A stretch of DNA of 64,000 nt, taken from NCBI GenBank assembly GCA_951812335.1, contig OX638293.1, positions 1,472,731 through 1,536,730 on the forward strand, read 5' to 3'. Every line of letters begins with the position of its first letter. Positions within the stretch are counted from its first letter, which is position 1. The notes beneath the pieces were generated by a model. The model saw only the letters and a program-made list of their open reading frames with translations. It did not search any database and had not been told where the DNA came from. Of this stretch, positions 1 to 64,000 are shown one piece after another. Position numbers and translations under genes: made by a program. The DNA comes from Rhodothermales bacterium (GTDB lineage Bacteria > Bacteroidota > Rhodothermia > Rhodothermales > VXPQ01).

Positions 1-2316
1 CTGGGCGTGTTTGCGCTGGTTTTTCATGTGCCTGCGCTGCGTCGTGTCCTTGTTTCCGGCCCGGTGATGCAGATGTTTCGTTCGTCGGGTTTTCTGCCCG
101 CGATTTCCGAAACCGAACGGATGGCCATCGAAGCGGGAGATGTATGGGTGGACGGGGACTTGTTTTCCGGACGGCCCGATTTCGGGAAGTTGCTGAATAT
201 GCCGTACCCCGCCCTGACGGATGAGGAACGCGCATTCATGGAAGGGCCGCTGGAGCGGCTGTGCGCCATGACGGACGATTGGGAGGTACACCGTTGCGGA
301 GACCTTCCCGAAGTCGTGTGGGATGCGCTCAAGGAAGGGCGTTTCTTCGGCATGATCATCCCCCGGGAATACGGCGGTCTGGGTTTTTCGGCGCTCGCCA
401 ACAGTACGGTCGTGATGAAAACGGCGACCCGGTCGTCGCCGCTGTCGATTACGGTCATGGTGCCGAACTCGCTGGGGCCTGCCGAATTGCTTATTCACTA
501 CGGTACGCAGGCCCAGCGCGATTATTACCTCCCGCGTCTTGCCTACGGCGAAGAGATTCCGGCGTTTGCGCTCACTGAACCGGGGGCCGGTTCCGATGCG
601 GGCTCTATTACCTCCGAAGGCGTGGTATTCCGGGCGGACGACGGATCGATCCGGTTACGCCTGAACTGGAAAAAGCGGTACATTACGCTGGCGGGGATAG
701 CGACCATTCTGGGGCTGGCCTTTCGCCTGAAAGACCCGGAAAACCTGCTTGGCAAAGGGACCGACCCAGGTATTACGTGTGCGCTTATTCCGACAGATAC
801 TCCCGGCGTGGAGACCGGCTGGCGGCACGACCCTCTTGGCATCGCATTTATCAACTCGAAGACGGAGGGGCACGATGTCGTTGTGCCGGTGGACGCCATC
901 ATTGGAGGCAAGGAGGGGGCCGGTCGCGGCTGGCGCATGCTCGTAGAGTCGCTGGCTGCGGGACGGGGCGTCTCGCTTCCGGCAATGAGCACCGGCGGGG
1001 CGCAGCTTGCGTGCGATGTGGCCTCGGCGCATGCGGCGGTGCGCAAGCAGTTCGGGTTACCGATCGGACGGTTCGAGGGCATTGAGGAGCCATTGGCCCG
1101 TATCGGAGGGTACACGTATGCTATGGAGGCTATGCGCCGCTATACCTGCGGGGCCATAGACCAGGGGGCGAAGCCCGCTGTCGTGACGGCTATCGCCAAA
1201 TACAACGCGACGGAGATGCAGCGCCGGATCGTGAACGACGCCATGGATATCCTCGGGGGGAACGCGATCTCGTGCGGTCCGCGCAACCTGCTGGCCCATA
1301 TGTACATGGCGGCGCCGATAGGGATTACCGTCGAGGGAGCCAACATTCTCACGCGCACGCTTATGATCTTCGGGCAGGGGGCGATCCGGTGCCATCCGTA
1401 CGCCTATGCGGAAATCGATGCGCTGGGACGGGGCGATCTTGCCGCTTTCGACCGGAATCTGTGGAAACATGTGGGCCATGTGTTCCGCAACGGTTGCCGG
1501 ATGAAGGCGCTCTACGTCACCCGGGGGAGGCTTAGCCGCTCGCCCGTGCGGGGACCGTCGGCGCGCTATGTGCGGAAGCTGAACTGGGCGTCCGCTACGT
1601 TTGCGTTCATGGCGGATCTGGCGATGGGCGTCCTTGGCGGGGACCTCAAGCGCAAGGAGAAACTCACCGGTCGGTTCGCGGACATTTTTTCGTCGCTGTA
1701 TATCGGGACCGCGGTGCTTCGCCGTTTCGAGGCGGACGGGCGCCGCAAGGAGGACGCCCCGTTCATGCACTGGGCCATGCAGCATGCGCTGATCCGCATT
1801 CAGGCCGGTTTCGAGGGGCTTTTCGGGAATCTGCCCCTGCCGCTCGGGACTTCCTGGTTGCTTCGCGGTCCCTGCGCACTCTGGTTTCGGATAAACCGCT
1901 TCGGCGGATATCCTTCCGATCGGCTTGGGCGCAAGGTGGCCCAGGCCCTGCAAACGCCCGGCGAGCAACGGGATCGGTTCACAGCCGGGATATACCGTCC
2001 GGACGAGGAAGACGAGACCGGAAGCCTTGGCAGGCTGGAACGGGCCTTCCGGCTTTCGGTGGAAGCGGAACCGGTGCTGGCCCGGATCCGAAACGCGATG
2101 CGCCAGGGTACGCTGGTGCGCAGCCGTCCGGAACAGGCCCTTGATGCTGCCTGCGATGCCGGCGTCATTTCAACAGAGGAACGCGATCTCGTACAGGAAG
2201 CGGAAACCGCCCGTGCAGCCTACATAGAAGTAGATGCGTTCACGTTCGAGGAGTACGCGGCGATGCGGGGGGGAGATGCTCCCGTCGCATCACCGGGTAG
2301 TGTCGCGCCAGCATAA
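1..2316 (+). CDS. fadE: acyl-CoA dehydrogenase FadE (5' truncated by window edge)
   Basis: First oxidation step of fatty-acid beta-oxidation: FAD-dependent dehydrogenation of acyl-CoA to trans-2-enoyl-CoA. The protein follows E. coli FadE along its length: the N-terminal half has the acyl-CoA dehydrogenase signature (ALTEPGAGSDAG, about residue 190 of the visible part), then WNKRYITLA-like 'WKKRYITLAGIATILGLAF', 'VEGANILTRTLMIFGQGAIRCHPY' in the core, and a DUF1974-like C-terminal half with 'VLGGDLKRKEKLTGRFADI'. Reading is open to the first base (CTG GGC GTG), so the annotated GTG at 7 is probably internal; E. coli FadE has a longer membrane-proximal N-terminus. The extreme C-terminus after EEYAAMRG differs from the second copy of this tail at 3930-3974, which ends with a stop directly after EEYAAMRG. 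Family assignment is very secure. Confidence 0.95.
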   Translation: MGVFALVFHVPALRRVLVSGPVMQMFRSSGFLPAISETERMAIEAGDVWVDGDLFSGRPDFGKLLNMPYPALTDEERAFMEGPLERLCAMTDDWEVHRCGDLPEVVWDALKEGRFFGMIIPREYGGLGFSALANSTVVMKTATRSSPLSITVMVPNSLGPAELLIHYGTQAQRDYYLPRLAYGEEIPAFALTEPGAGSDAGSITSEGVVFRADDGSIRLRLNWKKRYITLAGIATILGLAFRLKDPENLLGKGTDPGITCALIPTDTPGVETGWRHDPLGIAFINSKTEGHDVVVPVDAIIGGKEGAGRGWRMLVESLAAGRGVSLPAMSTGGAQLACDVASAHAAVRKQFGLPIGRFEGIEEPLARIGGYTYAMEAMRRYTCGAIDQGAKPAVVTAIAKYNATEMQRRIVNDAMDILGGNAISCGPRNLLAHMYMAAPIGITVEGANILTRTLMIFGQGAIRCHPYAYAEIDALGRGDLAAFDRNLWKHVGHVFRNGCRMKALYVTRGRLSRSPVRGPSARYVRKLNWASATFAFMADLAMGVLGGDLKRKEKLTGRFADIFSSLYIGTAVLRRFEADGRRKEDAPFMHWAMQHALIRIQAGFEGLFGNLPLPLGTSWLLRGPCALWFRINRFGGYPSDRLGRKVAQALQTPGEQRDRFTAGIYRPDEEDETGSLGRLERAFRLSVEAEPVLARIRNAMRQGTLVRSRPEQALDAACDAGVISTEERDLVQEAETARAAYIEVDAFTFEEYAAMRGGDAPVASPGSVAPA
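2227..2271 (+). repeat. 45-bp direct repeat, left copy (inside fadE 3' end)
   Basis: This stretch of the fadE tail recurs at 3930-3974 with one mismatch (GAG versus GAA in the FEEY codons). The two copies bracket the DUF4143 ATPase cassette. The right copy continues with a TAG stop after AAMRG, so it may keep the original end of fadE while the left copy now reads into about 14 new residues before stopping at 2316. Confidence 0.85.
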
Positions 2317-2387
2317 GCGCGAGCACGAACAGCCAAATGAGGCGCCCGGCCGTGCATTGTTATGAGGCCGTCTGCTGAAGCGCGTAA

Positions 2388-2466
2388 TACCCCTTTTGAG
2401 TAAAAACTATCCTTAAAAGGAGAAAAAATATACCGAAAAGGTATAGAAATTACTCAAAAAGGGATA
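2388..2466. promoter_or_regulatory. array of four operator-like palindromes, ~21-bp phased
   Basis: Four related 15-18 bp sites lie in the AT-rich DNA upstream of the ATPase gene: 2388-2405 (TACCCCTTTTGAGTAAAA, inverted), 2408-2422 (TATCCTTAAAAGGAG), 2429-2445 (TATACCGAAAAGGTATA, a clean palindrome) and 2450-2466 (TTACTCAAAAAGGGATA). Their starts are 20, 21 and 21 bp apart, two helical turns, so all would face one side of the DNA. That is how cooperative binding sites of a repressor or of the downstream ATPase itself would look. The function is inferred; the spacing is seen directly. Confidence 0.6.
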
Positions 2467-2505
2467 AAAGGGTCATTGGAGCCCGGCGAGCTCCGCCTAT
2501 CGACA

Positions 2506-2596
2506 TTCACTTATTCTGCCTGTTGAAACTATCTCATTTTGCCTGTTGAAAATTCCTCATTATGCCTGTTGAAATTCACTTATTTTGCCTGTTAGC
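2506..2596. repeat. four-copy 23-bp tandem repeat (TGCCTGTTGAAA core)
   Basis: The core TGCCTGTT starts at 2517, 2540, 2563 and 2586, exactly 23 bp apart; the first three units continue as GAAA and the last as AGCC. Units read roughly TTCACTTATTNTGCCTGTTGAA. It lies between the phased palindromes and the GTG start of the ATPase gene. There are no spacers, so it is not a CRISPR array. It may be a second regulatory array or a slippage-made satellite. Confidence 0.8.
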
Positions 2597-2667
2597 CTTG
2601 TTGTTTTTTATCTGAAGGGTTATATTTCGTTCTCCTGTATCTCCTTTCATTACCACTGTAAAGACCA

Positions 2668-3903
2668 GTGTATAGGCCAAGAATCGTTGACCGGGAATTG
2701 ACCGAGCGACTTGAGGCTACCGGAGCCGTCGTTATAGAAGGCCCCAAGGCCTGCGGAAAGACGGCCACTGCAAGGAATATAGCGGGGAGCGAAGTATTAC
2801 TGGATGTGGATAAAAATGCCCGTCGAATGGTTGCCGTTAATCCTGCCGCGGTGCTTGAGGGCGCCACACCTCGCCTGCTCGATGAGTGGCAACAGGAGCC
2901 GGACATTTGGAACCATGTTCGTCGCGCAGTAGATGATCGCGGTATTCCCGGACAGTTTATTCTCACTGGTTCCGCCATTCCTGCCGATAGCGTCACTCGT
3001 CATACGGGAGCCGGTCGTCTCACCCGGCTCCGCATGCGTCCACTATCGCTCTTCGAGACCGGTCAATCTTCAGGAGAAATTTCGCTGAAAAAATTATTAG
3101 ACGGGGAGTCTCAGGAGGCTGGTAAATCCGACCTGACGATTCTGTCGCTGACGGATTTGATATGCATTGGGGGTTGGCCGGGTCATCTGGGCAAATCAAT
3201 GAAGCAATCCATGCGAGCGAACCGGGACTATCTCAAAGAGATTCAGCGAGTGGACATTTTACAGGCGAGCGAAAAGAACAGAGATCCTGTCAAGATGGGG
3301 CGTCTCTTGCAATCTCTTGCCCGGAATGTGGCGACGCCAGCGCGTATCTCTACATTGGTTACCGACATTCGCGGAGACGGTACGACCATGCACCGGAATA
3401 CCGCTGCCGAATATCTTAATGTTCTCCAACGACTTATGATTGTGGAGGATCAGGCTGCGTGGATGCCTCACCTGCGATCTTCAACGACACTGCGAACAAC
3501 GCCTGTTCGACATTTTGTTGATCCGTCCCTTGCCGTGGCCGCATTAGGGGCAACACCCGATAAACTTCTGAATGATCTCAACTTTTTCGGCTTTCTCTTC
3601 GAGTCCATGGTCATTCGAGATATGCGTATCTATGCCCAGGCGGCAGATGCCGAGGTATTCCACTATCGAGAGGAATCCGGGTTGGAGGTAGATGCCATTG
3701 TCGAAACGCCCGATGGGTGCTGGGCGGCATTCGAGGTTAAACTTGGAGAGCGTTGGGTAGATGAAGCTATCGAAAACCTGCGCAGAATGGCTGGTCGAAT
3801 GAAAACAAAACCAAAGGCTCTTGCTGTTATCGTTCCCAATGGGTATGGCTATGTGCGAGATGGTGATGTGGGCATTATTCCGGTCGGTGCACTGGGACCG
3901 TAG
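2668..3903 (+). CDS. DUF4143-type AAA ATPase
   Basis: Member of the widespread AAA_14/DUF4143 family of P-loop ATPases, whose cellular role is poorly known. Visible features: 'YRPRIVDRELTERLEATGAVVIEGPKACGKT' (Walker A, residues about 25-32), Walker B-like 'PRLLDEWQ' near 70, sensor-like 'FILTGSA' near 97, and the C-terminal nuclease-like half with 'FLFESMVIRDMRIYA' and 'HYREESGLEVDAIVE...AFEVKLGERWVDEA' (E-V-D...E-V-K pattern). Length 411 is normal for the family. The GTG start is chosen because the family begins a few residues before YRPR. The gene is preceded by phased palindromes and 23-bp repeats, and the whole cassette is framed by a duplicated piece of fadE, which suggests it arrived as a unit. 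Confidence 0.88.
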   Translation: MYRPRIVDRELTERLEATGAVVIEGPKACGKTATARNIAGSEVLLDVDKNARRMVAVNPAAVLEGATPRLLDEWQQEPDIWNHVRRAVDDRGIPGQFILTGSAIPADSVTRHTGAGRLTRLRMRPLSLFETGQSSGEISLKKLLDGESQEAGKSDLTILSLTDLICIGGWPGHLGKSMKQSMRANRDYLKEIQRVDILQASEKNRDPVKMGRLLQSLARNVATPARISTLVTDIRGDGTTMHRNTAAEYLNVLQRLMIVEDQAAWMPHLRSSTTLRTTPVRHFVDPSLAVAALGATPDKLLNDLNFFGFLFESMVIRDMRIYAQAADAEVFHYREESGLEVDAIVETPDGCWAAFEVKLGERWVDEAIENLRRMAGRMKTKPKALAVIVPNGYGYVRDGDVGIIPVGALGP

Positions 3904-3929
3904 AAGCTCGGCGCCGTGACGGCTGCATG

Positions 3930-3974
3930 GAAGTAGATGCGTTCACGTTCGAGGAATACGCGGCGATGCGGGGG
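3930..3974 (+). repeat. 45-bp direct repeat, right copy
   Basis: Near-identical copy of fadE codons at 2227-2271, here followed by TAG. It starts 27 bp after the stop of the DUF4143 ATPase gene. A copy of a gene's 3' end at the far side of an inserted cassette is the footprint expected of integration at, or duplication of, that 3' end. Confidence 0.85.
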
Positions 3975-4109
3975 TAGGGGGTGGGGGGATAAGCTCTGCA
4001 AGTTCCGGCAATTCATTACGCAATTGCGCCGGCGATGCGTTTTCGATTATTGATTCCCAGAGTTGGTATACGAGAGAGGTGTTGGCGCTGGGGATGTCTC
4101 CGCCGTGTC

Positions 4110-4220
4110 CGCTAAACTGTGTAAGCGGGATTATTGTTCGATGGGGACTCTGTCCCCGTAGAGTATGACGAACTGGTTGAGGGCGGCCTTCCAGTCCCGG
4201 ATCGGCCGCTTCCACTTCTT
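4110..4220 (-). mobile_element. IS256-family transposase C-terminal remnant
   Basis: On the minus strand the last ~29 residues of the reading frame (KWKRPIRDWKAALNQFVILY..., from about 4220 down to the stop at 4131) look like the C-terminus of IS256/Mutator-type transposases, which end in a W-x-x-P-I-R-x-W...LNQ pattern. Just beyond the stop is AACTGTGTAAGCGGG (about 4114-4128), compatible with an IS256-type terminal repeat. Only this end survives; the rest of the element is gone. The family call comes from pattern memory and would need a database check. Confidence 0.5.
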
Positions 4221-4511
4221 CGAGGCTTCCGGATCTTCCCGAAAACGAAAGACCCTACGCCCAGTCCCCGCACCTTTCTTCCTGCCATTACATGCTATCT
4301 TTTTCAAATAATAGAGCGCCTTAAAGAAATTGGATTTACCCGCGCCGTTCGCTCCGTACAGGACACCGCCTCGCAGAACTTTCACATCGCTACCGGGAAT
4401 CGGAGCGAGGTGGTTTTCATGGTGGCCGGAGAACCGGTTGCTCGCTACCATTGAGAAGGTCTCTTCCTCGTTGAAGGAGAGAAAATTTTCAATGGAAAAG
4501 GTTACGATCAT
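4131..4511 (-). pseudogene. N-terminal fragment of AAA_15/AbiL-like ATPase, fused to IS256 tail
   Basis: Residues 1-96 match the start of the OLD/RloA-like 'MIVTFSIENFLSFNEEETFSM' ATPases, with Walker A GANGAGKSN at 53-61 and an 'FRFREDPEAS' stretch near 89. Such proteins are normally about 350-450 residues and often belong to phage-defence loci. Here the frame switches after residue ~97 into a transposase-like tail and stops at 126. The Walker B, signature and C-terminal parts are missing, so ATPase function is unlikely. The DNA further along the minus strand (3978-4108) encodes another unexplained fragment (SLVYQLWESIIENASPAQL) and may be more debris. Confidence 0.7.
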
Positions 4512-4613
4512 GATTTTTAGAGCAATTTTTTCTCGAATGGACCTCCATTATGCATAAAAAACAGAATAAAAATGCAATTTTTCGAGATTCTTTCACAAAA
4601 CACTGTACTGCCA

Positions 4614-6017
4614 TCAGGCACTGCATACCTTCCTGGCCGCCTCTTCCCCGGATTTCGCGGCATCGCCGATGGAAACCCCCATGCGGTAATTGCCCGCCAT
4701 AAACCAGCCGGGCCAGGCTGCTTCGAGCCGTTCCATGGCGGCGAGGGTTTGCCCATACCCGATATGGTACTGGGGAACGGCCCGTTTCCATGCGGTATGC
4801 CACCGGAAAACGGGCTCGCCGGAAATATTCAAGAGGCGCCGCAGATCACCCAGTACCAGGTCATGCGCTTCCTTTTCCGGCAGCGAAGCCAGCGCCGGAT
4901 TCCGCATCCCGCCGATCATGGCGGTAAGCAGTACATGGCCCGCCGGTGCTCGCGCGACATCCGATCGAAACGTCGATGAAGCGGAGGATCCGCCCGGAAA
5001 AATGGACGACGCAAACAACGTGCCGAGGATGCGGATACTTCGCTCTACGCTTGGAACCAGCATGCCGAATCCGTCGAGGGGATGGCCCACATGCTCCCGC
5101 CGGAAACCCAGTGCTGTGACGGCAAGCGGGGCATAAACGACGCTGGTCAACGGTTCGAGGGAAGGCCCTTCAGGCAGTGCGATCAGGGCAAGCGCGTGAA
5201 GCGGAGCGGCATATATAACCGCGTCGAAGGTTTCGCTCCATGTGGTTTGTGCATGCCCGGACTTAAGGCGATCTCCGGAAACGATCCAGCGGGCCCCTTG
5301 CCGCTCGATGCGCCGCACGGGAGCGCACAGGCGCAGGCGATCGCCCAGGGCGTCGGAAAGCGCCTCCGGCAATTGCCCAAGGCCTTTCCGGAAAGAAAAC
5401 ATGCCGCCCGCCATCCGGTTTTTCTTGTCCTTGCGTCCTCGAAGCAGCGCCCGGACGATAGACCCCGATTCCTGCTCCATACGCCAGATGCCCGGAAAGG
5501 CATGGCGGATTGCAAGACGTTTCGGATCCCCTCCGTAGACCCCTGCGACAAACGGGTCCATACCATAATCCAGCACCTCGGGCCCGAAACGCCTGCGCGC
5601 AAAATCGGCCACGCTTTCCTCTTCCGTCGAACGAGACCTGGGTATAACAGGCTCGCGAAGCGCCCGCCGTCGGGCACGGGCGGAAAACAAGGAGCTTGTG
5701 ACAAGGTCGGCCGGGGAACCCGGTGCGGCAACCGGCTTGCCGCCGCGTACGATATATCTCTTTCGGGCGGTCTTTGAGGCGGGAAGGAGGTCTATATCCA
5801 GGCCGGCGTCGCGAATGAGCGTGTCAAGGACCGGATTCGCCGTTTGAATGGTGGTAGCTCCGAACTCGACAAGGAATCCCTCTATGCGCTCCGTACCGAT
5901 TACGCCCCCTGCCCGCGCCTGCGCCTCGAACACGACGGGTTCTGCGCCAGCCAGACGCAACCGGAACGCAGCCGTCAGTCCGGCAATCCCTGCTCCTATT
6001 ACCGCCACGCGCATCAT
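4614..6017 (-). CDS. hemY: protoporphyrinogen oxidase (HemY/HemG-type flavoprotein)
   Basis: Oxygen-dependent oxidation of protoporphyrinogen IX or coproporphyrinogen III in haem synthesis. The N-terminus has the FAD-binding Rossmann motif MRVAVIGAGIAGLTAAFRL (residues 2-20) followed by the VFEAQARAGGVIGT stretch of the amine-oxidase superfamily. 'MDPFVAGVYGGDPKRL' near 155 is characteristic of protoporphyrinogen oxidases, and the C-terminus has 'MAGNYRMGVSIGDAAKSGEEAA', the second FAD-contact motif. Length 467 is typical. It is divergent from the small membrane protein at 6174, and a cytochrome c gene is close by, which agrees with a haem context. Confidence 0.9.
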   Translation of the reverse strand: MMRVAVIGAGIAGLTAAFRLRLAGAEPVVFEAQARAGGVIGTERIEGFLVEFGATTIQTANPVLDTLIRDAGLDIDLLPASKTARKRYIVRGGKPVAAPGSPADLVTSSLFSARARRRALREPVIPRSRSTEEESVADFARRRFGPEVLDYGMDPFVAGVYGGDPKRLAIRHAFPGIWRMEQESGSIVRALLRGRKDKKNRMAGGMFSFRKGLGQLPEALSDALGDRLRLCAPVRRIERQGARWIVSGDRLKSGHAQTTWSETFDAVIYAAPLHALALIALPEGPSLEPLTSVVYAPLAVTALGFRREHVGHPLDGFGMLVPSVERSIRILGTLFASSIFPGGSSASSTFRSDVARAPAGHVLLTAMIGGMRNPALASLPEKEAHDLVLGDLRRLLNISGEPVFRWHTAWKRAVPQYHIGYGQTLAAMERLEAAWPGWFMAGNYRMGVSIGDAAKSGEEAARKVCSA

Positions 6018-6173
6018 TCGAGCTTGTCTTGTGTGTTTGTCGCGTCAAAAAATAGTATTTTAAACGATGCCCTGCCCGTATACAGGGCAGAAATGCGGTC
6101 GTATACCTTGCCCACCGCCTCAGGCCGTATCCGCACGGCTACTACGTAAAACGCACCGATTTCCCGTACCGCC

Positions 6174-6620
6174 ATGCTGACGATCAAGAATCTTTTTGTG
6201 CTGTTTCACGTCGTGACCGCCGCCGGATGGTTTGGCGTTGCGCTTCTTCTGGGCCGCATCGCCCGCGCCGCTGCGGTTTCGTCTCCCGGCGACGCCGTGC
6301 GCGAGATAGGAGCCAAGGCCGTAAGCCTCACGGGCATGTTCGCCGTGCTTACGTTCCTGTTCGGGCTTGCCGCGTTTTTGATCGGGGGAGGATTCGGGTC
6401 CTACGGGCCGGAATATCACACGAGCTTGCTGTTCATGCTGGTCCTGGTGGGCATCCAGTTCTTTGTGATACGCCCTGCCTGGGGAACGCTGGCCGCGGAT
6501 GGCGACGAAGAATCCCGGCAAGCGGCTCGCAAGCGGTTCGCCATGAGCATCGGAGCCGGACACCTCATCTGGCTGTTCGTGCTCGTGCTGATGCTGGCTC
6601 GGTACTACCCGGTGATGTGA
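6174..6620 (+). CDS. small four-helix integral membrane protein
   Basis: 148 residues with four predicted membrane spans: about 5-25 (LFVLFHVVTAAGWFGVALLL), 50-72, 82-102 and 125-146. The family is not recognised with certainty; the plan resembles the DUF2269 or CopD/HemJ-like class of small four-helix proteins, some of which hold haem. A conserved-looking His lies in helix 1 (FHVV) and another in helix 4 (GAGHLIW). It is divergent from the protoporphyrinogen oxidase gene, 156 bp away, and convergent with the cytochrome c gene. A haem-related role is only a guess from context. Confidence 0.7.
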   Translation: MLTIKNLFVLFHVVTAAGWFGVALLLGRIARAAAVSSPGDAVREIGAKAVSLTGMFAVLTFLFGLAAFLIGGGFGSYGPEYHTSLLFMLVLVGIQFFVIRPAWGTLAADGDEESRQAARKRFAMSIGAGHLIWLFVLVLMLARYYPVM

Positions 6621-6628
6621 TAGGGGAG

Positions 6629-7255
6629 TTACTCCTCCGCCTCCCTCATCGCCTCCAATTCCTCGACCGTCCAGGGCTCTTCGCGCTCCGCTACGGCTTC
6701 CCGCACCCGCGCTACCGTTTCGGGCGTGATTTCTGTGCCGTCGTTGCCCCATTCCGTCCGGATATAGGTGAGAAGAGACGCCATCTCTTCGTCGTTCAGA
6801 AAGGCTCCCCAGGGCGGCATTGCGCCAGTATACACCATGCTATTCACCTCGATCTCCCCGGTCATTCCGTTCAGGATGATCCGGATGAGCACTTCCTCGC
6901 TGCCCGTTACCCAGTCGGTTCCGGTGAGCGGAGGAAATACGCCCGGCACGCCGCCCCCGTTCATCTGGTGGCATGCCATGCAGCGCGTCAGGTAAATCTC
7001 GGCGCCGTCCTGCGGAGCAGAGATTGGATCGGGATGCTTTTTGCTTTCGGAATATTCCGTCGCCGGGCTTACGGGATTAGACGGCGCCGGGCGATCCATA
7101 AAGACGGCCCCTGAACCGATCAGTCCCACGAGGCCTGCCAGGAACAGGGTTGCGAGTTTTTTGCGCCGGGAAGAGGGGGCGCCGGAGCAATACATGGACT
7201 GCCGGGAGCGGTTTTTGCGTTTCGTCCCTGTAGTATGATCGGTGAGCTGATTCAT
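6629..7255 (-). CDS. membrane-anchored c-type cytochrome
   Basis: Periplasmic electron carrier with one covalently bound haem. A basic N-terminus (SSRRKK) precedes a hydrophobic segment (LATLFLAGLVGLIGSGAVF, about residues 33-51) that acts as an uncleaved anchor or signal peptide. The haem motif CMACH is at about residue 92, followed by 'QMNGGGVPGVFPPLTGTDW', the usual cytochrome c class I continuation; the distal Met ligand is likely in 'MVYTGAMPPWG'. The start at 7255 (MNQLTDHT) is chosen because longer frames run into the neighbouring gene; an ATG at 7195 is also possible. The acidic C-terminal helix (EELEAMREAEE) is unusual. Confidence 0.88.
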   Translation of the reverse strand: MNQLTDHTTGTKRKNRSRQSMYCSGAPSSRRKKLATLFLAGLVGLIGSGAVFMDRPAPSNPVSPATEYSESKKHPDPISAPQDGAEIYLTRCMACHQMNGGGVPGVFPPLTGTDWVTGSEEVLIRIILNGMTGEIEVNSMVYTGAMPPWGAFLNDEEMASLLTYIRTEWGNDGTEITPETVARVREAVAEREEPWTVEELEAMREAEE

Positions 7256-7310
7256 TTTTACGAAGAACTGTTCGGGTTTGTTTAGTATCCAGCGGTATTG
7301 CGCGGGCCAG

Positions 7311-8345
7311 CTATTTGTCGCGGCGTATCGTATAATCGACCAGACCAAGCATGGCGTTCCGTGCTTCTGTCGGGGGCATATCCTCGAGCAGTTTTCGGGC
7401 CGAATCGGCGTGTTCGTACATTTTCCGGCGAGCATAGGCTATGCCACCCCGGCGTTCGGCATAGGCATATATAGCCTGTCTGTCGCGGCGGTTCTTCCTT
7501 TTTTTACGGACAATGTGCAAAATATCGCGTCGTTCTTTGGGGTGAGCTTCCGCCAGCGCGTGAATAAGCGGGAGCGTCATCTTCTTTTCCTGCAGATCGA
7601 TACCGATGGGCTTGCCGATGTCTTTGGCCCCGTAGTCGAAAAGATCGTCCCGAATCTGGAAAGCCAGCCCAAGGTGTTCGCCGGCTTCCTGCATAGTGTG
7701 TAGTACGCTGCGGTCGGCGTCGGCGCTCAGAGCGCCGCATTCCATACAGGCTGCAATGAGAGAAGCCGTTTTGTCCGAGATAATCCGGAAGTAGGTTTTC
7801 TCGTCGATGTCGAGACGGCGGGTCTTTTCGATCTGAAGCAGCTCTCCCTCGCTCATGCGGCGGACCGCATCGGAGAGTGCATGGAGCAGTTCGTAGTCTC
7901 CGTAACGCAGTGACAGCAGCAGCCCGCGGCTGAGCAGGAAATCGCCGAATAGAACGGCGATTTTGTTTTTCCAGAGCGCATTGACGGAGAAGGCGCCTCG
8001 CCGTCGTTCGGCGGTGTCCACCACATCGTCGTGCACCAGTGTGGCGGTATGCATCAATTCGACAAGCGCCGCCGCCCTGTATGTGGTTTCGCTGATGCCT
8101 CCGCACATTTTCGCCGACAGAAGAACGAGCATGGGGCGAATCTCTTTGCCCTTCTGACGCAGCATGTACCGTGTTACCTTGTCGAGCAGGTTGGCGTCGG
8201 AACGTACGGAGTCCCGAAAGTACCGACGGAAGACGCCGAGTTCCTCATCGACTGCAGCGCGAATGTCCCGTAGCGTGCCGGGAATATCCCCGACGGCCGG
8301 CAGCGTATCGGAGCGTTCGGGCAAGAGAGTATCCGTTTCCGGCAT
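7311..8345 (-). CDS. polyprenyl diphosphate synthase (IspB-like)
   Basis: Chain-elongating trans-prenyltransferase that adds isopentenyl diphosphate to allylic diphosphates to make the menaquinone or undecaprenyl-type side chain. Both aspartate-rich motifs are present: FARM LVHDDVVD (about residues 100-107) and SARM QIRDDLFDY (about 233-241), with 'GKEIRPMLVLLSAK' before the first as in octaprenyl/heptaprenyl synthases. The frame is open for 158 more codons upstream, but that part has no family similarity and is rich in Arg and Cys, so the ATG at 8345 (MPETDTLL) is chosen, giving 344 residues, the usual size. It lies in the same direction as the cytochrome c gene, 55 bp apart. Confidence 0.9.
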   Translation of the reverse strand: MPETDTLLPERSDTLPAVGDIPGTLRDIRAAVDEELGVFRRYFRDSVRSDANLLDKVTRYMLRQKGKEIRPMLVLLSAKMCGGISETTYRAAALVELMHTATLVHDDVVDTAERRRGAFSVNALWKNKIAVLFGDFLLSRGLLLSLRYGDYELLHALSDAVRRMSEGELLQIEKTRRLDIDEKTYFRIISDKTASLIAACMECGALSADADRSVLHTMQEAGEHLGLAFQIRDDLFDYGAKDIGKPIGIDLQEKKMTLPLIHALAEAHPKERRDILHIVRKKRKNRRDRQAIYAYAERRGGIAYARRKMYEHADSARKLLEDMPPTEARNAMLGLVDYTIRRDK

Positions 8346-8544
8346 GCAGCGATGAAATGCGAAGAGTTGCTGTGCGCTTATCCTGGACGAAAGGTAGCGT
8401 ATACGTCGGTTTATTGCAGATGGTTGCCTGCTCTGAAGAAAGGGAAAAAGGTTGTTGCGCGGGCAGATGCGTTGCCGGGTCCGCCGCCGCTTCGCACATC
8501 GTATTCCGGAAGACGCAATATCCCGGCGATACCCATGTCGTGCA

Positions 8545-9081
8545 TTACCGGGTAATGAGGATCGTATCCGGTACAATGAACGCATCGGTAAATCGCCGGG
8601 CAAGCACGCTATGCAACGCCTGGGCTTCTTCGCGCGAAAGAAAATCCCCGACGCGAACACGGTAATACGGTTGGCTGTATACGTTGTAGACAGGGAGTTC
8701 CCCGGGGAAGATTTCCTCGGAAACAGTACCCTCGTCGCGCTGTTTCCGCCACCAGGCCTGTACGCTTTCTTGTGCCTCCGTGGCTGCGTTGCGTTCGATA
8801 GACGAAAATATCTGTACACGGAATCCCGGCACTTTCGATCGGATACCCTCGGCAGCGCGGCCTTCCATTAGATGTGTCGGGACGTCGTGTACGATCGCCG
8901 CCAGCGTGTCGAGGGGCGCGTCGGGATATGCGGCGGGATCGAAGTCCTCGTAGCGAGACATATCGATAACCGGCGTCGGTAGAGCGCCTGCACCAACGGT
9001 GGTGCTTTTCTCGGAAGAAGCGCAGCCCCATAATCCCGTAATCAGCAGCGCTACAGCGCCGCATCGCATTGCATTCATCAC
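8545..9081 (-). CDS. SPOR-domain lipoprotein
   Basis: Predicted outer-membrane or periplasmic lipoprotein. The signal peptide MMNAMRCGAVALLITGLWGCAS ends in a lipobox (LWGC, Cys at ~20). The C-terminal part, from 'GFRVQIFSSIERNAATEAQESVQAW' to 'YYRVRVGDFLSREEAQALHSVL', is a SPOR fold, which binds denuded peptidoglycan glycans at division sites. The length of 178 residues leaves a short linker. It is upstream of the polyprenyl synthase gene in the same direction, with 199 bp between. A role in cell-wall or septum biology is likely from the domain; the specific partner is unknown. Confidence 0.85.
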   Translation of the reverse strand: MMNAMRCGAVALLITGLWGCASSEKSTTVGAGALPTPVIDMSRYEDFDPAAYPDAPLDTLAAIVHDVPTHLMEGRAAEGIRSKVPGFRVQIFSSIERNAATEAQESVQAWWRKQRDEGTVSEEIFPGELPVYNVYSQPYYRVRVGDFLSREEAQALHSVLARRFTDAFIVPDTILITR

Positions 9082-9120
9082 TGTTCTCAGATTCCGATAA
9101 TAGAAATGGTCCGAAAAAAC

Positions 9121-9527
9121 CGGACAGTTTTTCCAGCGTTTTTACGTGTAGCGCTGCGTCGGGTTATGCCGCTCTGGGCAGCGGTTTTCGTTTGTAGAAT
9201 ACGTCGTCGGGCGTTCTATTGTCAAGGCCCTGGTTCGGGCGTTCCTCGTTGAAGTAGCGCAAGTAGTCGGCAATGCGTTTCCTGGCTTTGGCCACCGTCT
9301 TGCAGGCATGCCGGTAGACTTCTTCCTGCTTGATGCTGCGCCAGAGGCGTTCCACGTACATGTTGTCCAGCCAGCGTGCTGTCGCCTCGCACGGCGGCGA
9401 GGGCTACCTTCGCCTCGGACGAAGGACTGCGGGTTCTGCGTGTGCGTCTTGACATGGGTCTCCTCTGGTTGATTGGGTCGGAACAAGGTCGCAACAGTAC
9501 ACCTTAAATTTTGATAAAATCTGTCCA
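9121..9527 (-). mobile_element. internally deleted IS3-family element
   Basis: About 407 bp with imperfect terminal inverted repeats (CGGACAGTTTTT at 9121-9132, and its counterpart GGACAGATTTTA read on the minus strand from 9526). On the minus strand it begins with an OrfA-like start (MSRRTRRTRSPSSEAKVALA, from 9455) and ends with the OrfB C-terminus at 9164-9361 (YVERLWRSIKQEEVY...YFNEERPNQGLDNRTPDDVF), the end of the DDE integrase domain. The central ~800 bp that should lie between are missing. It is therefore a non-autonomous relic that could only be moved in trans. Confidence 0.75.
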
Positions 9528-9628
9528 AAAAGTCAAACCCCGAACCACCTCTGACTGGACGGTATTTCGGTGCCCGATAGCACGGTCATGGCGCGCAACC
9601 GCAGCATTAAGGACACACAACCTGTCAA

Positions 9629-10990
9629 ATGGATATAAGTCTCATAAAAAAACTTCCTCCCGGCCCGAAAGAAGGTTTCGGAATAAAACTGCGCCTGTGG
9701 CGAATCCGCGACGCCGTCGGATTCTTCGAGGCAATGCACGAACAATATGGAGACGCTGTGTATTTCAGGCTCCTGAATCGCAGGTTCTGCGCTGTATACT
9801 CCCCCGAGTTGATCGAACAGGTCCTTGTTACAAAACGAAATTCGTTCCATAAGGGCCCGGCTTTCAAGAAAACCCTGATTGTACATAACCCCACCACGCT
9901 TACGGGAGACGGCGACGCTCACCAGAGGCTGCGCAAATTGGCCCAGCCGTCCTTCAGGAGAAAAGCTCTCGACGAATATGCCAACATGATGATTGAGGAA
10001 ATCGTCAGGATGCAGGCCGGTTGGAAGGAGGGGGACAGCTTTGATATCGTTCCGGTGATACATCAACTGACGCTGGACATTGCGAGCGCGACGTTTTTCG
10101 GGGGGGATATACGAATTTCCGCCTCCCTTATTAAGGATGTTCAGGAAACGTTGAACTGGAGCATGAAGCTGACCATGCTCCCTATGGGCGACCTGATAGC
10201 AAAGCTGCCTTTGCGCAACAATCGTTTTAGAAAGGATACGTGCAAGGCTATGGATCGCCTGATTTTCCAGGTGATCGAAAAGGCCCGCGGCGATGAGGAG
10301 CGCGTTGACCTCATATCTTCCCTGGTTCGCGCTACCGACGAAGACGGAATCGAAGATCCGTTAAGCGATGACGAGGTAAGAGACGAAGCGTATATCCAGA
10401 TTCAGGCCAGCCACGAAACGTCCGCGAATGCCCTCGCATGGTGTTTCTATCATATCGGACTGAATCCGGATATACGCGCTCGCCTGGAACAGGAGGTTGA
10501 CGAAGTATTGCAAGGGCGCCAGCCGTCGGCGAAGGATTACAAGAACCTGCCTTACACGCAAGCCGTATTCAGCGAAGTGATGCGCATTACTCCGCCGGTG
10601 TACGTTGTCGGTAGAGAGGCGATTGAAGATTGTACGATCGGCGATTATTTCATCCCGAAAGGAACGATCGTACAACCCTTCTGGCGGGCGCCTCAGCGAA
10701 GTGAAAAGTATTGGCCCGAGCCCCTGAAATTCAAGCCGGAGCGGTGGCTCGAAAAACAACCCCCGGAGCGGCCCAAACATGCCTACGTTCCTTGGGGCGG
10801 AGGCATCCGAAATTGCCTCGGTACGGGATTCGCCAAGATGGAAGTGATATTAACGCTTGCGTCCATCGGTCAACGTTGGCGGATCGACCCCATTTCCAAA
10901 GAATTCCCTGAAGTAAGAACATTGGGATTCTACCGGTTCAAACATGGCCTTCCGGTGACGCTTACGGAACGGAAATCGTTTTATACCTGA
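9629..10990 (+). CDS. cytochrome P450
   Basis: Haem-thiolate monooxygenase, 453 residues, soluble class with no membrane anchor. Signatures in order: I-helix 'QIQASHETSANALAW' (about 252-266; the usual A-G-x-D/E-T is A-S-H-E-T), K-helix EVMR (E-x-x-R, about 310), the 'PERW' meander (about 371), and the haem loop 'YVPWGGGIRNCLGTGFAKME' with Cys at about 394. Phe of the classic F-x-x-G-x-R-x-C-x-G is Trp here. The family resembles the CYP102/CYP4-like bacterial groups that hydroxylate fatty acids or terpenoids, but the substrate cannot be told. It stands alone beside the IS3 relic, with no ferredoxin gene next to it. Confidence 0.93.
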   Translation: MDISLIKKLPPGPKEGFGIKLRLWRIRDAVGFFEAMHEQYGDAVYFRLLNRRFCAVYSPELIEQVLVTKRNSFHKGPAFKKTLIVHNPTTLTGDGDAHQRLRKLAQPSFRRKALDEYANMMIEEIVRMQAGWKEGDSFDIVPVIHQLTLDIASATFFGGDIRISASLIKDVQETLNWSMKLTMLPMGDLIAKLPLRNNRFRKDTCKAMDRLIFQVIEKARGDEERVDLISSLVRATDEDGIEDPLSDDEVRDEAYIQIQASHETSANALAWCFYHIGLNPDIRARLEQEVDEVLQGRQPSAKDYKNLPYTQAVFSEVMRITPPVYVVGREAIEDCTIGDYFIPKGTIVQPFWRAPQRSEKYWPEPLKFKPERWLEKQPPERPKHAYVPWGGGIRNCLGTGFAKMEVILTLASIGQRWRIDPISKEFPEVRTLGFYRFKHGLPVTLTERKSFYT

Positions 10991-11209
10991 TTTGCCGGAG
11001 GCACACATGTTGTTGTCGAGAGTTTATTCGGCGGTCGATGGGCGCACAGTGTATCGAGTCGGTCTGCGAGCTACCTTTGCGTGAGATCGAGGTTGGTGTA
11101 CTTGTGGCCCGCAATTAGCCGACATGGTACGCTCGAACGGGATGAAAGGTAAATGTCATGCTCTTGCGCCTGACCGGCCTTTATTGTTCCGCTGCCCGGA
11201 TACACGTTC

Positions 11210-11223
11210 GATCAGAGTATCCT
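11210..11223 (+). repeat. dispersed repeat, single end (GATCAGAGTATCCT)
   Basis: One end of a repeat family seen at least six times in this window. On the minus strand it supplies the last codons and stop of the photolyase gene (AGG ATA CTC TGA = R-I-L-stop). Confidence 0.65.
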
Positions 11224-12657
11224 ATAGATGTCCAGCGCCCGCTGACGCGCTTCTGCGTGATCGACGATGGGATAGGGGTAATTTTCGCCGAGTCGAACTC
11301 CGGCTTCGGCCAGGACGGCTTGCGGCGCCTGCCACGGAGCATGGATTGCTTTGTCGGGAAGTCGCCGAAGTTCCGGCGCCCAGGTCCGGAGGTATTGCCC
11401 GGCAGCGTCGAAACGCTGTGACTGCGCCACGGGATTGAAGATGCGGAAGTACGGAGCGGCGTCGACGCCGCAGCCGGCACTCCATTGCCAGCCGGCGCTG
11501 TTGTTGGCCCAATCCGCATCGACCAGGGTATCCCAGAACCAGTCCGCGCCGTGCCGCCAATCGATCAACAAATGCTTCGTCAGAAACGAAGCGGCGATCA
11601 TGCGGACCCGGTTGTGCATCCAGCCGGTCACCCAAAGTTCGCGCATGCCTGCATCGACCAGCGGATATCCCGTCAGACCTTGTTGCCAGCACTGCAAACC
11701 GGTCGGGTCGTTCCGCCAGGGCATGCGGTCGAATTCCGGCCGCATGTTGACCCTTCCCATGTCCGGGTTGTGAAACAGCAAATGATGACTGAATTCCCGC
11801 CAGCCGATCTCGCGCAGAAAGGCGTCTTTGTCCGGCCCCGGTTCGATTTCACCGAGCGCGGCAACGATCTGGCGCGGTCCCGTCTCACCGAAATGAAGAT
11901 GGGGCGACAGTCTGCTGGTGCCCCGTTTTCCCGGCTCGTCGCGGCCCGCTCCATATTTGCCGATCCCGTCACGCAGAAAATCGTCGAGCCGTTGCAGGGC
12001 GCCTTCTTCTCCGGGCCGCCACACTTTCCGAAACCCTGCTGCCCAGTCCGGATCATGGCGTCGCAGATTCCATGTTTCGAGCGCTTCGGTCAATGGCCAT
12101 GACGAGGGCGGAACCGGCGCCGGCCTTTCGTTTTCCGGATACTCAAACCCATGTTCGAGGCATCGACGCCAGAACGGCGTGAATACCCGGTAGGGCGAAC
12201 CGCTGCCTGTCCGGATAGTCCAGGGTTCGAAGAGCAGCGCGGCATTGAAAGATCGCGGCGCCGCGCCTGCTGTCTTGCACTGCGCCTCGATTTCCGTGTC
12301 CTGCCGGATGATTGCCGGATCGTAAAGCCGGTTCCATACGATCGCCGATGCGCGGGTTTCGCGGGCCAGTGCGGCAATTGTTGGCCCGGCAGGCCCCCGG
12401 CGAAGAATGAGACGACTGCCCAACTTCTCCAGAGAAGCGTTCAGGGCATGGAGGCTGCCATGTAGCCACCAACGGGATGCGCCCCCGGCAGGACGGCTAC
12501 CGGTATCTTCGTCCAGGATGAAAACCGGGATGACCGGTCGCCCGGTTCGGCTCGCCCATGACAACGCGGAATTGTCCGTCAACCGCAGATCGCGGCGAAA
12601 CCACATGAGGATTGGCCGGTTGCCGTCTTTGTCGGGATGTTGTTTGCTTGCAGGCAT
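11212..12657 (-). CDS. phrB: deoxyribodipyrimidine photolyase
   Basis: Light-driven repair of cyclobutane pyrimidine dimers. The N-terminal alpha/beta antenna domain starts 'PILMWFRRDLRLTDNSAL' (residues 15-32). The C-terminal FAD domain contains 'TSRLSPHLHFGETGPRQIV', 'REIGWREFSHHLLFHNP', 'MRELWVTGWMHNRVRM' and 'DADWANNSAGWQWSAGCGVDAAPYFRIFNP', the class I photolyase core. Length 481 is normal. The DADWANN/AGWQW region favours repair photolyase over cryptochrome. The last three residues and the stop are encoded by a dispersed repeat, so the natural C-terminus may have been changed slightly. It is transcribed toward the P450 gene. Confidence 0.95.
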   Translation of the reverse strand: MPASKQHPDKDGNRPILMWFRRDLRLTDNSALSWASRTGRPVIPVFILDEDTGSRPAGGASRWWLHGSLHALNASLEKLGSRLILRRGPAGPTIAALARETRASAIVWNRLYDPAIIRQDTEIEAQCKTAGAAPRSFNAALLFEPWTIRTGSGSPYRVFTPFWRRCLEHGFEYPENERPAPVPPSSWPLTEALETWNLRRHDPDWAAGFRKVWRPGEEGALQRLDDFLRDGIGKYGAGRDEPGKRGTSRLSPHLHFGETGPRQIVAALGEIEPGPDKDAFLREIGWREFSHHLLFHNPDMGRVNMRPEFDRMPWRNDPTGLQCWQQGLTGYPLVDAGMRELWVTGWMHNRVRMIAASFLTKHLLIDWRHGADWFWDTLVDADWANNSAGWQWSAGCGVDAAPYFRIFNPVAQSQRFDAAGQYLRTWAPELRRLPDKAIHAPWQAPQAVLAEAGVRLGENYPYPIVDHAEARQRALDIYRIL

Positions 12658-12865
12658 TTGGACACATGAGGTGATTGCCGACCTTGAGAGATGGTTCGGC
12701 AGGATTGCGTATGCAATGAACGAGCGCGCGCGATCGCGGTTTTACTCCGATGCTTCTTCATTGCGAATCCACGCAGCCTGTCCGTATCATAATACGCTCT
12801 TTCCTCGGACTCACATCGCGAGACGATAAATCGTGCCATTTCCTGAAATTTCCAAAACGACGACG

Positions 12866-14776
12866 ATGGCCCGGATCGCCGGGCTGCTGATTCTTTGCGC
12901 AGCGCTCCAGGGATGCGGATCGGCGGAAGACACTGCCGAGTCCGCTTCCGATCTGCCGAACATTCTGTGGCTCACGTCGGAGGACATGAGCGCCGATCTG
13001 GGCGCGTACGGCGACGCCTATGCGGAGACGCCCCACATCGACGGGCTGGCGCGGCAAGGGATCACGTACACGAATGCGTTCGCTACCGCGCCCGTCTGTT
13101 CCCCGGCCCGGTTTACCCTGCTTACGGGCATATACGCCACGACGGCGGGCACGCAGGGTCTGCGCTCGAAGGCGCCCATTCCGGCCGACATCAAGGGATT
13201 CCCGGCGTATCTGCGCGAGCTTGGTTATTACACGACGAACAACGTCAAGACCGACTATAATACGGCGGACGAGCCGCGTCTCATCGCCGAATCCTGGGAC
13301 GAGAGCAGCACCGATGCACACTGGCGGGGGCGCGAGGACGGACAGCCGTTCTTCGCCGTCTTCAACCACATGCACACCCATCAGAGCCGTATATCCTTTC
13401 TGGATACGAAGTTTCCCGAACTGGCCGATGCGCTGGGTACGCACGATCCCGCCGCCGCGCCGTTGCCTCCGTATTACCCGGACGACCCGGACGTGCGCAA
13501 GACCGTGGCCCGCTATTATGACGCCATTACCGCCATGGACGCCCATGTGGGGCGCCTGCTGGCCGAGCTGGAGGAGGACGGCGTAGCGGACAACACCATC
13601 GTGTTTTTCTACGGGGATCACGGGATGGGCCTTCCGCGCGGCAAGCGGGTGCTCTACGACTCCGGTTTGCATGTGCCGCTGGTTATCTATTTCCCCGAAA
13701 GATGGCGGCATCTGGCGCCGGTTCCGCCCGGCTCGTCCACGGATCGACTGGTGAGTTTCGTGGATTTCGCGCCCACGATGCTCCGCCTGGTCGGCCACGA
13801 CGCGCCGGGGCATATGCAGGGCATGCCGTTCCTGGGCGAGGATTCGCTGACGAAACGGGAGTTCGTATTCGGTGCGCGCGATCGGGTGGACGAGGCGTAC
13901 GACATCGCGCGCTCCGTGCGCGACGAGCGCTTTCTGTACATTCGCCATTACCATCCGCATCTGTCCTGGAACCAGCCCGAATTCTTTTCGGATCAGGCGC
14001 CGATCCGCCAGGCTATCACGCGGCTGGCCAGGGCGGGCGCCCTGAATGTCGCACAGAGGACCTACGCCGGTCCATCGAAGCCGTTTGAAGAATTGTTCGA
14101 TACGGTGACCGACCCGTACCAGCTCCGCAATCTGGCTGCTTCTTCCGCGTATCTCGATGTGCTGGATAGGATGCGTGCCCGGCTGACGCAATGGGAAGTG
14201 GAGGCGCGGGATATCGGTTTTATGGATGAAGCCGAAGTGTTGCGGCTGGCCGATCGGACGGGCCAGACCCCCCTCGAATTTACGGCAGATCCGTCCGTCT
14301 ACCCGCTTACGCGTGTACTGGATACCGCCACCCTCGTCGGTCAGCCGCGCGCTTCGAACAGGCAGGCGGCGCTTCTGAGGGATCCGGACGATGCGGTGCG
14401 GTACTGGGCTGCGTTGGGGCTGCATGCGGCCGGAGCCAGGGATCCCCTGAGCCGGGATGCATTGCGGAACGCCTTGCGGGATGCGGTTCCCGCCGTACGC
14501 ACGGAGGCAGCGGCAGCGCTGGTTGCGCTGGACGGTTCTTCGGAAGCCCTTGCCGTGCTTGAGGAGGTACTGGAAACCGGCGATCCGCTGGATGTGCTTC
14601 GGGCGGCTCGCGCTCTGCAGTTGCTCGGCGACAAGGCGGGGCCTGCCGCAGAAACGATGCGGCGCGTGATGGAGCAGGCGCAGGACGATGCCGTATATGG
14701 CCCCGATGCCCTGTACATCCGCTTTGCGCTGGAACCGGCCCTTGCCGAGGAAAAGGGTGTGACGGAGGTGTATTAG
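12866..14776 (+). CDS. sulfatase lipoprotein with HEAT-like C-terminus
   Basis: Hydrolyses sulfate esters or N-sulfates, probably of polysaccharides. The start MARIAGLLILCAALQGCGSAEDT is a lipoprotein signal (lipobox LQGC), so ATG 12866 is preferred to the upstream GTG at 12833. 'NILWLTSEDM' gives the first metal ligands, and 'CSPARFTLLTGIY' (about residues 82-94) is the C-x-P-x-R motif whose Cys becomes formylglycine. 'FFYGDHGMGLPRGKR' supplies the later metal-binding Asp/His. The layout is close to N-sulfoglucosamine sulfohydrolase-type sulfatases. The last ~150 residues (DPDDAVRYWAALGLHAAG..., DAVPAVRTEAAAALVALD...) are HEAT-like repeats. An anaerobic or FGE maturase must be encoded elsewhere. 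Confidence 0.9.
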   Translation: MARIAGLLILCAALQGCGSAEDTAESASDLPNILWLTSEDMSADLGAYGDAYAETPHIDGLARQGITYTNAFATAPVCSPARFTLLTGIYATTAGTQGLRSKAPIPADIKGFPAYLRELGYYTTNNVKTDYNTADEPRLIAESWDESSTDAHWRGREDGQPFFAVFNHMHTHQSRISFLDTKFPELADALGTHDPAAAPLPPYYPDDPDVRKTVARYYDAITAMDAHVGRLLAELEEDGVADNTIVFFYGDHGMGLPRGKRVLYDSGLHVPLVIYFPERWRHLAPVPPGSSTDRLVSFVDFAPTMLRLVGHDAPGHMQGMPFLGEDSLTKREFVFGARDRVDEAYDIARSVRDERFLYIRHYHPHLSWNQPEFFSDQAPIRQAITRLARAGALNVAQRTYAGPSKPFEELFDTVTDPYQLRNLAASSAYLDVLDRMRARLTQWEVEARDIGFMDEAEVLRLADRTGQTPLEFTADPSVYPLTRVLDTATLVGQPRASNRQAALLRDPDDAVRYWAALGLHAAGARDPLSRDALRNALRDAVPAVRTEAAAALVALDGSSEALAVLEEVLETGDPLDVLRAARALQLLGDKAGPAAETMRRVMEQAQDDAVYGPDALYIRFALEPALAEEKGVTEVY

Positions 14777-14932
14777 GGGGGTATATGCCCGTTTGCGATT
14801 CGTTTATACCCGATGAAGCAAGGTGCGAACGGGCTGCCCGAGTACTCCATGCAGGTCACGAATCCATTGCCGGTAACGCTATCCGGCGCCCGAACGGTTG
14901 TCCGGGATCAAGTCAGTACATAATTTTTATCC

Positions 14933-15967
14933 ATGAACGATATTCCCCCTGTGTTCATATTCAGTACCGGGCGCTGTGGGTCCACGATGGTATCGCAGAT
15001 GCTCAAAAGGCATCCGGATATCCTCAGTATATCGGAGTTCTTTGCGGCCCTGGGCCAGAACGCCTTCGCCGGAAAGAAGGTCGCCGGGGACAGCATGTGG
15101 CGCCTGTACAGCGAGCCCGGAAAGCGGATGAGCATCATCGCACGGGAATCGTTCGGCGAATTGCTTTATCCCTTCAACGATCCCGATGCGCGTTTCAACG
15201 CCGCTACGTTGCCGCCCATCATGGCCGCCTCGGTGCCCCATTTCTCGGATCGTTACGAAGAACTCTACGACGAAATCGGGCGGTTCGTATGCGTACAACC
15301 CAAGGCATGGCCCGCCGACCATTACCGCGCGCTGTTCACTTGGCTGGGGGAGCGTTTCGGAAAAAAACTATGGGTCGAGCGCCATGGCGGTTCTCTCCTT
15401 ATGGCTTCCCGGCTACTGCGTCATTTTCCCGAAGCACGGGCCGTCCACATGTTCCGTGACGGGCGTGAAACGACCTTGTCGATGAGCGGGCACCCGTCCT
15501 ACCGGATCGCGCTTGCCCTGATGCGTAGAGCCAGGCGGTGGGGTGTCGACCTGTACCGGTTGATGGAAAGGATCGAATGCAACGATCGCTTGACCAACAT
15601 GCTGGCGGTGCTGCAATGGCTGCGGTCGGATCTTGACGATCTGTTCTCCGAGCCGGTCGCCCTGCCGGAGTTTGCCGAACTCTGGAGCAGAATGATCGAA
15701 ACGGGTCACCGGGTGTTCGGGCACTTTCCGCCCGACCGCCTGCTCAACCTCCGGTTCGAGGATATCCAGGAGAATCCGGAACGCGAGGCGCGCCGCCTCA
15801 TCCGATTCATTTCCCCTCGGTTGGAAAGCGAGGCGTGGATCCGTGACGTGGTCGGGCTTCCGCGCCGGACCCGGTCTAAATTCGCGCGTCTCGACTCCGG
15901 CGCACAGCACTCGATCACCGAGGCGTGTCGTCCGGGACTCGAGCGGCTTGGCTACAGGACACTCTGA
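14933..15967 (+). CDS. sulfotransferase family protein
   Basis: Predicted PAPS-dependent transfer of sulfate to a carbohydrate or other acceptor. The N-terminus has the 5'-phosphosulfate loop 'FIFSTGRCGSTMVSQML' (about residues 8-24), and 'AVHMFRDGRETTLSMSGHPS' (about 163-182) is the 3'-phosphate-binding R-D-G-R...S region of the family. Length 344 fits. The last codons and stop (AGG ACA CTC TGA) fall inside a 59-bp dispersed repeat. It lies 156 bp after the sulfatase in the same direction. A link to sulfated glycan metabolism is inferred from context only. Confidence 0.85.
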   Translation: MNDIPPVFIFSTGRCGSTMVSQMLKRHPDILSISEFFAALGQNAFAGKKVAGDSMWRLYSEPGKRMSIIARESFGELLYPFNDPDARFNAATLPPIMAASVPHFSDRYEELYDEIGRFVCVQPKAWPADHYRALFTWLGERFGKKLWVERHGGSLLMASRLLRHFPEARAVHMFRDGRETTLSMSGHPSYRIALALMRRARRWGVDLYRLMERIECNDRLTNMLAVLQWLRSDLDDLFSEPVALPEFAELWSRMIETGHRVFGHFPPDRLLNLRFEDIQENPEREARRLIRFISPRLESEAWIRDVVGLPRRTRSKFARLDSGAQHSITEACRPGLERLGYRTL

Positions 15968-16014
15968 TCAGGTCCGCGAAGCGCTGATCGAAGCGGTTTT
16001 GATCGGGATATCCT
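15956..16014. repeat. 59-bp MITE-like element with 15-bp inverted ends
   Basis: Left end AGGACACTCTGATCA (15956-15970) and right end TGATCGGGATATCCT (16000-16014) are imperfect inverted repeats of one another around GTCCGCGAAGCGCTGATCG. This is the only copy here with both ends. It starts within the last codons of the sulfotransferase gene. Confidence 0.7.
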
Positions 16015-16060
16015 AATATATCATGAGCCGCGAAAAACGTCGCATTTCGCCCGGCGTCCC

Positions 16061-17224
16061 CTATACGGACGGCAGTTCGTCGTTCGGATCGGATGGCGTG
16101 TCCGGCGCATTGTCGAGATAGCGCGCCAGGTCTCCTTCGACCGCTTGCGCAGCCCGCTTTTGCATCGTCATCCGTGATATCTCCTCTACCGTCATCCGTG
16201 ACGCTTCGTCCACCCGCACCGTGCACGGGCTCCCGTCGGAGGTTTCGGCGGGCATTTCCGCGATCCAGCCTTCGCCGTCGGAGGTCAGGCGAATGTTTTC
16301 CGTTAGGGAATCCGGTAGTTCCTCAGGGGATTTCGCCCAGCGTCCGTGCTTCTTGAAGAAGGCCCTCTGCGCATAGTACACGGCCATGAGCGCCTCGCGC
16401 GCCGGGAAGGTCGGATCCGGCCGGAACGCCGTTTCTCCGGGCCGCGCCCGCGTGAACTGCACGAAGCCCCACCGCTCGGGACGGTGCATATCCACCACGC
16501 CTTGCGGGGACCAGACCCAGTTGTCCTCCGGCGTATCGGGTTTTTTGCGGTACGCGCCTTCGCGGATTTCGTGCTGCCACTGGACCCGGGAGAAGTTCAT
16601 TCGCCATTGTGCGCCTTCTTCGGGGGGTACGCCCCCCTGTGGAGCGTAGGGCGCCAGACCGCGCCACGGGATGGCGATCTCCACGGACCAGTACGTATCC
16701 GTGTCGTGCGGGGCATTGAGGGTGCCCTCCACATATACCGCCGACCGCAGCCCCGCAATGGGCGCCGGAGATATGGGAGGCCCCCCGTCCCGGTACGGTT
16801 TTTCCAGCGCCAGTTGCCAGAGGGTGTTCAGCGCGTTGACCTCCATTTCCCAGTACCGGTGGTGGTCGCCGTCCGGATCGATGAACACCTCGAAGTCGTT
16901 GTCCTGAAAGATCACGCTGTTCGGCTCGGTGAGCGATCCCCACACGTGCGTTTCTTCGAGGCGCGCAGCGATGTACAGGCACGCGTTGTCCCAGCGCATC
17001 GCCATGCGCGTTTCCTGCCGCGGCGCAGGTTTCCGGTCTCCCTCGATGTCCGTAAAGGGCTCGCTCCAGGGAGCTTCTTGCCAGAGCGTTTTGTCCAGTT
17101 TGCCGTCTATCCGCGGAGCGTCCTCGACAAAATGACACACGTAGCGGCGGGGGACGATATCCGCCATATGCTCCCACGACGCCGCGTCGAGGTCTTTGGG
17201 CAGGTCCCAGGCAGGTTCGGTCAT
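16061..17224 (-). CDS. CBM9-like carbohydrate-binding family protein
   Basis: A 387-residue protein whose middle part is a family-9-like carbohydrate-binding domain: 'APRIDGKLDKTLWQEAPWSEPFTDIEG' (about 36-62), 'RMAMRWDNACLYIAARLEETHVWG', 'NDFEVFIDPDGDHHRYWEMEVNALNTLWQ' and 'YWSVEIAIPWRGL'. The N-terminus has no visible signal peptide, unusual for the family. The C-terminal ~110 residues (AREALMAVYYAQRAFFKKHGRWAKSPEEL) form a helical extension often seen in Bacteroidota members. It follows the Gfo/Idh oxidoreductase gene with a 43-bp gap, so the two are probably co-transcribed and act on the same sugar derivative. Confidence 0.85.
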   Translation of the reverse strand: MTEPAWDLPKDLDAASWEHMADIVPRRYVCHFVEDAPRIDGKLDKTLWQEAPWSEPFTDIEGDRKPAPRQETRMAMRWDNACLYIAARLEETHVWGSLTEPNSVIFQDNDFEVFIDPDGDHHRYWEMEVNALNTLWQLALEKPYRDGGPPISPAPIAGLRSAVYVEGTLNAPHDTDTYWSVEIAIPWRGLAPYAPQGGVPPEEGAQWRMNFSRVQWQHEIREGAYRKKPDTPEDNWVWSPQGVVDMHRPERWGFVQFTRARPGETAFRPDPTFPAREALMAVYYAQRAFFKKHGRWAKSPEELPDSLTENIRLTSDGEGWIAEMPAETSDGSPCTVRVDEASRMTVEEISRMTMQKRAAQAVEGDLARYLDNAPDTPSDPNDELPSV

Positions 17225-17267
17225 GATGCGTTGCGAGCGGGTGCGTGAGGCATTGCGTACGGGCGGG

Positions 17268-18617
17268 TTACACCTTTTCCGGATCCGGATGCGTCCACGG
17301 GGCGCGGTAGGGCCGGGCCAGCAGGGCGTTGGCTTCCTCGTCGCCCGTGACTCGGCCTGCGGCGGCGTCCCATTCGAGAGTCCGGCCCAGGGCCATGGAA
17401 ATGTTCGCGAGAATGCAGGAGGCTGCCGAGATATGGCCTTCCTCGATATCCGCTACCGGCCGGGATCGTTGTTCGATCGCATCCAGAAAGTCGACCATGT
17501 GCCCCCGGATCGCGGACGCCACATGCCGCTCGAGGTTCTGCTCCGTACGGTCCTCCGGGTAACGTTCGTACTCGTACAGGGCCTCGCCACGCTCCGGTTC
17601 TTTGTCCCCGCGCGGAATGAAATCGTACGAATGTACGCTCATCTTGAGCGTGCCGTGTTCGCCGTACAGGGTGGCTCCCCAGGGATAGTCCGGGTCGGCG
17701 GCGTGTCCCCAGGCCCTGTGCTGCCACAGGATCGGCAGTTCGTCGTACTCGAAGGTGGCCGTCTGCGTGTCCGGCGTGGTGGCGATGCTGTCGGTATCCA
17801 CCAGAATTCCTCCGGTGGATGCGATGCGTTTCGGCCATCCGAGGTCGAGCATCCAACGCACCGTGTCCAGCATGTGTACGCACATGTCGCCGATGATGCC
17901 GTTGCTGTATTCCATGAAATTGCGCCATCCGCGCGGGTGGACGATCTCGTTGAACGGGATTTTGGGCGCCGGGCCCGCCCACATTTCGTAGTCGAGTTCG
18001 TCCGGGGGCGCGATCGCGGGGGGATTCCGGCGCGTGCGCATGTGGTAATAGCAGTACGTTTCCGCAAGCCGGATTTTCCCGAGCCGCCCCGAGCGCACAT
18101 ACTGATCGCGAGCCTCTATGAGGTGGGGCGTGCTGCGCCGCTGCATCCCTACCTGCACGACGCGCCCGTACTTGCGGGCGGCGGCAACCATCGCCTGTCC
18201 TTCCACCACGTCCACGCCGACAGGCTTTTGCACCCACACGTCCAGCCCGGCGCGGCAGGCGTCGATCATGGGCAGCGCGTGCCAGTGATCCGGCGTGTCG
18301 ATCAGCACGAGGTCGAGGTCGCCCGCCTGGAGCATTTCCCGGTAGTCGGCGAACGCGCGCGGACGGTTGCCGGAAGCCTGCCGTCCGGCGACGATGTCCA
18401 CCGCCCCGTTCAGCATGTTCCGGTCCACATCGCACAGCGACGTAACTTCCACGGGGGCCACCTGGATCAGCCGGAGCAGGTCCGTTTTGCCGTACCAGCC
18501 GCACCCGATGAGCCCTACGCGGGGGGCGTTCCGGCCCCAGGGGGTCATGGCCATGCCGGGGAGCGCGGAGGCTGCGGCGAGCATGGCGCCGGTTTTCAGA
18601 AAGTGCCTTCGTTTCAT
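17268..18617 (-). CDS. Gfo/Idh/MocA family oxidoreductase, Tat-exported
   Basis: NAD(P)-dependent sugar oxidoreductase, 449 residues. The N-terminus MKRRHFLKTGAMLAAASALPG is a Tat-type signal (R-R-x-F-L-K), so the folded, cofactor-loaded protein is exported. The Rossmann motif is 'RVGLIGCGWYGKTDLLRL' (about 33-50), followed by 'DTPDHWHALPMIDACRAGLDVWVQKPVG' with the E/Q-K-P motif of the family (usually EKP, here QKP). The C-terminal domain has 'GDMCVHMLDTVRWML' with the catalytic-region His. It heads a two-gene unit with the CBM9-like protein; similar pairs occur in polysaccharide-degrading bacteria. Confidence 0.9.
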   Translation of the reverse strand: MKRRHFLKTGAMLAAASALPGMAMTPWGRNAPRVGLIGCGWYGKTDLLRLIQVAPVEVTSLCDVDRNMLNGAVDIVAGRQASGNRPRAFADYREMLQAGDLDLVLIDTPDHWHALPMIDACRAGLDVWVQKPVGVDVVEGQAMVAAARKYGRVVQVGMQRRSTPHLIEARDQYVRSGRLGKIRLAETYCYYHMRTRRNPPAIAPPDELDYEMWAGPAPKIPFNEIVHPRGWRNFMEYSNGIIGDMCVHMLDTVRWMLDLGWPKRIASTGGILVDTDSIATTPDTQTATFEYDELPILWQHRAWGHAADPDYPWGATLYGEHGTLKMSVHSYDFIPRGDKEPERGEALYEYERYPEDRTEQNLERHVASAIRGHMVDFLDAIEQRSRPVADIEEGHISAASCILANISMALGRTLEWDAAAGRVTGDEEANALLARPYRAPWTHPDPEKV

Positions 18618-18780
18618 GATCTTGCGGAAAGGAGGGCGATGAATAGGCTGCGCCGGATTTTACGGCGCGTTTCGCGGGAAAGATAGGCCAACGGACCGGG
18701 TATGCGCCACTTTCTTTCCCGCGACGCCCTGTGCGGGATGGAATCCGGAACCGATCCGTATGTCATGTTTCCATATCTTT

Positions 18781-18830
18781 TACGCACGAACGTGAAGCGC
18801 TGATCGAAGCGGTTTCGGTCAGAGTATCCT
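18781..18830 (+). repeat. 50-bp dispersed repeat upstream of MOSC gene
   Basis: Reads TACGCACGAACGTGAAGCGC, then TGATCGAAGCGGTTTCGGTC and AGAGTATCCT. Its reverse complement recurs, with few changes, at 19689-19738, so the MOSC gene is framed by an inverted pair. Confidence 0.75.
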
Positions 18831-18842
18831 TAAAGATTATTC

Positions 18843-19688
18843 ATGAGATCAAGGGACATGCCTGCGAAGGAAGCGGAAGCATCGGCGACGGGTCGCCTTG
18901 CCGCCATTTACATTTACCCGGTCAAATCGACGCGGCGGGTAGCGCTGGAAGCGTCGGCGGTCGAGCCGCAGGGTCTCCGTATGGACCGCCGGTGGATGGT
19001 GGCCGATCCGGACGGCAAATTCATGTCGCAGCGTACCGCGCCCAGGCTGGCGCTGGTCCGGGCGGCGGTGTCCCCGGAGGGACTGCGGGTGCAGGCGCCG
19101 GGGCAGGAGGATCTGGTTGTGGCGCAGCCGAACGGGGCGGCGCGTGCATCCGTGGAAGTATGGGGAGACAGTATTCCCGCCGCCGAGGCGGATGGCAGGG
19201 CGCACGAATGGTTCAGTCGGTTTCTCGGCACCGAATGCCGGCTTGTTTACCTGGACGATCCGGCCAGCCGACCGATCGAGACCGGGTACGGCAAGCCCGG
19301 GGACGTCGTGAGTTTTGCGGATTCTTTTCCGGCGCTGCTTATTTCCGAAGCCTCTCTGGAGGCGCTCAATGCGCGGCTGGACGAGCCGGTCCCCATGCAT
19401 CGTTTCCGGCCGAATCTGGTCGTGTCGGGGGTCGAGGCGTTTGCCGAGGATACCTGGGATCGCGTGCGCATCGGGGAGATGGATTTTCTTGTGGCCAAGG
19501 CATGCGCCCGCTGCATCGTGACAACGGTCGATCAGGAGACAGGCGTACAGGGCAAGGAACCGCTGCGGACCCTGGAGACGTTTCGCCGCGGCGAGGACGG
19601 GAAAGTGTACTTTGGCCAGAATCTCATTCCGCTACGCCCCGGAACCGTCCGCCGGGGCGATATCGTACAGCCGACGTTGCGCCGGTAA
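18843..19688 (+). CDS. MOSC domain protein (YcbX-like)
   Basis: Molybdenum-cofactor sulfurase C-terminal-type protein, 281 residues: N-terminal MOSC beta barrel ('LAAIYIYPVKSTRRVALEASAVEPQGLRMDRRWMV', about 20-55) and MOSC domain with 'HRFRPNLVVSGVEAFAEDTWDRVRIG' (about 182-207) and the conserved Cys in 'KACARCIVTTVDQETG' (about 220-235), which carries the activated sulfur or binds the cofactor. YcbX and mARC relatives reduce N-hydroxylated bases with a Moco. The stop codon is immediately followed by one arm of the inverted dispersed repeat, and the other arm ends 12 bp before the ATG. Confidence 0.9.
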   Translation: MRSRDMPAKEAEASATGRLAAIYIYPVKSTRRVALEASAVEPQGLRMDRRWMVADPDGKFMSQRTAPRLALVRAAVSPEGLRVQAPGQEDLVVAQPNGAARASVEVWGDSIPAAEADGRAHEWFSRFLGTECRLVYLDDPASRPIETGYGKPGDVVSFADSFPALLISEASLEALNARLDEPVPMHRFRPNLVVSGVEAFAEDTWDRVRIGEMDFLVAKACARCIVTTVDQETGVQGKEPLRTLETFRRGEDGKVYFGQNLIPLRPGTVRRGDIVQPTLRR

Positions 19689-19738
19689 AGGATACTCCGA
19701 TCAAAACCGCTTCGCTCAGCGCGTCACGTTCGTGCGTA
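19689..19738 (-). repeat. 50-bp dispersed repeat downstream of MOSC gene
   Basis: Begins AGGATACTCCGATCAAAACC right after the MOSC stop codon and ends CACGTTCGTGCGTA. It is the inverted partner of 18781-18830. A transcript running through both would form a very long stem. Confidence 0.75.
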
Positions 19739-20058
19739 AAGGTTATCATAATTGCATCGTTGAAATTAGCGAAAAACGTTTCGGATTCGGGACATCGCGG
19801 ACGTGACGCGCCCTTCGGGAGGCTGCGAGGAGCACGCTGGCTGTGTCATTCCTCATTATGTGGGGCCTGCCACATTGCTTCGTCATTCCTTGCCAGCGTA
19901 CCCCTCTCAGCTTCTGAGCTTCGCGAACTTAATCAGAGTATCCTTTACCGGCGCCGGACCGATAAAAGAGAGCATTTCGCCCTGAATCCGATCCTTTTCG
20001 CGCCGTACCTTACAGCTTCGCATCGCCATTCTCTCACTGATTCATCTACCAGTCCGCC
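19739..20058. other. 320-bp intergenic region with a further repeat copy
   Basis: No convincing gene is seen. It contains a copy of the dispersed repeat at 19916-19944 (GAGCTTCGCGAACTTAATCA then GAGTATCCT), which matches the copy at 47635-47665 in inverted orientation. Confidence 0.6.
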
Positions 20059-20358
20059 ATGTTTATTCATTGCGTGTTTTTCCGGCTTCGAGACGATTTG
20101 ACCGCGGAGGGTCGCCGGGAATTCGATGAGGGAGTCCGGTCCCTGCTCGAAATCGAAACGGTCCGCCACGGGTTCGTCGGAGCGCCTGCCGATACCCACC
20201 GCCCGGTCGTACTCCGCGACTATAGCTGCGGCCTCGTGGTCGCTTTCGACGACAAGGCGGGGCACGATTTCTATCAGGACGACCCCGTACACGATCGCTT
20301 CCGCAACGAATGCAGCCACCTCTGGGAGGACGTGAAGATATACGACGTGCAGGAGTAG
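20059..20358 (+). CDS. Dabb (stress-responsive A/B barrel) domain protein
   Basis: A 99-residue ferredoxin-like alpha/beta barrel protein that normally dimerises. The pattern 'MFIHCVFFRLRDDLTAEGRREFDEGVRSLLEIETV' and 'YSCGLVVAFDDKAGHDFYQDDPVHDRFRNE' is typical: a His at position 4 in strand 1 and an H-x-x-Y/F-x-x-x-P-x-H motif near 68-79. Members range from stress proteins to small cyclases and the biochemical role here is unknown. It stands alone between the MOSC protein and accD. Confidence 0.88.
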   Translation: MFIHCVFFRLRDDLTAEGRREFDEGVRSLLEIETVRHGFVGAPADTHRPVVLRDYSCGLVVAFDDKAGHDFYQDDPVHDRFRNECSHLWEDVKIYDVQE

Positions 20359-20513
20359 CCTGAGGGGCGTGCAGGAGCGATATTCGCCGGGCGCGCTGGA
20401 GTCTGTTGCGTCGCCTCTATGCGACCGGATTGCGCGGGATCGGGACGGTTTCGCCGTTCGGACGGGGTCTAAACGATCGGATGGACCGAATATAACCGCC
20501 CGGTTCGTCAGCT

Positions 20514-21362
20514 TTATCCCTGCATGGTGTGATCCAGCAGCCGGATGAGTTGTTCGCGCAGGCGCCGCCGGTCCACCACGAAATCCAGGAAGCCGTGCTC
20601 CTGCAGGAATTCCGAGCTCTGGAAGCCGTCCGGCAGGTCCGCCCCGATCGTTTCCCGGATCACCCGCGGCCCCGCAAAGCCGATGAGGGCGCCCGGCTCG
20701 GCCAGATTGAAATCCCCCAGCATGGCGAACGAAGCGGTAACGCCGCCGGTCGTCGGGTTGGTCATAAGGGAGATGAAAGGGAGGCCCGCCGCATCCAGCC
20801 TGCTTAGCAGGGCGCTCGTTTTCGCCATTTGCATGAGACTGAGGGCGCCTTCCATCATGCGCGCTCCGCCGCTTTGCGAAATAATGAGCAGGGCCGCCTG
20901 CTTTTCTTCGGCCCGCTTGATGGCGCGCGCGACGATTTCGCCCACTACGGACCCCATCGACCCGCCGATGAACGAGAAATCCATGGCTGCCGTAGAAAGG
21001 AGGTGCCCGCCGACCCTGCCCAGCGCAGCGCGCGCCGCGTCGTTCAAGCCGGTTTTTTGTTTGGCGGCGTCGAGTCGGTCCGCATACCGCTTGCGGTCGG
21101 CGAATTCGAGCGGGTCGGTCGAATACAGGTTTCCGTCGAACAGCTCGAACTCTCCGTCGTCGTAGACGAGACGGAAATACCCGAGGCTTTCCATGAAAAA
21201 GTGATAGCCGGAGGCGGGTACAACCATGGCGTTGTCCTCGATCTCGCGCCGATTGACGATCTCGCCGGTTTTGGGGCATTTCGCCCACTGCCCATCGGGG
21301 ATCTCGTTCTTTTCCGCCAGTTCGGTCAGGATACCCGCCTTCTGTCGTTTGAACCACGTCAT
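20514..21362 (-). CDS. accD: acetyl-CoA carboxylase carboxyltransferase subunit beta
   Basis: Transfers the carboxyl group from carboxybiotin to acetyl-CoA to make malonyl-CoA, with AccA as partner. The crotonase-fold core is clear: 'DFSFIGGSMGSVVGEIVARAI' (about 128-148), 'ISQSGGARMMEGALSLMQMAKTSA' and 'MTNPTTGGVTASFAMLGDFNLAEPGALIGFAGPRVI'. The N-terminal zinc ribbon, normally four Cys, is reduced to one (CPKTGEIVNRREIEDNAMVVPASGYHF), as is usual for Bacteroidota AccD. It starts 6 bp after the tsaB stop, so the two form an operon. Confidence 0.95.
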   Translation of the reverse strand: MTWFKRQKAGILTELAEKNEIPDGQWAKCPKTGEIVNRREIEDNAMVVPASGYHFFMESLGYFRLVYDDGEFELFDGNLYSTDPLEFADRKRYADRLDAAKQKTGLNDAARAALGRVGGHLLSTAAMDFSFIGGSMGSVVGEIVARAIKRAEEKQAALLIISQSGGARMMEGALSLMQMAKTSALLSRLDAAGLPFISLMTNPTTGGVTASFAMLGDFNLAEPGALIGFAGPRVIRETIGADLPDGFQSSEFLQEHGFLDFVVDRRRLREQLIRLLDHTMQG

Positions 21363-21368
21363 ATCAGG

Positions 21369-22118
21369 TTATAATCGGATGGCCAACTTTTGGAACGCTG
21401 TTTTTTGAGGTATCGCGGCGGCGAATTCCTTCAGATAATGCGGTTCGAAAGAAGCGATGTCCTCGACTTCGCCTCGTTCCAGTTTCGCAGCGCCGAGGTG
21501 CGCTACCGCTACGGCGGGAGGGGCAATGCGCTCGTCGTCCGGGGCGAGCATCTCCGTTGCATACCCGTTCGATCCGTATTGCTGCGCCAACTGTGCGTAC
21601 AACTTCGCCTGCCCATCTCCCGCGATATACAGGCGACCCTTTGCTGTGTTGCCCAGCCATTCGGCTGCTTCCTCGACCCGGATAACCGAGGTTTCGCGCA
21701 GCGTTTCGAGCGTGCCGCCTGGAGTGACTCGGAAAGCTGCTGCGTACGCCTCGTTCCGCCGGGCGTCGAACGCGGCGACAATGCAGTCGTCCGACGCCGC
21801 CAGCGGAAGTGCAAGATGCGCCCATGCCTCCGGCCCCGGCACGGCTACGAGTTGTGCGCCCGTTGCCTCGGCCAGCCCTTTTGCGGTGGCCGTACCGATC
21901 CGCAAGCCGGTGTACGATCCGGGGCCGCTCGATACGACCACGGCCGTCAGATCCGGAGCCGCAATCCCGGCATACCGCAGGGCATCGCCGATCATTGGAA
22001 CCAGCTGGGCGTCATGTGCGCGAGCGCGCCGCAACGTCAGCTGGGCTACGATCTGTCCGCTGCGCCAGACGGCGACGCTGCACGCGTCGGTGGCCGTTTC
22101 GAGGGCAAGAATATTCAC
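21369..22118 (-). CDS. tsaB: tRNA threonylcarbamoyladenosine biosynthesis protein TsaB
   Basis: Non-catalytic ASKHA-fold partner of TsaD in making t6A37 on tRNAs that read ANN codons. The N-terminus 'NILALETATDACSVAVWRSGQ' and 'VVSSGPGSYTGLRIGTATAKGLAEA' (about 66-90) are diagnostic. The frame is open upstream through the 31-bp tandem repeats, but those codons give low-complexity Arg/Pro sequence; the GTG at 22118 places the start exactly where the family begins, 249 residues. accD follows after 6 bp. Confidence 0.92.
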   Translation of the reverse strand: MNILALETATDACSVAVWRSGQIVAQLTLRRARAHDAQLVPMIGDALRYAGIAAPDLTAVVVSSGPGSYTGLRIGTATAKGLAEATGAQLVAVPGPEAWAHLALPLAASDDCIVAAFDARRNEAYAAAFRVTPGGTLETLRETSVIRVEEAAEWLGNTAKGRLYIAGDGQAKLYAQLAQQYGSNGYATEMLAPDDERIAPPAVAVAHLGAAKLERGEVEDIASFEPHYLKEFAAAIPQKTAFQKLAIRL

Positions 22119-22242
22119 AGTATCCTGCAATGCATTACCGTATGGATCATAACGTATCCGGGCGTATTTTAGACGAATGTGCGCCGTATGGGTTCTGAGG
22201 CGGGTGCGGCTGGTCCTGTGGCGTCCCTCTCGGTCTGGTCCT

Positions 22243-22395
22243 GAGCGCCCTTTGCGGGTGCATTGGATCCTGAGCGCCCCTTTCGGGGACGCGGTGAGTT
22301 TTGAGCGCCCCTTTGGGGGACGCGGTGAGTTTTGAGCGCCCCTTTGGGGGACGCGGTGGGTTTTGAGCGCCCCTTTGGGGGACGCGGTGGGGATG
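22243..22395. repeat. five-unit ~31-bp GC-rich tandem repeat
   Basis: Units begin with GAGCGCCCC(T)TT at 22243, 22272, 22303, 22334 and 22365 (spacing 29, 31, 31, 31). Each contains a small inverted repeat (GCGCCCC-TTT-GGGGGACGC) and ends GGTGAGTTTT or GGTGGGTTTT. It fills the divergent intergenic space between tsaB and the EF-G-like gene. Continuous repetition without spacers rules out CRISPR; a transcription-pausing or topological role is possible. Confidence 0.85.
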
Positions 22396-22434
22396 CGGCC
22401 GATTTTTTTCCAGGAGATGTTTACAGAAGCACCT

Positions 22435-24531
22435 ATGAAAGTATACAACGCCGATCATATTCGTAATGTGGCGCTGGTTGGACACCAGGGCAGCGGGAAA
22501 ACGATGCTGGCCGAGGCCATACTGCTCGCAAGTGGCGCCCTGCGGCGCATGGGCGGGATAGAAACCCATAGCACGGTTTCCGATTTTCATCCCAGCGAGC
22601 ACGAGCGGCAAATGTCGATCTTCGCCTCGCTCCTGCATGCCGAATGGGAAGGGCACAAGATCAATGTCATCGATACGCCCGGTTATCCCGATTTCGTGGG
22701 CGAGGTAATCTCCTCGTTGAAGGTAGCCGATACGGCCATCTTCGTGATGAATGCCGTCGAGGGCGTGCAGGTGGGAACGGAACTGGCCTGGAACTATGCC
22801 GAGGAGATCGGCAAGCCGTCCATGTTCGTCATTAATCACCTCGACAAGGGGGATGCGGATTTTCGGATGCTCGTTGCGCAAATGAAAGAACGCTTCGGCC
22901 ACGGCGCCACCGTAGTGCAACTTCCTGTCGGAGGCGGTACGCGGGCGATCATCGATGTGCTGCTCATGAAGCAGCTTACCTTCCCGGAAGGAAACACCGA
23001 GCCCGTAGTCGGCGATATCGACGAAGCGTTCCGAGAGGAAGCCGAAGAGCTTCACACGACGCTCATCGAGGATATTGCGGAGAACGACGAGAGCCTCATG
23101 GACCTCTATTTCGAGAAGGGCGAACTCAGTGAAGACGAGATGCGGACAGGCTTGCGCCAGGCCATGCTGCGCCGGCAACTCTTCCCGATTTTCGTGACGT
23201 CCGCCACGGGGGCAGTGGGCGTTTCTCGTCTGATGAGCTTTATCGACAATGTGTTGCCTTCTCCGGTGCAAAGCGATTCCGGCGAATCCGTGCAGGCCGA
23301 TCCGTCCGGGGAGGCCGTGGCGCTCATCTACAAGACGATGGCGGAACAGCATGTGGGCGATTATTCGTTCCTGCGCGTTTATTCGGGCACGCTTTCCCAG
23401 GGCATGGACCTGGAGAATGCGCAGACAGGCACGACCGAGCGGCTTGGGCAACTGTTCGCCATCAGCGGGCGCGACCGGGATCCGGTGCAGAAAATGGTTG
23501 CCGGGGATCTCGGCGCGCTCGTGAAGCTCAAGAATTCGCACACGAACAACACGTTGCGGCCCAAGGGATCGAAGACGGTTATCGAGCCGATCGCCTTTCC
23601 CGAACCCCGTTACCGGACTGCGATCGGCCCTGAAAACGAGGGGGAAGAGGATCGTCTTGCCCAGGGCATTCACCAGCTTCGCGAAGAAGATCCGTCTCTG
23701 GTCGTCGTGCACGATCCGCACTTGCGGCAGATGACGCTGGGCGGACAGGGAGAGATGCATTTGCAGGTAGCGCGGTACCGTCTGGAAAATCGTTTCGGCG
23801 TGGGGATCCTGTTCTCGAAACCGCGCGTGGCGTACCGCGAAACGATTACGAAGCAGGCCCGGTCGAGCTACCGGCACAAGAAGCAGACCGGCGGCGCCGG
23901 ACAATTCGCGGATATTTCGATCATGGTCGAGCCGCTCCGGGGGGACTTCAATCCGCCGTCGGACATTTCCGTGCGCGGCGAAGCCGAGGTTGTGACGGAT
24001 TGGGGATCGAAAATTCACTTTATCGATGGGATCGTGGGGGGCGTCATCGACATGCGGCGGTTCTTCGGCGCTATCCAGAAGGGGGTGCTCGAAGCGACAC
24101 AGGACGGCCCCATCGCCCGTTATCCGGTCGGGCACTGCCGGGTCGTCGTATTCGACGGCGGGATGCACCCGGTCGATTCCAACGATGCGGCCTTCAAGAC
24201 GGCGGGGCGGATGTGTTTTCGCGATGCGTTCCGGTCGGCTTCGCCCGTCATTCTCGAGCCGATCTACGATGTGACCATTACCGTGCCCGAAAGCTTTGTC
24301 GGGGAGGTGATGGGGGACATGAACACTCGCCGGGGCCGCATACAGGGCATCGAGGCGGAAGGCGTGTTTCAGAAGATCATCGTGCAAGTGCCGGAAGCGG
24401 AGTTGTACCGCTATTCCACATCGCTCCGGTCCATGACGCAGGGGCGCGGGATTCATCATGCTGCGTTCAGTCATTACGAGGCGATGCCCCGTCACGTGCA
24501 GGACGAGGTGGTGAAGGAGGCTGAGGGGTAG
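22435..24531 (+). CDS. elongation factor G-like GTPase
   Basis: Translational GTPase of the EF-G superfamily, 698 residues. G1 is GHQGSGKT (about 15-22), G2 lies in 'THSTVSDFHPSEHERQMSI', G3 is DTPGYPDF (about 78-85), and G4 is NHLDKG where classical EF-G has NKMD. Domain II to V signatures follow, including 'GGQGEMHLQVARYRLENRFG' and the C-terminal 'PESFVGEVMGDMNTRRGRIQGIE'. The changed G4 and overall drift fit the EF-G paralogues (EF-G2/FusA2-like) of Bacteroidota and others more than the main factor, so a specialised ribosome role is likely. ATG 22435 is chosen; 22417 (MFTEAPMKV) is possible. Confidence 0.88.
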   Translation: MKVYNADHIRNVALVGHQGSGKTMLAEAILLASGALRRMGGIETHSTVSDFHPSEHERQMSIFASLLHAEWEGHKINVIDTPGYPDFVGEVISSLKVADTAIFVMNAVEGVQVGTELAWNYAEEIGKPSMFVINHLDKGDADFRMLVAQMKERFGHGATVVQLPVGGGTRAIIDVLLMKQLTFPEGNTEPVVGDIDEAFREEAEELHTTLIEDIAENDESLMDLYFEKGELSEDEMRTGLRQAMLRRQLFPIFVTSATGAVGVSRLMSFIDNVLPSPVQSDSGESVQADPSGEAVALIYKTMAEQHVGDYSFLRVYSGTLSQGMDLENAQTGTTERLGQLFAISGRDRDPVQKMVAGDLGALVKLKNSHTNNTLRPKGSKTVIEPIAFPEPRYRTAIGPENEGEEDRLAQGIHQLREEDPSLVVVHDPHLRQMTLGGQGEMHLQVARYRLENRFGVGILFSKPRVAYRETITKQARSSYRHKKQTGGAGQFADISIMVEPLRGDFNPPSDISVRGEAEVVTDWGSKIHFIDGIVGGVIDMRRFFGAIQKGVLEATQDGPIARYPVGHCRVVVFDGGMHPVDSNDAAFKTAGRMCFRDAFRSASPVILEPIYDVTITVPESFVGEVMGDMNTRRGRIQGIEAEGVFQKIIVQVPEAELYRYSTSLRSMTQGRGIHHAAFSHYEAMPRHVQDEVVKEAEG

Positions 24532-24614
24532 GGATTTCGGGGAAGGCCGCTTGCGTTTTTTTCATGGGATTTTTATTTCTGGCTTGACCGATCTGATCGG
24601 TTACACGAATAACC

Positions 24615-24890
24615 ATGCCGATCACCTATTCTGCATACGAAGCCAAAGCGCGCTTTTCCGAAGTGTTGCGGCAGGTGCGGGCAGGGAAGACCGTTACGGT
24701 CTCCTACAGGGGAGAGCCTGTGGCCGAAATTCGTCCCGTACAACCCCCGCCCGTAACGATAGAGCGACGCTTGGACGAACTCGAACGGCGCGGCGTTCTG
24801 GTTCGTTCGGATGAGCCGAGGCGACCGCTCCGCGCCGTGGAGCGCTGGCCAGGCGCTCTGGATCGTTTTCTCGCCGAACGCGATGGTTGA
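24615..24890 (+). CDS. Phd/YefM-family antitoxin, apparently orphan
   Basis: A 91-residue prevent-host-death type antitoxin: 'ITYSAYEAKARFSEVLRQVRAGKTVTVSYRGEPVAEIRPV' (residues 3-42) is the typical DNA-binding N-terminal half, and the charged C-terminal half (ERRLDELERRGVLVRSDEPRRPL) would wrap a VapC-like toxin. The expected partner should overlap its stop: an ATG at 24883 does so but stops after 28 codons (24883-24969) without a PIN domain. The toxin gene is therefore lost, or the antitoxin acts in trans or as a plain repressor. Confidence 0.88.
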   Translation: MPITYSAYEAKARFSEVLRQVRAGKTVTVSYRGEPVAEIRPVQPPPVTIERRLDELERRGVLVRSDEPRRPLRAVERWPGALDRFLAERDG

Positions 24891-24950
24891 GCGCCCAAGC
24901 GCCGCATTCCATCCCGGCGAAACCGGGTTGAATGAGGCAAGGAGCGTAGT

Positions 24951-25003
24951 GGACAGGAAGTGGACATAAATCAGGACATTATTTGGGACATAAAAATGGA
25001 CAT
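24951..25003. promoter_or_regulatory. five phased GGACA(T) direct repeats upstream of fic
   Basis: GGACA occurs at 24951, 24962, 24974, 24986 and 24998, spaced 11, 12, 12 and 12 bp, so on nearly one face of the helix. The region is AT-rich and ends about 170 bp before the Fic start. It may be an activator or repressor array for fic or the scar of the lost toxin region. Confidence 0.5.
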
Positions 25004-25175
25004 TTCAGGTGTAATAAATCTTGTAATCCAGCGTTCGTGCGTTTATATTTGACGCTGTGCGGCAGTTCCCCGCATCAGGTGGCGCTCATGTTTTCCCCCG
25101 GTGCGCCAGAGTTTTTCGGCTTCTGTCGGGCTTTCCGCCCTTCCGGACAATACGTCCTCTAAAGGACTCCATGTC

Positions 25176-26429
25176 ATGACCACCCAGCGTAAATACGAGC
25201 AGACGCATCCCTGGATCACGTTCCGGCTGGATTTGACCCGGGCGCATCCCAATCTATGGACATTGCTTGGGCAGGCGGTGACCTTTTGCAGACAAGTGTC
25301 TCAAGCAGCCCTGCCCCCCGATATCGCCAAAACGTTCAAGACGCTGTACCTCAGTAAGGGGGTTCGGGCTACGACAGCTATCGAGGGGAACACGCTGACT
25401 GAAGAACAGGTGCAGGCCCAGATCGAAGGGAAGCTCGACCTTCCTCCATCGCAAGAATATCTGCAACAGGAAGTGGAGAATATCTTGCATGCCTGCGAAG
25501 TCATCGAGTCGGATATAAAGGAAGATAAGCCGCTTCTGCTTACTGTGGATCTGGTTCGGAAATACAACGGGTGGGTGCTCGAAGGGCTTGGCGAGCATCT
25601 GGCCGAAGGCGTGGTTCCCGGCGAAATTCGCACCTATTCGGTGGGCGTAGGTAATTACATAGGTGCGCCGCCGGAAGATTGTGACTACCTGCTGGAACGT
25701 CTTTGCGAGTGGCTGGAGGAGGAAATCGAGATCCCGTTTTTTGCGGAAGAGGAAGATCGCCGGGTCGCGGCGGGCATTCTGCATGCCATTCTTGTGCACT
25801 TGTACATCGCCTGGGTTCATCCCTTCGGGGACGGCAACGGGCGGACGGCGCGGCTTCTGGAGTTTATGGTGCAGGCTCGTGCGGGCGTTTCGTTTCCTTC
25901 GGCGCACCTTCTCAGCGATCATTACAATATGACCCGGACCCGATACTACCGGGAATTGGACCGGTCAAGTCAGATCCATGATGGCAAGGGAGACGCTTTC
26001 GGATTCCTGCAATACGCCTTGCAAGGGTTTGTAGACGGATTACAGGAGCAGTGTGAAAAAATTCAGGGGCATCAACTTGAAATTGCGTGGGAGCATTTCA
26101 TCTATGGCCTATTTGCGAAGCAGAAACGTTCCAGCGCCATGCAACGCCGCCGCGAACTGGTGCTGGAACTTGGTCGCAAAAGAGAATTCGTTTTCAAAGC
26201 GGATATCGTAGACCTGAGCCCATCCATAGCGAGGTATTATGCGGACAAGACGGATAAGACGCTGACCAGAGATATGAACTGGTTAGTGCAGAAGCACCTG
26301 ATCGTGCGAGAAGGTCGAATGTATCGAGCGAACATCGGGCTCATGTGGGCATTTGTGCCGCATTTGAAAGTGGATCGATTTGTTTCTTTACTGTTTTCCA
26401 CCCATAGCAGCAGGGACGAAAATGAATAA
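25176..26429 (+). CDS. Fic family protein (class II, self-inhibited)
   Basis: Fic-fold enzyme that transfers AMP (or another nucleotide group) from a nucleoside triphosphate to a hydroxyl of a target protein. The catalytic motif is complete: 'WVHPFGDGNGRTARLLEF' (about residues 213-230, His as base). An N-terminal inhibitory helix of the S/T-x-x-x-E-G/N type is seen in 'TTAIEGNTLTEEQ' (about 64-76), placing it in class II. The C-terminal ~90 residues look like a winged helix (KREFVFKADIVDLSPSIARYYADKTDKTLTRDMNWLVQKHLIV). ATG 25176 (MTTQRKYEQTHPW) fits family starts better than the ATG 75 bp upstream. Its target is unknown. Confidence 0.92.
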   Translation: MTTQRKYEQTHPWITFRLDLTRAHPNLWTLLGQAVTFCRQVSQAALPPDIAKTFKTLYLSKGVRATTAIEGNTLTEEQVQAQIEGKLDLPPSQEYLQQEVENILHACEVIESDIKEDKPLLLTVDLVRKYNGWVLEGLGEHLAEGVVPGEIRTYSVGVGNYIGAPPEDCDYLLERLCEWLEEEIEIPFFAEEEDRRVAAGILHAILVHLYIAWVHPFGDGNGRTARLLEFMVQARAGVSFPSAHLLSDHYNMTRTRYYRELDRSSQIHDGKGDAFGFLQYALQGFVDGLQEQCEKIQGHQLEIAWEHFIYGLFAKQKRSSAMQRRRELVLELGRKREFVFKADIVDLSPSIARYYADKTDKTLTRDMNWLVQKHLIVREGRMYRANIGLMWAFVPHLKVDRFVSLLFSTHSSRDENE

Positions 26430-26467
26430 AATCGACACGGTATGCACTTTTCGCATAGAGCAACCCC

Positions 26468-26492
26468 TGTCTATGCAAAAAACGCATAGACA
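26468..26492. promoter_or_regulatory. 9-bp perfect hairpin between fic and sbcB
   Basis: TGTCTATGC (26468-26476), a 7-base loop AAAAAAC and GCATAGACA (26484-26492) form a perfect inverted repeat, 18 bp before the sbcB ATG; a half-site CGCATAGAG lies 20 bp upstream. There is no U-tract after it, so an operator or mRNA hairpin over the sbcB leader is more likely than an intrinsic terminator. Confidence 0.5.
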
Positions 26493-26509
26493 CAATTCCT
26501 CCTGAGGAA

Positions 26510-27928
26510 ATGGAGTTTCTCTGGTACGACTACGAGACGTCCGGCGACAGGCCGAGGCGGCATCGCCCGGTGCAATTCGCGGGCGTGCGGACCGACGAGG
26601 ACCTGCAGGTCATAGGCGATCCGGTCATGTGCTACTGTCGCCCCGCTCCGGATCGATTGCCGCAGCCCGAAGCTTCTCTGGTGCATGGTATCGCCCCGTC
26701 GTACCTCGAAGAGCATGGCCTTTCCGAAGCGGAATTCGCCCACCGGATTCACCGGGAGCTTGCGCGGCCCGGCACCTGTTCGGTCGGGTACAATGCGATC
26801 CGGTTCGACCACGAGCATACCCGCTTCCTGTTCTACCGGAATCTGCTCGATCCGTATGCATGGCACTGGCGCGACGGCAATACGCGCTGGGATATCATCG
26901 ACTTGTTCCGCGCCGCGTATGCGCTGCGCCCGGAAGGGATCGCGTGGCCGATGCGGGAGGACGGGAAACCGTCGTTTCGTCTTCAGCATCTTGCCGCAGA
27001 GAATGGGGTCGGCGGGCACGGAGAGGCCCACGAGGCGCTCGCCGACGTGATGACGACCATCGATGTGGCCCGCCTCGTTCGTGCCCGACAGCCGAAATTG
27101 TTCGAATGGTCCCTGCGCATGCGGGACAAAAACGAGGCAGCCGCCGTTATGCGGGACCGGTTCGTATGGGTGGCGTCGCTGTTTCAGGGCAGGGGATGCG
27201 CTGCGCCGGTCGTTCGCCTCGGGGATAAGCCGGGGAATCCGAACGCCGCGATCGTATTCGATCTGTCGCACGATCCGTCCGAATTTTCCGGTCTTTCCGT
27301 CGATGCGTTGCACGAGCGGATATTCAGCCCCGGCAGCCGTTCTCCGATCTTTGTCGTGAAGGCGAATCAATGCCCGTTCGTGGCTCCGTTCGGCATCCTC
27401 ACGCACGAAGTCATGGACCGGCTGGGTCTCGATCCGGACATCCTTGAAAAAAATTATCGTTTGTTGCGAAGCGACCCGTCGTTGGCGAACGACGTACGGG
27501 CCGCGTATGGGCGGCCTCCGGAAGAAGCCCCGGACCATGAGGGCGGCGCAAGGGATGTGGACGAAGCCCTGTACGATCAATTTATACCGGATCCGGACCG
27601 GGAAACCCTAAGGCGTTTGCTGGACGAAGACCGGACCCTTGCCGCTGCCGGCGACGTCTATTTTGTCGATTCGCGCCTTCGCGAACTCGTATTCCGGTAC
27701 CGCGCCCGGAATTTCCTTGACGATCTCGGGGTCTCGGAGCAGGGTCGCTGGCGCGCCCATTGCCGCGCTCGCCATCTGACGCCCGGCGTAGACGGCCGTA
27801 CATCGCTGGATGCCTACCATGCATGCATTGACGAACTGCGCAGGAAGCACGCCGATGCGCCCGACAAGGTGGCGTTGCTCGACGATCTCCACGAGTATGG
27901 CCGCCGACTTGCAGCGTGGCTGGGGTAA
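26510..27928 (+). CDS. sbcB: exodeoxyribonuclease I
   Basis: Processive 3'-5' single-strand DNA exonuclease used in recombination and mismatch repair. The DnaQ-fold exonuclease motifs are present: ExoI 'FLWYDYETSG' (D-x-E, residues 3-12), ExoII 'VGYNAIRFDHEHTRFLFYRNL' (about 92-112) and ExoIII 'GGHGEAHEALADVMTTIDVARL' (H-x-x-x-x-D). The C-terminal SH3-like and helical domains of ExoI follow ('EWSLRMRDKNEA', 'FVVKANQCPFVAPF'-like). Length 472 matches E. coli SbcB (475). The Shine-Dalgarno-like GAGGA lies in CCTCCTGAGGAA just before the ATG. Confidence 0.93.
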   Translation: MEFLWYDYETSGDRPRRHRPVQFAGVRTDEDLQVIGDPVMCYCRPAPDRLPQPEASLVHGIAPSYLEEHGLSEAEFAHRIHRELARPGTCSVGYNAIRFDHEHTRFLFYRNLLDPYAWHWRDGNTRWDIIDLFRAAYALRPEGIAWPMREDGKPSFRLQHLAAENGVGGHGEAHEALADVMTTIDVARLVRARQPKLFEWSLRMRDKNEAAAVMRDRFVWVASLFQGRGCAAPVVRLGDKPGNPNAAIVFDLSHDPSEFSGLSVDALHERIFSPGSRSPIFVVKANQCPFVAPFGILTHEVMDRLGLDPDILEKNYRLLRSDPSLANDVRAAYGRPPEEAPDHEGGARDVDEALYDQFIPDPDRETLRRLLDEDRTLAAAGDVYFVDSRLRELVFRYRARNFLDDLGVSEQGRWRAHCRARHLTPGVDGRTSLDAYHACIDELRRKHADAPDKVALLDDLHEYGRRLAAWLG

Positions 27929-28056
27929 GCCGCTATGAAACCCCTGCCGATTATTTCGCCTTTTCGGTCTATTTTCCTTTTCTTGTGCCGTTCGCGTTTA
28001 TCTATGCCGTTCTTTTGCACGGCCACGGACCATAGCATCCATAATACCTTTCAGGC

Positions 28057-28926
28057 ATGACGCTATCCCGCGAAACCACGGCCCGACTTCTTATCAGCTG
28101 TCCGGATCGTCCCGGCATCATAGCGGCTGTGACCGGTTTCCTGTACCGTCACGGGGCGAATTGTACGGCGCTCGATCAGCATGCCACCGAAAGGGAGGAC
28201 GGAGTCCTGTTCATGCGGCTGGAATTTCAGACGCCGCACCTCGATGTGTCGCGCTCGATGCTGGAGGAAGCGTTCGCCGAGGAGGTTGCCGGAAAATTCG
28301 ACATAAAGTGGCGATTGAGTTACGCGACCGATGCGCCGAGAATGGCCATCTTCGTATCGAAGCACGATCATGTCCTGATGGATTTGCTCTGGCGGCTGCA
28401 CAGAGGGGATTTGCATGCCGAAGTGCCGATGGTGATCAGCAATCATCCCGATCTGGAGCACGAGGTGGCCCGTTTCGGCATTCCCTATTACCATGTTCCG
28501 ATGGTGAAGGGCGAAAAACACACAGGGGAAGCGCGTATGCTGGAGATAATGGGCGACGGCATCGATGTCATCGTGCTGGCCCGTTACATGCAGATATTGT
28601 CCGGATCGTTCGTCGACCGGTATGTCAATCGGATCGTCAACATTCACCATTCTTTTCTTCCCGCCTTCGCCGGAGCGGATCCGTACCGGCAGGCCTCCGA
28701 CCGCGGCGTGAAACTCATCGGAGCGACAGCGCACTACGTCACCGAGGAGCTGGACAGGGGAGCCATTATCGACCAGGATGTGGTGCGCGTAAACCACCGG
28801 CAAAGTTCGGAGGATCTGAGACGTCTTGGCCGGGATGTCGAGCGCAGCGTGCTTGCGCGCGCCGTCCGCTGGCATCTTGAAGACCGCTTGATCGTACACG
28901 AAAACAAGACGGTCGTGTTCGTTTGA
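28057..28926 (+). CDS. purU: formyltetrahydrofolate deformylase
   Basis: Hydrolyses 10-formyl-THF to formate and THF, balancing the one-carbon pool and feeding PurT. The N-terminal ACT domain 'LLISCPDRPGIIAAVTGFLYRHGANCTALDQHAT' (residues 10-43) is followed by the formyltransferase-fold catalytic domain 'PRMAIFVSKHDHVLMDLLWRL' with 'VNIHHSFLPAFAGADPYRQASDRGVKLIGATAHYVTEELDRG' containing the catalytic Asn/His/Asp region. Length 289 is usual. It starts a four-gene co-directional run ending at 31327. Confidence 0.95.
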   Translation: MTLSRETTARLLISCPDRPGIIAAVTGFLYRHGANCTALDQHATEREDGVLFMRLEFQTPHLDVSRSMLEEAFAEEVAGKFDIKWRLSYATDAPRMAIFVSKHDHVLMDLLWRLHRGDLHAEVPMVISNHPDLEHEVARFGIPYYHVPMVKGEKHTGEARMLEIMGDGIDVIVLARYMQILSGSFVDRYVNRIVNIHHSFLPAFAGADPYRQASDRGVKLIGATAHYVTEELDRGAIIDQDVVRVNHRQSSEDLRRLGRDVERSVLARAVRWHLEDRLIVHENKTVVFV

Positions 28927-28950
28927 CATTTCCTTCCTTCTCCCTTGTTC

Positions 28951-29442
28951 ATGAGCGATCGTTCCAGTTGGTATTGTGTGTTGTGCGTCCTGGCGTTTGC
29001 CTGCGGAGGATGCCGTCTGGTTTCGATCGAAGAGGAGGATGTACCGTTTTTCGAGGTGACCATTGCCGATGTCAGGTTGGAGGGCGTGGGTGCGGGTCGT
29101 ATGGAGCAGGAGCATGTATTCCAGCTATGGGGGCAGTTCGTCTATCCTGACAGTTCGTTCCGGTTCATCCAGTTTTCCATAGCGAATTCCGAAAAAACAG
29201 GGACGTACTCGCTGGGGCAATTCGTGGGCTCCTATGGCCTGATAAACGATCGGGAGCGGGTCGTACGGCTTGCGGCTTCCTCCGGAAACAGCGACGACAA
29301 CGTTCGGATCGACCGCTTCGGGAGTTCCGGCATCGTTCAGGGAACGTTTTCGTTTGAAGCTACGGCCCTCCGTGATTTCGATAATATCCCGTATGGGGAG
29401 CATTTTACGATACAGGGGCAGTTTCTGATCGAATTGCCGTGA
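28951..29442 (+). CDS. hypothetical lipoprotein
   Basis: 163 residues, family not recognised. MSDRSSWYCVLCVLAFACGGCRLVS gives a hydrophobic segment and a lipobox-like AcGGC, so it is probably lipidated at Cys ~21. The rest is beta-rich ('FEVTIADVRLEGVGAG', 'VFQLWGQFVYPDSSFRFIQFSIANSEKTG', 'GTFSFEATALRDFDNIPYGEHFTIQGQFLIELP'), like a single beta-sandwich domain of the kind common in Bacteroidota surface lipoproteins. ATG 28951 is chosen over a TTG 6 bp upstream. It is 24 bp after purU and 9 bp before the VTT protein gene. Confidence 0.75.
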   Translation: MSDRSSWYCVLCVLAFACGGCRLVSIEEEDVPFFEVTIADVRLEGVGAGRMEQEHVFQLWGQFVYPDSSFRFIQFSIANSEKTGTYSLGQFVGSYGLINDRERVVRLAASSGNSDDNVRIDRFGSSGIVQGTFSFEATALRDFDNIPYGEHFTIQGQFLIELP

Positions 29443-29451
29443 GCGTTGGGT

Positions 29452-30096
29452 ATGCGTCTTGTCAAACTTGCGATCGGCCTGGTTATCCTGTTGCTGCTGC
29501 CCTTTTTGCTTTGGGGGCGTGGAGTGGAGGAACTGTTTACGATCGACGGCACGATCTCCTGGCTGCGCGGTTTCGGAGCGTGGGGCGTAGCGGTCGCCGT
29601 GCTGTTGCTGGCCTCCGACATCCTGCTGCCCATTCCCGCCACGCTGGTCATGACTGCGCTCGGCATGTTGTACGGGCCGGTAGTCGGCGGTCTGATCGGC
29701 GCCGGGGGATCTTTTCTGGGGGGGATGATCGCTTTTCTGGTCTGCGCGAAGCTGGGCCGCCCGGCGGCGCGTCGTTTCACGGGCGATGCCGAACTTGTTC
29801 GGGGAGAGGCGCTGTTCGAGCGATGGGGCGCGTGGATTATCGTGCTTTCGCGCTGGCTTCCGATCGTTCCCGAAGCGGTTTCCTGTATGGCGGGGATCGT
29901 GTCCATGCCGCGGAGCCTGTTTACGGGCGCACTCGCTTGCGGAGTTGTCCCGCCTGCCTTTACTTTCGCTATGGTCGGTCATCTGGGCGTGGAGCGTCCC
30001 GCCCTGACCTTTCTGCTGAGCGCTCTTTTGCCCGCGGCGTTCTGGCTGGTCGTACACTGGAGAATGCGTCGGGCAACATCCATGAACTCAACCTGA
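29452..30096 (+). CDS. VTT/DedA-like membrane protein
   Basis: SNARE-associated (TVP38/TMEM64, VTT) family membrane protein of about 214 residues. Features: an N-terminal anchor ([20 protein letters not shown]), then '[47 protein letters not shown]' with the family's P-x-P and G-rich re-entrant helix, then '[28 protein letters not shown]' (R-x-x-P-x-x-P-x). VTT proteins are tied to lipid scrambling or transport such as undecaprenyl-phosphate recycling. It lies tightly between the lipoprotein and the nucleoside permease genes. Confidence 0.87.
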
Positions 30097-30103
30097 CGGC
30101 TCC

Positions 30104-31327
30104 ATGAATGTATTTCGCACCGTTCGCCTTGCCCTGATGATGTTTGTGCAGTTTTTCATTTGGGGCTCTTGGGCTACTACGCTTAGCAACTACATGAATA
30201 CCCCGGATGTCAGTATGGGGGGCTATATCCCGCTGGCGTTTTCGTTCGGCCCCCTTGCCTGTATCGTGGCGCCTTTCTTCGTAGGCATGGTGGCGGACCG
30301 GTTCTTCAACACGGAGAAGGTGCTGGCCGCGTTGTTCCTGCTGGCCGGGGGCGCCATGGTCGCTATGCCGGCTTTTGCGGGCACGCCGCTCTTTTTGACC
30401 CTGCTTGCCGTACACACGCTGTGCTATTTCCCGACGCTCGGTCTGACCTCTTCGCTGGCCTTCCATCACATCGAAAACCAGGAAAAGGAATTTCCGGTCA
30501 TTCGCGTCTTCGGAACCATAGGGTGGATCGTTACCGGCCTGGTCATCAGCTGGGTGCTTGCGGCGGATTCCTCCGCCACGCCCATGTATCTGGGCGGCGG
30601 CGCATCGCTTTTGCTGGGTCTCTATTGCTTTACCCTGCCCAAGACGCCCCCGCCGTCGAGGGGCGAGCGTACGTCCTGGCGGCAGATTTCCGGGCTGGAC
30701 GCCCTGAAGCAGGTTCGTTCGAAGCCGCTCATCGTGCTTCTTGTTTCCGCCACGCTGGCGTACATCGGGTTCGGGACGTATTTCCCCTACGCCCCCGTGT
30801 ATCTGGCGGACGCGGGTATCGAGAAGGTGGCGGGCACGATGACGTACGGCCAAATGTCCGAGATCTTCTTCATGCTGATGATCCCGTTCTTCTTCCGGCG
30901 GCTGGGCGTGAAGTGGATGCTGTTTATCGGCATTGCGGCCTGGTTCGTACGTTTCGGACTATTTGCCGGAGCCGCGGTCGACGGCGTCTACTGGATGATT
31001 CTGTTCGGCATCCTGATTCACGGCCTGTGCTACGACTTCTTCTTCGTCACCGCGCAGATCTACGTGGACAAGAAGACGCCTCCCGCCATACGCGGCCAGA
31101 TACAGGGGCTGCTCGTGCTGCTGACCTTCGGGCTCGGTATGTTCCTCGGGGCGCAGGTTTCGGGGTTCGTCGTGCAATCGATTTCCGGCGGCGACGTACT
31201 TGCCTCCGCAGAACACTGGCGCTCGTTCTGGGGCATCTTCGCCGCGGCGATGCTTGTGTTCTCCGCCTTCTTCTTCCTGATGTTCAACGATAAGGTGGAT
31301 ACGGAGGACGCCGCCCCGGCGGTTTGA
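30104..31327 (+). CDS. MFS nucleoside permease (NupG/XapB-like)
   Basis: Twelve-segment proton-coupled nucleoside transporter of the NHS family, 407 residues. The start '[23 protein letters not shown]' (residues 8-30) with Q-F-F-I-W-G-S-W is characteristic of this family; '[24 protein letters not shown]' gives the loop 2-3 D-R motif of the MFS. The central loop is charged ([11 protein letters not shown]). It is 7 bp after the VTT gene, so probably in the same transcript, although no functional link is obvious. Confidence 0.9.
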
Positions 31328-31495
31328 CGGTCCGGATTGGAGCTATGTCGCTTCCGCTGCGCGTAATGGTGTGGCGGGGGCGGCGGGCTCGCTACGGGTC
31401 ACGGTGCGTACCGGCAAATCGTTTCCTTCTATTCCTTCTCCTCTCTGTCTGCTTCCTGCCCGTCGCTCCGGCGGCGGAGCAGGGGCGGTTTGCGT

Positions 31496-33895
31496 TCAAA
31501 CTGCGCATGCCTGAATGGGCCGGGTTAGTGTGTCTCCTTTGTCTTTCATGGCGCGCGCGGCTTCGACGATTGCGGGCCAGTGGGTAAGCAATTGTCCGTA
31601 GGCAAGTACTTGCCGTCGGAACGTAGCAAGGCGTTCTTCGGGGGTTCCCGGCAGGTCGATCGGAACGGAGAAATCGGGGTTTGCCGCCGATTCCCGGGCC
31701 GAGGTTAGGTAGCGCATCACGTCGTTTCGCCAGCAATCCGGCCTGTCGGGTTCGTTGCCGAGGCGGTGCTCTGCGCGGAGTACGTCGATGTGCATTGCCT
31801 GAAGGGCCAGTTTGCGCAGATAGTCCGAGAAGGCTTTTTCTGGAAGGCGGGCAAGCCGTACAAGCATGCCTCCGACCGTATGCAGCGCCTCGGCGCCCTC
31901 GCCGATCGGGTTCTGGTCCTGTGTCAGGGTGATATATATGAGCAGATCGTTGGCCCGCAGCGGGCGAAAGGCGATATCGTTTTTCGGATAGCTCCGCTTT
32001 TTGGGCGGCAGATGCCGCACGGCATACCGCGGGAGATATCCTCTGAAGGCGTTTGGGAGGCAGAGTCGGATCATGGTACCGAAGAGACCATCCTGGTTAC
32101 GCCCTTCGGGCATGAAGGGGGGGAGCAGCCGGCGGTTATCCAACCCCATGTTCATCCCCATGCAGAAAACGCCGTCGCTGATGGCAAGACGCGCGGATGT
32201 GCGTAGCATATGGCGCGAACGAAGAAGGTGAGGATAGCGATCCGGATCGCTCACAAGGCGATCCAGTATTTCGCCTCTCATAAACAATCGCTGCTGAAAA
32301 AACTCCATGCCGGTATCGCCGACGACCCCCGGAAAGGAAAGCACAACCTGCGCGTCGGGCATATCCAGCCGCTTCAGAAAGCCCCCCGAGACTTTCTCGA
32401 CGTCTACATCGCCGCCGTTTTGCGCAAACTGCGCAATGATCGGAGCCACTGGCCTCCCAAGAATCTGCTCGTGAACGCTCAACAGATCGACTTCCGCCGG
32501 CTTGACCGATCGGAGCGCCTCTTCAATATTCTCGAAGAACCGATATTCGTTCGATTCGGCGTCCGAGTTCAGAGAAAGACCGTCTTCGTATCGAGCGATT
32601 TCCATGGCGTCCCCCGTGGTGTCGTCATCGGCCTGCACGTGGATTTCTCCAGTCGTTGCCAACAGGAGCGCATTACGTGCCGCGCCGGCTGTTGGCCCCT
32701 TGTCGCCCGGCCCGAGAAGGGCAAAACGCACGACTTCTTCCGGGACGCTTGCATACGCAGCCAGTCTCGAACCGTATTCGGCAAGGCGCGTACGGTCCGC
32801 GTAGAGGATATTGGCGGCGCTCTGTCGATGCACATCTTTCAGGACATCCACGTTGCGGCGACGGGTTGCTTCTTCTTTCGAGTCGTCCATGACCATGCAT
32901 GCAATGTCCCGGCCCGTACGCCGTGCCTGATCGACATAACTCGCGACCGCGCGTTGCAGGCACTGGGGGCGGTTTGCCGTAGGGAGGCCGATCGAGGTAA
33001 TGGAGGTTTTCTCAGGCTCCTCATGGGCCAAGTCGCCGATTCGACGGTCGATATCCGTACGGATATATTCCTCGGAAACGAAGAAACCTCCCTGCACGAG
33101 TTCATTCAGCATATTTGTCCAGACCGTCCGGTCAATGCGTTCCATCGGTACGCCTGCCGTTGCACGGTCGAATCGCTCCATCAGCGAGGAGACATGGCCG
33201 GAAAGGTCGTTGAATGTCTCAAGAGAAAAGATCAGATTTGCAGGAAGGACAGGAAGTATTCGGGCAGCGCCGTTTCGCCTGGACCATACCAGAATTTCCT
33301 GGGAACTGAACGGCATGGCTTCTATGTCGAATGGCCTGAAGCGCCGGGAAGCGTTGCGTTTGGAAACGCCGTCCGTATATCCGACTTCGGTAGACGAGAG
33401 ACCGTTAGCGCTGTCTTCCGGGAGATCCAGTGACGCAGATGCAATCTGCGCCAGGCATTCGGGAAAGTCTTCCTTGGGCGTCAGGGTCAGCAGCGCCCGG
33501 GATGACCAGATACGTTCCATCTTGGCGGGCGAGCATTCCATGGCTCCCGCTGCGGGATCGCCTATGACGAAGCGGCCTTCCTCGAAACCGTAGCACACGA
33601 TGTATTCCGCCCTTTCGTCGCGCAGGACATGCAGGATGCAGGGAGCCTCCATCTGCTTCAGGTTGGGCAGGTCGGCTTCGTAGGCGCTTGCTGTGAAACC
33701 CATTGTCCCGGCTGCCCGATACAGGTCGAGCAGCGTAACTCCGTACTGCGTGGTCCTGGTCAGTCTGATCAAACGATCCATGACCATCTCGCCGCCGTGA
33801 TAGCGGATGATGGATGCGAGGCAGGCGGCGCCCGACTCGGTGGGCGTGCGCTGAAGGACGACAGTGGTCTTTGCCTGTTCCTTGATGGAAGCCAT
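31496..33895 (-). CDS. C39-like pseudoprotease fused to GT-A glycosyltransferase
   Basis: Large fusion (799 residues from ATG 33895; a GTG at 33919 is possible). Residues ~10-140 match peptidase C39 and resemble the C39 domain of the transporter at 37141-39405 ('ACLASIIRYHGG', 'GVTLLDLYRAAG', 'FVIGDPA'). The nucleophile is lost (DCG is ESG, Ser21) and the His position holds Glu97, while Gln15 and Asp113 remain, so it should bind but not cut a GG leader. Residues ~186-290 form an unassigned helical part, perhaps winged-helix/PqqD-like. From ~297 a family-2-like glycosyltransferase follows: 'SIGLPTANRPQCLQRAV', MDDS at 336-339, Q-A-DDD-T at 421-426, and 'GLDNRRLLPPFMPEGRNQDG'. The inferred job is glycosylation of the divergently encoded peptide. 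Confidence 0.75.
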   Translation of the reverse strand: MASIKEQAKTTVVLQRTPTESGAACLASIIRYHGGEMVMDRLIRLTRTTQYGVTLLDLYRAAGTMGFTASAYEADLPNLKQMEAPCILHVLRDERAEYIVCYGFEEGRFVIGDPAAGAMECSPAKMERIWSSRALLTLTPKEDFPECLAQIASASLDLPEDSANGLSSTEVGYTDGVSKRNASRRFRPFDIEAMPFSSQEILVWSRRNGAARILPVLPANLIFSLETFNDLSGHVSSLMERFDRATAGVPMERIDRTVWTNMLNELVQGGFFVSEEYIRTDIDRRIGDLAHEEPEKTSITSIGLPTANRPQCLQRAVASYVDQARRTGRDIACMVMDDSKEEATRRRNVDVLKDVHRQSAANILYADRTRLAEYGSRLAAYASVPEEVVRFALLGPGDKGPTAGAARNALLLATTGEIHVQADDDTTGDAMEIARYEDGLSLNSDAESNEYRFFENIEEALRSVKPAEVDLLSVHEQILGRPVAPIIAQFAQNGGDVDVEKVSGGFLKRLDMPDAQVVLSFPGVVGDTGMEFFQQRLFMRGEILDRLVSDPDRYPHLLRSRHMLRTSARLAISDGVFCMGMNMGLDNRRLLPPFMPEGRNQDGLFGTMIRLCLPNAFRGYLPRYAVRHLPPKKRSYPKNDIAFRPLRANDLLIYITLTQDQNPIGEGAEALHTVGGMLVRLARLPEKAFSDYLRKLALQAMHIDVLRAEHRLGNEPDRPDCWRNDVMRYLTSARESAANPDFSVPIDLPGTPEERLATFRRQVLAYGQLLTHWPAIVEAARAMKDKGDTLTRPIQACAV

Positions 33896-34032
33896 GGTTG
33901 TGGGGAGATTCAATTGCACCGTAGCGGTCGATCTGCCGGATCAGATCGGCTTCTAGCGTGTCGGTTCCGGAATTGTCCGGTCAAGACGCATTATTGGGAG
34001 AATATGCAATGCGCGGGGGTTGGGAGGATTGT

Positions 34033-34038
34033 TATAAT
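34033..34038 (+). promoter_or_regulatory. possible -10 box (TATAAT) for the peptide gene
   Basis: A TATAAT lies in GGATTGTTATAATAGACC, about 64 bp before the peptide ATG. No convincing -35 element is found at 17 bp, and Bacteroidota promoters often differ from this consensus, so this is tentative. Confidence 0.3.
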
Positions 34039-34101
34039 AGACCTCCAGAGGCGTTGAATCGCGTTCAGCGCATACCCGTTATCAAACGAAGGAGGTGTAT
34101 T

Positions 34102-34329
34102 ATGCAAGCGTTGACAATAGAGCGGATGGAAGCGATATATGGAGGAGGGTGGCAAGATCAATTACAGGCGGGACTGAGTGCGGTCTCTATGTTTTGCCAG
34201 ATAGCTATAACGGCTGGCTGGGCTACTATAAATCTTATGATGACATTGCCCGCGTGGAATGGTGTTGTGGGTGGTTTTTTGCTGGGATGTCTTGCGGCGA
34301 TAGGGCTTGATATCGTAATCAATTCTTGA
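34102..34329 (+). CDS. double-glycine leader precursor peptide (bacteriocin/RiPP)
   Basis: 75-residue peptide with a very strong ribosome site (GAAGGAGGTG, 6 bp before ATG). The leader MQALTIERMEAIYGG ends in a GG motif with the usual hydrophobic/acidic spacing (L4, I6, M9, I12), the substrate signature of C39 peptidases. The predicted mature part of 60 residues (G16-S75) is hydrophobic and Gly-rich, with two long hydrophobic stretches (SAVSMFCQIAITAGWATINLM and GVVGGFLLGCLAAIGL...), two Cys (32 and 63) that could form one disulfide, and several Ser/Thr as glycosylation candidates. It is flanked by the glycosyltransferase fusion gene (divergent) and followed by a strong terminator. Confidence 0.85.
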   Translation: MQALTIERMEAIYGGGWQDQLQAGLSAVSMFCQIAITAGWATINLMMTLPAWNGVVGGFLLGCLAAIGLDIVINS

Positions 34330-34350
34330 TTTAGTATCAAGTTGATCCTG

Positions 34351-34406
34351 AAAAAAACAAGGGGGTTACGTTGGACAATTTCTAAATGTAACTCCCTTGT
34401 TTTTTT
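34351..34406 (+). terminator. strong intrinsic terminator after the precursor gene
   Basis: AAAAAAACAAGGGGGTTAC (34351-34369) pairs with GTAACTCCCTTGTTTTTTT (34388-34406), a stem of about 17 bp with one mismatch ending in a U-run. It lies 21 bp after the peptide stop. Such a terminator would let the small peptide gene be expressed much more strongly than the downstream transport genes. Confidence 0.88.
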
Positions 34407-34648
34407 AAATATGCACATTCAGATATGAATTTTTAAAGAACAAATTTATTTTTTTGAAATATATGGAATGGATAGGTAAAATATTTTGGAAATGGGAATT
34501 TGAATCATTTTCGTTTATTGAACAAAGAAAATATCATTAAGTACTATTTATTAAATACTTAGATCGTTACGCTATGTTAATTCATTACAGACGCTGAAAG
34601 AACTGGAACGATTCTTTACCCGGTCGGTGGCTGTCGGGGAATCTGGCT
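34407..34648. other. AT-rich gene-free stretch before the IS element
   Basis: Very low GC compared with the window. No start-to-stop gene is convincing. Just before the insertion, a frame without a start codon (VNSLQTLKELERFFTRSVAVGESG) runs into the element; if the element is removed the frame continues FILP and stops at a TGA overlapping the ATG of the membrane protein gene (CCATGA). This suggests a decayed upstream ORF formerly coupled to that gene. Confidence 0.45.
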
Positions 34649-34737
34649 GGGACTTATCAAGAATGCTTGACAGAATCGGTTTAAGCTCTTATTTTACAAA
34701 TAGTTATATAAAAGATCATCGAACAGGCTACGAGACT

Positions 34738-35676
34738 ATGTACAAGGCTCCGGGGAGATCGCAAAGAACGGGTATTACGCTGTTTCAGCTGTTGGGGATG
34801 TTCCCCGATGAGGAAGCGGCGGAGCGCTGGTTCGAAGCCCAGCGTTGGCCCACGGGCGAACGCGCTTGTCCGAAGTGCGGATGCATGAGAACCTCTCGTG
34901 TCGAGAGCCGCAAGCCGATGCCCTTCTGGTGCAGGGATTGCCGCTCGTACTTCTCTTTGAAAACTGGCACCGTCATGGCGGATTCGAACCTGTCGTTGCG
35001 TACCTGGGCGCTCGGTATATACCTTATGGCAACGAACTTGAAGGGCGTATCGAGTATGAAGCTGCATCGGGATTTGGGCGTGTCGCAACCGACCGCATGG
35101 TTCATGGCGCAACGCCTGCGCGAAGGCTTGCCGTTCGCAACCGAGAAGATGGAAGGGATCGTCGAAGTAGACGAGACCTACGTAGGTGGCAAGGAATCGA
35201 ACAAACATTTCCGCAAGAAACTCCATGTCGTGGGCGGAACCCAGGGCAAGGCAACGGTTATGGGGGCGAAAGAGCGCGGCGGCAAGGTCTTTGCTCGTCC
35301 TTTAGGCTGGGAGCCGGGCGAAACGCTTGCCGGATTCGTCCACGAGACCGTGGAGGCAGGCGAAACGGTCTACACGGACGATCATGGGGCCTACCGTAGC
35401 TTGAAAAACACGTACCGTCACGCAAGCGTGAAGCACTCCGTATCGGAGTACGTGAACGGACAGGCTCACACGAATGGTATCGAATCCTTTTGGGCGCTCC
35501 TGAAACGCGGCTACCACGGCACGTTCCACAAGATGAGCCGCAAACATCTGCATCGCTACGTTACCGAGTTTGCCGCGCGCCACAACTTGCGTAGCCTCGA
35601 CACGCTGGAACAGATGCAGGTCATGGCCCGGAGTATGGAAGGGCGTCGTATCAAGTACCGCGAGTTGATTGTATGA
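34738..35676 (+). CDS. IS1595-family transposase (ISXO2-like DDE domain)
   Basis: 312 residues from ATG 34738; the longer frame from 34627 starts outside the element. N-terminal zinc ribbon: 'RACPKCGCMRTSRVESRKPMPFWCRDC' (C-x2-C...C-x2-C, about residues 42-69). Helix-turn-helix-like part 'SMKLHRDLGVSQPTAWFMAQRLR'. The ISXO2-like DDE/N domain starts with 'GIVEVDETYVGGK' (first Asp), then 'TVYTDDHGAYRSL' (second) and 'HTNGIESFWALLKRGYHGT' (N and E). It should be active, since ends and reading frame are intact. Confidence 0.95.
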   Translation: MYKAPGRSQRTGITLFQLLGMFPDEEAAERWFEAQRWPTGERACPKCGCMRTSRVESRKPMPFWCRDCRSYFSLKTGTVMADSNLSLRTWALGIYLMATNLKGVSSMKLHRDLGVSQPTAWFMAQRLREGLPFATEKMEGIVEVDETYVGGKESNKHFRKKLHVVGGTQGKATVMGAKERGGKVFARPLGWEPGETLAGFVHETVEAGETVYTDDHGAYRSLKNTYRHASVKHSVSEYVNGQAHTNGIESFWALLKRGYHGTFHKMSRKHLHRYVTEFAARHNLRSLDTLEQMQVMARSMEGRRIKYRELIV

Positions 35677-35704
35677 CAGCAAGGGACAAAGGCTTGCAAG
35701 CCCC

Positions 35705-35875
35705 ATGATTTTCAAGCGCAGCAACCGTAAACCTCGAGAGGATCGCCCGAAGGACGGCGAGGCCGTCGTAACGATGGCCGATATGGAGAACATTGCCCGT
35801 TCAATCTTCGATCAGGCCGATCGCAAGGCGGGCATCAAGACCGACCGATCCAGGGCGGCTGTCAAGCATTCTTGA
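35705..35875 (+). CDS. small passenger protein of the IS1595 element
   Basis: 56 residues, MIFKRSNRKPREDRPKDGEA..., highly charged, ending in the right inverted repeat of the element (stop at 35873-35875). It follows the transposase by 28 bp in the same direction and lies wholly inside the IS, so it moves with it. Some IS1595 subgroups carry short accessory ORFs in this place; a function is not known. It is not part of the peptide cluster. Confidence 0.55.
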   Translation: MIFKRSNRKPREDRPKDGEAVVTMADMENIARSIFDQADRKAGIKTDRSRAAVKHS

Positions 35876-35901
35876 TAAGTCCCATCTGGCTTCATACTCC
35901 C

Positions 35902-36585
35902 ATGAAGATGACAAGAACGGTATCCCTCTCCAAGGACACGACACAGTGGCGCATATACGGCTGGCCCGTATTTCTAATCGTCTGCGGCCTTTATCTGATA
36001 TTTACGATCATTGCAGACTGGTTCGTTCTGACCGAAGTAGTCTATTATCGAAGCCTTTCCGAGCAACTTTCCGCAGATCGCATTGCATCCTATCTATCGC
36101 TGCGCGAACAGTATGCGTGGATCGGCTATCTCGCTTTACCTCTCATGATTGCCGCCAAGAGCGCCTATACGGCTTTTTTTCTTGCAGCCGGCGCCGTGAT
36201 CGCCGAGCGCGAAGACGTTCGTTTCAAACAGTGTTTCAAGGCGGCGGTTCTTTGCGAAGGGGTTTTCGTTGCGGGGCTGGGAATACGTCTGCTTTGGGCT
36301 GGCGTCGTAGGTATTGAGACCCTGGAGGATTATACAAGTATGCAGATTCTTTCGCTGATGAGCCTGTTTAAGGGAGTGGATATCGAACCGTGGCTGGTAT
36401 CTCCGCTCCAAACAATCAATGTATTTGAAGTTCTTTACTGTATATCGCTCTGTTGGGTCATGGCTCTCCAGAGCAATCGGTCCTTGGGCGAGAGCGCCCG
36501 GTTCGTTCTGCCAGCTTACGGCATGGGTCTGCTGCTATGGCTCTCCATAGTCATGTTCCTTGCTCTTCAATTCAATCCCGCATAA
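35902..36585 (+). CDS. five-segment membrane protein of the peptide cluster
   Basis: 227 residues, unknown family. About five membrane spans: 18-40 (VFLIVCGLYLIFTIIADWFVL), 70-100 (IGYLALPLMIAAKSAYTAFFLAAGAVI), 112-135 (AAVLCEGVFVAGLGIRLLWAGVV), 165-190 and 200-224. Polytopic proteins in this place in bacteriocin operons are often immunity proteins or transport helpers, so self-immunity is the first guess. The ATG (with a second ATG two codons later) follows the right IS target duplication by 10 bp, so its original promoter or coupled upstream ORF has been separated by the insertion. The thioredoxin-like gene starts 7 bp after its stop. Confidence 0.75.
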   Translation: MKMTRTVSLSKDTTQWRIYGWPVFLIVCGLYLIFTIIADWFVLTEVVYYRSLSEQLSADRIASYLSLREQYAWIGYLALPLMIAAKSAYTAFFLAAGAVIAEREDVRFKQCFKAAVLCEGVFVAGLGIRLLWAGVVGIETLEDYTSMQILSLMSLFKGVDIEPWLVSPLQTINVFEVLYCISLCWVMALQSNRSLGESARFVLPAYGMGLLLWLSIVMFLALQFNPA

Positions 36586-36592
36586 GAATATC

Positions 36593-37144
36593 ATGAAGCG
36601 CTATTTGACTATCGTCGCACTGGTCGTCATGCTGGTTTTCGTTGTTCTGCTGGGTGCGCGTATCCGCGAGGGGGTGAAGGCCCGCCGCGCCATCGTTGCC
36701 CGGGTTGCAACGCTTCCGAAATTCGAGTTGGCGACGCTGGAGGATCAGCGTTTCGGAAGTGAGAACCTTCCGACGGACCAGCCTGTTATCCTCGTGTACT
36801 TCACAACGGTTTGTCCCTATTGTCAATCGGAGTTGAGCAGTATCCGGCAGCACGGCGAGCTCAAAAAGAAGGGATCGTTTCTGATGATTTCGCGCGAATC
36901 TCTCGATGTGCTACGGCAATATCAGGAGACCGAAGAGCTGGATAAGGAGCAATCCATGCCCATTTTATGGGACAGTCTTGGCGCGGTTCACAGGCAATTC
37001 GGCGTTTCGATCGTGCCCAGCACCTTCATCTACGGAACCGACCGCAGGCTTGTGAAGAAGTTCACCGGAGAAACAAGCGCAGACGTTATCTATCGCGTGC
37101 TCATGGAGGCTGTTGCTGACCAGACCTCCGCAGAAGTTGAATGA
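36593..37144 (+). CDS. membrane-anchored thioredoxin-like protein
   Basis: 183 residues. An N-terminal anchor (YLTIVALVVMLVFVVLLGA, residues 4-22) puts a TlpA/redoxin-like domain in the periplasm: 'PVILVYFTTVCPYCQSELSSI' with C-P-Y-C at 74-77 and a cis-Pro loop 'GVSIVPSTFIYGTD'. It could oxidise or isomerise the Cys32-Cys63 pair of the exported peptide, as BdbA/BdbB-type oxidoreductases do in sublancin-like systems, or keep the transporter protease cysteine reduced. Its stop overlaps the ATG of the transporter gene (ATGA at 37141-37144), so translation is coupled. Confidence 0.85.
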   Translation: MKRYLTIVALVVMLVFVVLLGARIREGVKARRAIVARVATLPKFELATLEDQRFGSENLPTDQPVILVYFTTVCPYCQSELSSIRQHGELKKKGSFLMISRESLDVLRQYQETEELDKEQSMPILWDSLGAVHRQFGVSIVPSTFIYGTDRRLVKKFTGETSADVIYRVLMEAVADQTSAEVE

Positions 37145-39405
37145 TATTCCCTGGGCAGTGCAGCATTGAAGTGAAGAAATTTATTAAGCATATAATACCC
37201 AAAGCGTTTCGTACGGTGGAAAAAACCGCTGCGAAGACGCTTGTTCGGCAGCAGGATCAATCGGATTGCGGCGTTGCTTGTCTGGCGTCGATTATCCGTT
37301 ATTACGGCGGGCAGGCGAATCTGGAGCGCTTGCGCGAATTAAGCGGCACAAGCCGCCAGGGCACGACCCTGCTTGGGCTATATCAAGCCGCGCAGCAGTT
37401 CCATCTGCAAGCCGGAGCGTACGAAGGCGACATCGAACATTTGAAAGAGCTCGCCTCCCCCGCCATTCTCCATGTCGTGAAGGATGAGCATCTTCTGCAT
37501 TACATGGTTTGCTACGCCTACGACAACGGTCGCTTCGTAATCGGCGATCCGGCTTCCGAAGTAAGTAGCTATACCCCTGAAGAAGTGGACGAGATATGGC
37601 AGTCGAAGTCGCTTCTGTTGCTTGAGGTCGACGAAGGCTTCGCGTACAAGAAGCAAGTCCGGAAGGATCAGTGGCGATGGATCAGGCGACTCGTGGAAAA
37701 CGATCTGCATATACTTGCTCTCGCTCTCGTTCTGGGTGTTTTTATAGCGCTTCTTGGCCTTTCGACGGCTCTTTTTTCCCAGATGCTTATCGACCGTATA
37801 CTTCCGGAGAAAAGAATTGCGGAACTTGCAGTCGGGCTCGTTCTACTGGCGGTATTGTTATGGTCCCGAAGCGTTCTGTCGTATGTGCGGGGACGATTTC
37901 TGCTTACCCAGAGCCGCGATTTCAACAATCGGGTTATCGGACGCTTTTTCGGTTCTCTGGTGCATTTGCCCCAGCCGTTCTTTTACACCCGTAAAACGGG
38001 GGACCTCATCGCTCGCATGAACGACACGCATCGCCTGCAGGGGGCCGTTACCCATATTTTGGGCAACGTGATGATCGACGCTCTGGTTCTTATCGTGTCG
38101 GCCGTTTTCGTGTTCATCTACTCCGTACCGCTTGGCTTGCTTTGCGTGCTCAGCTTACCGCTGATAGGGATTCTTGCCTGGATCTATCACCGCCCCATCG
38201 TGAAGGGACAGCAAGGAGTTATGGCAGCCCATGCAATGAACGAAAGCAACTATGTCGACGCCATCCAGGGCATGGAAACGATCAAGACCGGGAACAAGGA
38301 GAATGCCTTTGCCAATCTGACGAAGACGATCTACGGATTCTTTCAGGATCGGATATTCGGGCTGGGCCGGATCGGCATTCGTTTCAACATCTGGGCGGGA
38401 TTCATTTCCGTGGCGTTGTCCGTGGCCGTGCTTGGTTATAGCGCTATGCTGGTGCTGGACGATCGTTTACAGATCGGACAGCTTGTGGCCGTATTGCAGA
38501 TGTCCGGGATGCTTATCCCGGCTGCGATGAGTCTGGCCCTCACGAATCTCCGATTACAGGAAGCCCGGGTCGCTTTCGAGCGAATGTACGAGTTCGCTTC
38601 TCTTAAACCGGAATACGAGCAGGAGCCGGACAGTTCGGGAGCCGTGATCGAAGCCTTCGAGAATCTGGAGGTCCGCGGCGTGTCTTTCCGTTTCGCGGGC
38701 CGCTCGGAACTGCTCAGGGACATATCCTTTCGCGTGAAGCGCGGCGAAATGATTGCGATCCTCGGAGAAAGCGGGTGCGGCAAAACCACGATGCTGCATA
38801 TCCTGCAGCGCTTTCACCAGCCCGGCCAGGGGGATATCGTTGTCAACGACGCGGCGGCGGCGTGGGACGAAATCTCGACGAATGCCTGGCGCAGCCTGCT
38901 CGGCGTCGTTCCCCAACAGGTCAAGATGTTCAATGGTTCGCTGATCGAGAATATCTGTCTGGGCAATATCGTCGAGGAGGCGGAAGCGGTGATCGATTTT
39001 TGCAAACGGCGCGGGTTCGATCGGTTTTTTTCTGCGTTTCCGCAGGGATACATAACGCTTCTTGGCGAAGAAGGGATCAACATTTCAGGCGGACAACGGC
39101 AACTGGTTGCATTGGCCCGGGCGATGTATCAACAGCCTCAACTGCTTTTGCTCGACGAGGCCACGGCGGCCATGGATCGAGAGACCGAACGCCTTATTCT
39201 GACTATGCTCCGGGATATGCGAAAGGAAATCGGCGTCGTGCTGGTGACCCATCGCGCTCAGGTTGCCCGGTACGCCGATCGTATCTACATTCTTGAAAAT
39301 GGCCGGGTAACGTCAGCCGGCAAGCCTGAGGAGTTGGCTGTGGGCGACAACCTTTTTGCACGGTCGCTTATGGACTTCACCCTTATGTCGCATAATGCCG
39401 GGTAG
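37141..39405 (+). CDS. peptidase-containing ABC transporter (C39, SunT/LahT type)
   Basis: Exports and matures GG-leader peptides. 754 residues in three parts. C39 peptidase domain (about 30-165) with complete triad: Gln37 (oxyanion), Cys43 in SDCGVACLAS, His120 in LLHYMVCY, Asp136 in IGDPA. A six-helix transmembrane domain (about 180-470) begins 'HILALALVLGVFIALLGLST'. The nucleotide-binding domain has Walker A GESGCGKT (~542-549), signature ISGGQRQ (~650) and Walker B LLLLDEAT (~668). The intact protease contrasts with the dead C39 domain in the glycosyltransferase fusion. It ends the co-directional operon and is convergent with the AraC-like gene. Confidence 0.95.
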   Translation: MIFPGQCSIEVKKFIKHIIPKAFRTVEKTAAKTLVRQQDQSDCGVACLASIIRYYGGQANLERLRELSGTSRQGTTLLGLYQAAQQFHLQAGAYEGDIEHLKELASPAILHVVKDEHLLHYMVCYAYDNGRFVIGDPASEVSSYTPEEVDEIWQSKSLLLLEVDEGFAYKKQVRKDQWRWIRRLVENDLHILALALVLGVFIALLGLSTALFSQMLIDRILPEKRIAELAVGLVLLAVLLWSRSVLSYVRGRFLLTQSRDFNNRVIGRFFGSLVHLPQPFFYTRKTGDLIARMNDTHRLQGAVTHILGNVMIDALVLIVSAVFVFIYSVPLGLLCVLSLPLIGILAWIYHRPIVKGQQGVMAAHAMNESNYVDAIQGMETIKTGNKENAFANLTKTIYGFFQDRIFGLGRIGIRFNIWAGFISVALSVAVLGYSAMLVLDDRLQIGQLVAVLQMSGMLIPAAMSLALTNLRLQEARVAFERMYEFASLKPEYEQEPDSSGAVIEAFENLEVRGVSFRFAGRSELLRDISFRVKRGEMIAILGESGCGKTTMLHILQRFHQPGQGDIVVNDAAAAWDEISTNAWRSLLGVVPQQVKMFNGSLIENICLGNIVEEAEAVIDFCKRRGFDRFFSAFPQGYITLLGEEGINISGGQRQLVALARAMYQQPQLLLLDEATAAMDRETERLILTMLRDMRKEIGVVLVTHRAQVARYADRIYILENGRVTSAGKPEELAVGDNLFARSLMDFTLMSHNAG

Positions 39406-39485
39406 GATATGTCTATGCCGATGGCATGTAGGGTTTCGTGTCGTGGATGATTGGCCTGGAATGGTACACGACGATCCTGGCGCTG

Positions 39486-39984
39486 TCAACCCGCCTTCCC
39501 GTTCGTCTTCACCGCTTCCGCCGGTTTGCAACCGAGATGCTTACGACACGCCCGCCAGAAAGTCGAGTACGAATTGAATCCGAGCGCGTACGCCAGTTCC
39601 GTCAAATTGCAGGCGCCGTGTTCAAGTATGCGCCGGGCTACCTGGATGCGCGCCCATGTTATGTATTCTCCGGGCGTTCTTCGTACATCGCCGTTCGGCG
39701 TAACTTCGCCTGCGAATCGGTCGTGGAAGCAATGAGTCTTAATGCTGCATTTTTTGATTACATCCTTTACGGACAAGGAAGACAAAAGAAGGTTCTCATG
39801 AATATACCCGAGCGCCACTACAATGTCGTTCTTTTCCGCATGCGAGGCATCTGTTTCGAGGAAGTTTTTTCGAGCTTCTTCTACGATGCCATTGTCAAGT
39901 ATTTTATTATTAAATTTGTGTGAATTCGGGGGGGGGGGGGTAAATAAGACGGTTTAAACATTTCGACTGCATATCGTTGTACAT
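39486..39984 (-). pseudogene. AraC-type DNA-binding protein, frame broken at a 13-bp homopolymer
   Basis: The C-terminal frame (39486-39818 and upstream without stop to 39927) encodes an AraC helix-turn-helix domain: 'VVALGYIHENLLLSSLSVKDVIKKC', 'TPGEYITWARIQVARRILEHGACNLTELAYALGFNSYSTFWRACRKHLGCKPAEAV'. No start codon is available in that frame except a poor GTG at 39818. An ATG at 39984 (MYNDMQSKCLNRL) reads toward it, but the run of 13 C on the minus strand shifts it out of frame to an early stop; with 12 C the two frames join. Either a phase-variable regulator in its off state, a sequencing error, or a decayed gene. It is convergent with the transporter gene. Confidence 0.6.
39928..39940 (+). 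repeat. 13-bp poly-G tract
   Basis: GAATTC is followed by exactly 13 G and then TAAATAAG. It is the longest homopolymer noticed in the window, inside the 5' part of the AraC-like gene (poly-C in its sense strand), and sits in AT-rich DNA. Confidence 0.9.
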
Positions 39985-40250
39985 CCGGTTTTTTGCGTGT
40001 TTTCCGCACACGATATTAAAGAATATTTCGAAACAAATTCTCAATCATTACATTTTTAGGAGTATTTGAAAACTTTACTTCAAGTTTAATAATTACCCGG
40101 CACTTGGGGCCTCCGGCTGTGTGATCGGGCGGCTTGTTTCCGGGTCTCTTTTTGCTCGGCTGGAACGCCTCCGGGACGTATCCTGTCAAGCTTCATCGCG
40201 TTTGAGTATCCATTCGTCATGCGCATCGTATCGCTATGACGGACACAAAT

Positions 40251-40430
40251 ATGGACACGCCCGATCTCCGGCAGTCTGTCCGGGAAAATCCGCTTGCGCT
40301 TTCGGCCCGGATTGCGGCGTTCCGCAATATGGCCGTGCCGGGCGAAGGCAATGCATCCGGCGCCTTGCCGCACGGGCGGTTTCTGGTCAAGGCCAGCGGC
40401 GCCGGGGCGCACATTTTTTTTGCGCCAATC
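40251..40430 (+). pseudogene. N-terminal relic of a class II aldolase-like gene
   Basis: The frame MDTPDLRQSVRENPL... contains 'LALSARIAAFRNMAVPGEGNASGALPHGRFLVKASGAGAH', which follows the class II aldolase/adducin start (L-S-R-I...G-x-G-N-x-S...L-W-V-K-A-S-G). The expected catalytic Glu and zinc His residues further on are absent; after about residue 60 the similarity ends and the frame runs into the next gene's leader. The match is short and rests on pattern memory. Confidence 0.5.
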
Positions 40431-40504
40431 CCTGCATTGCCCTACATTGCAACGAGCCTTCATGGGCTCCTCCAGCCTTTTCATCCAATACCTTTTATGA
40501 CATC

Positions 40505-40909
40505 ATGATTACAGGCATGCGTTCCGTTTCTCTTTGGAGCCTTGCGGTCGTTGTACTGATCCTGAGCGGTTGCGCCGGTTCGGGCCAGATGCCCCATCCC
40601 CTTGTCGGCGAGTGGAACTACGCCGTCGAAACGCCCGACGCCACCTACGAGGGTACGCTTACGTTCACGGATAACGAGGAAGGGCTCATGGGTTCGATTA
40701 TCGGAGACGGTTTTTCGGAAGCCCTTCCCCTGGCGGGCATTACGTTCGCGGAATCCATGCTCGATTGCGAGTTCACTACGCCCGATTTTGGCCGAATGAA
40801 GATCAACGTCCAGGTGGACGGCGACTCGTTTTCCGGGAACTTGAATGTAGTCTCCTACGGCATGGACGCGCCCCTGACGGGCATGCGGGTTACCTCGGAT
40901 GACGAGTAA
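40505..40909 (+). CDS. small hypothetical lipoprotein
   Basis: 134 residues. MITGMRSVSLWSLAVVVLILSGCAGSGQMP has a clear lipobox (LSGC, Cys at ~23). The rest, 'HPLVGEWNYAVETPDATYEGTLTFTDNEEGLMGSIIGDGF...', reads like a small lipocalin/META-like beta barrel with repeated G-x-W...G-T-L-T-F strands, as in many Bacteroidota proteins that report 'simulated structure' of additive type; the function is unknown. It lies upstream of the CNT transporter gene in the same direction. Confidence 0.75.
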   Translation: MITGMRSVSLWSLAVVVLILSGCAGSGQMPHPLVGEWNYAVETPDATYEGTLTFTDNEEGLMGSIIGDGFSEALPLAGITFAESMLDCEFTTPDFGRMKINVQVDGDSFSGNLNVVSYGMDAPLTGMRVTSDDE

Positions 40910-41071
40910 AACGCATCTGCTGAGGCGGTGCGCGTTTCGCCTGCGCGCATCCTTGCAGATGTACGCTGCGGACGCTTTCAGGGAAAAGCGTCCGCGCCGG
41001 AGTGATGCGTCCGCGTGGTTCGTTTTGTCGTTCCGGCGAGATATTGCCGGTATGTTTGCCGTAGATACGCC

Positions 41072-42307
41072 ATGGAGCGCCTGATCGGTTTTCTGGGCCT
41101 TGTCGTCTTCGTAGCGCTGGCATGGCTGATCGGCGAGCGCAGGAAGTCGATAGACCTGCGCATTGTACTGGGTGGCCTTTTCCTGCAATTCGCCCTGGCT
41201 CTTTTCATTTTCAAAACGCCGATCGGAGCCGCCGTATTCCGGACGGCGGGATATTTTTTCGAATCCCTTCTGGGGTTTGTGGACGCCGGGACAAGTCTCG
41301 TATTCGGAGAGGAGTACGCGCACCACTTCTTTGCTTTCAAAGTGCTGCCGACCATCATTTTCTTTTCGGCGCTCATGTTCGTTCTGTATCACCTTGGCCT
41401 GTTCCAGAAAGTGATCGGGGCGTTCGCATGGGTCATGCAGCGCACGTTGGGTACGTCGGGATCGGAAACGGTGTCCGCTGCCGCGAATATTTTCGTGGGC
41501 CAGACCGAGGCTCCCCTGATCGTGGGGCCCTACGTGGAAAGCATGACAAAATCCGAACTGATGGTGCTGATGGTGGGAGGGTTCGCCACCATTGCCGGAG
41601 GCGTGCTGGTCGCCTATGTGAGTATAGGCGTGGATGCGGTGCATCTGCTGGCCGCATCGGTGATTTCCGCGCCGGCCGCCCTGCTGGTTGCCAAATTGAT
41701 GATCCCCGAAACGGAACGATCGCCTACCATGGGGCATGTTTCCGTGCAGGTAGAGAAGAAACATGCGAATGTGGTGCACGCGGCGTCGGAAGGCGCCCTC
41801 GAAGGGTTGAAGCTGACCCTGAACGTGGCGGCCATGCTTATCGCCGTGCTGGCGATGGTGGCGCTGATCAACGCCGTGTTGTCCGCAACGGGCGGATGGG
41901 TAGGCGGGCTTTTCGGGTACGACCACTGGGATTGGTCGATGTCCAATATTTTCGGGTACGCTTTTGCTCCTTTTGCCTGGTTAATGGGGATTCCCTGGGC
42001 CGATGCGCTCCGTGCCGGCGAATTGATGGGCATGAAGATGGTGTTCAACGAGTTCATCGCCTACACGCAGATGATCGAGTGGCAGCAACCGGATTCGGGC
42101 GTGGCGCTCAGCGAGCGCAGTACGCTTATTCTGACGTATGCCCTGTGCGGCTTCGCCAATTTCGGGAGCATAGGCATTCAGATCGGCGGGATCGGCGGAA
42201 TCGCGCCCAAGCGCCGCGCGGATCTGGCGCGACTTGGCATACGCGCCATGATCGGCGGCACGCTCGCCATGATGATGACGGCGTGCGTGGCCGGCATACT
42301 GCTTTGA
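41072..42307 (+). CDS. concentrative nucleoside transporter (CNT/NupC family)
   Basis: Na+ or H+ coupled nucleoside uptake, 411 residues. CNT signatures: 'VLPTIIFFSALMFVLYHLGLFQKVIGAFAWVMQRTLGTSGSETVSAAANIFVGQTEAPLIV' (about 90-150, containing the G-x-x-E-T nucleoside and sodium sites), 'NEFIAYTQM' and 'YALCGFANFGSIGIQIGGIGGIAPKRR' near the C-terminus. The start at 41072 (MERLIGFLGL) gives the standard N-terminus. It is the second nucleoside transporter of the window, after the MFS permease at 30104, which points to heavy use of nucleosides. Confidence 0.93.
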   Translation: MERLIGFLGLVVFVALAWLIGERRKSIDLRIVLGGLFLQFALALFIFKTPIGAAVFRTAGYFFESLLGFVDAGTSLVFGEEYAHHFFAFKVLPTIIFFSALMFVLYHLGLFQKVIGAFAWVMQRTLGTSGSETVSAAANIFVGQTEAPLIVGPYVESMTKSELMVLMVGGFATIAGGVLVAYVSIGVDAVHLLAASVISAPAALLVAKLMIPETERSPTMGHVSVQVEKKHANVVHAASEGALEGLKLTLNVAAMLIAVLAMVALINAVLSATGGWVGGLFGYDHWDWSMSNIFGYAFAPFAWLMGIPWADALRAGELMGMKMVFNEFIAYTQMIEWQQPDSGVALSERSTLILTYALCGFANFGSIGIQIGGIGGIAPKRRADLARLGIRAMIGGTLAMMMTACVAGILL

Positions 42308-42386
42308 CCGTTTCGTGCAGGGGGGGCCGTTCGCCGGTTTTGGGTAGACGGGCGCCCCGGGTTCCGCCTGAAGATGCGGGCGGGAG

Positions 42387-42788
42387 CTACCAGGCGCCGA
42401 GAATGCCGCCCATCACGGTGAAGTTGACGGCATGGTATCCCGCATTGATGAGAAACAGTTTCAGGGATTTATTTTCGAAGAGGTACGAAGTGCCGAAGGC
42501 GGCGCCCACCCATCCGATCCCGACAAGTGCGCCGGCGGTCAGACCCCAGGAAAATGTGGCTTCCGCTCCGAGGAACATGTCCAGATTAAAGGCAATGATC
42601 AGTGCCAGCACGAAGGCGGCGCCGTAGATGCGCAGCATATTGCCGCCCTGCACGTCTTCGTCCGAAAAGCCGTTTTCCGCCATCCAGGCCTTACCGAAAA
42701 GGACGGGGGAATACCAGAGCATGCCTACGACGAAGCTGGACAGGGCCGCCACGACGACGGAAAGGTAGTTTATCGAGGAGAAATCCAT
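42387..42788 (-). CDS. DUF1761 family membrane protein
   Basis: 133 residues with four predicted membrane spans: 8-28 (LSVVVAALSSFVVGMLWYSP), 52-72 (LRIYGAAFVLALIIAFNLDMFL), 80-100 and 112-131. 'SFVVGMLWYSPVLFGKAWM' and the 'GYHAVNFTVMGGILGAW' end are typical of the family, whose role is unknown. It is convergent with the CNT gene. Confidence 0.85.
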   Translation of the reverse strand: MDFSSINYLSVVVAALSSFVVGMLWYSPVLFGKAWMAENGFSDEDVQGGNMLRIYGAAFVLALIIAFNLDMFLGAEATFSWGLTAGALVGIGWVGAAFGTSYLFENKSLKLFLINAGYHAVNFTVMGGILGAW

Positions 42789-43491
42789 GATACTGCGGGA
42801 ATTGGTGGACGAGGCATTGGTTCAGGCATTCAACCTAACAAAAACTTCACAGTAAAGCGAGGGTGCGGGGAAGAGGGCGTCTTGCGAGGGGGATATAGAG
42901 GCGTATGGGGAAACTCTACGGGAAGGGTCGTACATTGGGTTTGTAGCCCCAATGCGCGATTTCCTTACCAATGCTTCCTTGCGAAAGCGTTTTGGCGTGG
43001 GAGACGGGAATAAATCAACCGTATCTCGCTATATCAGGGAGGCGATAGAGGAAGGTTTTATCAAGCCATACGATCCCGGTGCATCTCGCAAGATGATGCG
43101 ATATGTTCCTTTCTGGGCCTGATTTTAATTGATCGCCTATGGAAATTCAGATGCTATATTGACGTAATGCGTTGGGAAGCAAGGATTTTTTTAATTGACG
43201 GGTAATTGATCGCAGTTCTTTCCATGCTTTTCCGTTTCCGTCATTTTCATCGAAGCACATCGCCGCTACTACGCGTTCGATATATGCCCGGGATTCCGGG
43301 ATTCTCTTGCACACTATTGTCGGACACATAGGCTGTGGAGCATTGATCGGGTTTTCGAAGAACTACGGGAAAGCAACGATCCTTTGTCCGACTGGGTAAA
43401 AGACGCGCCGGAGGGGCTTTTCGTATCGACCCGGAGGTCATCTTCTATCAGTCGTCTCAACCGGAATACACCAGGAATACACTGAAGCCCC
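42789..43491. other. 703-bp region with decayed genes
   Basis: No intact gene is supported. It holds the relic at 42952-43122. On the plus strand around 43340-43430 a coding-like stretch without a start (IDRVFEELRESNDPLSDWVK) ends soon after, and on the minus strand 43147-43329 encodes a 60-residue frame of unknown kind. The region looks like degraded foreign DNA. Confidence 0.5.
42952..43122 (+). pseudogene. C-terminal winged-helix relic of an AlbA_2/HATPase-type regulator
   Basis: 56 codons, MRDFLTNASLRKRFGVGDGNKSTVSRYIREAIEEGFIKPYDPGASRKMMRYVPFWA. The R-F-G...N-K-S...S-R-x-I...G-x-I-K-P-x-D...Y-x-P-F-W-A end is the C-terminus of large transcriptional regulators with an N-terminal AlbA_2 domain and an ATPase domain, which lie close to 450-550 residues. 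Everything upstream is missing. Confidence 0.6.
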
Positions 43492-43950
43492 ATGAAAATC
43501 TATACGCTCGAGAGCACGGAGATCCTGCCTGTTACGTTGGAAGAAGCATGGGAATTCTTCTCCAATCCGCATAATCTTTCGAAGATCACTCCTCCGGAAC
43601 TCAACCTGCGAATCACTTCCGGAGCGAAGCGGGAAATATATCCCGGCATGATCATCACCTACTCCGTAACGCCTTTTCCTTTTGTCAGGAGCGGTTGGGC
43701 GACGGAAATCACCGCCGTGGATTCGCTGCGGTATTTCGTGGACGAGCAGCGATTCGGGCCCTACAAATTCTGGCACCACAAGCACTTCTTCGTCGATGCG
43801 GGGCAGAAAACGGAAGTGCGGGACCTGGTGCACTATGCCCTGCCGCTCGATCCGTTAGGCAGGCTGGCCCATCCTCTTTTCGTACGAAGAAAGCTGGATT
43901 CGATCTTCGATTACCGGAGTGAACGGCTGCGGTCCTTGTTTGGAGGTTGA
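43492..43950 (+). CDS. SRPBCC (START-like) family protein
   Basis: 152 residues with a helix-grip fold that holds a hydrophobic ligand. 'LESTEILPVTLEEAWEFFSNPHNLSKITPPELNLRI' (6-41) is the typical strand-helix start of the CoxG/YndB-like cyclase/dehydrase group, followed by alternating strands up to 'HHKHFFVDAGQKTEVRDLVHYALPLDPLGRLAH' and a long C-terminal helix (LFVRRKLDSIFDYRSERLRSLF). Ligand and role are unknown; relatives often sit with lipid or cell-division genes (some fused to epimerases). Confidence 0.88.
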   Translation: MKIYTLESTEILPVTLEEAWEFFSNPHNLSKITPPELNLRITSGAKREIYPGMIITYSVTPFPFVRSGWATEITAVDSLRYFVDEQRFGPYKFWHHKHFFVDAGQKTEVRDLVHYALPLDPLGRLAHPLFVRRKLDSIFDYRSERLRSLFGG

Positions 43951-44097
43951 GCGGGAAGCGGGTGTTTTGCAAGCCGACAAGGCTGCTCCGGTCTTTCGGA
44001 TCAGGTCAATTGCAACTGGAGGTAACCGATGTCATCAACTCGCAAATGTCCCCTCTTGCAGGCATAAAATCCCGATCCTACCCCCCAAACCAAACAG

Positions 44098-44171
44098 TGG
44101 CGCGGGAGAGACTCGAACTCTCGACCTTACGATTATGAGTCGTACGCTCTAACCTGCTGAGCTACCGCGCC
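44098..44171 (-). tRNA. tRNA-Met (anticodon CAT)
   Basis: The minus strand reads GGCGCGGTAGCTCAGCAGG at the 5' end and closes with CCGCGCC plus discriminator A. The anticodon arm is TACGA-CTCATAA-TCGTA, so the anticodon is CAT; the T arm is GAGAG-TTCGAGT-CTCTC. CCA is not encoded. The sequence looks like elongator Met; a lysidine-modified Ile tRNA with the same anticodon cannot be fully excluded by eye. Confidence 0.93.
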
Positions 44172-44373
44172 GGATCCGGAAACCGGACCGCATTATACGA
44201 GCCGCGCCGCAGAGGGTTCGAGCGCTTCCGCATGCGTATGCCATCTGTGGGCTTCGTACATTTGGAGCGTATCGCTGCGCGAGCCGGGCCGGCGCGGATG
44301 CGCTGCCGCTCGGGCAGCGGGGCGTACGGCCCGCAAGACCGCAAGCTATGCTTCCGTTTCTCGATTCGCAGTA

Positions 44374-45567
44374 ATGTCCTGGATTTCCGTCATCGGCCAG
44401 CAGCGCGTCTCGGATGCGCTCCGGCGCACCATCTCCGCCGAGCGGGTAGCCCATGCCTGGCTGTTCTACGGGCCGGAAGGCGTGGGCAAGCGTGCGGCCG
44501 CCATAGCGTACGGCAAGGCGCTGCTTTGCGAGCAGGGCGGGGAGGAAGCGTGCGGCGCCTGTCCGTCTTGCGGGAAAGTGGACCGGATGGTGCATCCCGA
44601 CCTGCATATCCTGATGCCGTATCCTTCGGACGCCGACCCTGCGGATATTGCCGAACGGATCCGACTCGTCGGCCAGAATCCGTATGCGGCGGTCGATTTC
44701 GTACGCCGCCCCTCGCTGGACGACCCGACCCGATCCTCCAACAAACAGGCGCTCTACACCGTTGCGCGTGTTCAGGAAGAGATGTGCCGGGCCATGAGTT
44801 TTCAGCCGGTGGAGGGCCGCTACAAGGTGGCTGTGGTCAGCGATGCGGAGCATCTGCGTACGGACGCCGCCAACATGTTTCTCAAGATGCTGGAAGAGCC
44901 TCCGCCGAAGACCGTTTTCATTCTTACGACCAGCCGTGCGGACCGCATCCTCGCCACCATTCTTTCCCGTTGCCGCCGCCTGCGGTTCGATCCGCTGCCC
45001 CCCGAGGCCATCGAGCAGGCGCTCATCGAGAAGGAGGGCGTGGCCCCGGAGCTCGCCGGAACGCTTGCGCGCATGGCGGACGGGTCGCACACCGCCGGAC
45101 TCGATCTGGCGCAAAACGAGGATTTGCGTGCGCTGCGGGAGCTCGTGCTGGACTTTTCCCGGGCAGCGTACAGCCGGAATGTCGCAAAAATAGCCGATAT
45201 CGTGGAGCGGACCGCGCGGTTCGGGCGCGATCGGGTGGGGCATGTGCTGGAACTGCTCCTCCGGTGGATTCGGGACCTGATGCTCTACCGGGCGATGGGC
45301 GAGGCGGCTCCGCTGATCAATGTGGATCAGATGGAAGCCATTGCCGGATTCACCGAACGCCTTCCCCGGGCCGATATCGAAGCCATGGCGTCGGTCATCG
45401 AGGAAGCGATCGTGCTGATCCGGAGCAACGTACACGTGGCCCTGACCCTGAACGTGCTGGCCGGGGCGTTGGGCGAGGCCATGCGCGGGCCGCATTCCGG
45501 CAAGTTGTATATGCCGCTGAGCGATGCGTACGGCGGCGAGGACGGATCCCTTGGAGGCACCGGATAG
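44374..45567 (+). CDS. holB: DNA polymerase III subunit delta'
   Basis: Clamp-loader stator subunit, 397 residues. 'SWISVIGQQRVSDALRRTISAERVAHAWLFYGPEGVGKRAAAIAYGKALLC' (2-52) gives the AAA+ start with a Walker A (GPEGVGKR), followed by the zinc module 'CGACPSCGKVDRMVHPDLHIL' (about 60-80). 'YKVAVVSDAEHLRTDAANMFLKMLEEPPPKTVFILTT' with the S-R-C motif ('ILSRCRRLRF') completes the delta'/DnaX core. It is 30 bp upstream of the fucose-isomerase-like gene in the same direction. Confidence 0.92.
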   Translation: MSWISVIGQQRVSDALRRTISAERVAHAWLFYGPEGVGKRAAAIAYGKALLCEQGGEEACGACPSCGKVDRMVHPDLHILMPYPSDADPADIAERIRLVGQNPYAAVDFVRRPSLDDPTRSSNKQALYTVARVQEEMCRAMSFQPVEGRYKVAVVSDAEHLRTDAANMFLKMLEEPPPKTVFILTTSRADRILATILSRCRRLRFDPLPPEAIEQALIEKEGVAPELAGTLARMADGSHTAGLDLAQNEDLRALRELVLDFSRAAYSRNVAKIADIVERTARFGRDRVGHVLELLLRWIRDLMLYRAMGEAAPLINVDQMEAIAGFTERLPRADIEAMASVIEEAIVLIRSNVHVALTLNVLAGALGEAMRGPHSGKLYMPLSDAYGGEDGSLGGTG

Positions 45568-45597
45568 TTTCCCGTTTCCAGTTGCTTCACGGATTCC

Positions 45598-47187
45598 ATG
45601 CGTAACGAAACAGTGTATCTGACCGCAAGCGGGGACTTGCGGCTTGCGGCCAACCGGGTGTGCTGGCCGGCGCAACAGGCGCTCGAAACCGCGCTGATCC
45701 AGGCGGTGGAGGGGATGGGGTATACGGTGGACCGGCGCCCAGCATTCGATGCGGACAAAGGACACGGCTTTCTCGACAGCCAGCGGATGGGGCTGGAGAC
45801 GTTTGCGAAAATCGACCCGGATCGTCCGCTGATCGTGGCCTGCGCCGCCTGGCAATACTCCCACCACGTGTTGCCGGGCCTGACCACGCACAAAGGCCCC
45901 ATCCTGACGGTCGCCAACTGGAGCGGGCAATGGCCCGGCCTGGTGGGGATGCTGAACCTCAACGGCAGCCTGACCAAGGCGGGCATCCCGTATTCGACGC
46001 TCTGGGGAGAAGATGTGACCGATCCCGCTTTCGCGGCCCGGTTGCGCGCCTGGCTTGCGGACGGCGCGATTGCGCACGATACGAGCCATGTACGCCCGGC
46101 GCCGGACCTTTCCGAAGGCGAGATCGCTGTGTTCGCCGGAAAGCTTATGGCCCGAGGCCTCTTGCGCTACAAAGCCATTCTGGGCGTGTTCGACGAGGGG
46201 TGCATGGGGATGTACAATGCGATCGTTCCGGATCGCATTCTCAACGCCGCGGGCGTCTTCAAGGAACGCCTGAGCCAGAGCGCCCTGTACTACGAAACCC
46301 TGCAAATCTCCGACGACGAGGCGGACCGGTGCCGGGCATGGCTCGACGAGCGGGGCATGACATTCCATACCGGGCCCGATCCCGCCACGGACCTGACCGA
46401 CGAGCAGATTCGCCTGCAACTCAAGACGTATATCGCTGCGCTCCGCATTGCGGACGATTTCGGGTGCGACGCGATCGGCATCCAGTACCAGCAGGGCCTG
46501 AAGGATTTGCTTCCGGCCTCCGATCTGGCCGAAGGATTGCTCAACAATACGGAACGCCCCCCGGTCTATGCCCGCGACGGAAGCCGCGAACTCTTTGCAG
46601 GCCGCGCCCTGCCGCATTTCAACGAAGTGGACGAATGCGCAGGCGTGGATGCGCTTGTGACGCACCGCGTATGGAATGCCCTCGGCTACGACCCCGAAAC
46701 GACCCTGCACGACATCCGGTGGGGCGATCCGTACGGCGATCGGTATGTGTGGGTGTTCGAGATTTCCGGCGCCGCGCCGCCGAAGCATTTCGCCGGGGGA
46801 TATGCGGGCGCGTCGAGCAAGCGCCAGCCGCCCATGTACTTCCGGCTGGGGGGAGGTACGGTAAAAGGGGTCGGCAAACCCGGCGAGATTGTATGGAGCC
46901 GTCTTTTCGTCGAAGACGACCGGCTCAAGGCCGATCTGGGACGGGCGACCGTCGTGGCCTTGCCGGAGGAGGAAACGGAGCGCCGGTGGCAGGCTACGAC
47001 TTCGCAATGGCCCATCATGCACGCCGTGCTCCACGGGGTGACGCGCGATCGGATGATGGCGCGCCACAAATCGAACCATATCCAGGTAGCGTACGCGCCT
47101 TCGGCGGAAGACGCTGACCGGGCGCTTGCCGCCAAGACGGCGGCGTTCGCGGAAATGGGAATCGAGGTCTATTGGTGCGGGGTGTGA
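45598..47187 (+). CDS. L-fucose/L-arabinose isomerase-superfamily protein
   Basis: 529 residues. The layout follows the L-fucose isomerase fold: an N-terminal sugar-binding-like part ('[53 protein letters not shown]'), a middle part with acidic residues ('[20 protein letters not shown]'; '[28 protein letters not shown]') that could bind the metal, and a C-terminal beta-barrel half ('[39 protein letters not shown]'). Such proteins are annotated as fucose isomerase in Planctomycetes and Bacteroidota, but the true substrate is uncertain. It lies downstream of holB. Confidence 0.75.
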
Positions 47188-47195
47188 GGGGGCGC

Positions 47196-47594
47196 CTACC
47201 GCAGCAGATCTTCGATATCCATCTGCTCGATATCTCCGGCAAGGTCTTCGGATTGCCGGCGCACCAGCGCGAGAATGGCGGAGTGGGGGATGATGAGATA
47301 ATCCCGCCCGTTGAACTTGATCTCGACCGCTTCCTTCTTGAGAAAGAAGGCGTGATCGCCCGGTTGCGCCTGCAAGGGCAGGTAGCGCACCGAATCGCGG
47401 TCTGCGGTCCAGGGCTCTCCCGTATAATCGGGATTGGGCATCACATAGCCCGGGCCGACCTGCTCGACTTTGCCCATCCGCACATCCTGGCGTTCGGCCA
47501 CAGACGCCGGAAGCACCAGCCCGGCTTCCGTTTGCGTTTCACCCTCTTCAGGAGCGATGAGGACGCGATCTCCTACGACAATCAGTTCACTCAT
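47196..47594 (-). CDS. GroES-like co-chaperonin family protein
   Basis: 132 residues, longer than a standard GroES (~95). The start 'MSELIVVGDRVLIAPEEGETQTEAGLVLPASVAERQDVRMGKVEQVGPG' (1-49) holds the GroES beta-barrel strands and the mobile-loop region (TEAGLVLP), followed by a longer inserted part (PDYTGEPWTADRDSVRYLPLQ) and the usual 'GDHAFFLKKEAVEIKFNGRDYLIIPHSAILALV', then an acidic tail (EDLAGDIEQMDIEDLL). No groEL is in the window. ATG 47594 is chosen because the frame upstream is Arg/Cys-rich. It is convergent with the fucose-isomerase-like gene. Confidence 0.85.
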   Translation of the reverse strand: MSELIVVGDRVLIAPEEGETQTEAGLVLPASVAERQDVRMGKVEQVGPGYVMPNPDYTGEPWTADRDSVRYLPLQAQPGDHAFFLKKEAVEIKFNGRDYLIIPHSAILALVRRQSEDLAGDIEQMDIEDLLR

Positions 47595-47634
47595 AACCAA
47601 ACAAGTATGCGCGTTGCGGCATATCGTTCCGCCC

Positions 47635-47665
47635 GGGTATACTCTGATTAAGTCCGCAAAGCTCA
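47635..47665 (-). repeat. dispersed repeat copy between glycosyltransferase and GroES-like genes
   Basis: GGTATACTCTGATTAAGTCCGCAAAGCTC is the inverted form of the copy at 19916-19944. It overlaps the stop codon of the glycosyltransferase gene by three bases. Confidence 0.65.
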
Positions 47666-48853
47666 TCGTCCGCCCAGGCGCCGGAGCTCCTCTGCATACC
47701 GGTCCAGGACTCGCTCGCGGTCGTAAAACGCGGCCCGCTTTGCGGCGTTCGTCTTCCACGCAGCATACTCGTTCCCGTTCACGGAGGCGAGCAGAGCCGG
47801 CAGGTTTTCCGCTTCCGGCCATGTAAACAGCGGCCCGGGCCGCTGCGCCGTCATTTCCGTCCCCAGCGGGCTATCCGCGTCGCAAACGGCGAGGACCGGC
47901 GTCCCCGCCGCGAGCGCCGGAATCAGTTTGGAAGGGAGAAAAGAACCTCCGGCGTCCGATCTTTCCGGAATAACCCAAAAATCCGCTTCGTGGAGCGCCC
48001 GGGCCAGCTTCTCTTCGTCCGACAAACCCCGCACGTCGAACCGTTCGTCGCCCGTCTCCTCCGCCCAGTTCCGTAGCGCGCCGGCGCCGCTGCCCTCTGC
48101 CTGTATCCGAAACGCGAACGGGGCGTCGCTGCGGCGCAGGATGCGGCACAGCTCGAGCAGATTCTGTTTCGTGCCCAGATTCCCTGAGTACAGGAGCCGC
48201 ACGGGGGAGCCGGGGCCTTGCGTTTTCGGCGCTGCGTCCAGGTGTGTGGCCAGCGATTCGTGCAACCAGTTCGGCAGGTAGAGGAGAGGTTGATCGCGTC
48301 GCCGCCGATGTTCCAGCCGCTCGACCATGGTCGGGGAAATCGTGCTCCACACGTCGGCCTCGTTGAAAAGCGCATTCTGTACGCGAACCATCCAGCCCCC
48401 TTGTCCGATACCTCCGGCCTGCGCGGCTTCGGCAGGCAGATCCTGGACGTTCAGCCACAGGGGCAGGCCGGTTTTTCGGCGGCATGCGGCGGCGTAGGCC
48501 ACCGCACCCAGCAAGGGACAGAAGACCATCATGGCGTCGTAGTCGCTGCGCCGGGGAAGGCGCCGCATGAGCGAGGCGCAAAAGGAGCCTTCGTAAATAA
48601 GCCGTTCGTGCAGTGCTTGCGGGTTCCGGGGAATGTACAGGCCGAACCGCTCGATGCGTACGCCGCGCCGCGTTTCGGACCGGATGCGCAAGCCGTTCTC
48701 CCCCGATTTGTCGCGCCATTCGGGATAGTAGGACGAGGCGCACCGCACGGTCACCTCGAAACCGCGCTCGGCCAGCCCGTAGCACAGGTCGCTGAAGAGC
48801 ACGCCGCCCCCGAGATCCGGTTCGAACACATTGACGATGACAAGCAGGCGCAT
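47663..48853 (-). CDS. glycosyltransferase family 4/1 (WcaI-like)
   Basis: GT-B fold sugar transferase, 396 residues. 'MRLLVIVNVFEPDLGGGVLFSDLCYGLAERGFEVTVRCASSYYPEW' (1-46) is the acceptor-side Rossmann start, 'PVRLLYSGNLGTKQNLLELCRIL' (about 222-244) begins the donor domain, and 'VIPERSDAGGSFLPSKLIPALAAGTPVLAVCD' contains the E-x7-E-like donor motif with 'PSKL' as in WcaI/colanic-acid type enzymes. A role in exopolysaccharide or O-antigen synthesis is likely. It follows the sodium:solute symporter gene by 27 bp, same strand. Confidence 0.88.
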   Translation of the reverse strand: MRLLVIVNVFEPDLGGGVLFSDLCYGLAERGFEVTVRCASSYYPEWRDKSGENGLRIRSETRRGVRIERFGLYIPRNPQALHERLIYEGSFCASLMRRLPRRSDYDAMMVFCPLLGAVAYAAACRRKTGLPLWLNVQDLPAEAAQAGGIGQGGWMVRVQNALFNEADVWSTISPTMVERLEHRRRRDQPLLYLPNWLHESLATHLDAAPKTQGPGSPVRLLYSGNLGTKQNLLELCRILRRSDAPFAFRIQAEGSGAGALRNWAEETGDERFDVRGLSDEEKLARALHEADFWVIPERSDAGGSFLPSKLIPALAAGTPVLAVCDADSPLGTEMTAQRPGPLFTWPEAENLPALLASVNGNEYAAWKTNAAKRAAFYDRERVLDRYAEELRRLGGR

Positions 48854-48880
48854 GGCCGGGCGACGGAATGAACGAAACGA

Positions 48881-50710
48881 TCAGGCGTCTTGTGCGGGGG
48901 CAGCGGACGAGTCGAGGCGGCTGAGGCTTCTCCATAGAAAGGCGCCGGCGGCAACGATTCCGCACAAACAAAGCAGCATCCATCCGGTGTGGCCCATCAG
49001 CAGGTGTCCCACCCCGAACAGGGCGCTGTAGACCAGGACGATCCCGGCCACGCAATCTCCTGCGAGCCGGGCCATGCCCGTGTCCTGGCGTATGTCCGGA
49101 TTACGTTCGGCAACGGGCTTCCACCCGGGGCCTCCGGGGTGAATCCTTTGGTAGAAACGGTCCAGCACTTCGTTTCGCGTGGGCTGGGTGAGGAACGTGG
49201 CCGTGACCCATACCGCCGTGGTGAATGCGGTGACGGCGAAAAGATTATCGGGAAACTCGGCTCGCAGGCCGGGTATCTCGACGCCGAATGCTCCGAAGAT
49301 CAGGGCAAGCGCGAGCAGCAGAACGGGCGACAGCGTAGCGGCCAGTTCGCTCCATGCATTGACCCGCCACCAGTACCAGCGCAGAATCAGGACGAGCCCG
49401 AGTCCGGCGGAAGCGGTCAGGAGCAACCCCCAGGCTTCGCTCACGGAACCGAGGTTCGCCGTGATGAAGACGGACGCGCCGGCCAGGACGAACGTCAGCA
49501 CGCGGGACACGAGCACGTAATGCTTTTCGTCGGCGTTCGGTTTCACGAACCGTCTCCAGAAGTCGTTCACGAGATACGACGCGCCCCAGTTCAGTTGCGT
49601 GGAGAGCGTGCTCATGAAGGCGGCCAGAAAAGCGGCGATCATGAGACCGAGCAAACCCGGCGGCAACACGTCCCGCATGGCCAGCACGAACCCTTCGCGC
49701 GGGTCCTCCAGGCCCGGATACAGCACCAGGGCGGCAAGAGCCACGATAATCCAGGGCCACGGGCGCAGGCAGTAGTGCGCGACGGTAAACCAGAGCGTGG
49801 CCAGCAGGGAATGCCTCTCGTCTTTTGCGCTCATCATGCGCTGGGCGATGTAGCCCCCGCCTCCGGGCTCGGCCCCCGGATACCAGCTCGACCACCACTG
49901 CACCCCGACATAGGCGAAGAAACTCACGGCGGTAAGCGCCAGCACGGCCCCGCCCTCGGCGGCGTTTCCAAGGGTGGGAAGCATGCGGAAGGTCGATTCC
50001 GGCAGGGCGGCCATCAGGCCGGTCATGCCGCCCACTTCGGGCATGTCCAGCACGAATGCGGCGAGAATGATGCTGCCCACGATGGCGATGACGAACTGGA
50101 ACGCATCGGTCACGACGACGCCCCACAGACCGGAAAGCAGCGAGTATACGCCCACCAGCAGCATGAGCAGGACCACCACGACGAGCGGCGCCCCGATCTC
50201 CGCGCCGAGAATCTGAAAGGATTCCTGTCCGAACACGGTCAGGCCGGGAAACAGGATGTCGATGACGGTTTCCATGGCCAGCGCCACCCACCCGATGATG
50301 ATGCCGTTGAGCACGAGGCCGAAGTAGATGGCCTTGACGCCGCGCAGCACGGCGGCGGCCTTGCCGTCGTAGCGCATCTCGACGAATTCCACGTCCGTGA
50401 GCACGCCGCTGCGCCGCCACAGGCGGGCGAAGAAGAAAACGGTCAGGATGCCGCCGAAGGCGAAATTCCACCAGAGCCAGTTCCCGGCGATACCGTTCTG
50501 GGCTACGAGTTCGGTGACGGCCAAAGGGGTATCCGCTGCGAAGGTGGTGGCCACCATGGAGGTGCCGGCCAGCCACCAGGGCATATTTTGTCCCGACAGG
50601 AAGAATTCGGAAGTGTTCCGCCCGGCCCGCCGGAAATAATACACGGCGATTCCGAACGAGAGGGCGAAATACCCTGCGATGAGAATCCAGTCGATGGGGG
50701 CAAGAAGCAT
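48881..50710 (-). CDS. sodium:solute symporter (SSS family)
   Basis: Na+-coupled uptake of a sugar or organic solute, 609 residues. 'DWILIAGYFALSFGIAVYYFRRAGRNTSEFFLSGQNMPWWLAGTSMVATTFAADTPLAVTEL' (6-68) is the classic SSS start, with the Na2-site region 'LSTQLNWGASYLVNDFW' further on. About 14 membrane segments are predicted. The start at 50710 is chosen because the frame upstream is hydrophilic and Cys-rich. It is divergent from the PQQ-type dehydrogenase gene (273 bp), so the two may act on the same sugar. Confidence 0.92.
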   Translation of the reverse strand: MLLAPIDWILIAGYFALSFGIAVYYFRRAGRNTSEFFLSGQNMPWWLAGTSMVATTFAADTPLAVTELVAQNGIAGNWLWWNFAFGGILTVFFFARLWRRSGVLTDVEFVEMRYDGKAAAVLRGVKAIYFGLVLNGIIIGWVALAMETVIDILFPGLTVFGQESFQILGAEIGAPLVVVVLLMLLVGVYSLLSGLWGVVVTDAFQFVIAIVGSIILAAFVLDMPEVGGMTGLMAALPESTFRMLPTLGNAAEGGAVLALTAVSFFAYVGVQWWSSWYPGAEPGGGGYIAQRMMSAKDERHSLLATLWFTVAHYCLRPWPWIIVALAALVLYPGLEDPREGFVLAMRDVLPPGLLGLMIAAFLAAFMSTLSTQLNWGASYLVNDFWRRFVKPNADEKHYVLVSRVLTFVLAGASVFITANLGSVSEAWGLLLTASAGLGLVLILRWYWWRVNAWSELAATLSPVLLLALALIFGAFGVEIPGLRAEFPDNLFAVTAFTTAVWVTATFLTQPTRNEVLDRFYQRIHPGGPGWKPVAERNPDIRQDTGMARLAGDCVAGIVLVYSALFGVGHLLMGHTGWMLLCLCGIVAAGAFLWRSLSRLDSSAAPAQDA

Positions 50711-50983
50711 GGCGGCGCCGAGTGTGTTCCGGGGATCAACGAATCTACTGCATGGACCGCTTAATAGCACGGGTCGGGGCAGGGCGCATGCTTGACCGGC
50801 AGGTATCCGGTGCGTATTCTTATGTGCGCAAGTCGCTGCACCAAGGCGGCATACGAACCGCACAACGGCGCGCATAAAGCGCTGTTCGGCCTTTATGCGC
50901 TATTTCTATACCATTTCCGAACCTTTTTTATACCTTTTCTCTACCATTTCTACTCATTTCACAAAAATCCCGGTTTTGGCGTA
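50711..50983. promoter_or_regulatory. divergent region with pyrimidine-rich TNTACCATTTC repeats
   Basis: Between the symporter and dehydrogenase genes, positions about 50910-50960 contain related short runs (TATACCATTTC, TATACCTTTTC, TCTACCATTTC, TACTCATTTC) about 15-20 bp apart. They may be binding sites or a pyrimidine tract; nothing else is seen. Confidence 0.35.
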
Positions 50984-53677
50984 ATGCGTAACAGGACAAC
51001 ATTATTGGCGCTGGCAGGGATCGTTTTTCTCGCAGGATGCGCCGATTCCGGCAACCGCGACTCGTCCGAGCCGCCGGCCCCGGAACGGTTCACGAAGGTC
51101 GTACTCGACGAAGTGCTCTACGAACCCATGGAACTGGAGCTGCTCGACGATGGGCGCATCCTGTTCGTCGAGCGGCGCGGCGCCGTAAAGATATATGATC
51201 CGGAGACGGGCCAGACCGAGACGATCGCCGAACTGGATGTTTTCATAGAGTTTGAAGAAGGGCTGCTCGGCGTAGCCCTCGATCCCGAGTACGCAGACAA
51301 TCGTTGGGTCTATTTTGCGTATTCCGCGCCGGACGAGACGGTGATACGGGTGGCCCGTTTCGTGCTTGAAGATTCTCAACTCCATATGGAGTCCGAGCGG
51401 GTCCTGTTGGAAATTCCCGTTCAGCGCGACGAGTGCTGCCACGTAGGCGGTTCTCTGGAATTCGGTCCCGAAGGCAACCTGTTCGTGTCCATAGGGGACA
51501 ATACCAATCCGTTTGCTTCAGCTGGCGCTGCCCCGATTGACGAACGCGAGGGCCGCAAGGCCTGGGACGCACAGGGATCCTCCGCCAATACCATGGACCT
51601 GCGCGGGAAGATATTGCGGATTACTCCGGAAGACGACGGATCCTACCGCATTCCGGAAGGCAATCTCTTCGCGGACGATCCAACGAAGGGGCGGCCCGAG
51701 ATCTACGTAATGGGAAACAGAAATCCCTTCCGTATCTCCATTGACCACCGGACAGGTTATCTGTACTGGGGAGAGGTTGGACCTGACGCGGGGGGACCAT
51801 CCGCCGAGAGAGGCGCCATGGGGCATGACGAAGTGAATCAGGCGCGGCAGGCGGGTAACTTCGGCTGGCCGCATTTCGTCGGAAATAACAAGGCCTATCA
51901 CGATTACGATTTCCAGGCGGAAGTTGGGGGAGCGCCTTTCGATCCGGCCGCTCCCGTGAACGACTCTCCCAATAACACGGGATCGGAGATCCTTCCGCCG
52001 GCGCAACCGGCCTTTATCTGGTATCCTTACGAAGCGTCCGAAGAATTTCCGGTTGTGGGAGACGGGGGACGCAACGCCATGGCGGGCCCGGTCTATTATT
52101 ATGACGATTATGCCGATTCCGATCGCAAATTCCCGCGCTATTACGACGGGAAGCTGTTTATCTACGACTGGATGCGGAACTGGATCAATGTCGTCACGAT
52201 GAACGAGGACGGAGACTATGCGGACATGGAGCGGTTCATGCCGACGACCGAGTTCAGCCGCCCGATGGATATGCTCTTCGGCCCCGACGGGGCGCTCTAT
52301 ATGCTCGAATACGGCCAGACCTGGTACGGGCATAATCCGGACGCCCGGCTGTTCCGCATCGAGTATGCGGTCAACAACCGCGGCCCCATTGCGCGTATAT
52401 CGGCGGATCGTCCTATCGGCGCAGCCCCGCTGACCGTGACGCTTTCCGCGGCCGATTCGTTCGATCCGGACGGCGATCCCGTGACCTGGTCCTGGCGCCG
52501 CGAGGGGGATGGGGACGAAATATCCGGCGAGGAGGCCGTCTACTCGTTTGAGGTGCCGGGGACCTACCCGGTAACGCTCACGGCGACCGATAGCGAGGGC
52601 TTAACAGGCACGGAAACCATCGACATTCTCGTGGGCAACGACATACCGGAGGTTCGCCTCGAACTCTCCGGCAACCGCACGTTTTTCCGGGACGGCAGGG
52701 TCATTGAGTACGACGTGGTCGTGACCGACCCGGAAGATGGCGATATTGCCGCCGAGCAGGTCGCCTTTACCATCGATTACCTGCCGCAGGGTAGCGATCT
52801 GACGGTTCAGGCCCAGGGTCACCAGGCAGCGCTGGAGCGCGCTTCGGGGCTTATCGGACCGGCCCTCGTCGAACGGCATACCTGCGGGGCGTGCCATCTC
52901 CAGGCGGATGTATCCATAGGGCCGTCCTTTGCGGCCATTGCCCAAAAGTATCCGGACAACGATGCGTCGCGCGAATATCTCACGGATAAAATCCTTAACG
53001 GCGGCATGGGCGTCTGGGGAGATCGGGCGATGGCGCCGCAGCCGCAGGTTTCCGCCGAGGAAGCGAACCGCATGGCGGACTTCATTCTTGGTCTGGAGAG
53101 CGTAGCCGTACAGGGAGCGACGCTGCCGTTGCAGGGCACGTATGTCACCGACAAGCACAGTGCGGACGAAGAAGAAGGACGCTACTTCCTGGCGGCCTCG
53201 TACACCGATCAGGGGGCGTCGGGTATGCCCCCCCTCACCGGTCGGAGTGTCGTAACGCTGCGGCATCCGAAGTTGCAGGCGGAAGACTATGACGAGGGCG
53301 AAGAGGTTATGGCGTTTCCCATACCGGAGGAGGCGTCCGGGGAGGGCGCCACAGGAGATGTCCTGGCAGGGAATGACGGGGCGTACTTCGTTTTCCGGGA
53401 CATCGATCTTACCGGTATCCGGTCGTTTACCGCGCAGATCGGGACCATGGCCGGGGTAACCACCGGAGGGCGGCTGGACCTGCGCGCTGGCGGCGTGGAC
53501 GGAGAGATGCTCGGCACGTTCGAAGTACCGATACCGAACGAAACCAGCCTGCAGACCTATGAAGTGATGCTTGAGGCAGCCAGCGGTGTGACCGACCTGT
53601 ATTTTGTGTTTTCGGCGGACGAACCGGGCAGACCCTTTCCGGTTTGCTTCATCGACTGGATCTTGGCGGAAAAGTAG
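50984..53677 (+). CDS. PQQ-type sugar dehydrogenase with PKD, cytochrome c and CBM-like domains
   Basis: Exported lipoprotein of 897 residues: MRNRTTLLALAGIVFLAGCAD has a lipobox (LAGC). Domains in order: glucose/sorbosone dehydrogenase beta-propeller (about 40-460; 'EEGLLGVALDPEYADNRWVYFAYSA', 'RDECCHVGGSLEFGPEGNLFVSIGDN', 'GNRNPFRISID'), PKD domain (about 472-560; 'AADSFDPDGDPVTWSW', 'SFEVPGTYPVTLTATDSEG'), a c-type cytochrome domain (HTCGACHLQADVSIGPSF, about 625), and a C-terminal CBM6/carbohydrate-binding-like sandwich from 'HPKLQAEDYDEGEEVMAFP'. The built-in haem lets electrons leave the PQQ site directly. The last ~147 codons are duplicated at 56166-56604. Confidence 0.9.
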   Translation: MRNRTTLLALAGIVFLAGCADSGNRDSSEPPAPERFTKVVLDEVLYEPMELELLDDGRILFVERRGAVKIYDPETGQTETIAELDVFIEFEEGLLGVALDPEYADNRWVYFAYSAPDETVIRVARFVLEDSQLHMESERVLLEIPVQRDECCHVGGSLEFGPEGNLFVSIGDNTNPFASAGAAPIDEREGRKAWDAQGSSANTMDLRGKILRITPEDDGSYRIPEGNLFADDPTKGRPEIYVMGNRNPFRISIDHRTGYLYWGEVGPDAGGPSAERGAMGHDEVNQARQAGNFGWPHFVGNNKAYHDYDFQAEVGGAPFDPAAPVNDSPNNTGSEILPPAQPAFIWYPYEASEEFPVVGDGGRNAMAGPVYYYDDYADSDRKFPRYYDGKLFIYDWMRNWINVVTMNEDGDYADMERFMPTTEFSRPMDMLFGPDGALYMLEYGQTWYGHNPDARLFRIEYAVNNRGPIARISADRPIGAAPLTVTLSAADSFDPDGDPVTWSWRREGDGDEISGEEAVYSFEVPGTYPVTLTATDSEGLTGTETIDILVGNDIPEVRLELSGNRTFFRDGRVIEYDVVVTDPEDGDIAAEQVAFTIDYLPQGSDLTVQAQGHQAALERASGLIGPALVERHTCGACHLQADVSIGPSFAAIAQKYPDNDASREYLTDKILNGGMGVWGDRAMAPQPQVSAEEANRMADFILGLESVAVQGATLPLQGTYVTDKHSADEEEGRYFLAASYTDQGASGMPPLTGRSVVTLRHPKLQAEDYDEGEEVMAFPIPEEASGEGATGDVLAGNDGAYFVFRDIDLTGIRSFTAQIGTMAGVTTGGRLDLRAGGVDGEMLGTFEVPIPNETSLQTYEVMLEAASGVTDLYFVFSADEPGRPFPVCFIDWILAEK

Positions 53678-53694
53678 GGGATTGGGGTTTCGGC

Positions 53695-55095
53695 TCAGAA
53701 CGATATCCGGGCCCCCAGGGCCAGACTACCGCCCGGGTGGATCCTGATCGTTGGCGTAATGGACATGCCCGCCGCAGCGCTCTGACCGGGAATATCCACA
53801 CGTTCCCATCTTTCTGTCCGGATTGATGCGCCGACCAGTGCGCCCACTAAGGTGCCTCCTACGGTTCCAAGCGCAAGTATCGCTATCGCTAAGGAAGCAG
53901 CGACAAGGCCGGCATCGTCCTCTGGATACTCGATTCTACTTGCTGCGAAAAATCCCGCAACCGTGCCCGTGCCAAAGCCGATCGCGGTGCCTTTCAAAAA
54001 ACGCGAGCGGGTGCCCAAACTCCTTTGCAGCCGCACCATATCGGCATACGCTATACTTTGTTCTGTCGAATCTGTAAGGATGGTCAGGGAAACGGCATCG
54101 TATTCCTTCATTCTCCCGATGAGCTCTTCCCCGTTTTCAGTCGTTATCCGCATGCGGTTTTCCAGGGCCGAAAGACCGGGCGGTTGGACGCCGATATCCG
54201 GCCTGATAGCCGAGGCCTTCCGATCGGGAAGATCCGGTACAACAGGCGCGGCGCCCTGACGGGGAATGTCCAGACGCTCCCATCGCTCCCGCCGGATCGC
54301 CGCGCCTGAAATCATGCCGCCCAGGCCGAGCGGCGGGGCGATAACTATCGTCCCCAGCAGCACCCCGGGCTCGCGCAGGATGGCCGCGGCGGCTATGCTG
54401 CCACCCGCACCCACTAACAAACCCATCTTCGCGCCGTCTCTGGAATACGAGCGAATCCCCAGACTTTTTTGCAGCCGCGCCATGTCGGCATACGCTATGC
54501 TTTGTTCTGTAAAGTCTGTAAGGATGGTCAGGGAATCGGTATCGTACCTCTTCAGTTGCCCGGTAAGCTTCTCTCCGTTTTCGGTCGTTATTCGCATGCG
54601 ATTTTCCAGGGCCGAAAGATCGGGCGGTTGGACGCCAATAACCGGCGTAACAGGCGCGGCGCTCTGACCGGGAATATCCAGACGTTCCCAGTGCTCTCGC
54701 CTGATCACCGCGTTGACCAAGCCGCCCGTCCCTCCAAAAAGACCTATCCCGGCCACTGTTGCGAATTGGTCGAAGGTTCCCGTGACGCTACTTGCTGCGA
54801 CAAGCCCCCCCGCAACCACACCAGCGCTCAGGCCGATCAGGATGCGTTTCGTATAACGCGAGCGTCCCCCCAGGCTCCTTTTCAGCCGCGCCATATCGGC
54901 ATACGCTATGCTTAATTCTGTCGAGTTTGTAAGAAGTATCAAAGAATCGGCATTGTACCCCTTCAGTTGCCCGGTGAATTTCTCTCCATCTTCAGTTTTT
55001 ATCCGCATGCGGTCTCCGATGAACTGCGCATGCGCAGGGTGCGCAAGGAAAAGTATCGCTCCAAGGGTCAGGGTTAGCCAGGCGTTTCTTTGCAT
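53695..55095 (-). CDS. triple-repeat glycine-zipper membrane protein A
   Basis: 466 residues after a signal peptide (MQRNAWLTLTLGAILFLAHPAHAQ). The body has three tandem ~145-residue units, each starting R-M-R-I-x-T-E-x-G-E-x-x-x-G-x-x-K-x-Y-(12)-T-E-x-S-I-A-Y-A-D-M-x-R-L, then R-S-x-G-x-R-S, a Gly-rich pair of hydrophobic helices (e.g. GLSAVVAGGLVAASS-like), and ending R-x-x-x-W-E-R-x-D-I-P-x-Q-x-A-A. Single-unit relatives are probably known as hypothetical proteins in Rhodothermota. Function is unknown; a periplasm-facing beta part plus membrane hairpins is inferred. It is convergent with the PQQ-type dehydrogenase gene. Confidence 0.75.
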   Translation of the reverse strand: MQRNAWLTLTLGAILFLAHPAHAQFIGDRMRIKTEDGEKFTGQLKGYNADSLILLTNSTELSIAYADMARLKRSLGGRSRYTKRILIGLSAGVVAGGLVAASSVTGTFDQFATVAGIGLFGGTGGLVNAVIRREHWERLDIPGQSAAPVTPVIGVQPPDLSALENRMRITTENGEKLTGQLKRYDTDSLTILTDFTEQSIAYADMARLQKSLGIRSYSRDGAKMGLLVGAGGSIAAAAILREPGVLLGTIVIAPPLGLGGMISGAAIRRERWERLDIPRQGAAPVVPDLPDRKASAIRPDIGVQPPGLSALENRMRITTENGEELIGRMKEYDAVSLTILTDSTEQSIAYADMVRLQRSLGTRSRFLKGTAIGFGTGTVAGFFAASRIEYPEDDAGLVAASLAIAILALGTVGGTLVGALVGASIRTERWERVDIPGQSAAAGMSITPTIRIHPGGSLALGARISF

Positions 55096-55522
55096 CGTTG
55101 TGCTCCGGTTGGAAAGGGTTCGTAAAATCCGGATCGTTTTATACGTGCACTGGCGCGTCGGGGTATGTCGTCCTGATGATGTGGCTTGTGTTAGCAGGAT
55201 ACGTTGTCGGGGTGTGCTTGTCAAGCCGCGGGGGTGTCAGGCAGCAGTGCTGACGTCGTCAATGCAGGCGTGGTGGCCTGCAGTGAGCAGCGCATGGTCA
55301 TTTTTTCAAGGACCTTCTATGCATTGCCTGACGAGATATAACACAATGCTTATGTCAATATCATGATTTAATATTGGAATTGACATGATCGATTATCAAC
55401 TTTTTCCGGATAATCCGATCATAAAGCAAGAATAATCCGTAGTAAACAACGCTAACCACTAACCCTGTAGCGGTCCGTTTTACTGCCCGTACCGCCACGC
55501 GCAGGGGCTTCCGTGCCGAGCC
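55096..55522. other. duplication-scar region upstream of triple-repeat gene A
   Basis: No gene. 55096-55240 matches the leader of the paralogue (58023-58210). 55321-55388 matches 59772-59840. 55405-55450 (CGGATAATCCG...AATAATCCGTA) matches the operator region of the nucleotidyltransferase gene at 61548-61590. It thus carries joined remnants of intergenic regions whose genes are missing from this copy of the duplication. Confidence 0.7.
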
Positions 55523-56163
55523 TCAATACCCTGCCGCCGCATCGTCTCCTCTCGGATCGGCCCCGCCCCGATACAACACGCCTTCCGTGTCCCGGCGCAC
55601 CACAATGCCGTCCGCTCGTCCCCAGGCGCCGTTGTTATCCAGGGTCCAGCCCCGGCGCTCCAGCCCGCGCCGGGCGTCTTCGGAAAGCGCCTGCGCTTCG
55701 TAGAACAACACATCCGGAAGCCACTGGTGGTGAATCCGGGGGGCCGCTACCGCCTCCTGGATGTTCATTCCGTGGTCGATCACGTTCAGCATCACCTCGA
55801 ATACCGTCGTGATGATGCGCCCTCCCCCAGGCGATCCGATCACCATGAATAGTTCTCCGGAGGGATCCTCCACGATGGTGGGCGTCATGGACGATAACAT
55901 GCGCTTGCCCGGCTCGATAGCGTTGGCCTCCGAGCCCAGCAGCCCGAACATGTTGGGTGCTCCCAGCTTGGCGGAGAAATCGTCCATTTCGTTGTTCATG
56001 AAGAAGCCGGCGCCGTCCACCACCACCTTCGATCCGTAGCTGCCGTTGATCGTGGTGGTTACGCTGACGGCCTGCCCGTCCGCGTCCACTACGGAATAAT
56101 GCGTGGTTTCGGACGATTCGAAGGCAAGCGGGTCCCCGTACGACACGGCTGCGCTGGAATCCG
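55523..56163 (-). pseudogene. truncated gamma-glutamyltransferase copy (3' part)
   Basis: About 210 codons nearly identical to the 3' end of the full ggt at 61674-62316, including the small-subunit start 'SSETTHYSVVDADGQAVSVTT' with the nucleophile Thr and 'GSPGGGRIITTVFEVMLNVIDHGMN'. The large-subunit part is absent; upstream sequence changes abruptly at 56165-56169 into the duplicated dehydrogenase gene, with the 5-bp overlap CCGGT. A start ATG (56146) exists, but without signal peptide and large subunit it cannot be a normal autoprocessed enzyme. Confidence 0.88.
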
Positions 56164-56164
56164 C

Positions 56165-56604
56165 CCGGTCGGAGTGTCGTAACCCTGCGGCATCCGAAGT
56201 TGCAGGCGGAAGACTATGACGAGGGCGAAGAGGTTATGGCGTTTCCCATACCGGAGGAGGCGTCCGGGGAGGGCGCCACAGGAGATGTCCTGGCAGGGAA
56301 TGACGGGGCGTACTTCGTTTTCCGGGACATCGATCTTACCGGTATCCGGTCGTTTACCGCGCAGATCGGAACCATGGCCGGGGTAACCACGGGAGGGCGG
56401 CTGGGCCTGCGCGTCGGCGGCGTGGACGGGGAGCTTCTCGGCACGTTCGAAGTACCGATACCGAACGAAACCAGCCTGCAGACCTATGAAGTGAGGCTTG
56501 AGGCAGCCAGCGGCATGACCGACCTGTATTTTGTGTTTGCGGCGGACGAACCGGGCAGACCCTTTCCGGTTTGCTTCATCGACTGGATCTTGGCGGAACA
56601 GTAG
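56165..56604 (+). pseudogene. truncated copy of the PQQ-type dehydrogenase 3' end
   Basis: Matches 53238-53677 with few differences and encodes only the C-terminal carbohydrate-binding-like sandwich (MQAEDYDEGEEVMAFPIPEE... to the end). One change near its start (GTAACGCTG to GTAACCCTG) is visible. It has an in-frame ATG at 56200 but no signal peptide or ribosome site of note. Kept as an open frame of 134 codons, so decay is recent or selection has not removed it. Confidence 0.85.
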
Positions 56605-56621
56605 GGGATTGGGGTTTCGGC

Positions 56622-58022
56622 TCAGAACGATATCCGGGCCCCCAGGGCCAGACTACCGCCCGGGTGGATCCTGATCGTTGGCGTAATGGACATGCCCGAC
56701 GCGGCGCTCTGACCGGGAATATCCACACGTTCCCATCTTTCTGTCCGGATTGATGCGCCGACTATTGCGCCCAATAAGGTGCCTCCTCCGGTTCCAAGCA
56801 AAAAGCTTCCTATCGCTGCGAAAGCCTCGACGACACCGGCTTCCGTCGATTGCTCGATGTTACTTGCTGCATGAGCCCCCAAAAACATGCCGGCGCCTAA
56901 ACCGATCAAAGTACCTTTTATAAAATGCGAGCGGACCCCCAGACTCCTTTGTAGCCTGGCCATATCGGCATACGCTATGCTTATTTCTGTCGAGTCTGTA
57001 AGGATGGTCAGGAAATAGGCATCGTATCCCTTCTGTCGCCCGATGAGTTTTTCTCCGTTTTCGGTCGTGATCCGCAGGCGGATCTCCAGCGCCGAACGAT
57101 TGTCCGGGTAGTCGTCAATGCCCGCCCTAACGGATGCGATATCCTGATCGGGAATATCCGGCATAACAGATATCGCGCCCTGGTCGGAAATATCCACACG
57201 TTCCCACCTCTCTCGCATGATTAATCTACCTATAACCATACCCCCTACGCTGGTCATAGGTGTGAAAAGACCTATCCCAACCAGTGCCGCCCAAGGATCG
57301 CGCAGGATGGCTCCTACGGCTATGCTGCCTCCCACGCCCACTGTCAAACCTATCCTGGCGCCGTCTCTATAATACGAGCGGATTCCCAGGCTTTTTTGCA
57401 GCCGCGCCATGTCGGCATACGCTATGCTTTGTTCTGTAAAGTCTGTAAGGATGGTCAGGGAATCGGTATCGTACCTCTTCAGTTGCCCGGTAAGCTTCTC
57501 TCCGTTTTCGGTCGTTATTCGCATGCGATTTTCCAGGGCCGAAAGATCGGGCGGTTGGACGCCAATAACCGGCGTAACAGGCGCGGCGCTCTGACCGGGA
57601 ATATCCAGACGTTCCCAGTGCTCCCGCCTGATCACCGCGTTGACCAAGCCGCCCGTCCCTCCAAAAAGACCTATCCCGGCCACTGTTGCGAATTGGTCGA
57701 AGGTTCCCGTGACGCTACTTGCTGCGACAAGCCCCCCCGCAACCACACCAGCGCCTAAGCCGATCAGTACGCGTCGCTTATAACGCGAGCGCCCTCCCAG
57801 ACTCCTTTTCAGCCGCGTCATATCGGTATACGCTATGCTTATTTCTGTCGATTTTGTAAGGAGTATCAAAGAATCGGCATTGTACCCCTTCAGTTGCCCG
57901 GTGAATTTCTCTCCATCTTCAGTTTTTATCCGCATGCGGTCTCCGATGAGCTGCGCATGCGCAGGGTGCGCAAGGAAAAGTATCGCCCCAAGGGTCAGAA
58001 TTAGCAATGCTTTTCTTTTCAT
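56622..58022 (-). CDS. triple-repeat glycine-zipper membrane protein B
   Basis: 466 residues, paralogue of the protein at 53695-55095, same signal peptide type (MKRKALLILTLGAILFLAHPAHAQ) and same three-unit body. Units 1 and 2 and the C-terminus are nearly identical to protein A at DNA level (for example 57400-57690 with 54475-54765), whereas the join of units 2 and 3 and the Gly-rich segments have diverged, a mosaic pattern that points to gene conversion or selection. It keeps a full reading frame, so both copies are probably expressed. Confidence 0.75.
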   Translation of the reverse strand: MKRKALLILTLGAILFLAHPAHAQLIGDRMRIKTEDGEKFTGQLKGYNADSLILLTKSTEISIAYTDMTRLKRSLGGRSRYKRRVLIGLGAGVVAGGLVAASSVTGTFDQFATVAGIGLFGGTGGLVNAVIRREHWERLDIPGQSAAPVTPVIGVQPPDLSALENRMRITTENGEKLTGQLKRYDTDSLTILTDFTEQSIAYADMARLQKSLGIRSYYRDGARIGLTVGVGGSIAVGAILRDPWAALVGIGLFTPMTSVGGMVIGRLIMRERWERVDISDQGAISVMPDIPDQDIASVRAGIDDYPDNRSALEIRLRITTENGEKLIGRQKGYDAYFLTILTDSTEISIAYADMARLQRSLGVRSHFIKGTLIGLGAGMFLGAHAASNIEQSTEAGVVEAFAAIGSFLLGTGGGTLLGAIVGASIRTERWERVDIPGQSAASGMSITPTIRIHPGGSLALGARISF

Positions 58023-58349
58023 CGTAGCGTTCCGGTTGCAAAGGGTTCGCAAAATTCGGGTGGTGCTGCTGTAATGTACTGGTTTAATGTAATTGGCGCG
58101 TCGGGGTATGTCGAGCTGGCGGGCGGCTTTGTAAGGATATTCCGAGCGAAGCGATTTTTCTCAGCGTATCCGTACGTAGAGTACGCGGTCGGGGATGGGT
58201 TGTCAAGCATGATCTCTCATACCCATTGTTTCGTTCGTCCATTGACTTCCCGGGGGCGTTGCTATTTATTACCCGTATACCTGCATCCCGAAACCCGGCG
58301 TCGGGACCAGGGATTATCGGCGGTTTCACGTACAATGGGGGGACGAAAC
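58023..58349. other. 327-bp leader region with hairpin related to the dispersed repeat
   Basis: Contains AAGGATATTCCGAGCGAAGC (58132-58151), then a close inverted counterpart CTCAGCGTATCCGTA (58160-58174), resembling the dispersed repeat family. The remainder matches the leader of triple-repeat gene A or holds no recognisable feature. Confidence 0.45.
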
Positions 58350-59699
58350 ATGATCTACTGGCTTGCAAAGGCAAAAAGGGCTCTATGTTCAAGGCATGCC
58401 GCCCTTGTGTGCTTAACCTGTACGGTTTTGTTCTTCCCTGGGGCTTTTCTTTCGACGCCGCTCTTTGGGCAGATCTTTTGGGATAACCTTGGCATGGGGC
58501 CGGACTTTGCGCATCCCAAAAGCCTTGTGATAGAGGCCGACGGGAGTTTTGTGATAGGAGCTTCTCCCCGGTGGGGACGCTGGTCGTCGATATTTCGGAT
58601 CGATCCGGTCAGCGGCGACCGCATGATCGTATCGGATGACACCACCGGAAGCGGCCCGGATCTTCGGTATCCCGGCGACCTTGTGGTAGAGGCCGACAGC
58701 AGCATAGTGGCGCTGGATTTGTGGCGAAAAGCAGTGGTCCGGATTGACCCGGTCACTGGCGACCGCACCATCGTATCGGATGATACCACTGGCGGTGGGC
58801 CGGTTTTTTCGTCACCTCGTGGTCTTGCGATAGAGGCCGACGGGAGTCTGGTGGTAGTAGAGAAGCGCGTGTTGAAAAGGGTTGACCCGGTCACTGGCGA
58901 GCGCACGATCATATCGGGTCATACTACCGGCAGCGGGCCAAATCTTATATCTTCTTTTGCCCTTGCAGTAGACGCCGATAACAGTATAGTGGTGTTGGAC
59001 AGGAGCCGAAAAGCAGTCATGCGGATTGACCCGGTCACTGGCAACCGCATGATCGTATCGGATGAAACTACCGGCAGCGGGCCGGTTTTTTTGTCGCCCG
59101 CCGCTGTTGCGATAGAAGCCGATGGCAGTCTGGTGGTGACAGATGAGCAACATTTGTTTCGCAGAGGGGTGTCGGCGGTGGTACGGATTGACCCGGTCAG
59201 CGGCGATCGCGTGATCGTATCGAATGACACGACGGGCATCGGGCCGATTCTTTGGGCGCTCGCCGCTCTTGCGATAGAGGCCGATAGCAGTCTGGTGGTG
59301 GCGAATCATTACGACGGTGCAATATTTGATGCGGTGGCGGCGGATTTGATGCGGATCGATCCGGTCAGCGGCGACCGAACGGTCTTCTCAGCCAGTTCGT
59401 TCGGGATCGGCGTCGAAGACGAGGTAGAAGTGCCGGAGCGTTTCTCGTTAACGGGGGCCTATCCTAATCCATTTCAGGCCACGACGCGCATTGGATATGA
59501 ATTACAGTCCCCTTACCCCGTCGAACTGGCGGTCTACGATGCATCGGGTCGTCAGGTGGAGGTGCTGGTTTCATTGACGCAGCCGGCGGGCCTGTACGAA
59601 GCGAGCTTCGAGGCGAAGGGATTGCCGAACGGGGTGTATTTTTACCGCCTGTCCGCAGGATCTTCCACCCAAACCGGCCAGATGGTGCTTTTTCGGTGA
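58350..59699 (+). CDS. secreted repeat protein with type IX sorting domain
   Basis: 449 residues; GGGGGGACGA lies just before ATG 58350. A signal peptide/anchor (ALVCLTCTVLFFPGAFLSTPLFGQ) is followed by about seven ~50-residue repeats with the consensus 'IEADGSLVV...V.RIDPVTGDRTIVSDDTTGSGP.F', each probably a propeller blade of NHL/SMP-30 kind. The C-terminus 'FSLTGAYPNPFQATTRIGYEL...YDASGRQVEVLV...GLPNGVYFYRLSAG' is a clear type IX secretion sorting domain (Por_Secre_tail), so the protein is released or attached at the surface. The ligand is unknown. Confidence 0.88.
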   Translation: MIYWLAKAKRALCSRHAALVCLTCTVLFFPGAFLSTPLFGQIFWDNLGMGPDFAHPKSLVIEADGSFVIGASPRWGRWSSIFRIDPVSGDRMIVSDDTTGSGPDLRYPGDLVVEADSSIVALDLWRKAVVRIDPVTGDRTIVSDDTTGGGPVFSSPRGLAIEADGSLVVVEKRVLKRVDPVTGERTIISGHTTGSGPNLISSFALAVDADNSIVVLDRSRKAVMRIDPVTGNRMIVSDETTGSGPVFLSPAAVAIEADGSLVVTDEQHLFRRGVSAVVRIDPVSGDRVIVSNDTTGIGPILWALAALAIEADSSLVVANHYDGAIFDAVAADLMRIDPVSGDRTVFSASSFGIGVEDEVEVPERFSLTGAYPNPFQATTRIGYELQSPYPVELAVYDASGRQVEVLVSLTQPAGLYEASFEAKGLPNGVYFYRLSAGSSTQTGQMVLFR

Positions 59700-60023
59700 G
59701 CGGGCGCAGGGGGTAACCTTGTGAGCGTTTCAGAACGATATTCGGCCGCCCGGGCCAAGCGACCGGTCGGGGCATTGCCTAAGGGGATATAATCCAATGA
59801 TTATTGTCAATATCATTATTAAATATTGAAATTGACATGACGCCTCATTTGTTACCTGCTCGGTATTCGCGACGGCGCCACACTGGAGCGACATCCGTTG
59901 CGCGGGGCCATTTTCGAATCGTTCGTGGCGGCGTGCTGGTGTACGGCGGGGGCGAGTGCTTCGCCCTGAGGGATTATCGGGTACTGCCCTGGTTTTTGAG
60001 GTGATGGGGATGGTCGGGTGTTC
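59700..60023. other. 324-bp intergenic region with a third triple-repeat gene relic
   Basis: 59728-59771 (TCAGAACGATATTCGGCCGC...) matches the last codons and stop of triple-repeat genes A and B on the minus strand but has indels, so it is a relic. 59772-59840 matches 55321-55388. A 66-codon plus frame (59804-60004) is not supported by other evidence. Confidence 0.55.
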
Positions 60024-60977
60024 CTACAGGTTCTTTTCTACAAAGTCCGCGAAGACCTGTACGGCGCAGTGAAATCCTGTAAGGTAGGCGGCGCCCGGAT
60101 AATTCGCCGGGTCGGGCGCGTCAATTTTCTTGTCGATGAACACGCTTCGGTGACGCAGAAAAACATCTCGCGCCCGAGAACTCTGCACATACTCGCTGGC
60201 GGATTCCGCAACGCAAGAGCGCGCCAGTTCATTCACATGGGTCAGGAATGCGAATGCGGTCTTCCAGAAGCCCCAGTGCAGCCTGTCTGACGGTTTTCCC
60301 GAAAGGCCGGAATCAAGTAGTGTTGTCCATTGCGCGCGCCGGGCATAATAGCGCAGCGGATGTTCTTCTGTCTTCCCGATAAATCTCGCCAGCGTCAGGT
60401 CCCGCACGGCATCGCGAATGGTTACGCCCGAGTAGCCTGTCGCGCGCGTAATCTCCTGAACCGTTGCAGCGCGTTCGCCAATACTTAGGAGAAAGGCGAG
60501 CATATCCGGCTTGGCGCTCACGCCGAGACCGGCCCGCAAACGTAGCAATAGCGCCGGGGGTAAGGAAAGATCTGGCGCCATTGCTTCTTTGTCAGTCCGT
60601 TTGCGCGTCTCCAGCGGTTCTCCGGCCGCATACCGTTTCCAGCGGGCGTCTTTCGCCGCGACGGCGGATTGCGCAAACTGTCCCGGATATCCCTTTATCT
60701 CCGCCGGATATATTCTGGCCACTACCTTCATGCGCTGTACGCTGAGAAGTCTAGCTCCGACACGCACCCACCAAGCCAGTATATCGGCAAGACGACGCTC
60801 CTCGTCGAGCATAGCGAGCGAGGCCAGCACAAGGGCCTCCGGGTCAATTACAGATCGGGCGGTGCTCCCGCCCCCCGTGAGCGTACCGGCTCCAAGGCTT
60901 CGCCACTGCATCCATACTACATGGGTCGTCGCCTGACGCGCCAGATTACCGGTCTGTTCGAGTATCTCGTTTGACAT
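60024..60977 (-). CDS. winged-helix protein paired with nucleotidyltransferase
   Basis: 317 residues. The middle (about 150-215) is a winged helix: 'PDMLAFLLSIGERAATVQEITRATGYSGVTIRDAVRDLTLARFIGKTEEHPLRYYARRAQW'. The N-terminal half is helical (SVIDPEALVLASLAMLDEERRLADILAWWVRVGARLL) and the C-terminal part has no known signature. Its start lies 32 bp inside the end of the upstream nucleotidyltransferase gene, so they are translationally coupled. By analogy with AbiEi/AbiEii and MNT/HEPN type pairs it may be the regulatory partner of a toxin-antitoxin or defence module, but which is toxin and which antitoxin is not evident. Confidence 0.65.
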   Translation of the reverse strand: MSNEILEQTGNLARQATTHVVWMQWRSLGAGTLTGGGSTARSVIDPEALVLASLAMLDEERRLADILAWWVRVGARLLSVQRMKVVARIYPAEIKGYPGQFAQSAVAAKDARWKRYAAGEPLETRKRTDKEAMAPDLSLPPALLLRLRAGLGVSAKPDMLAFLLSIGERAATVQEITRATGYSGVTIRDAVRDLTLARFIGKTEEHPLRYYARRAQWTTLLDSGLSGKPSDRLHWGFWKTAFAFLTHVNELARSCVAESASEYVQSSRARDVFLRHRSVFIDKKIDAPDPANYPGAAYLTGFHCAVQVFADFVEKNL

Positions 60978-61539
60978 GATTCATTACCTGATCAAGCATT
61001 GAGGCGAATGCTTCGGATGCGTCCTGCGTAGCTACCCAGGCGCCGGCGCTGTCAAGTTCCTCTTCCGTAGGCGAGAGGGTAATCAGGTCCTGATAATGCA
61101 CACTACGCGGTCCCTGGTCTGTAGCTGCGAAAAGTTTCAGGGCAATGAGTGTTCGCCGCCCCGCCAGACCTGTTTTCAGACCTCCATACCGGCGCCATAC
61201 CAGATCGTTGTTCAGCCACGGGGGCAGCCCCTGTCGCCACTGCGCGCCGATCTCTGTATTCATCCAGGTTTTTGGAAGGCCAAAGTCGCGGGCAACCCGC
61301 AGAATGGTGCGTTGCAAAGCTTCCGGCAAGGGCTCGGGCGGCAATAGTTTTGGTTCTTTTCCATGACCTTGTTCCTTTGCCTGTGCGATCACATCAATGT
61401 CATCGGTAGTCCGGGTAACGAACCCCAGCATGTTTAACGCGGCTCCCCCAACCACGACCACGCTGGCGCTCAAGCCTTCAGATTCCAGCAAATCGCCCGC
61501 GGCGTGCAGGACCTCTTCAAGTCGTTGTGATTGCAGCAT
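60946..61539 (-). CDS. nucleotidyltransferase-fold protein (DUF6036/AbiEii-like)
   Basis: 197 residues from ATG 61539 (MLQSQRLEEVLHAAG); the longer frame starts in unrelated DNA. The minimal nucleotidyltransferase motif is present: 'SVVVVGGAALNMLGFVTRTTDDIDVIAQ' (about 27-54), G-G-x-A followed by T-x-D-I-D with the metal-binding Asp pair, and a third acidic position may lie in 'KLFAATDQGPRSVHYQDLITL'. This fold group includes AbiEii and DUF6036 proteins of toxin-antitoxin modules. The gene is preceded by a palindromic region (61542-61590) that could be its operator. Confidence 0.78.
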   Translation of the reverse strand: MLQSQRLEEVLHAAGDLLESEGLSASVVVVGGAALNMLGFVTRTTDDIDVIAQAKEQGHGKEPKLLPPEPLPEALQRTILRVARDFGLPKTWMNTEIGAQWRQGLPPWLNNDLVWRRYGGLKTGLAGRRTLIALKLFAATDQGPRSVHYQDLITLSPTEEELDSAGAWVATQDASEAFASMLDQVMNHVKRDTRTDR

Positions 61540-61541
61540 AT

Positions 61542-61590
61542 AATTATTACGGATAATCCGACTATATAATAAGAATAATCCGTAATAAAA
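61542..61590. promoter_or_regulatory. operator-like inverted repeat before the nucleotidyltransferase gene
   Basis: TTATTACGGATAAT and ATAATCCGTAATAA form an inverted repeat with one mismatch around ACTATATAATAAG; an inner CGGATAATCCG is itself nearly palindromic. It lies right before the start codon (minus strand). This is the form expected of an autoregulated toxin-antitoxin promoter. A partly decayed copy is at 55405-55450. Confidence 0.6.
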
Positions 61591-61673
61591 CCAAAAATTT
61601 CCTAATTTCCAAGGTGATGGGGATTGACGAACATGCGTGTGGTTCAGCGGATACGCCTGTTCCTCGCCGCACC

Positions 61674-63611
61674 TCAATATCCCGCCGCCGCATCGTCTCC
61701 TCTCGGATCGGCCCCGCCCCGATACAACACGCCTTCCGCGTCCCGGCGCACCACGATGCCGTCCGCTCGTCCCCAGGCGCCGTTGTTATTCAGGGTCCAG
61801 CCCCGGCGCTCCAGGCCTTCCCGGGCGTCTTCGGAAAGCGCCTGCGCCTCGTAGAACAACACATCCGGCAACCACTGGTGGTGAATCCGGGGGGCCTCTA
61901 CCGCCTCCTGGATGTTCATTCCGTGGTCGATCACGTTCAGCATCACCTCGAATACCGTCGTGATGATGCGCCCTCCTCCCGGCGATCCGATCACCATGAA
62001 TAGTTCTCCGGATGGGTCCTCCACGATAGTGGGCGTCATGGACGATAACATGCGCTTGCCCGGTTCGATAGCGTTGGCCTCCGAGCCCAGCAGCCCGAAC
62101 ATGTTGGGTGCTCCCGGCTTGGCGGAGAAATCGTCCATTTCGTTGTTCATGAAGAAGCCGGCGCCGTCCACCACCACCTTCGATCCGTAGCTGCCGTTGA
62201 TCGTGGTGGTTACACTGACGGCCTGTCCGTCCGCGTCTACCACGGAATAATGCGTGGTTTCGGACGATTCGAAGGCAAGCGGGTCTCCATACGCCACAGC
62301 TGCACTTGAATCCGCCCGGTTGGGGTCGAACCCCGCCATGCGCTGCCGCATGTATTCCTTCCGGATGAGGGCGGCTATCGGAACCTCGAAATAATCGGGA
62401 TCGCCCAGCCACTGCGCCCGGTCGGCGTAGGCACGGCGCATTGCCTCGCCCATCAGGTGGGCCGCGGATGCCGTATGATGGCCCATGCTTGCTATGTCGT
62501 ACGGCTCTACGGCATTGAGTAATTGCGCCAGAGCCACGCCTCCGGAAGACGGGGGCGCCATGGCGAAGAACCGGTAGCCCCGGTACGTGCCCGAAAGCGG
62601 GGCGCGCTCCACGGCCTCGTAGACGGCAAGGTCTTCCATCGTGATCCATCCGCCGCCGCGCGCCATCTCTGCGGCGATCAGTTCGGCGGTCTCGCCTTCG
62701 TAGAATCCGGCCCGGCCCCGGTCCCGGATTCGCCGGAGAACCTCCGCAAGGTCCTGTTGCACAAAGCGTTCTCCCGCTTCATAGCGTTCATCGGGGGCGG
62801 ATTTCGTGAAATACTTCGCGGTGCTTTCGAACTGCGTAAAAGCGTCGCGCTGCGCATTCAGTCCCGCCGCATCCCGCCGGCTCAACAGGAATCCTTCCTC
62901 CGCAAGGCGAATCGCCGGAGCCATCACCTCCGACAGAGGGAGACGGCCATATTGCTCGTGCGCCATGACCAGTCCCGCCGGAGAACCCGGCACGCCAGAG
63001 GCAAGGTATCCCAGCCGACTGAGTTGGGGCATGGCCTGTCCCTCCTCGTCGAGATACATGTCCCGATGGGCCGCAGCAGGCGCCTTTTCGCGGTAGTCGA
63101 TGGTGGTGACTGTCGGGGCGGGGGATTGTTTCGTTTCATCCCCTGTTTGTCCAGCTCCGCTCCCTGTTTGTCCCGTTTCACTCCGGCCATGTCCCGCTTC
63201 GCTCCGGCCATGTCCCGCTTCGCTCCGGCCATGTCCCGCTTCGCTCCCTGGCCCCCCGTTCTTGTAGCTATCCGCGAAACGGATCACCATGAAGCCGCCG
63301 CCGCCGAGGTTCCCCGCCGGAGGGTACGTAACCGCCAGCGCAAACCCGGTAGCCACCGCTGCATCCACCGCATTGCCGCCTTGCCGGAGCACTTCGACGC
63401 CGGCCTCGGAAGCCTCGATCTTCGCGGAAACGACCATGCCGCGCCGTGCTTCGACCGGCGTGGCGGACTCTTCGACAGGAGTGATCGGCACGGACGGGCG
63501 CGTACATCCGGCGATCCACAGGAGTGTCGCAGCCAGCGCCGCTGCGAAGAGGCGCCTTCCCATGCGGAAGCGCAGAAACTGAAACGAAGGCATGGTCCGG
63601 GTACCGTTCAT
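61674..63611 (-). CDS. ggt: gamma-glutamyltransferase
   Basis: Periplasmic hydrolysis and transfer of gamma-glutamyl groups from glutathione and related peptides. 645 residues; a lipobox-like LLWIAGC ends the signal at ~36. The large subunit has 'RRGMVVSAKIEASEAGVEVLRQGGNAVDAAVATGFALAVTYPPAGNLGGGGFMVIR' and ends before the autoprocessing Thr in 'SSETTHYSVVDADG' (~439); the small subunit has 'GSPGGGRIITTVFEVMLNVIDHGMN'. Between the strands 'FMVIRFADSYKNG' and 'TTIDYREKAPAAAHRDMYLD' an extra low-complexity insert of about 40 residues is found, made of 7-residue repeats (GHGRSEA). The 3' third is duplicated at 55523-56163. Confidence 0.93.
   Translation of the reverse strand: MNGTRTMPSFQFLRFRMGRRLFAAALAATLLWIAGCTRPSVPITPVEESATPVEARRGMVVSAKIEASEAGVEVLRQGGNAVDAAVATGFALAVTYPPAGNLGGGGFMVIRFADSYKNGGPGSEAGHGRSEAGHGRSEAGHGRSETGQTGSGAGQTGDETKQSPAPTVTTIDYREKAPAAAHRDMYLDEEGQAMPQLSRLGYLASGVPGSPAGLVMAHEQYGRLPLSEVMAPAIRLAEEGFLLSRRDAAGLNAQRDAFTQFESTAKYFTKSAPDERYEAGERFVQQDLAEVLRRIRDRGRAGFYEGETAELIAAEMARGGGWITMEDLAVYEAVERAPLSGTYRGYRFFAMAPPSSGGVALAQLLNAVEPYDIASMGHHTASAAHLMGEAMRRAYADRAQWLGDPDYFEVPIAALIRKEYMRQRMAGFDPNRADSSAAVAYGDPLAFESSETTHYSVVDADGQAVSVTTTINGSYGSKVVVDGAGFFMNNEMDDFSAKPGAPNMFGLLGSEANAIEPGKRMLSSMTPTIVEDPSGELFMVIGSPGGGRIITTVFEVMLNVIDHGMNIQEAVEAPRIHHQWLPDVLFYEAQALSEDAREGLERRGWTLNNNGAWGRADGIVVRRDAEGVLYRGGADPRGDDAAAGY
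63131..63255 (-). repeat. 21-bp tandem repeat inside ggt
   Basis: GGCCATGTCCCGCTTCGCTCC occurs three times in a row at about 63185-63247 with degenerate units on the left (CTGTTTGTCCCGTTTCACTC and others). It encodes GHGRSEA repeats in the minus-strand frame. Being a multiple of three, it can change in number without breaking ggt. Confidence 0.8.
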
Positions 63612-63683
63612 CGGGTTCGATTTGCAGGGCGTTACGCCGCCAATATAGGCAGGGGGGTGGAATGGCGCACTTCAACCATCCCC

Positions 63684-64000
63684 CTACAACTCCACCTCCA
63701 CTCCCAAACCGCGCTTCTCCGCCTCCTTGACTATATGCGCGGCTGCCGCCAGGTCCTGCGCGGCATTCCCCACCGATTTGAACAAGGTGATTTCGTCCGG
63801 CGAGGTTCGCCCCGCCACATCCCCTGAGACGATCTCGCCTATCTCGCCGTAGATGTGGTTTTCGTCGATGAGTTTCCGATTCAGGGGCTGTATGATGTCC
63901 CCTGCTTCGGCCAGACAGGCTGTGCGCTGATCCACGACCACTTTTGCCGCCTGTATCGTCTCCACAGGAATTTCGGCCATGTCGGGGCGAAAAGAACCCA
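63684..64000 (-). CDS. ornithine cyclodeaminase/mu-crystallin family protein (C-terminal part)
   Basis: The frame is open to the window edge; before the ATG at 63980 it reads GSFRPD, so the visible piece is 'GSFRPDMAEIPVETIQAAKVVVDQRTACLAEAGD...' and 'GEIGEIVSGDVAGRTSPDEITLFKSVGNAAQDLAAAAHIV', the diagnostic C-terminal part of the family (NAD-binding domain end and substrate-domain return). Members are ornithine cyclodeaminase, alanine dehydrogenase (archaeal type) or ketimine reductases; the specific reaction cannot be told from this part. The stop is 72 bp upstream of the ggt start in the same direction. Confidence 0.9.
   Translation of the reverse strand, partial: GSFRPDMAEIPVETIQAAKVVVDQRTACLAEAGDIIQPLNRKLIDENHIYGEIGEIVSGDVAGRTSPDEITLFKSVGNAAQDLAAAAHIVKEAEKRGLGVEVEL

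Follow-up and report, generated by a model that had tools for sequence, protein, structure and literature searches.

The locus analysed here lies on contig OX638293.1 of a Rhodothermales bacterium (GCA_951812335.1), within a stretch of 64,000 nt that is referred to below as the window. A gene on its reverse strand joins a degenerate Peptidase C39 domain to a middle domain and a predicted glycosyltransferase (hereafter the fusion), and the neighbouring genes on the forward strand encode a double-Gly precursor and proteins related to thiol-disulfide exchange and peptide export (Table 1).

Table 1. Genes, domains and sequence features of the fusion locus (positions refer to the window)
Feature	Position	Strand	Basis
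Fusion gene: degenerate C39, middle domain and GT2-like glycosyltransferase	31496..33895	-	single open frame, 799 aa
Degenerate Peptidase C39 domain, aa 10-141	33473..33868	-	Pfam; alignments to PCAT1/ComA and exporters
Ser21 codon, in place of the catalytic Cys	33833..33835	-	alignment to PCAT1 (Cys21) and exporters
Glu97 codon, in place of the catalytic His	33605..33607	-	alignment to PCAT1 and exporters
Middle domain, aa ~182-290	33026..33352	-	also present in C39-less homologues
GT-A/GT2-like glycosyltransferase, aa 297-799	31499..33007	-	Pfam below threshold; profile-profile comparison; weak model
Invariant DDD motif, aa 423-425, presumed metal/nucleotide-sugar DxD site	32621..32629	-	17/17 homologues
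Double-Gly precursor, 75 aa: leader MQALTIERMEAIYGG, 60-aa core with 2 Cys, C-terminal Ser	34102..34329	+	AAGGAGG before ATG
Terminator-like inverted repeat with T run, directly after the precursor	34351..34406	+	sequence repeat
IS1595-family element, 35-nt terminal inverted repeats	34639..35893	+	Pfam DDE_Tnp_IS1595 5.6e-39
Membrane protein, unknown family, conserved in clusters	35902..36585	+	28-72% identity to relatives' cluster copies
TlpA/ResA-like thiol-disulfide oxidoreductase	36560..37144	+	Pfam AhpC-TSA 6.4e-14; ResA 2.9e-11
Intact C39-ABC exporter (PCAT), Cys and His present	37141..39405	+	Pfam C39 3.2e-33, ABC_tran 4e-28; alignment

The fusion gene starts at the ATG at position 33895; the alternative GTG at 33919 would give a protein of 807 aa. 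The 799-aa product lacks an ABC domain according to Pfam, so that the architecture of a PCAT/HlyB-type exporter is not met. That a C39 domain and a glycosyltransferase are fused in one gene, as claimed in the original prediction, agrees with the intact frame and with a match to Pfam PF03412 over aa 10-141 (E = 1.6e-24, profile positions 2-131 of 133).

The single precursor of the window resembles in sequence the P1 family of the related clusters described below, and its leader displays Ile at -4, Met at -7 and Leu at -12, positions shared with the precursors of the relatives. Precursors of the P2 and P3 families were not detected near the fusion; the relatives have two or three precursors. The IS1595 element, which is not part of the proposed mechanism, sits between the precursor and the export genes, just upstream of the gene for the membrane protein (for which no Pfam match was obtained). 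This interruption, together with the presence of only one precursor, suggests that the copy in the window may be impaired and may function more poorly than its counterparts in the relatives.

IS elements and gene remnants abound at the locus. A second cluster was detected in the same genome at ~1.297 Mb (L038, 8304-9209), in which an internal deletion has reduced the fusion to 301 aa; it adjoins intact P2 and P3 precursors as well as export genes. C-terminal fragments with 75-92% identity to the fusion of the window, located in its own genome and in two others (L039, 6736-7062; L036, 272-592; L041, 906-1184), represent remnants of lost copies.

The degenerate C39 domain

The PDB matches to the N-terminus of the fusion are the C39 domains of PCAT1 (4.3e-15), ComA and LahT. 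Alignment to PCAT1 reproduced exactly what had been predicted for the active site, namely the replacement of the nucleophilic Cys by Ser21 and of the His by Glu97 along with the retention of Gln15 (the oxyanion Gln) and Asp113 (the position of the catalytic Asp). As both Cys and His are missing, also in the relatives, the domain is regarded as a pseudo-peptidase and not as a peptidase. The predicted likeness to the C39 domain of the exporter encoded in the window, through the segments ACLASIIRY, LxLYxAA and FVIGDPA, was likewise confirmed when both domains were aligned, and the two share ~45% identity. In the best explanation, the pseudo-peptidase is related to exporters of the C39-ABC type from the same genus. 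A scan of viral contigs with the C39 domain gave no match.

Two residues of PCAT1, A55 and I59, hold the leader helix and face leader positions -7 and -12 (PMC6959990), and in LahT positions -4, -7 and -12 of the leader are used in recognition (PMC6363468). The residues of the fusion aligned to A55 and I59 are Leu55 and Tyr59; the exporter of the window has the same Leu/Tyr pair and the fusions of the relatives have Met/Tyr. Thus, with the catalytic Cys and His absent and positions 55 and 59 still apolar or aromatic, it appears that the residues for cutting were lost and those for gripping were kept.

Comparison between relatives yielded dN/dS values of 0.085-0.18 for the dead C39 domain vs 0.17-0.22 for the glycosyltransferase domain. 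The C39 domain is therefore under purifying selection in the relatives and, since its values are no higher than those of the transferase, it has evidently been kept for a function. These ratios rule out that the architecture as a whole is a pseudogene, which cannot be ruled out for the IS-disturbed copy of the window.

The GT2-like and middle domains

The prediction that the second half of the fusion is a glycosyltransferase finds only weak support in the single sequence and is upheld by comparison of family profiles and by motifs. The Pfam match to GT2 (PF00535) covers aa 301-346 (E = 0.0017) and, with 18.8 bits vs a cut-off of 23.3, misses the threshold. Profile-profile comparison (hhalign) against eight genuine GT2 proteins encoded in the same genome gave a score of 41.4 (P = 2.1e-5), the best score among 60 column shuffles used as control being 15.8. 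In an alignment of 17 homologues drawn from same-genus, same-class and viral sequences, a region of ~500 residues contains invariant GxxRN, DDD, LG and GxxGD motifs and two invariant Arg. Some relatives match DUF6271 (PF19787) weakly (6.7e-5). Chance resemblance was ruled out by the E-values and by conservation.

Structure prediction contributed little. AlphaFold gave a useless model of the whole fusion without an alignment (pLDDT 35), and for the glycosyltransferase domain with a two-homologue alignment it reached a pLDDT of 43, with only the first ~100 residues usable (about 60-76). Most of the best structural matches of this low-confidence model were to glycosyltransferases of the GT-A type (Z 5-6.7 across ~100 residues), which is supportive only. 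SunS and ThuS were absent among the structural neighbours listed for it, and no SunS, ThuS or GccA chain was found among the PDB profile matches up to E = 10, the GT2 homology itself being at the limit of detection. Altogether, a divergent GT-A/GT2-like glycosyltransferase is the best reading of this half of the protein as far as can be judged from sequence.

The middle domain is a real conserved domain, present in nearly all members of the family, including those without C39, and has no Pfam match. Its global hhalign score against PqqD was 12.4, and none of 100 shuffles exceeded 10.0 (P ~0.02); the domain is possibly a winged helix of the PqqD/RRE type, but a similarity this weak cannot be relied on. 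It neither demonstrates nor rules out the further recognition domain that the original prediction placed at aa ~186-290. The peptide might be recognised by the middle domain itself, in which case the C39 domain would be auxiliary.

Related clusters and the ends of their precursors

The three-part architecture was also found in proteins of 730-739 aa from three genomes of the same genus (G001, G002 and G004), and a partial fusion lies at a contig end in a further one (G005). Catalytic Cys and His are absent from all the complete fusions of these relatives. The gene order P3, fusion, P1, P2, membrane protein, TlpA-like protein and C39-ABC exporter is that of the relatives, with cluster conservation seen in G001, G002, G004 and G005. 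The distribution of the fusion is thus restricted to one genus, in a small sample; a scan of genome contigs gave one partial as the sole relative, and no relative of the transferase was found in plasmid and phage records.

Leaders of the P2 family carry Val or Ile at -4, Met at -7 and Leu at -12, and those of P1 keep Met-7 and Leu-12 in two genomes. In the remaining P1 leaders and in all P3 leaders the Met and Leu are found at -6 and -11, that is, shifted by one residue if cleavage occurs at the first GG. Like LahT/PCAT1 substrates (PMC6363468), the precursor of the window and those of the P2 family have apolar residues at leader positions -4, -7 and -12.

Homologues consisting of the middle and glycosyltransferase domains without C39 occur in the same genus (L027, L028, L029) and beyond it (L033, L100, L105, L110, L111). 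Neither a C39 domain nor a C39 exporter was found near them in the stretches read, some of which belong to short contigs, and several adjoin short peptides with a signal peptide. The C39 domain thus appears to track precursors with a double-Gly leader, being present with these and missing where precursors lack such a leader. In the tree of the glycosyltransferase and middle domains, the fusion of the window groups with the C39-less L027, L028 and L029 (support 100/100), and a single clade of all fusions was rejected (p-AU 0.0003). The C39 tree is undecided on such a clade (p 0.46), and the C39 domains of the relatives are very divergent (branch length 1.8). Either the C39 domain was gained twice, or it was gained once and then lost with a change of leader type; both histories are inferred from these trees.

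All 14 double-Gly precursors from the fusion clusters, which belong to three sequence families, end in Ser, preceded by variable residues (VINS, FAGS, ASRS, LSTS, LCGS, LCAS, KFCS and RFCS). The same holds for four peptides with a signal peptide that are encoded next to L028 and L029, giving 18/18 in four sequence families (14 double-Gly and four signal-peptide). Among ORFs of the same genus a C-terminal Ser was found in 7/134 (5%), and the probability that four independent families all end in Ser by chance is ~7e-6, with the reservation that the test was made on a pattern already noticed. The pattern is not valid for the whole transferase family, as the peptides beside L027 end in Gly and some beside distant homologues in Cys. 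Considering its frequency relative to the background, the C-terminal Ser is likely the acceptor or part of a recognition motif. This suggests a putative site of glycosylation, or a portion of the acceptor motif; both the site and the transfer of a sugar to it are inferred.

The signal-peptide peptides mentioned above occur as pairs that flank the C39-less transferase genes (L028, 5756-6160 and 11089-11439; L029, 2434-2751 and 5566-5976); all four end in ..RAS and have a common N-terminal part and tails that are not shared. Other members of the family were observed in different surroundings. Two viral contigs encode transferase homologues with 27-33% identity (L068, 4995-6464; L069, 2473-3888), one located amid putative tail genes and the other between terminase-like and portal-like genes, and these phage members of a rare transferase family have no evident peptide partner. 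In a 1235-aa ORF (L035, G027:C26) the same domain stands behind FkbH-like HAD and acyl-carrier-like domains, and in two further loci (L105, 446-3271; L108, 9585-12074) it is followed by an apparent second GT-A-type domain, in both cases as judged by eye. A Cys-rich peptide, a propeller-like lipoprotein and a thioredoxin-like protein are encoded near L108.

A possible leader guide and known systems

It can be hypothesized that the fusion is a peptide glycosyltransferase guided by an exporter-derived pseudo-peptidase that serves as its leader-recognition module. We consider this interpretation probable, because the C39 domain is confined to enzymes beside double-Gly precursors and its contact positions are apolar or aromatic. 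In the proposed mechanism, the dead C39 groove would grip the helix of the double-Gly leader without cutting it, Leu55 and Tyr59 lying against positions -7 and -12, and this grip would keep the core in place at the GT2-like domain. The latter may transfer a sugar from a nucleotide-sugar by means of its DDD site, perhaps onto the C-terminal Ser. The leader would then pass to the homologous groove of the intact exporter to be cut after the GG, followed by export of the peptide, and the TlpA-like protein would handle the Cys pairs. The leader-guided glycosyltransferase of the original prediction is thus supported by conservation in the genus, purifying selection, the kept groove positions and the co-occurrence with double-Gly precursors; leader binding, glycosyl transfer, the acceptor site and the order of events are inferred. 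Counting against this explanation are the lack of a model of the complex with the leader, the low pLDDT (43) of the glycosyltransferase model, the match of this domain below the cut-off, the shifted leaders, a possible recognition role of the middle domain, the small sample from a single genus and the interrupted cluster of the window.

The dead C39 domain might instead dock the transferase to the exporter or to its C39 partner and in this way couple modification to secretion, the peptide being read by the middle domain. The peptidase domain of PCAT1 packs on the transporter core (PMC6959990), and the middle domain, weakly PqqD/RRE-like, accompanies nearly all family members whether or not they have a C39 domain. 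Docking alone, however, would not demand that apolar or aromatic residues be kept where the leader is contacted, and the C39 domain is restricted to enzymes with double-Gly precursors, even though peptides of either kind need export; this role seems unlikely.

The acceptor may also be something other than a peptide, the GT-A-fold half acting as a nucleotidyltransferase or as a lipid or polysaccharide transferase for immunity or export. Homology to known GT2 enzymes is remote, and the homologues in two phage contigs and beside an FkbH-ACP pair indicate that acceptors differ across the family, but many bacterial homologues adjoin small Cys-containing exported peptides and the fusion to a leader-binding domain points to a peptide acceptor, so that a function of this sort is rated very unlikely. 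Even less credit is given to an accidental fusion, whose C39 domain would be a non-functional leftover on a transferase that is general or finds its substrate otherwise: the missing catalytic residues, the long C39 branch of the relatives and a locus full of IS elements and gene remnants would fit such an origin, which is contradicted by C39 dN/dS values as low as those of the transferase, by the conservation of the clusters and by the presence of the domain in two separated lineages of the transferase tree.

A search of the open-access literature revealed no description of a C39-glycosyltransferase fusion or of a C39-derived domain on a tailoring enzyme. The fusion, guided by its pseudo-peptidase as favoured above, appears to be a RiPP enzyme whose leader guide is of a new kind, with leader binding inferred. 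In many of the known RiPP enzymes that are guided by a leader, recognition depends on an RRE or on a binding surface built into the enzyme, and double-Gly is the commonest leader type. Whether the fusion represents a second way of guiding RiPP enzymes, independent of RREs, shares its leader with the exporter through homologous grooves and gives rise to a new group of two- or three-peptide bacteriocin-like products glycosylated at the invariant C-terminal Ser is, in our judgement, evenly poised. A C39 pseudo-peptidase acting as guide would explain how a modifying enzyme and an exporter share one double-Gly leader and would provide a portable docking module for steering glycosyltransferases to chosen peptides. 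A C39 domain without Cys on a non-transporter would offer a handle to search for more systems, and the C-terminal Ser pattern offers a concrete, testable modification site.

Class II siderophore microcins of the MccE492 type have a double-Gly leader, a C39 exporter, a Gly/Ala-rich core and a modified C-terminal Ser. They resemble the fusion clusters in the leader, exporter, core and terminal Ser, but have other transferases and no C39 fusion, and their Ser-Gly-rich tail is absent from the precursors described here. Glycocin clusters include a thiol-disulfide enzyme. Those of sublancin, glycocin F, enterocin F4-9 and thermoglycocin also contain a precursor, a GT2-type transferase and a C39-ABC exporter (PMC12457901, PMC8620827). 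The fusion clusters likewise combine these four components; unlike the fusion, the glycocin transferases described in those papers carry no C39 domain, the glycosyltransferase half of the fusion is so divergent that a relationship to SunS/ThuS escapes detection, and the cores are unlike glycocin cores.

The C39-like domain of HlyB has the C39 fold without proteolytic activity, and the role proposed for it is to hold the substrate (PMC6363468), similar to the role presumed for the pseudo-peptidase. It is located on an ABC exporter, whereas the C39 domain of the fusion is on a modifying enzyme, has lost both Cys and His and, unlike that of HlyB, has an N-terminal double-Gly leader as presumed ligand. 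Lastly, fusions of RRE (PqqD-like) domains to RiPP enzymes, PF00535 glycosyltransferases among them, have been noted bioinformatically (PMC12710340). Such proteins follow the same logic, with a leader-recognition domain on a glycosyltransferase, but the guide of the fusion would be a peptidase domain of the exporter type, unrelated to the winged helix of RREs.

Follow-up and report, generated by a model that had tools for sequence, protein, structure and literature searches.

A double-glycine peptide gene beside a predicted glycosyltransferase that carries an inactive C39 domain in a Rhodothermales bacterium

Introduction

What does a 75-residue open reading frame in the genome of a marine Rhodothermales bacterium encode, and is its product only cut and exported or also modified? 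The gene, P0001 (34102–34329, plus strand), lies in a window of 64,000 nucleotides, the whole stretch of DNA analysed here (assembly GCA_951812335.1, contig OX638293.1, positions 1,472,731 to 1,536,730), which belongs to a single-contig genome of 2.69 Mb. A sequence-only reading had taken the peptide for the probable single product of its cluster, a bacteriocin-like core with one disulfide that is exported by a C39 peptidase-ABC exporter (PCAT). The locus also includes a divergent gene, unnoticed in that reading, for a large protein, P0002, that joins an inactive C39-like domain to a predicted glycosyltransferase. On balance we favour, with modest confidence, the view that P0001 is a bacteriocin-like precursor served by an export set of the bacteroidetocin type, to which P0002 has been added as a glycosyltransferase that would hold the leader and modify the core.

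Results

The open reading frame of P0001 is found where it had been placed, and its signals are as they had been described. The near-perfect Shine-Dalgarno sequence, AAGGAGGTG (34089–34097, plus strand), ends 4 nt before the ATG, and a terminator-like hairpin, for which no strand is given, follows the gene at 34351–34406 (arms 34351–34372 and 34385–34406); with a folding z-score of −7.0 and none of 200 shuffles equally stable, it bears out the strong terminator claimed earlier. The hairpin goes unlisted in a simple consensus scan because the loop limit of that scan is 8. No promoter-like site was found upstream of the gene by a simple consensus scan, and Rfam gave a tRNA as the sole match in the whole window and no match in 39300–40200. 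A longer frame in the same phase (33958–34329) was rejected as the real gene, since its added N-terminus precedes the Shine-Dalgarno sequence. The precursor consists of a 15-residue leader (34102–34146, plus strand), MQALTIERMEAIYGG, and a 60-residue core (34147–34326, plus strand) that runs from GWQDQ to VINS, with the putative cleavage point after G15. Hydrophobic and rich in glycine as reported (GRAVY +1.02, 13% Gly), the core has a net charge of −2, ends in GLDIVINS and holds two cysteines, Cys32 and Cys63, spaced 31 residues apart.

The proposed double-glycine leader was also recovered, with L4, M9, I12 and G14-G15. If it is cut after G15, the hydrophobic residues I12, M9 and L4 fall at −4, −7 and −12, the leader positions described as docking in the groove of LahT (PMC6363468). 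The leader consensus given for PCAT1 is L(−12), E(−8), L(−7) and GG (PMC6959990); the Glu of the P0001 leader stands at −9, one place off E(−8). Among the 1910 ORFs of the window (all starts, 30–150 aa), P0001 is the best match to a profile made from the leaders of 13 congeneric peptides, from which it was left out, at a modest E value of 0.028. Full-length peptide profiles built without P0001 match it at E 0.15–0.17, and a match at E 1.5e-20 is circular because the source alignment contains P0001. A search for homologous small ORFs, advised with the sequence-only reading, gave no homologue of the whole peptide by tblastn of the genome contigs and, the peptide itself apart, nothing below E 0.035 in 60 related genomes; Pfam and NCBIfam contain no family for it. 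Because the core has no detectable homologue and its kinship to the peptides of sister clusters is not demonstrable by these profiles, the tie between P0001 and those clusters rests on position and leader. Taken together with its gene surroundings, the predicted leader is convincing.

The export genes lie downstream on the plus strand. They encode a multi-pass membrane protein without a Pfam family (TM, P0004; 35902–36585), which is conserved beside the other two; a thioredoxin/ResA-like protein with a CPYC motif (TRX; 36593–37144, in a frame that opens at 36560); and the PCAT itself (P0003; 37141–39405), in which the C39 triad Cys43/His120/Asp136 is intact. A simple hydropathy count gives four membrane segments for P0004, five for three of its four relatives (L107, L059 and L110) and two for the other (L052). 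This trio is the accessory set of the bacteroidetocins, for which PMC6671954 reports weaker toxin activity when the gene for the TM protein, the thiol oxidoreductase or the peptide is deleted, and the four genes as sufficient. The intact exporter triad and the accessory set are consistent with the earlier view of P0001 as a bacteriocin-like peptide that would be exported by the PCAT.

P0002 (807 aa; 31496–33919, minus strand) is divergent from P0001 and starts 182 bp upstream of it, at a GTG at 33919 (alternative ATG at 33895). Pfam, alignments, AF2 models and Foldseek divide it into a dead C39-like domain, an RRE-like domain and a GT-A glycosyltransferase domain. The first of these (residues ~15–150; 33470–33877, minus strand) matches Pfam Peptidase_C39 over residues 18–149 at 1.6e-24. 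Asp121 of the triad is kept, the Cys is replaced by Ser29 and the His by Glu105; an active protease was rejected because two of the three triad residues are gone. The same loss is seen in all four glycosyltransferase-fused rows of alignment A4 (29 rows in total), in which Ser or Gly replaces the Cys and Glu or Arg replaces the His, and each of its 12 PCAT rows keeps both Cys and His. The C39 part of P0002 is 44% identical to the C39 domain of P0003, the PCAT of its own cluster. An AF2 model of residues 1–300, built from 29 rows with PCAT included, has a mean pLDDT of 87.8; in an earlier model the C39 part stayed below 50, probably owing to a shallow alignment. The modelled C39 part superposes on the ComA peptidase (Z 21.6, rmsd 1.2, 132 aa), on leader-bound LahT (Z 21.1, rmsd 2.0, 138 aa) and on the HlyB CLD (3zua; Z 13.8, rmsd 2.5, 124 aa). 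With its modelled C39 fold and no catalytic Cys, the N-terminus of P0002 counts as a C39-like domain (CLD). The open-access literature searched, mostly titles and the beginnings of abstracts, which also took in glycosylated bacteriocins of Gram-negative bacteria and the organism group, yielded no description of such a domain joined to a glycosyltransferase or other RiPP enzyme.

The RRE-like domain (residues ~194–294; 33038–33340, minus strand) was assigned from AF2 and Foldseek. With the whole of P0002, the top Foldseek match is TigE (E 9.4e-5), which we take to be an RRE-containing protein; with the 300-residue model, the matches to TigE (E 0.025) and to TbiB1 with leader (E 0.032) are weak. 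In the AF2 model, strands at 194–223 and helices at 224–294 follow one another as three strands and then three helices, the strand-strand-strand, helix-helix-helix order by which RREs are defined (PMC12710340). Pfam gave no PqqD match on P0002 at E up to 10, and PF05402 reportedly misses many RREs, as described in the RRE-Finder literature (PMC7470986, PMC12710340). The remainder of the protein (residues ~303–789; 31553–33013, minus strand) was assigned by fold match and alignment, its AF2 model superposing on MtdL with Z 19.4 (rmsd 3.7, 312 aa) and on mannosyl-3-phosphoglycerate synthase and other transferases with Z 15.2 or less. Residues DDD 431–433 are invariant in 10 of 10 rows, and Pfam Glycos_transf_2 matches residues 309–354 below threshold (18.8 bits against a cut-off of 23.3). 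On the model, this C-terminal part has a GT-A fold with an acidic metal-binding motif.

Matches to P0002 occur in 16 of the 114 genomes of the order (E 1e-5) and in 19 of the 394 genomes of the phylum (E 1e-20); the named relatives are metagenome-assembled genomes of Rhodothermales, for which a sponge habitat is a guess. Scanning the genome contigs with the glycosyltransferase alignment gave 27 loci, in cyanobacteria, Ktedonobacter, Latescibacterota, Planctomycetota, gammaproteobacteria and others. Among the loci examined, C39 and glycosyltransferase domains share one ORF only in this genus, from which the congeners G001–G005 were compared. The fusion is complete in the window and in L053 (G001), L052 (G002) and L054 (G004), and truncated in the second cluster of the same genome (L047); L051 (G005), which ends at a contig edge, was left out. 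The three sister clusters share one order, in which one double-glycine peptide and the fusion gene are followed by two more peptides, TM, TRX and PCAT. The second cluster (L047 8533–9934, at ~1.297 Mb) has two double-glycine peptides, a glycosyltransferase cut to a 301-aa frame and then TM-TRX-PCAT, and is without the 74-aa peptide type of the sister species. A scan of the window for double-glycine peptides returned one convincing match, so that the earlier statement that no paralogue lies nearby holds for the window and fails for the genome, whose second cluster supplies two more such peptides. That P0001 is the probable single product is doubtful, since the sister clusters encode three peptides each and the genome has a second set.

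The wider family of glycosyltransferases is varied. Beside the C39-less enzymes of L046, L049, L050 and L055–L057 no convincing double-glycine peptide was found; a 51-aa ORF that is not of the double-glycine type is conserved at L046 (8939–9094) and L050 (3492–3647), overlapping the start of the C39-less enzyme, and is possibly a precursor or small partner. In Ktedonobacter (L077), a glycosyltransferase (7980–9803) accompanies a PCAT (3480–5777) and two double-glycine peptides (at 10715–11807) whose cores are extremely Gly-rich repeats. The glycosyltransferase of L057 (8826–12533) is the C-terminal part of a very long protein with, by eye, FkbH-type and carrier-protein parts, and in Oscillatoria-type cyanobacteria (L072, L074 and L076) ~830–960 residues precede it. 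An AraC-type HTH protein (39486–39953, minus strand; a stop-to-stop frame) is a candidate regulator in the window; relatives near other glycosyltransferase genes, glycosyltransferase remnants or PCATs of the genus (L046 11165–11677, L048 2836–3447, L061 1–335), with 72–91% DNA identity among the matches, make a shared regulator possible. Interspersed repeats of ~250–275 bp, 78–88% identical, lie at 9102–9376 and 19685–19945 of the window and recur at several other loci of the genus.

Trees of both domains bear on the origin of the fusion. In the glycosyltransferase tree the window enzyme groups with the C39-less L049, L046 and L050 (support 100/99), away from L052–L054, and a single clade of fused enzymes, a group picked after domain inspection, is rejected (p-AU 0.002). 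Because the fused enzymes do not form one clade and L046, L049 and L050 are C39-less, the C39 domain would have been gained twice, or gained and lost and so dispensable. The C39 tree does not discriminate between one origin and several, but all four fused domains fall inside its PCAT-domain group of the genus and the wider phylum (93/98).

These comparisons bear on a plainer account, unlikely though by no means far-fetched, in which P0001 is bacteroidetocin-like, exported, disulfide-bonded and unglycosylated, and P0002 finds its substrate elsewhere, in another peptide or an envelope glycan. TM, TRX and PCAT matches occur together in 10 of the 13 loci L107–L119 (L112 has a glycosyltransferase only; L116 and L119 are without TM and TRX matches), candidate double-glycine peptides are present in several of them, and across the class and phylum many TM-TRX-PCAT loci have such peptides with no glycosyltransferase match alongside. 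The P0001 core is, moreover, unlike the peptides that adjoin the fusion in other species, and members of the glycosyltransferase family without a C39 domain occur in many phyla. Against this stand the divergent position of P0002 only 182 bp from the peptide gene, the identity that its C39 domain shares with that of the cluster's own PCAT, and the location of its relatives within peptide gene clusters.

The locus has been damaged, and this is the main doubt on its present function. All that is left of an ABC-transporter ATPase gene is a remnant of 48 bp from its 3' end (34587–34634, plus strand; 91.7% identical to L058 1441–1488). An IS1595-family element (34639–35893, plus strand) with 35-bp terminal inverted repeats and a transposase frame at 34627–35676 follows directly, and the two split the peptide gene from the export genes. 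In G002 the counterpart of this ATPase gene immediately precedes the TM gene. Next to a glycosyltransferase remnant in G003, an ABC ATPase and two DUF5687 membrane proteins (L058 613–3776) are candidates for an immunity or export partner that the window locus has lost. Glycosyltransferase remnants are found elsewhere at G000:C1:226810, G003:C34 and G005:C36; three P0002-like remnants (L048 8736–9062, L058 227–595 and L061 849–1187) keep mainly the last 80–105 residues and suggest fast gain and loss of such genes. It is conceivable, if distinctly improbable in our judgement, that the locus is decaying and that production or export of the peptide ceased after the IS1595 insertion and the loss of the ABC gene. 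The position of the element, the ATPase remnant, the truncated glycosyltransferase of the second cluster and the three remnants elsewhere point that way; against it, the frames of the peptide, P0002, TM, TRX and PCAT are intact, the peptide gene still has a ribosome-binding site and a terminator to itself, and at G000:C1:323024 there is still an ABC homologue whose frame is open (80% over 60 aa). The cluster may work, since all its frames are open.

The peptides of the genus share their last residue. All 14 from its clusters, P0001 included, end in Ser (nine in A2, among them P0001, and five in A3, making only about four families), as does one of 12 candidates drawn by one rule from L107–L119, of which one, in L113, is probably spurious; a looser candidate list has three that end in Ser. 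Those loci were taken as fusion-free, and L112, with a glycosyltransferase and no PCAT, yielded no candidate. Set as four of four families against one of 12, the difference has a chance of ~0.003 by hand if the families are independent, for a pattern that was spotted post hoc. It is no more than a hint that a C-terminal Ser is of importance in clusters that have the fusion. We see very little chance that the product is a conjugate like the class IIb microcins, in which an enterobactin derivative is joined to a C-terminal Ser (PMC10233263), with P0002 making or attaching part of a larger siderophore-like or glycan group that aids uptake by target cells: Gly-rich hydrophobic cores, a GG leader, PCAT export, a sugar transferase and the shared C-terminal Ser speak for it, but P0001 has no Ser/Gly-rich tail and no homology to those microcins, and Pfam found neither siderophore genes nor a membrane-fusion protein among the 19 ORFs besides P0001 in the 25–49 kb part of the window.

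Discussion

In the mechanism that we favour, P0002 would grip the P0001 leader by its inactive C39 domain, its RRE-like domain or both, the C39 domain being one that would derive from the protease lineage of the exporter. P0002 would then attach a sugar to the core, for which the C-terminal Ser or another Ser, Thr or Cys is a possible site, and the leader would be handed to the intact C39 domain of the PCAT, which would cut after Gly15 as the core is exported; the thioredoxin-like protein may aid a disulfide between Cys32 and Cys63. The fit of the leader to the PCAT consensus argues for this scheme, as does an exporter triad that is intact where that of P0002 is lost. The predicted folds of P0002, the sister clusters in which the fusion gene lies among double-glycine peptide genes, the shared C-terminal Ser and the gene set of the bacteroidetocins also speak for it. 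The weak kinship of the core, the post hoc Ser pattern, the weak RRE matches, the damage to the locus and the fused glycosyltransferases that do not form one clade argue against it. Since the P0002 fusion adjoins the gene, the earlier picture of a core with one disulfide is incomplete, and the product is probably modified as well.

On the broader proposition, that a dead C39 domain has been repurposed as the leader reader of a RiPP glycosyltransferase, working in tandem with an RRE-like domain, we are evenly divided; as the fused enzymes do not form one clade, a single genus may have seen such repurposing twice. If true, the RRE would not be the only means of leader recognition in RiPP pathways: a pseudo-protease taken over from the exporter lineage would be another, and through it modification would fall on just those peptides that are to be cut. 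Glycosylated bacteriocins would then extend to Rhodothermales.

Several known systems share parts of this arrangement. With the class IIb microcins as described in PMC10233263, P0001 has in common a GG leader, a PCAT, a Gly-rich core and a C-terminal Ser; its locus belongs to a different phylum, its core lacks the Ser-rich tail, and siderophore genes were not found (25–49 kb). The bacteroidetocins (Coyne et al. 2019, PMC6671954) share with it a multi-TM protein, a thiol oxidoreductase, a PCAT and a GG peptide that has a leader of 15–16 aa and two or more Cys. As given there, the mature bacteroidetocins A and B have ~42 aa and four Cys, whereas the P0001 core has 60 aa and two; the glycosyltransferase fusion adjoining P0001 also sets the locus apart.

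Glycocins (sublancin, glycocin F and thermoglycocin), in the account of PMC12457901, likewise combine a cleavable, mostly GG leader with a glycosyltransferase, a thioredoxin-like protein and a PCAT. Their two nested disulfides require at least four Cys, and the P0001 core has two; the producers described there are Gram-positive. Compared with their glycosyltransferases, P0002 has the extra C39-like and RRE-like domains, and its sugar transfer is putative.

For the C39 part itself, the closest precedent is the HlyB-type CLD described in PMC6363468, with which it shares the C39 fold, the loss of catalytic residues and presumed substrate recruitment. It differs in sitting on a biosynthetic enzyme, not on an ABC transporter, and its sequence is nearer to that of active PCAT domains. 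Fusions of an RRE with a glycosyltransferase (PF00535) are already on the RRE-Finder list, as uncharacterised proteins of putative RiPP clusters (PMC7470986, PMC12710340). P0002 departs from the fusions listed there in the GG-leader peptide that adjoins it and in the dead C39 domain ahead of its RRE-like domain, for which no counterpart turned up in the literature searched.
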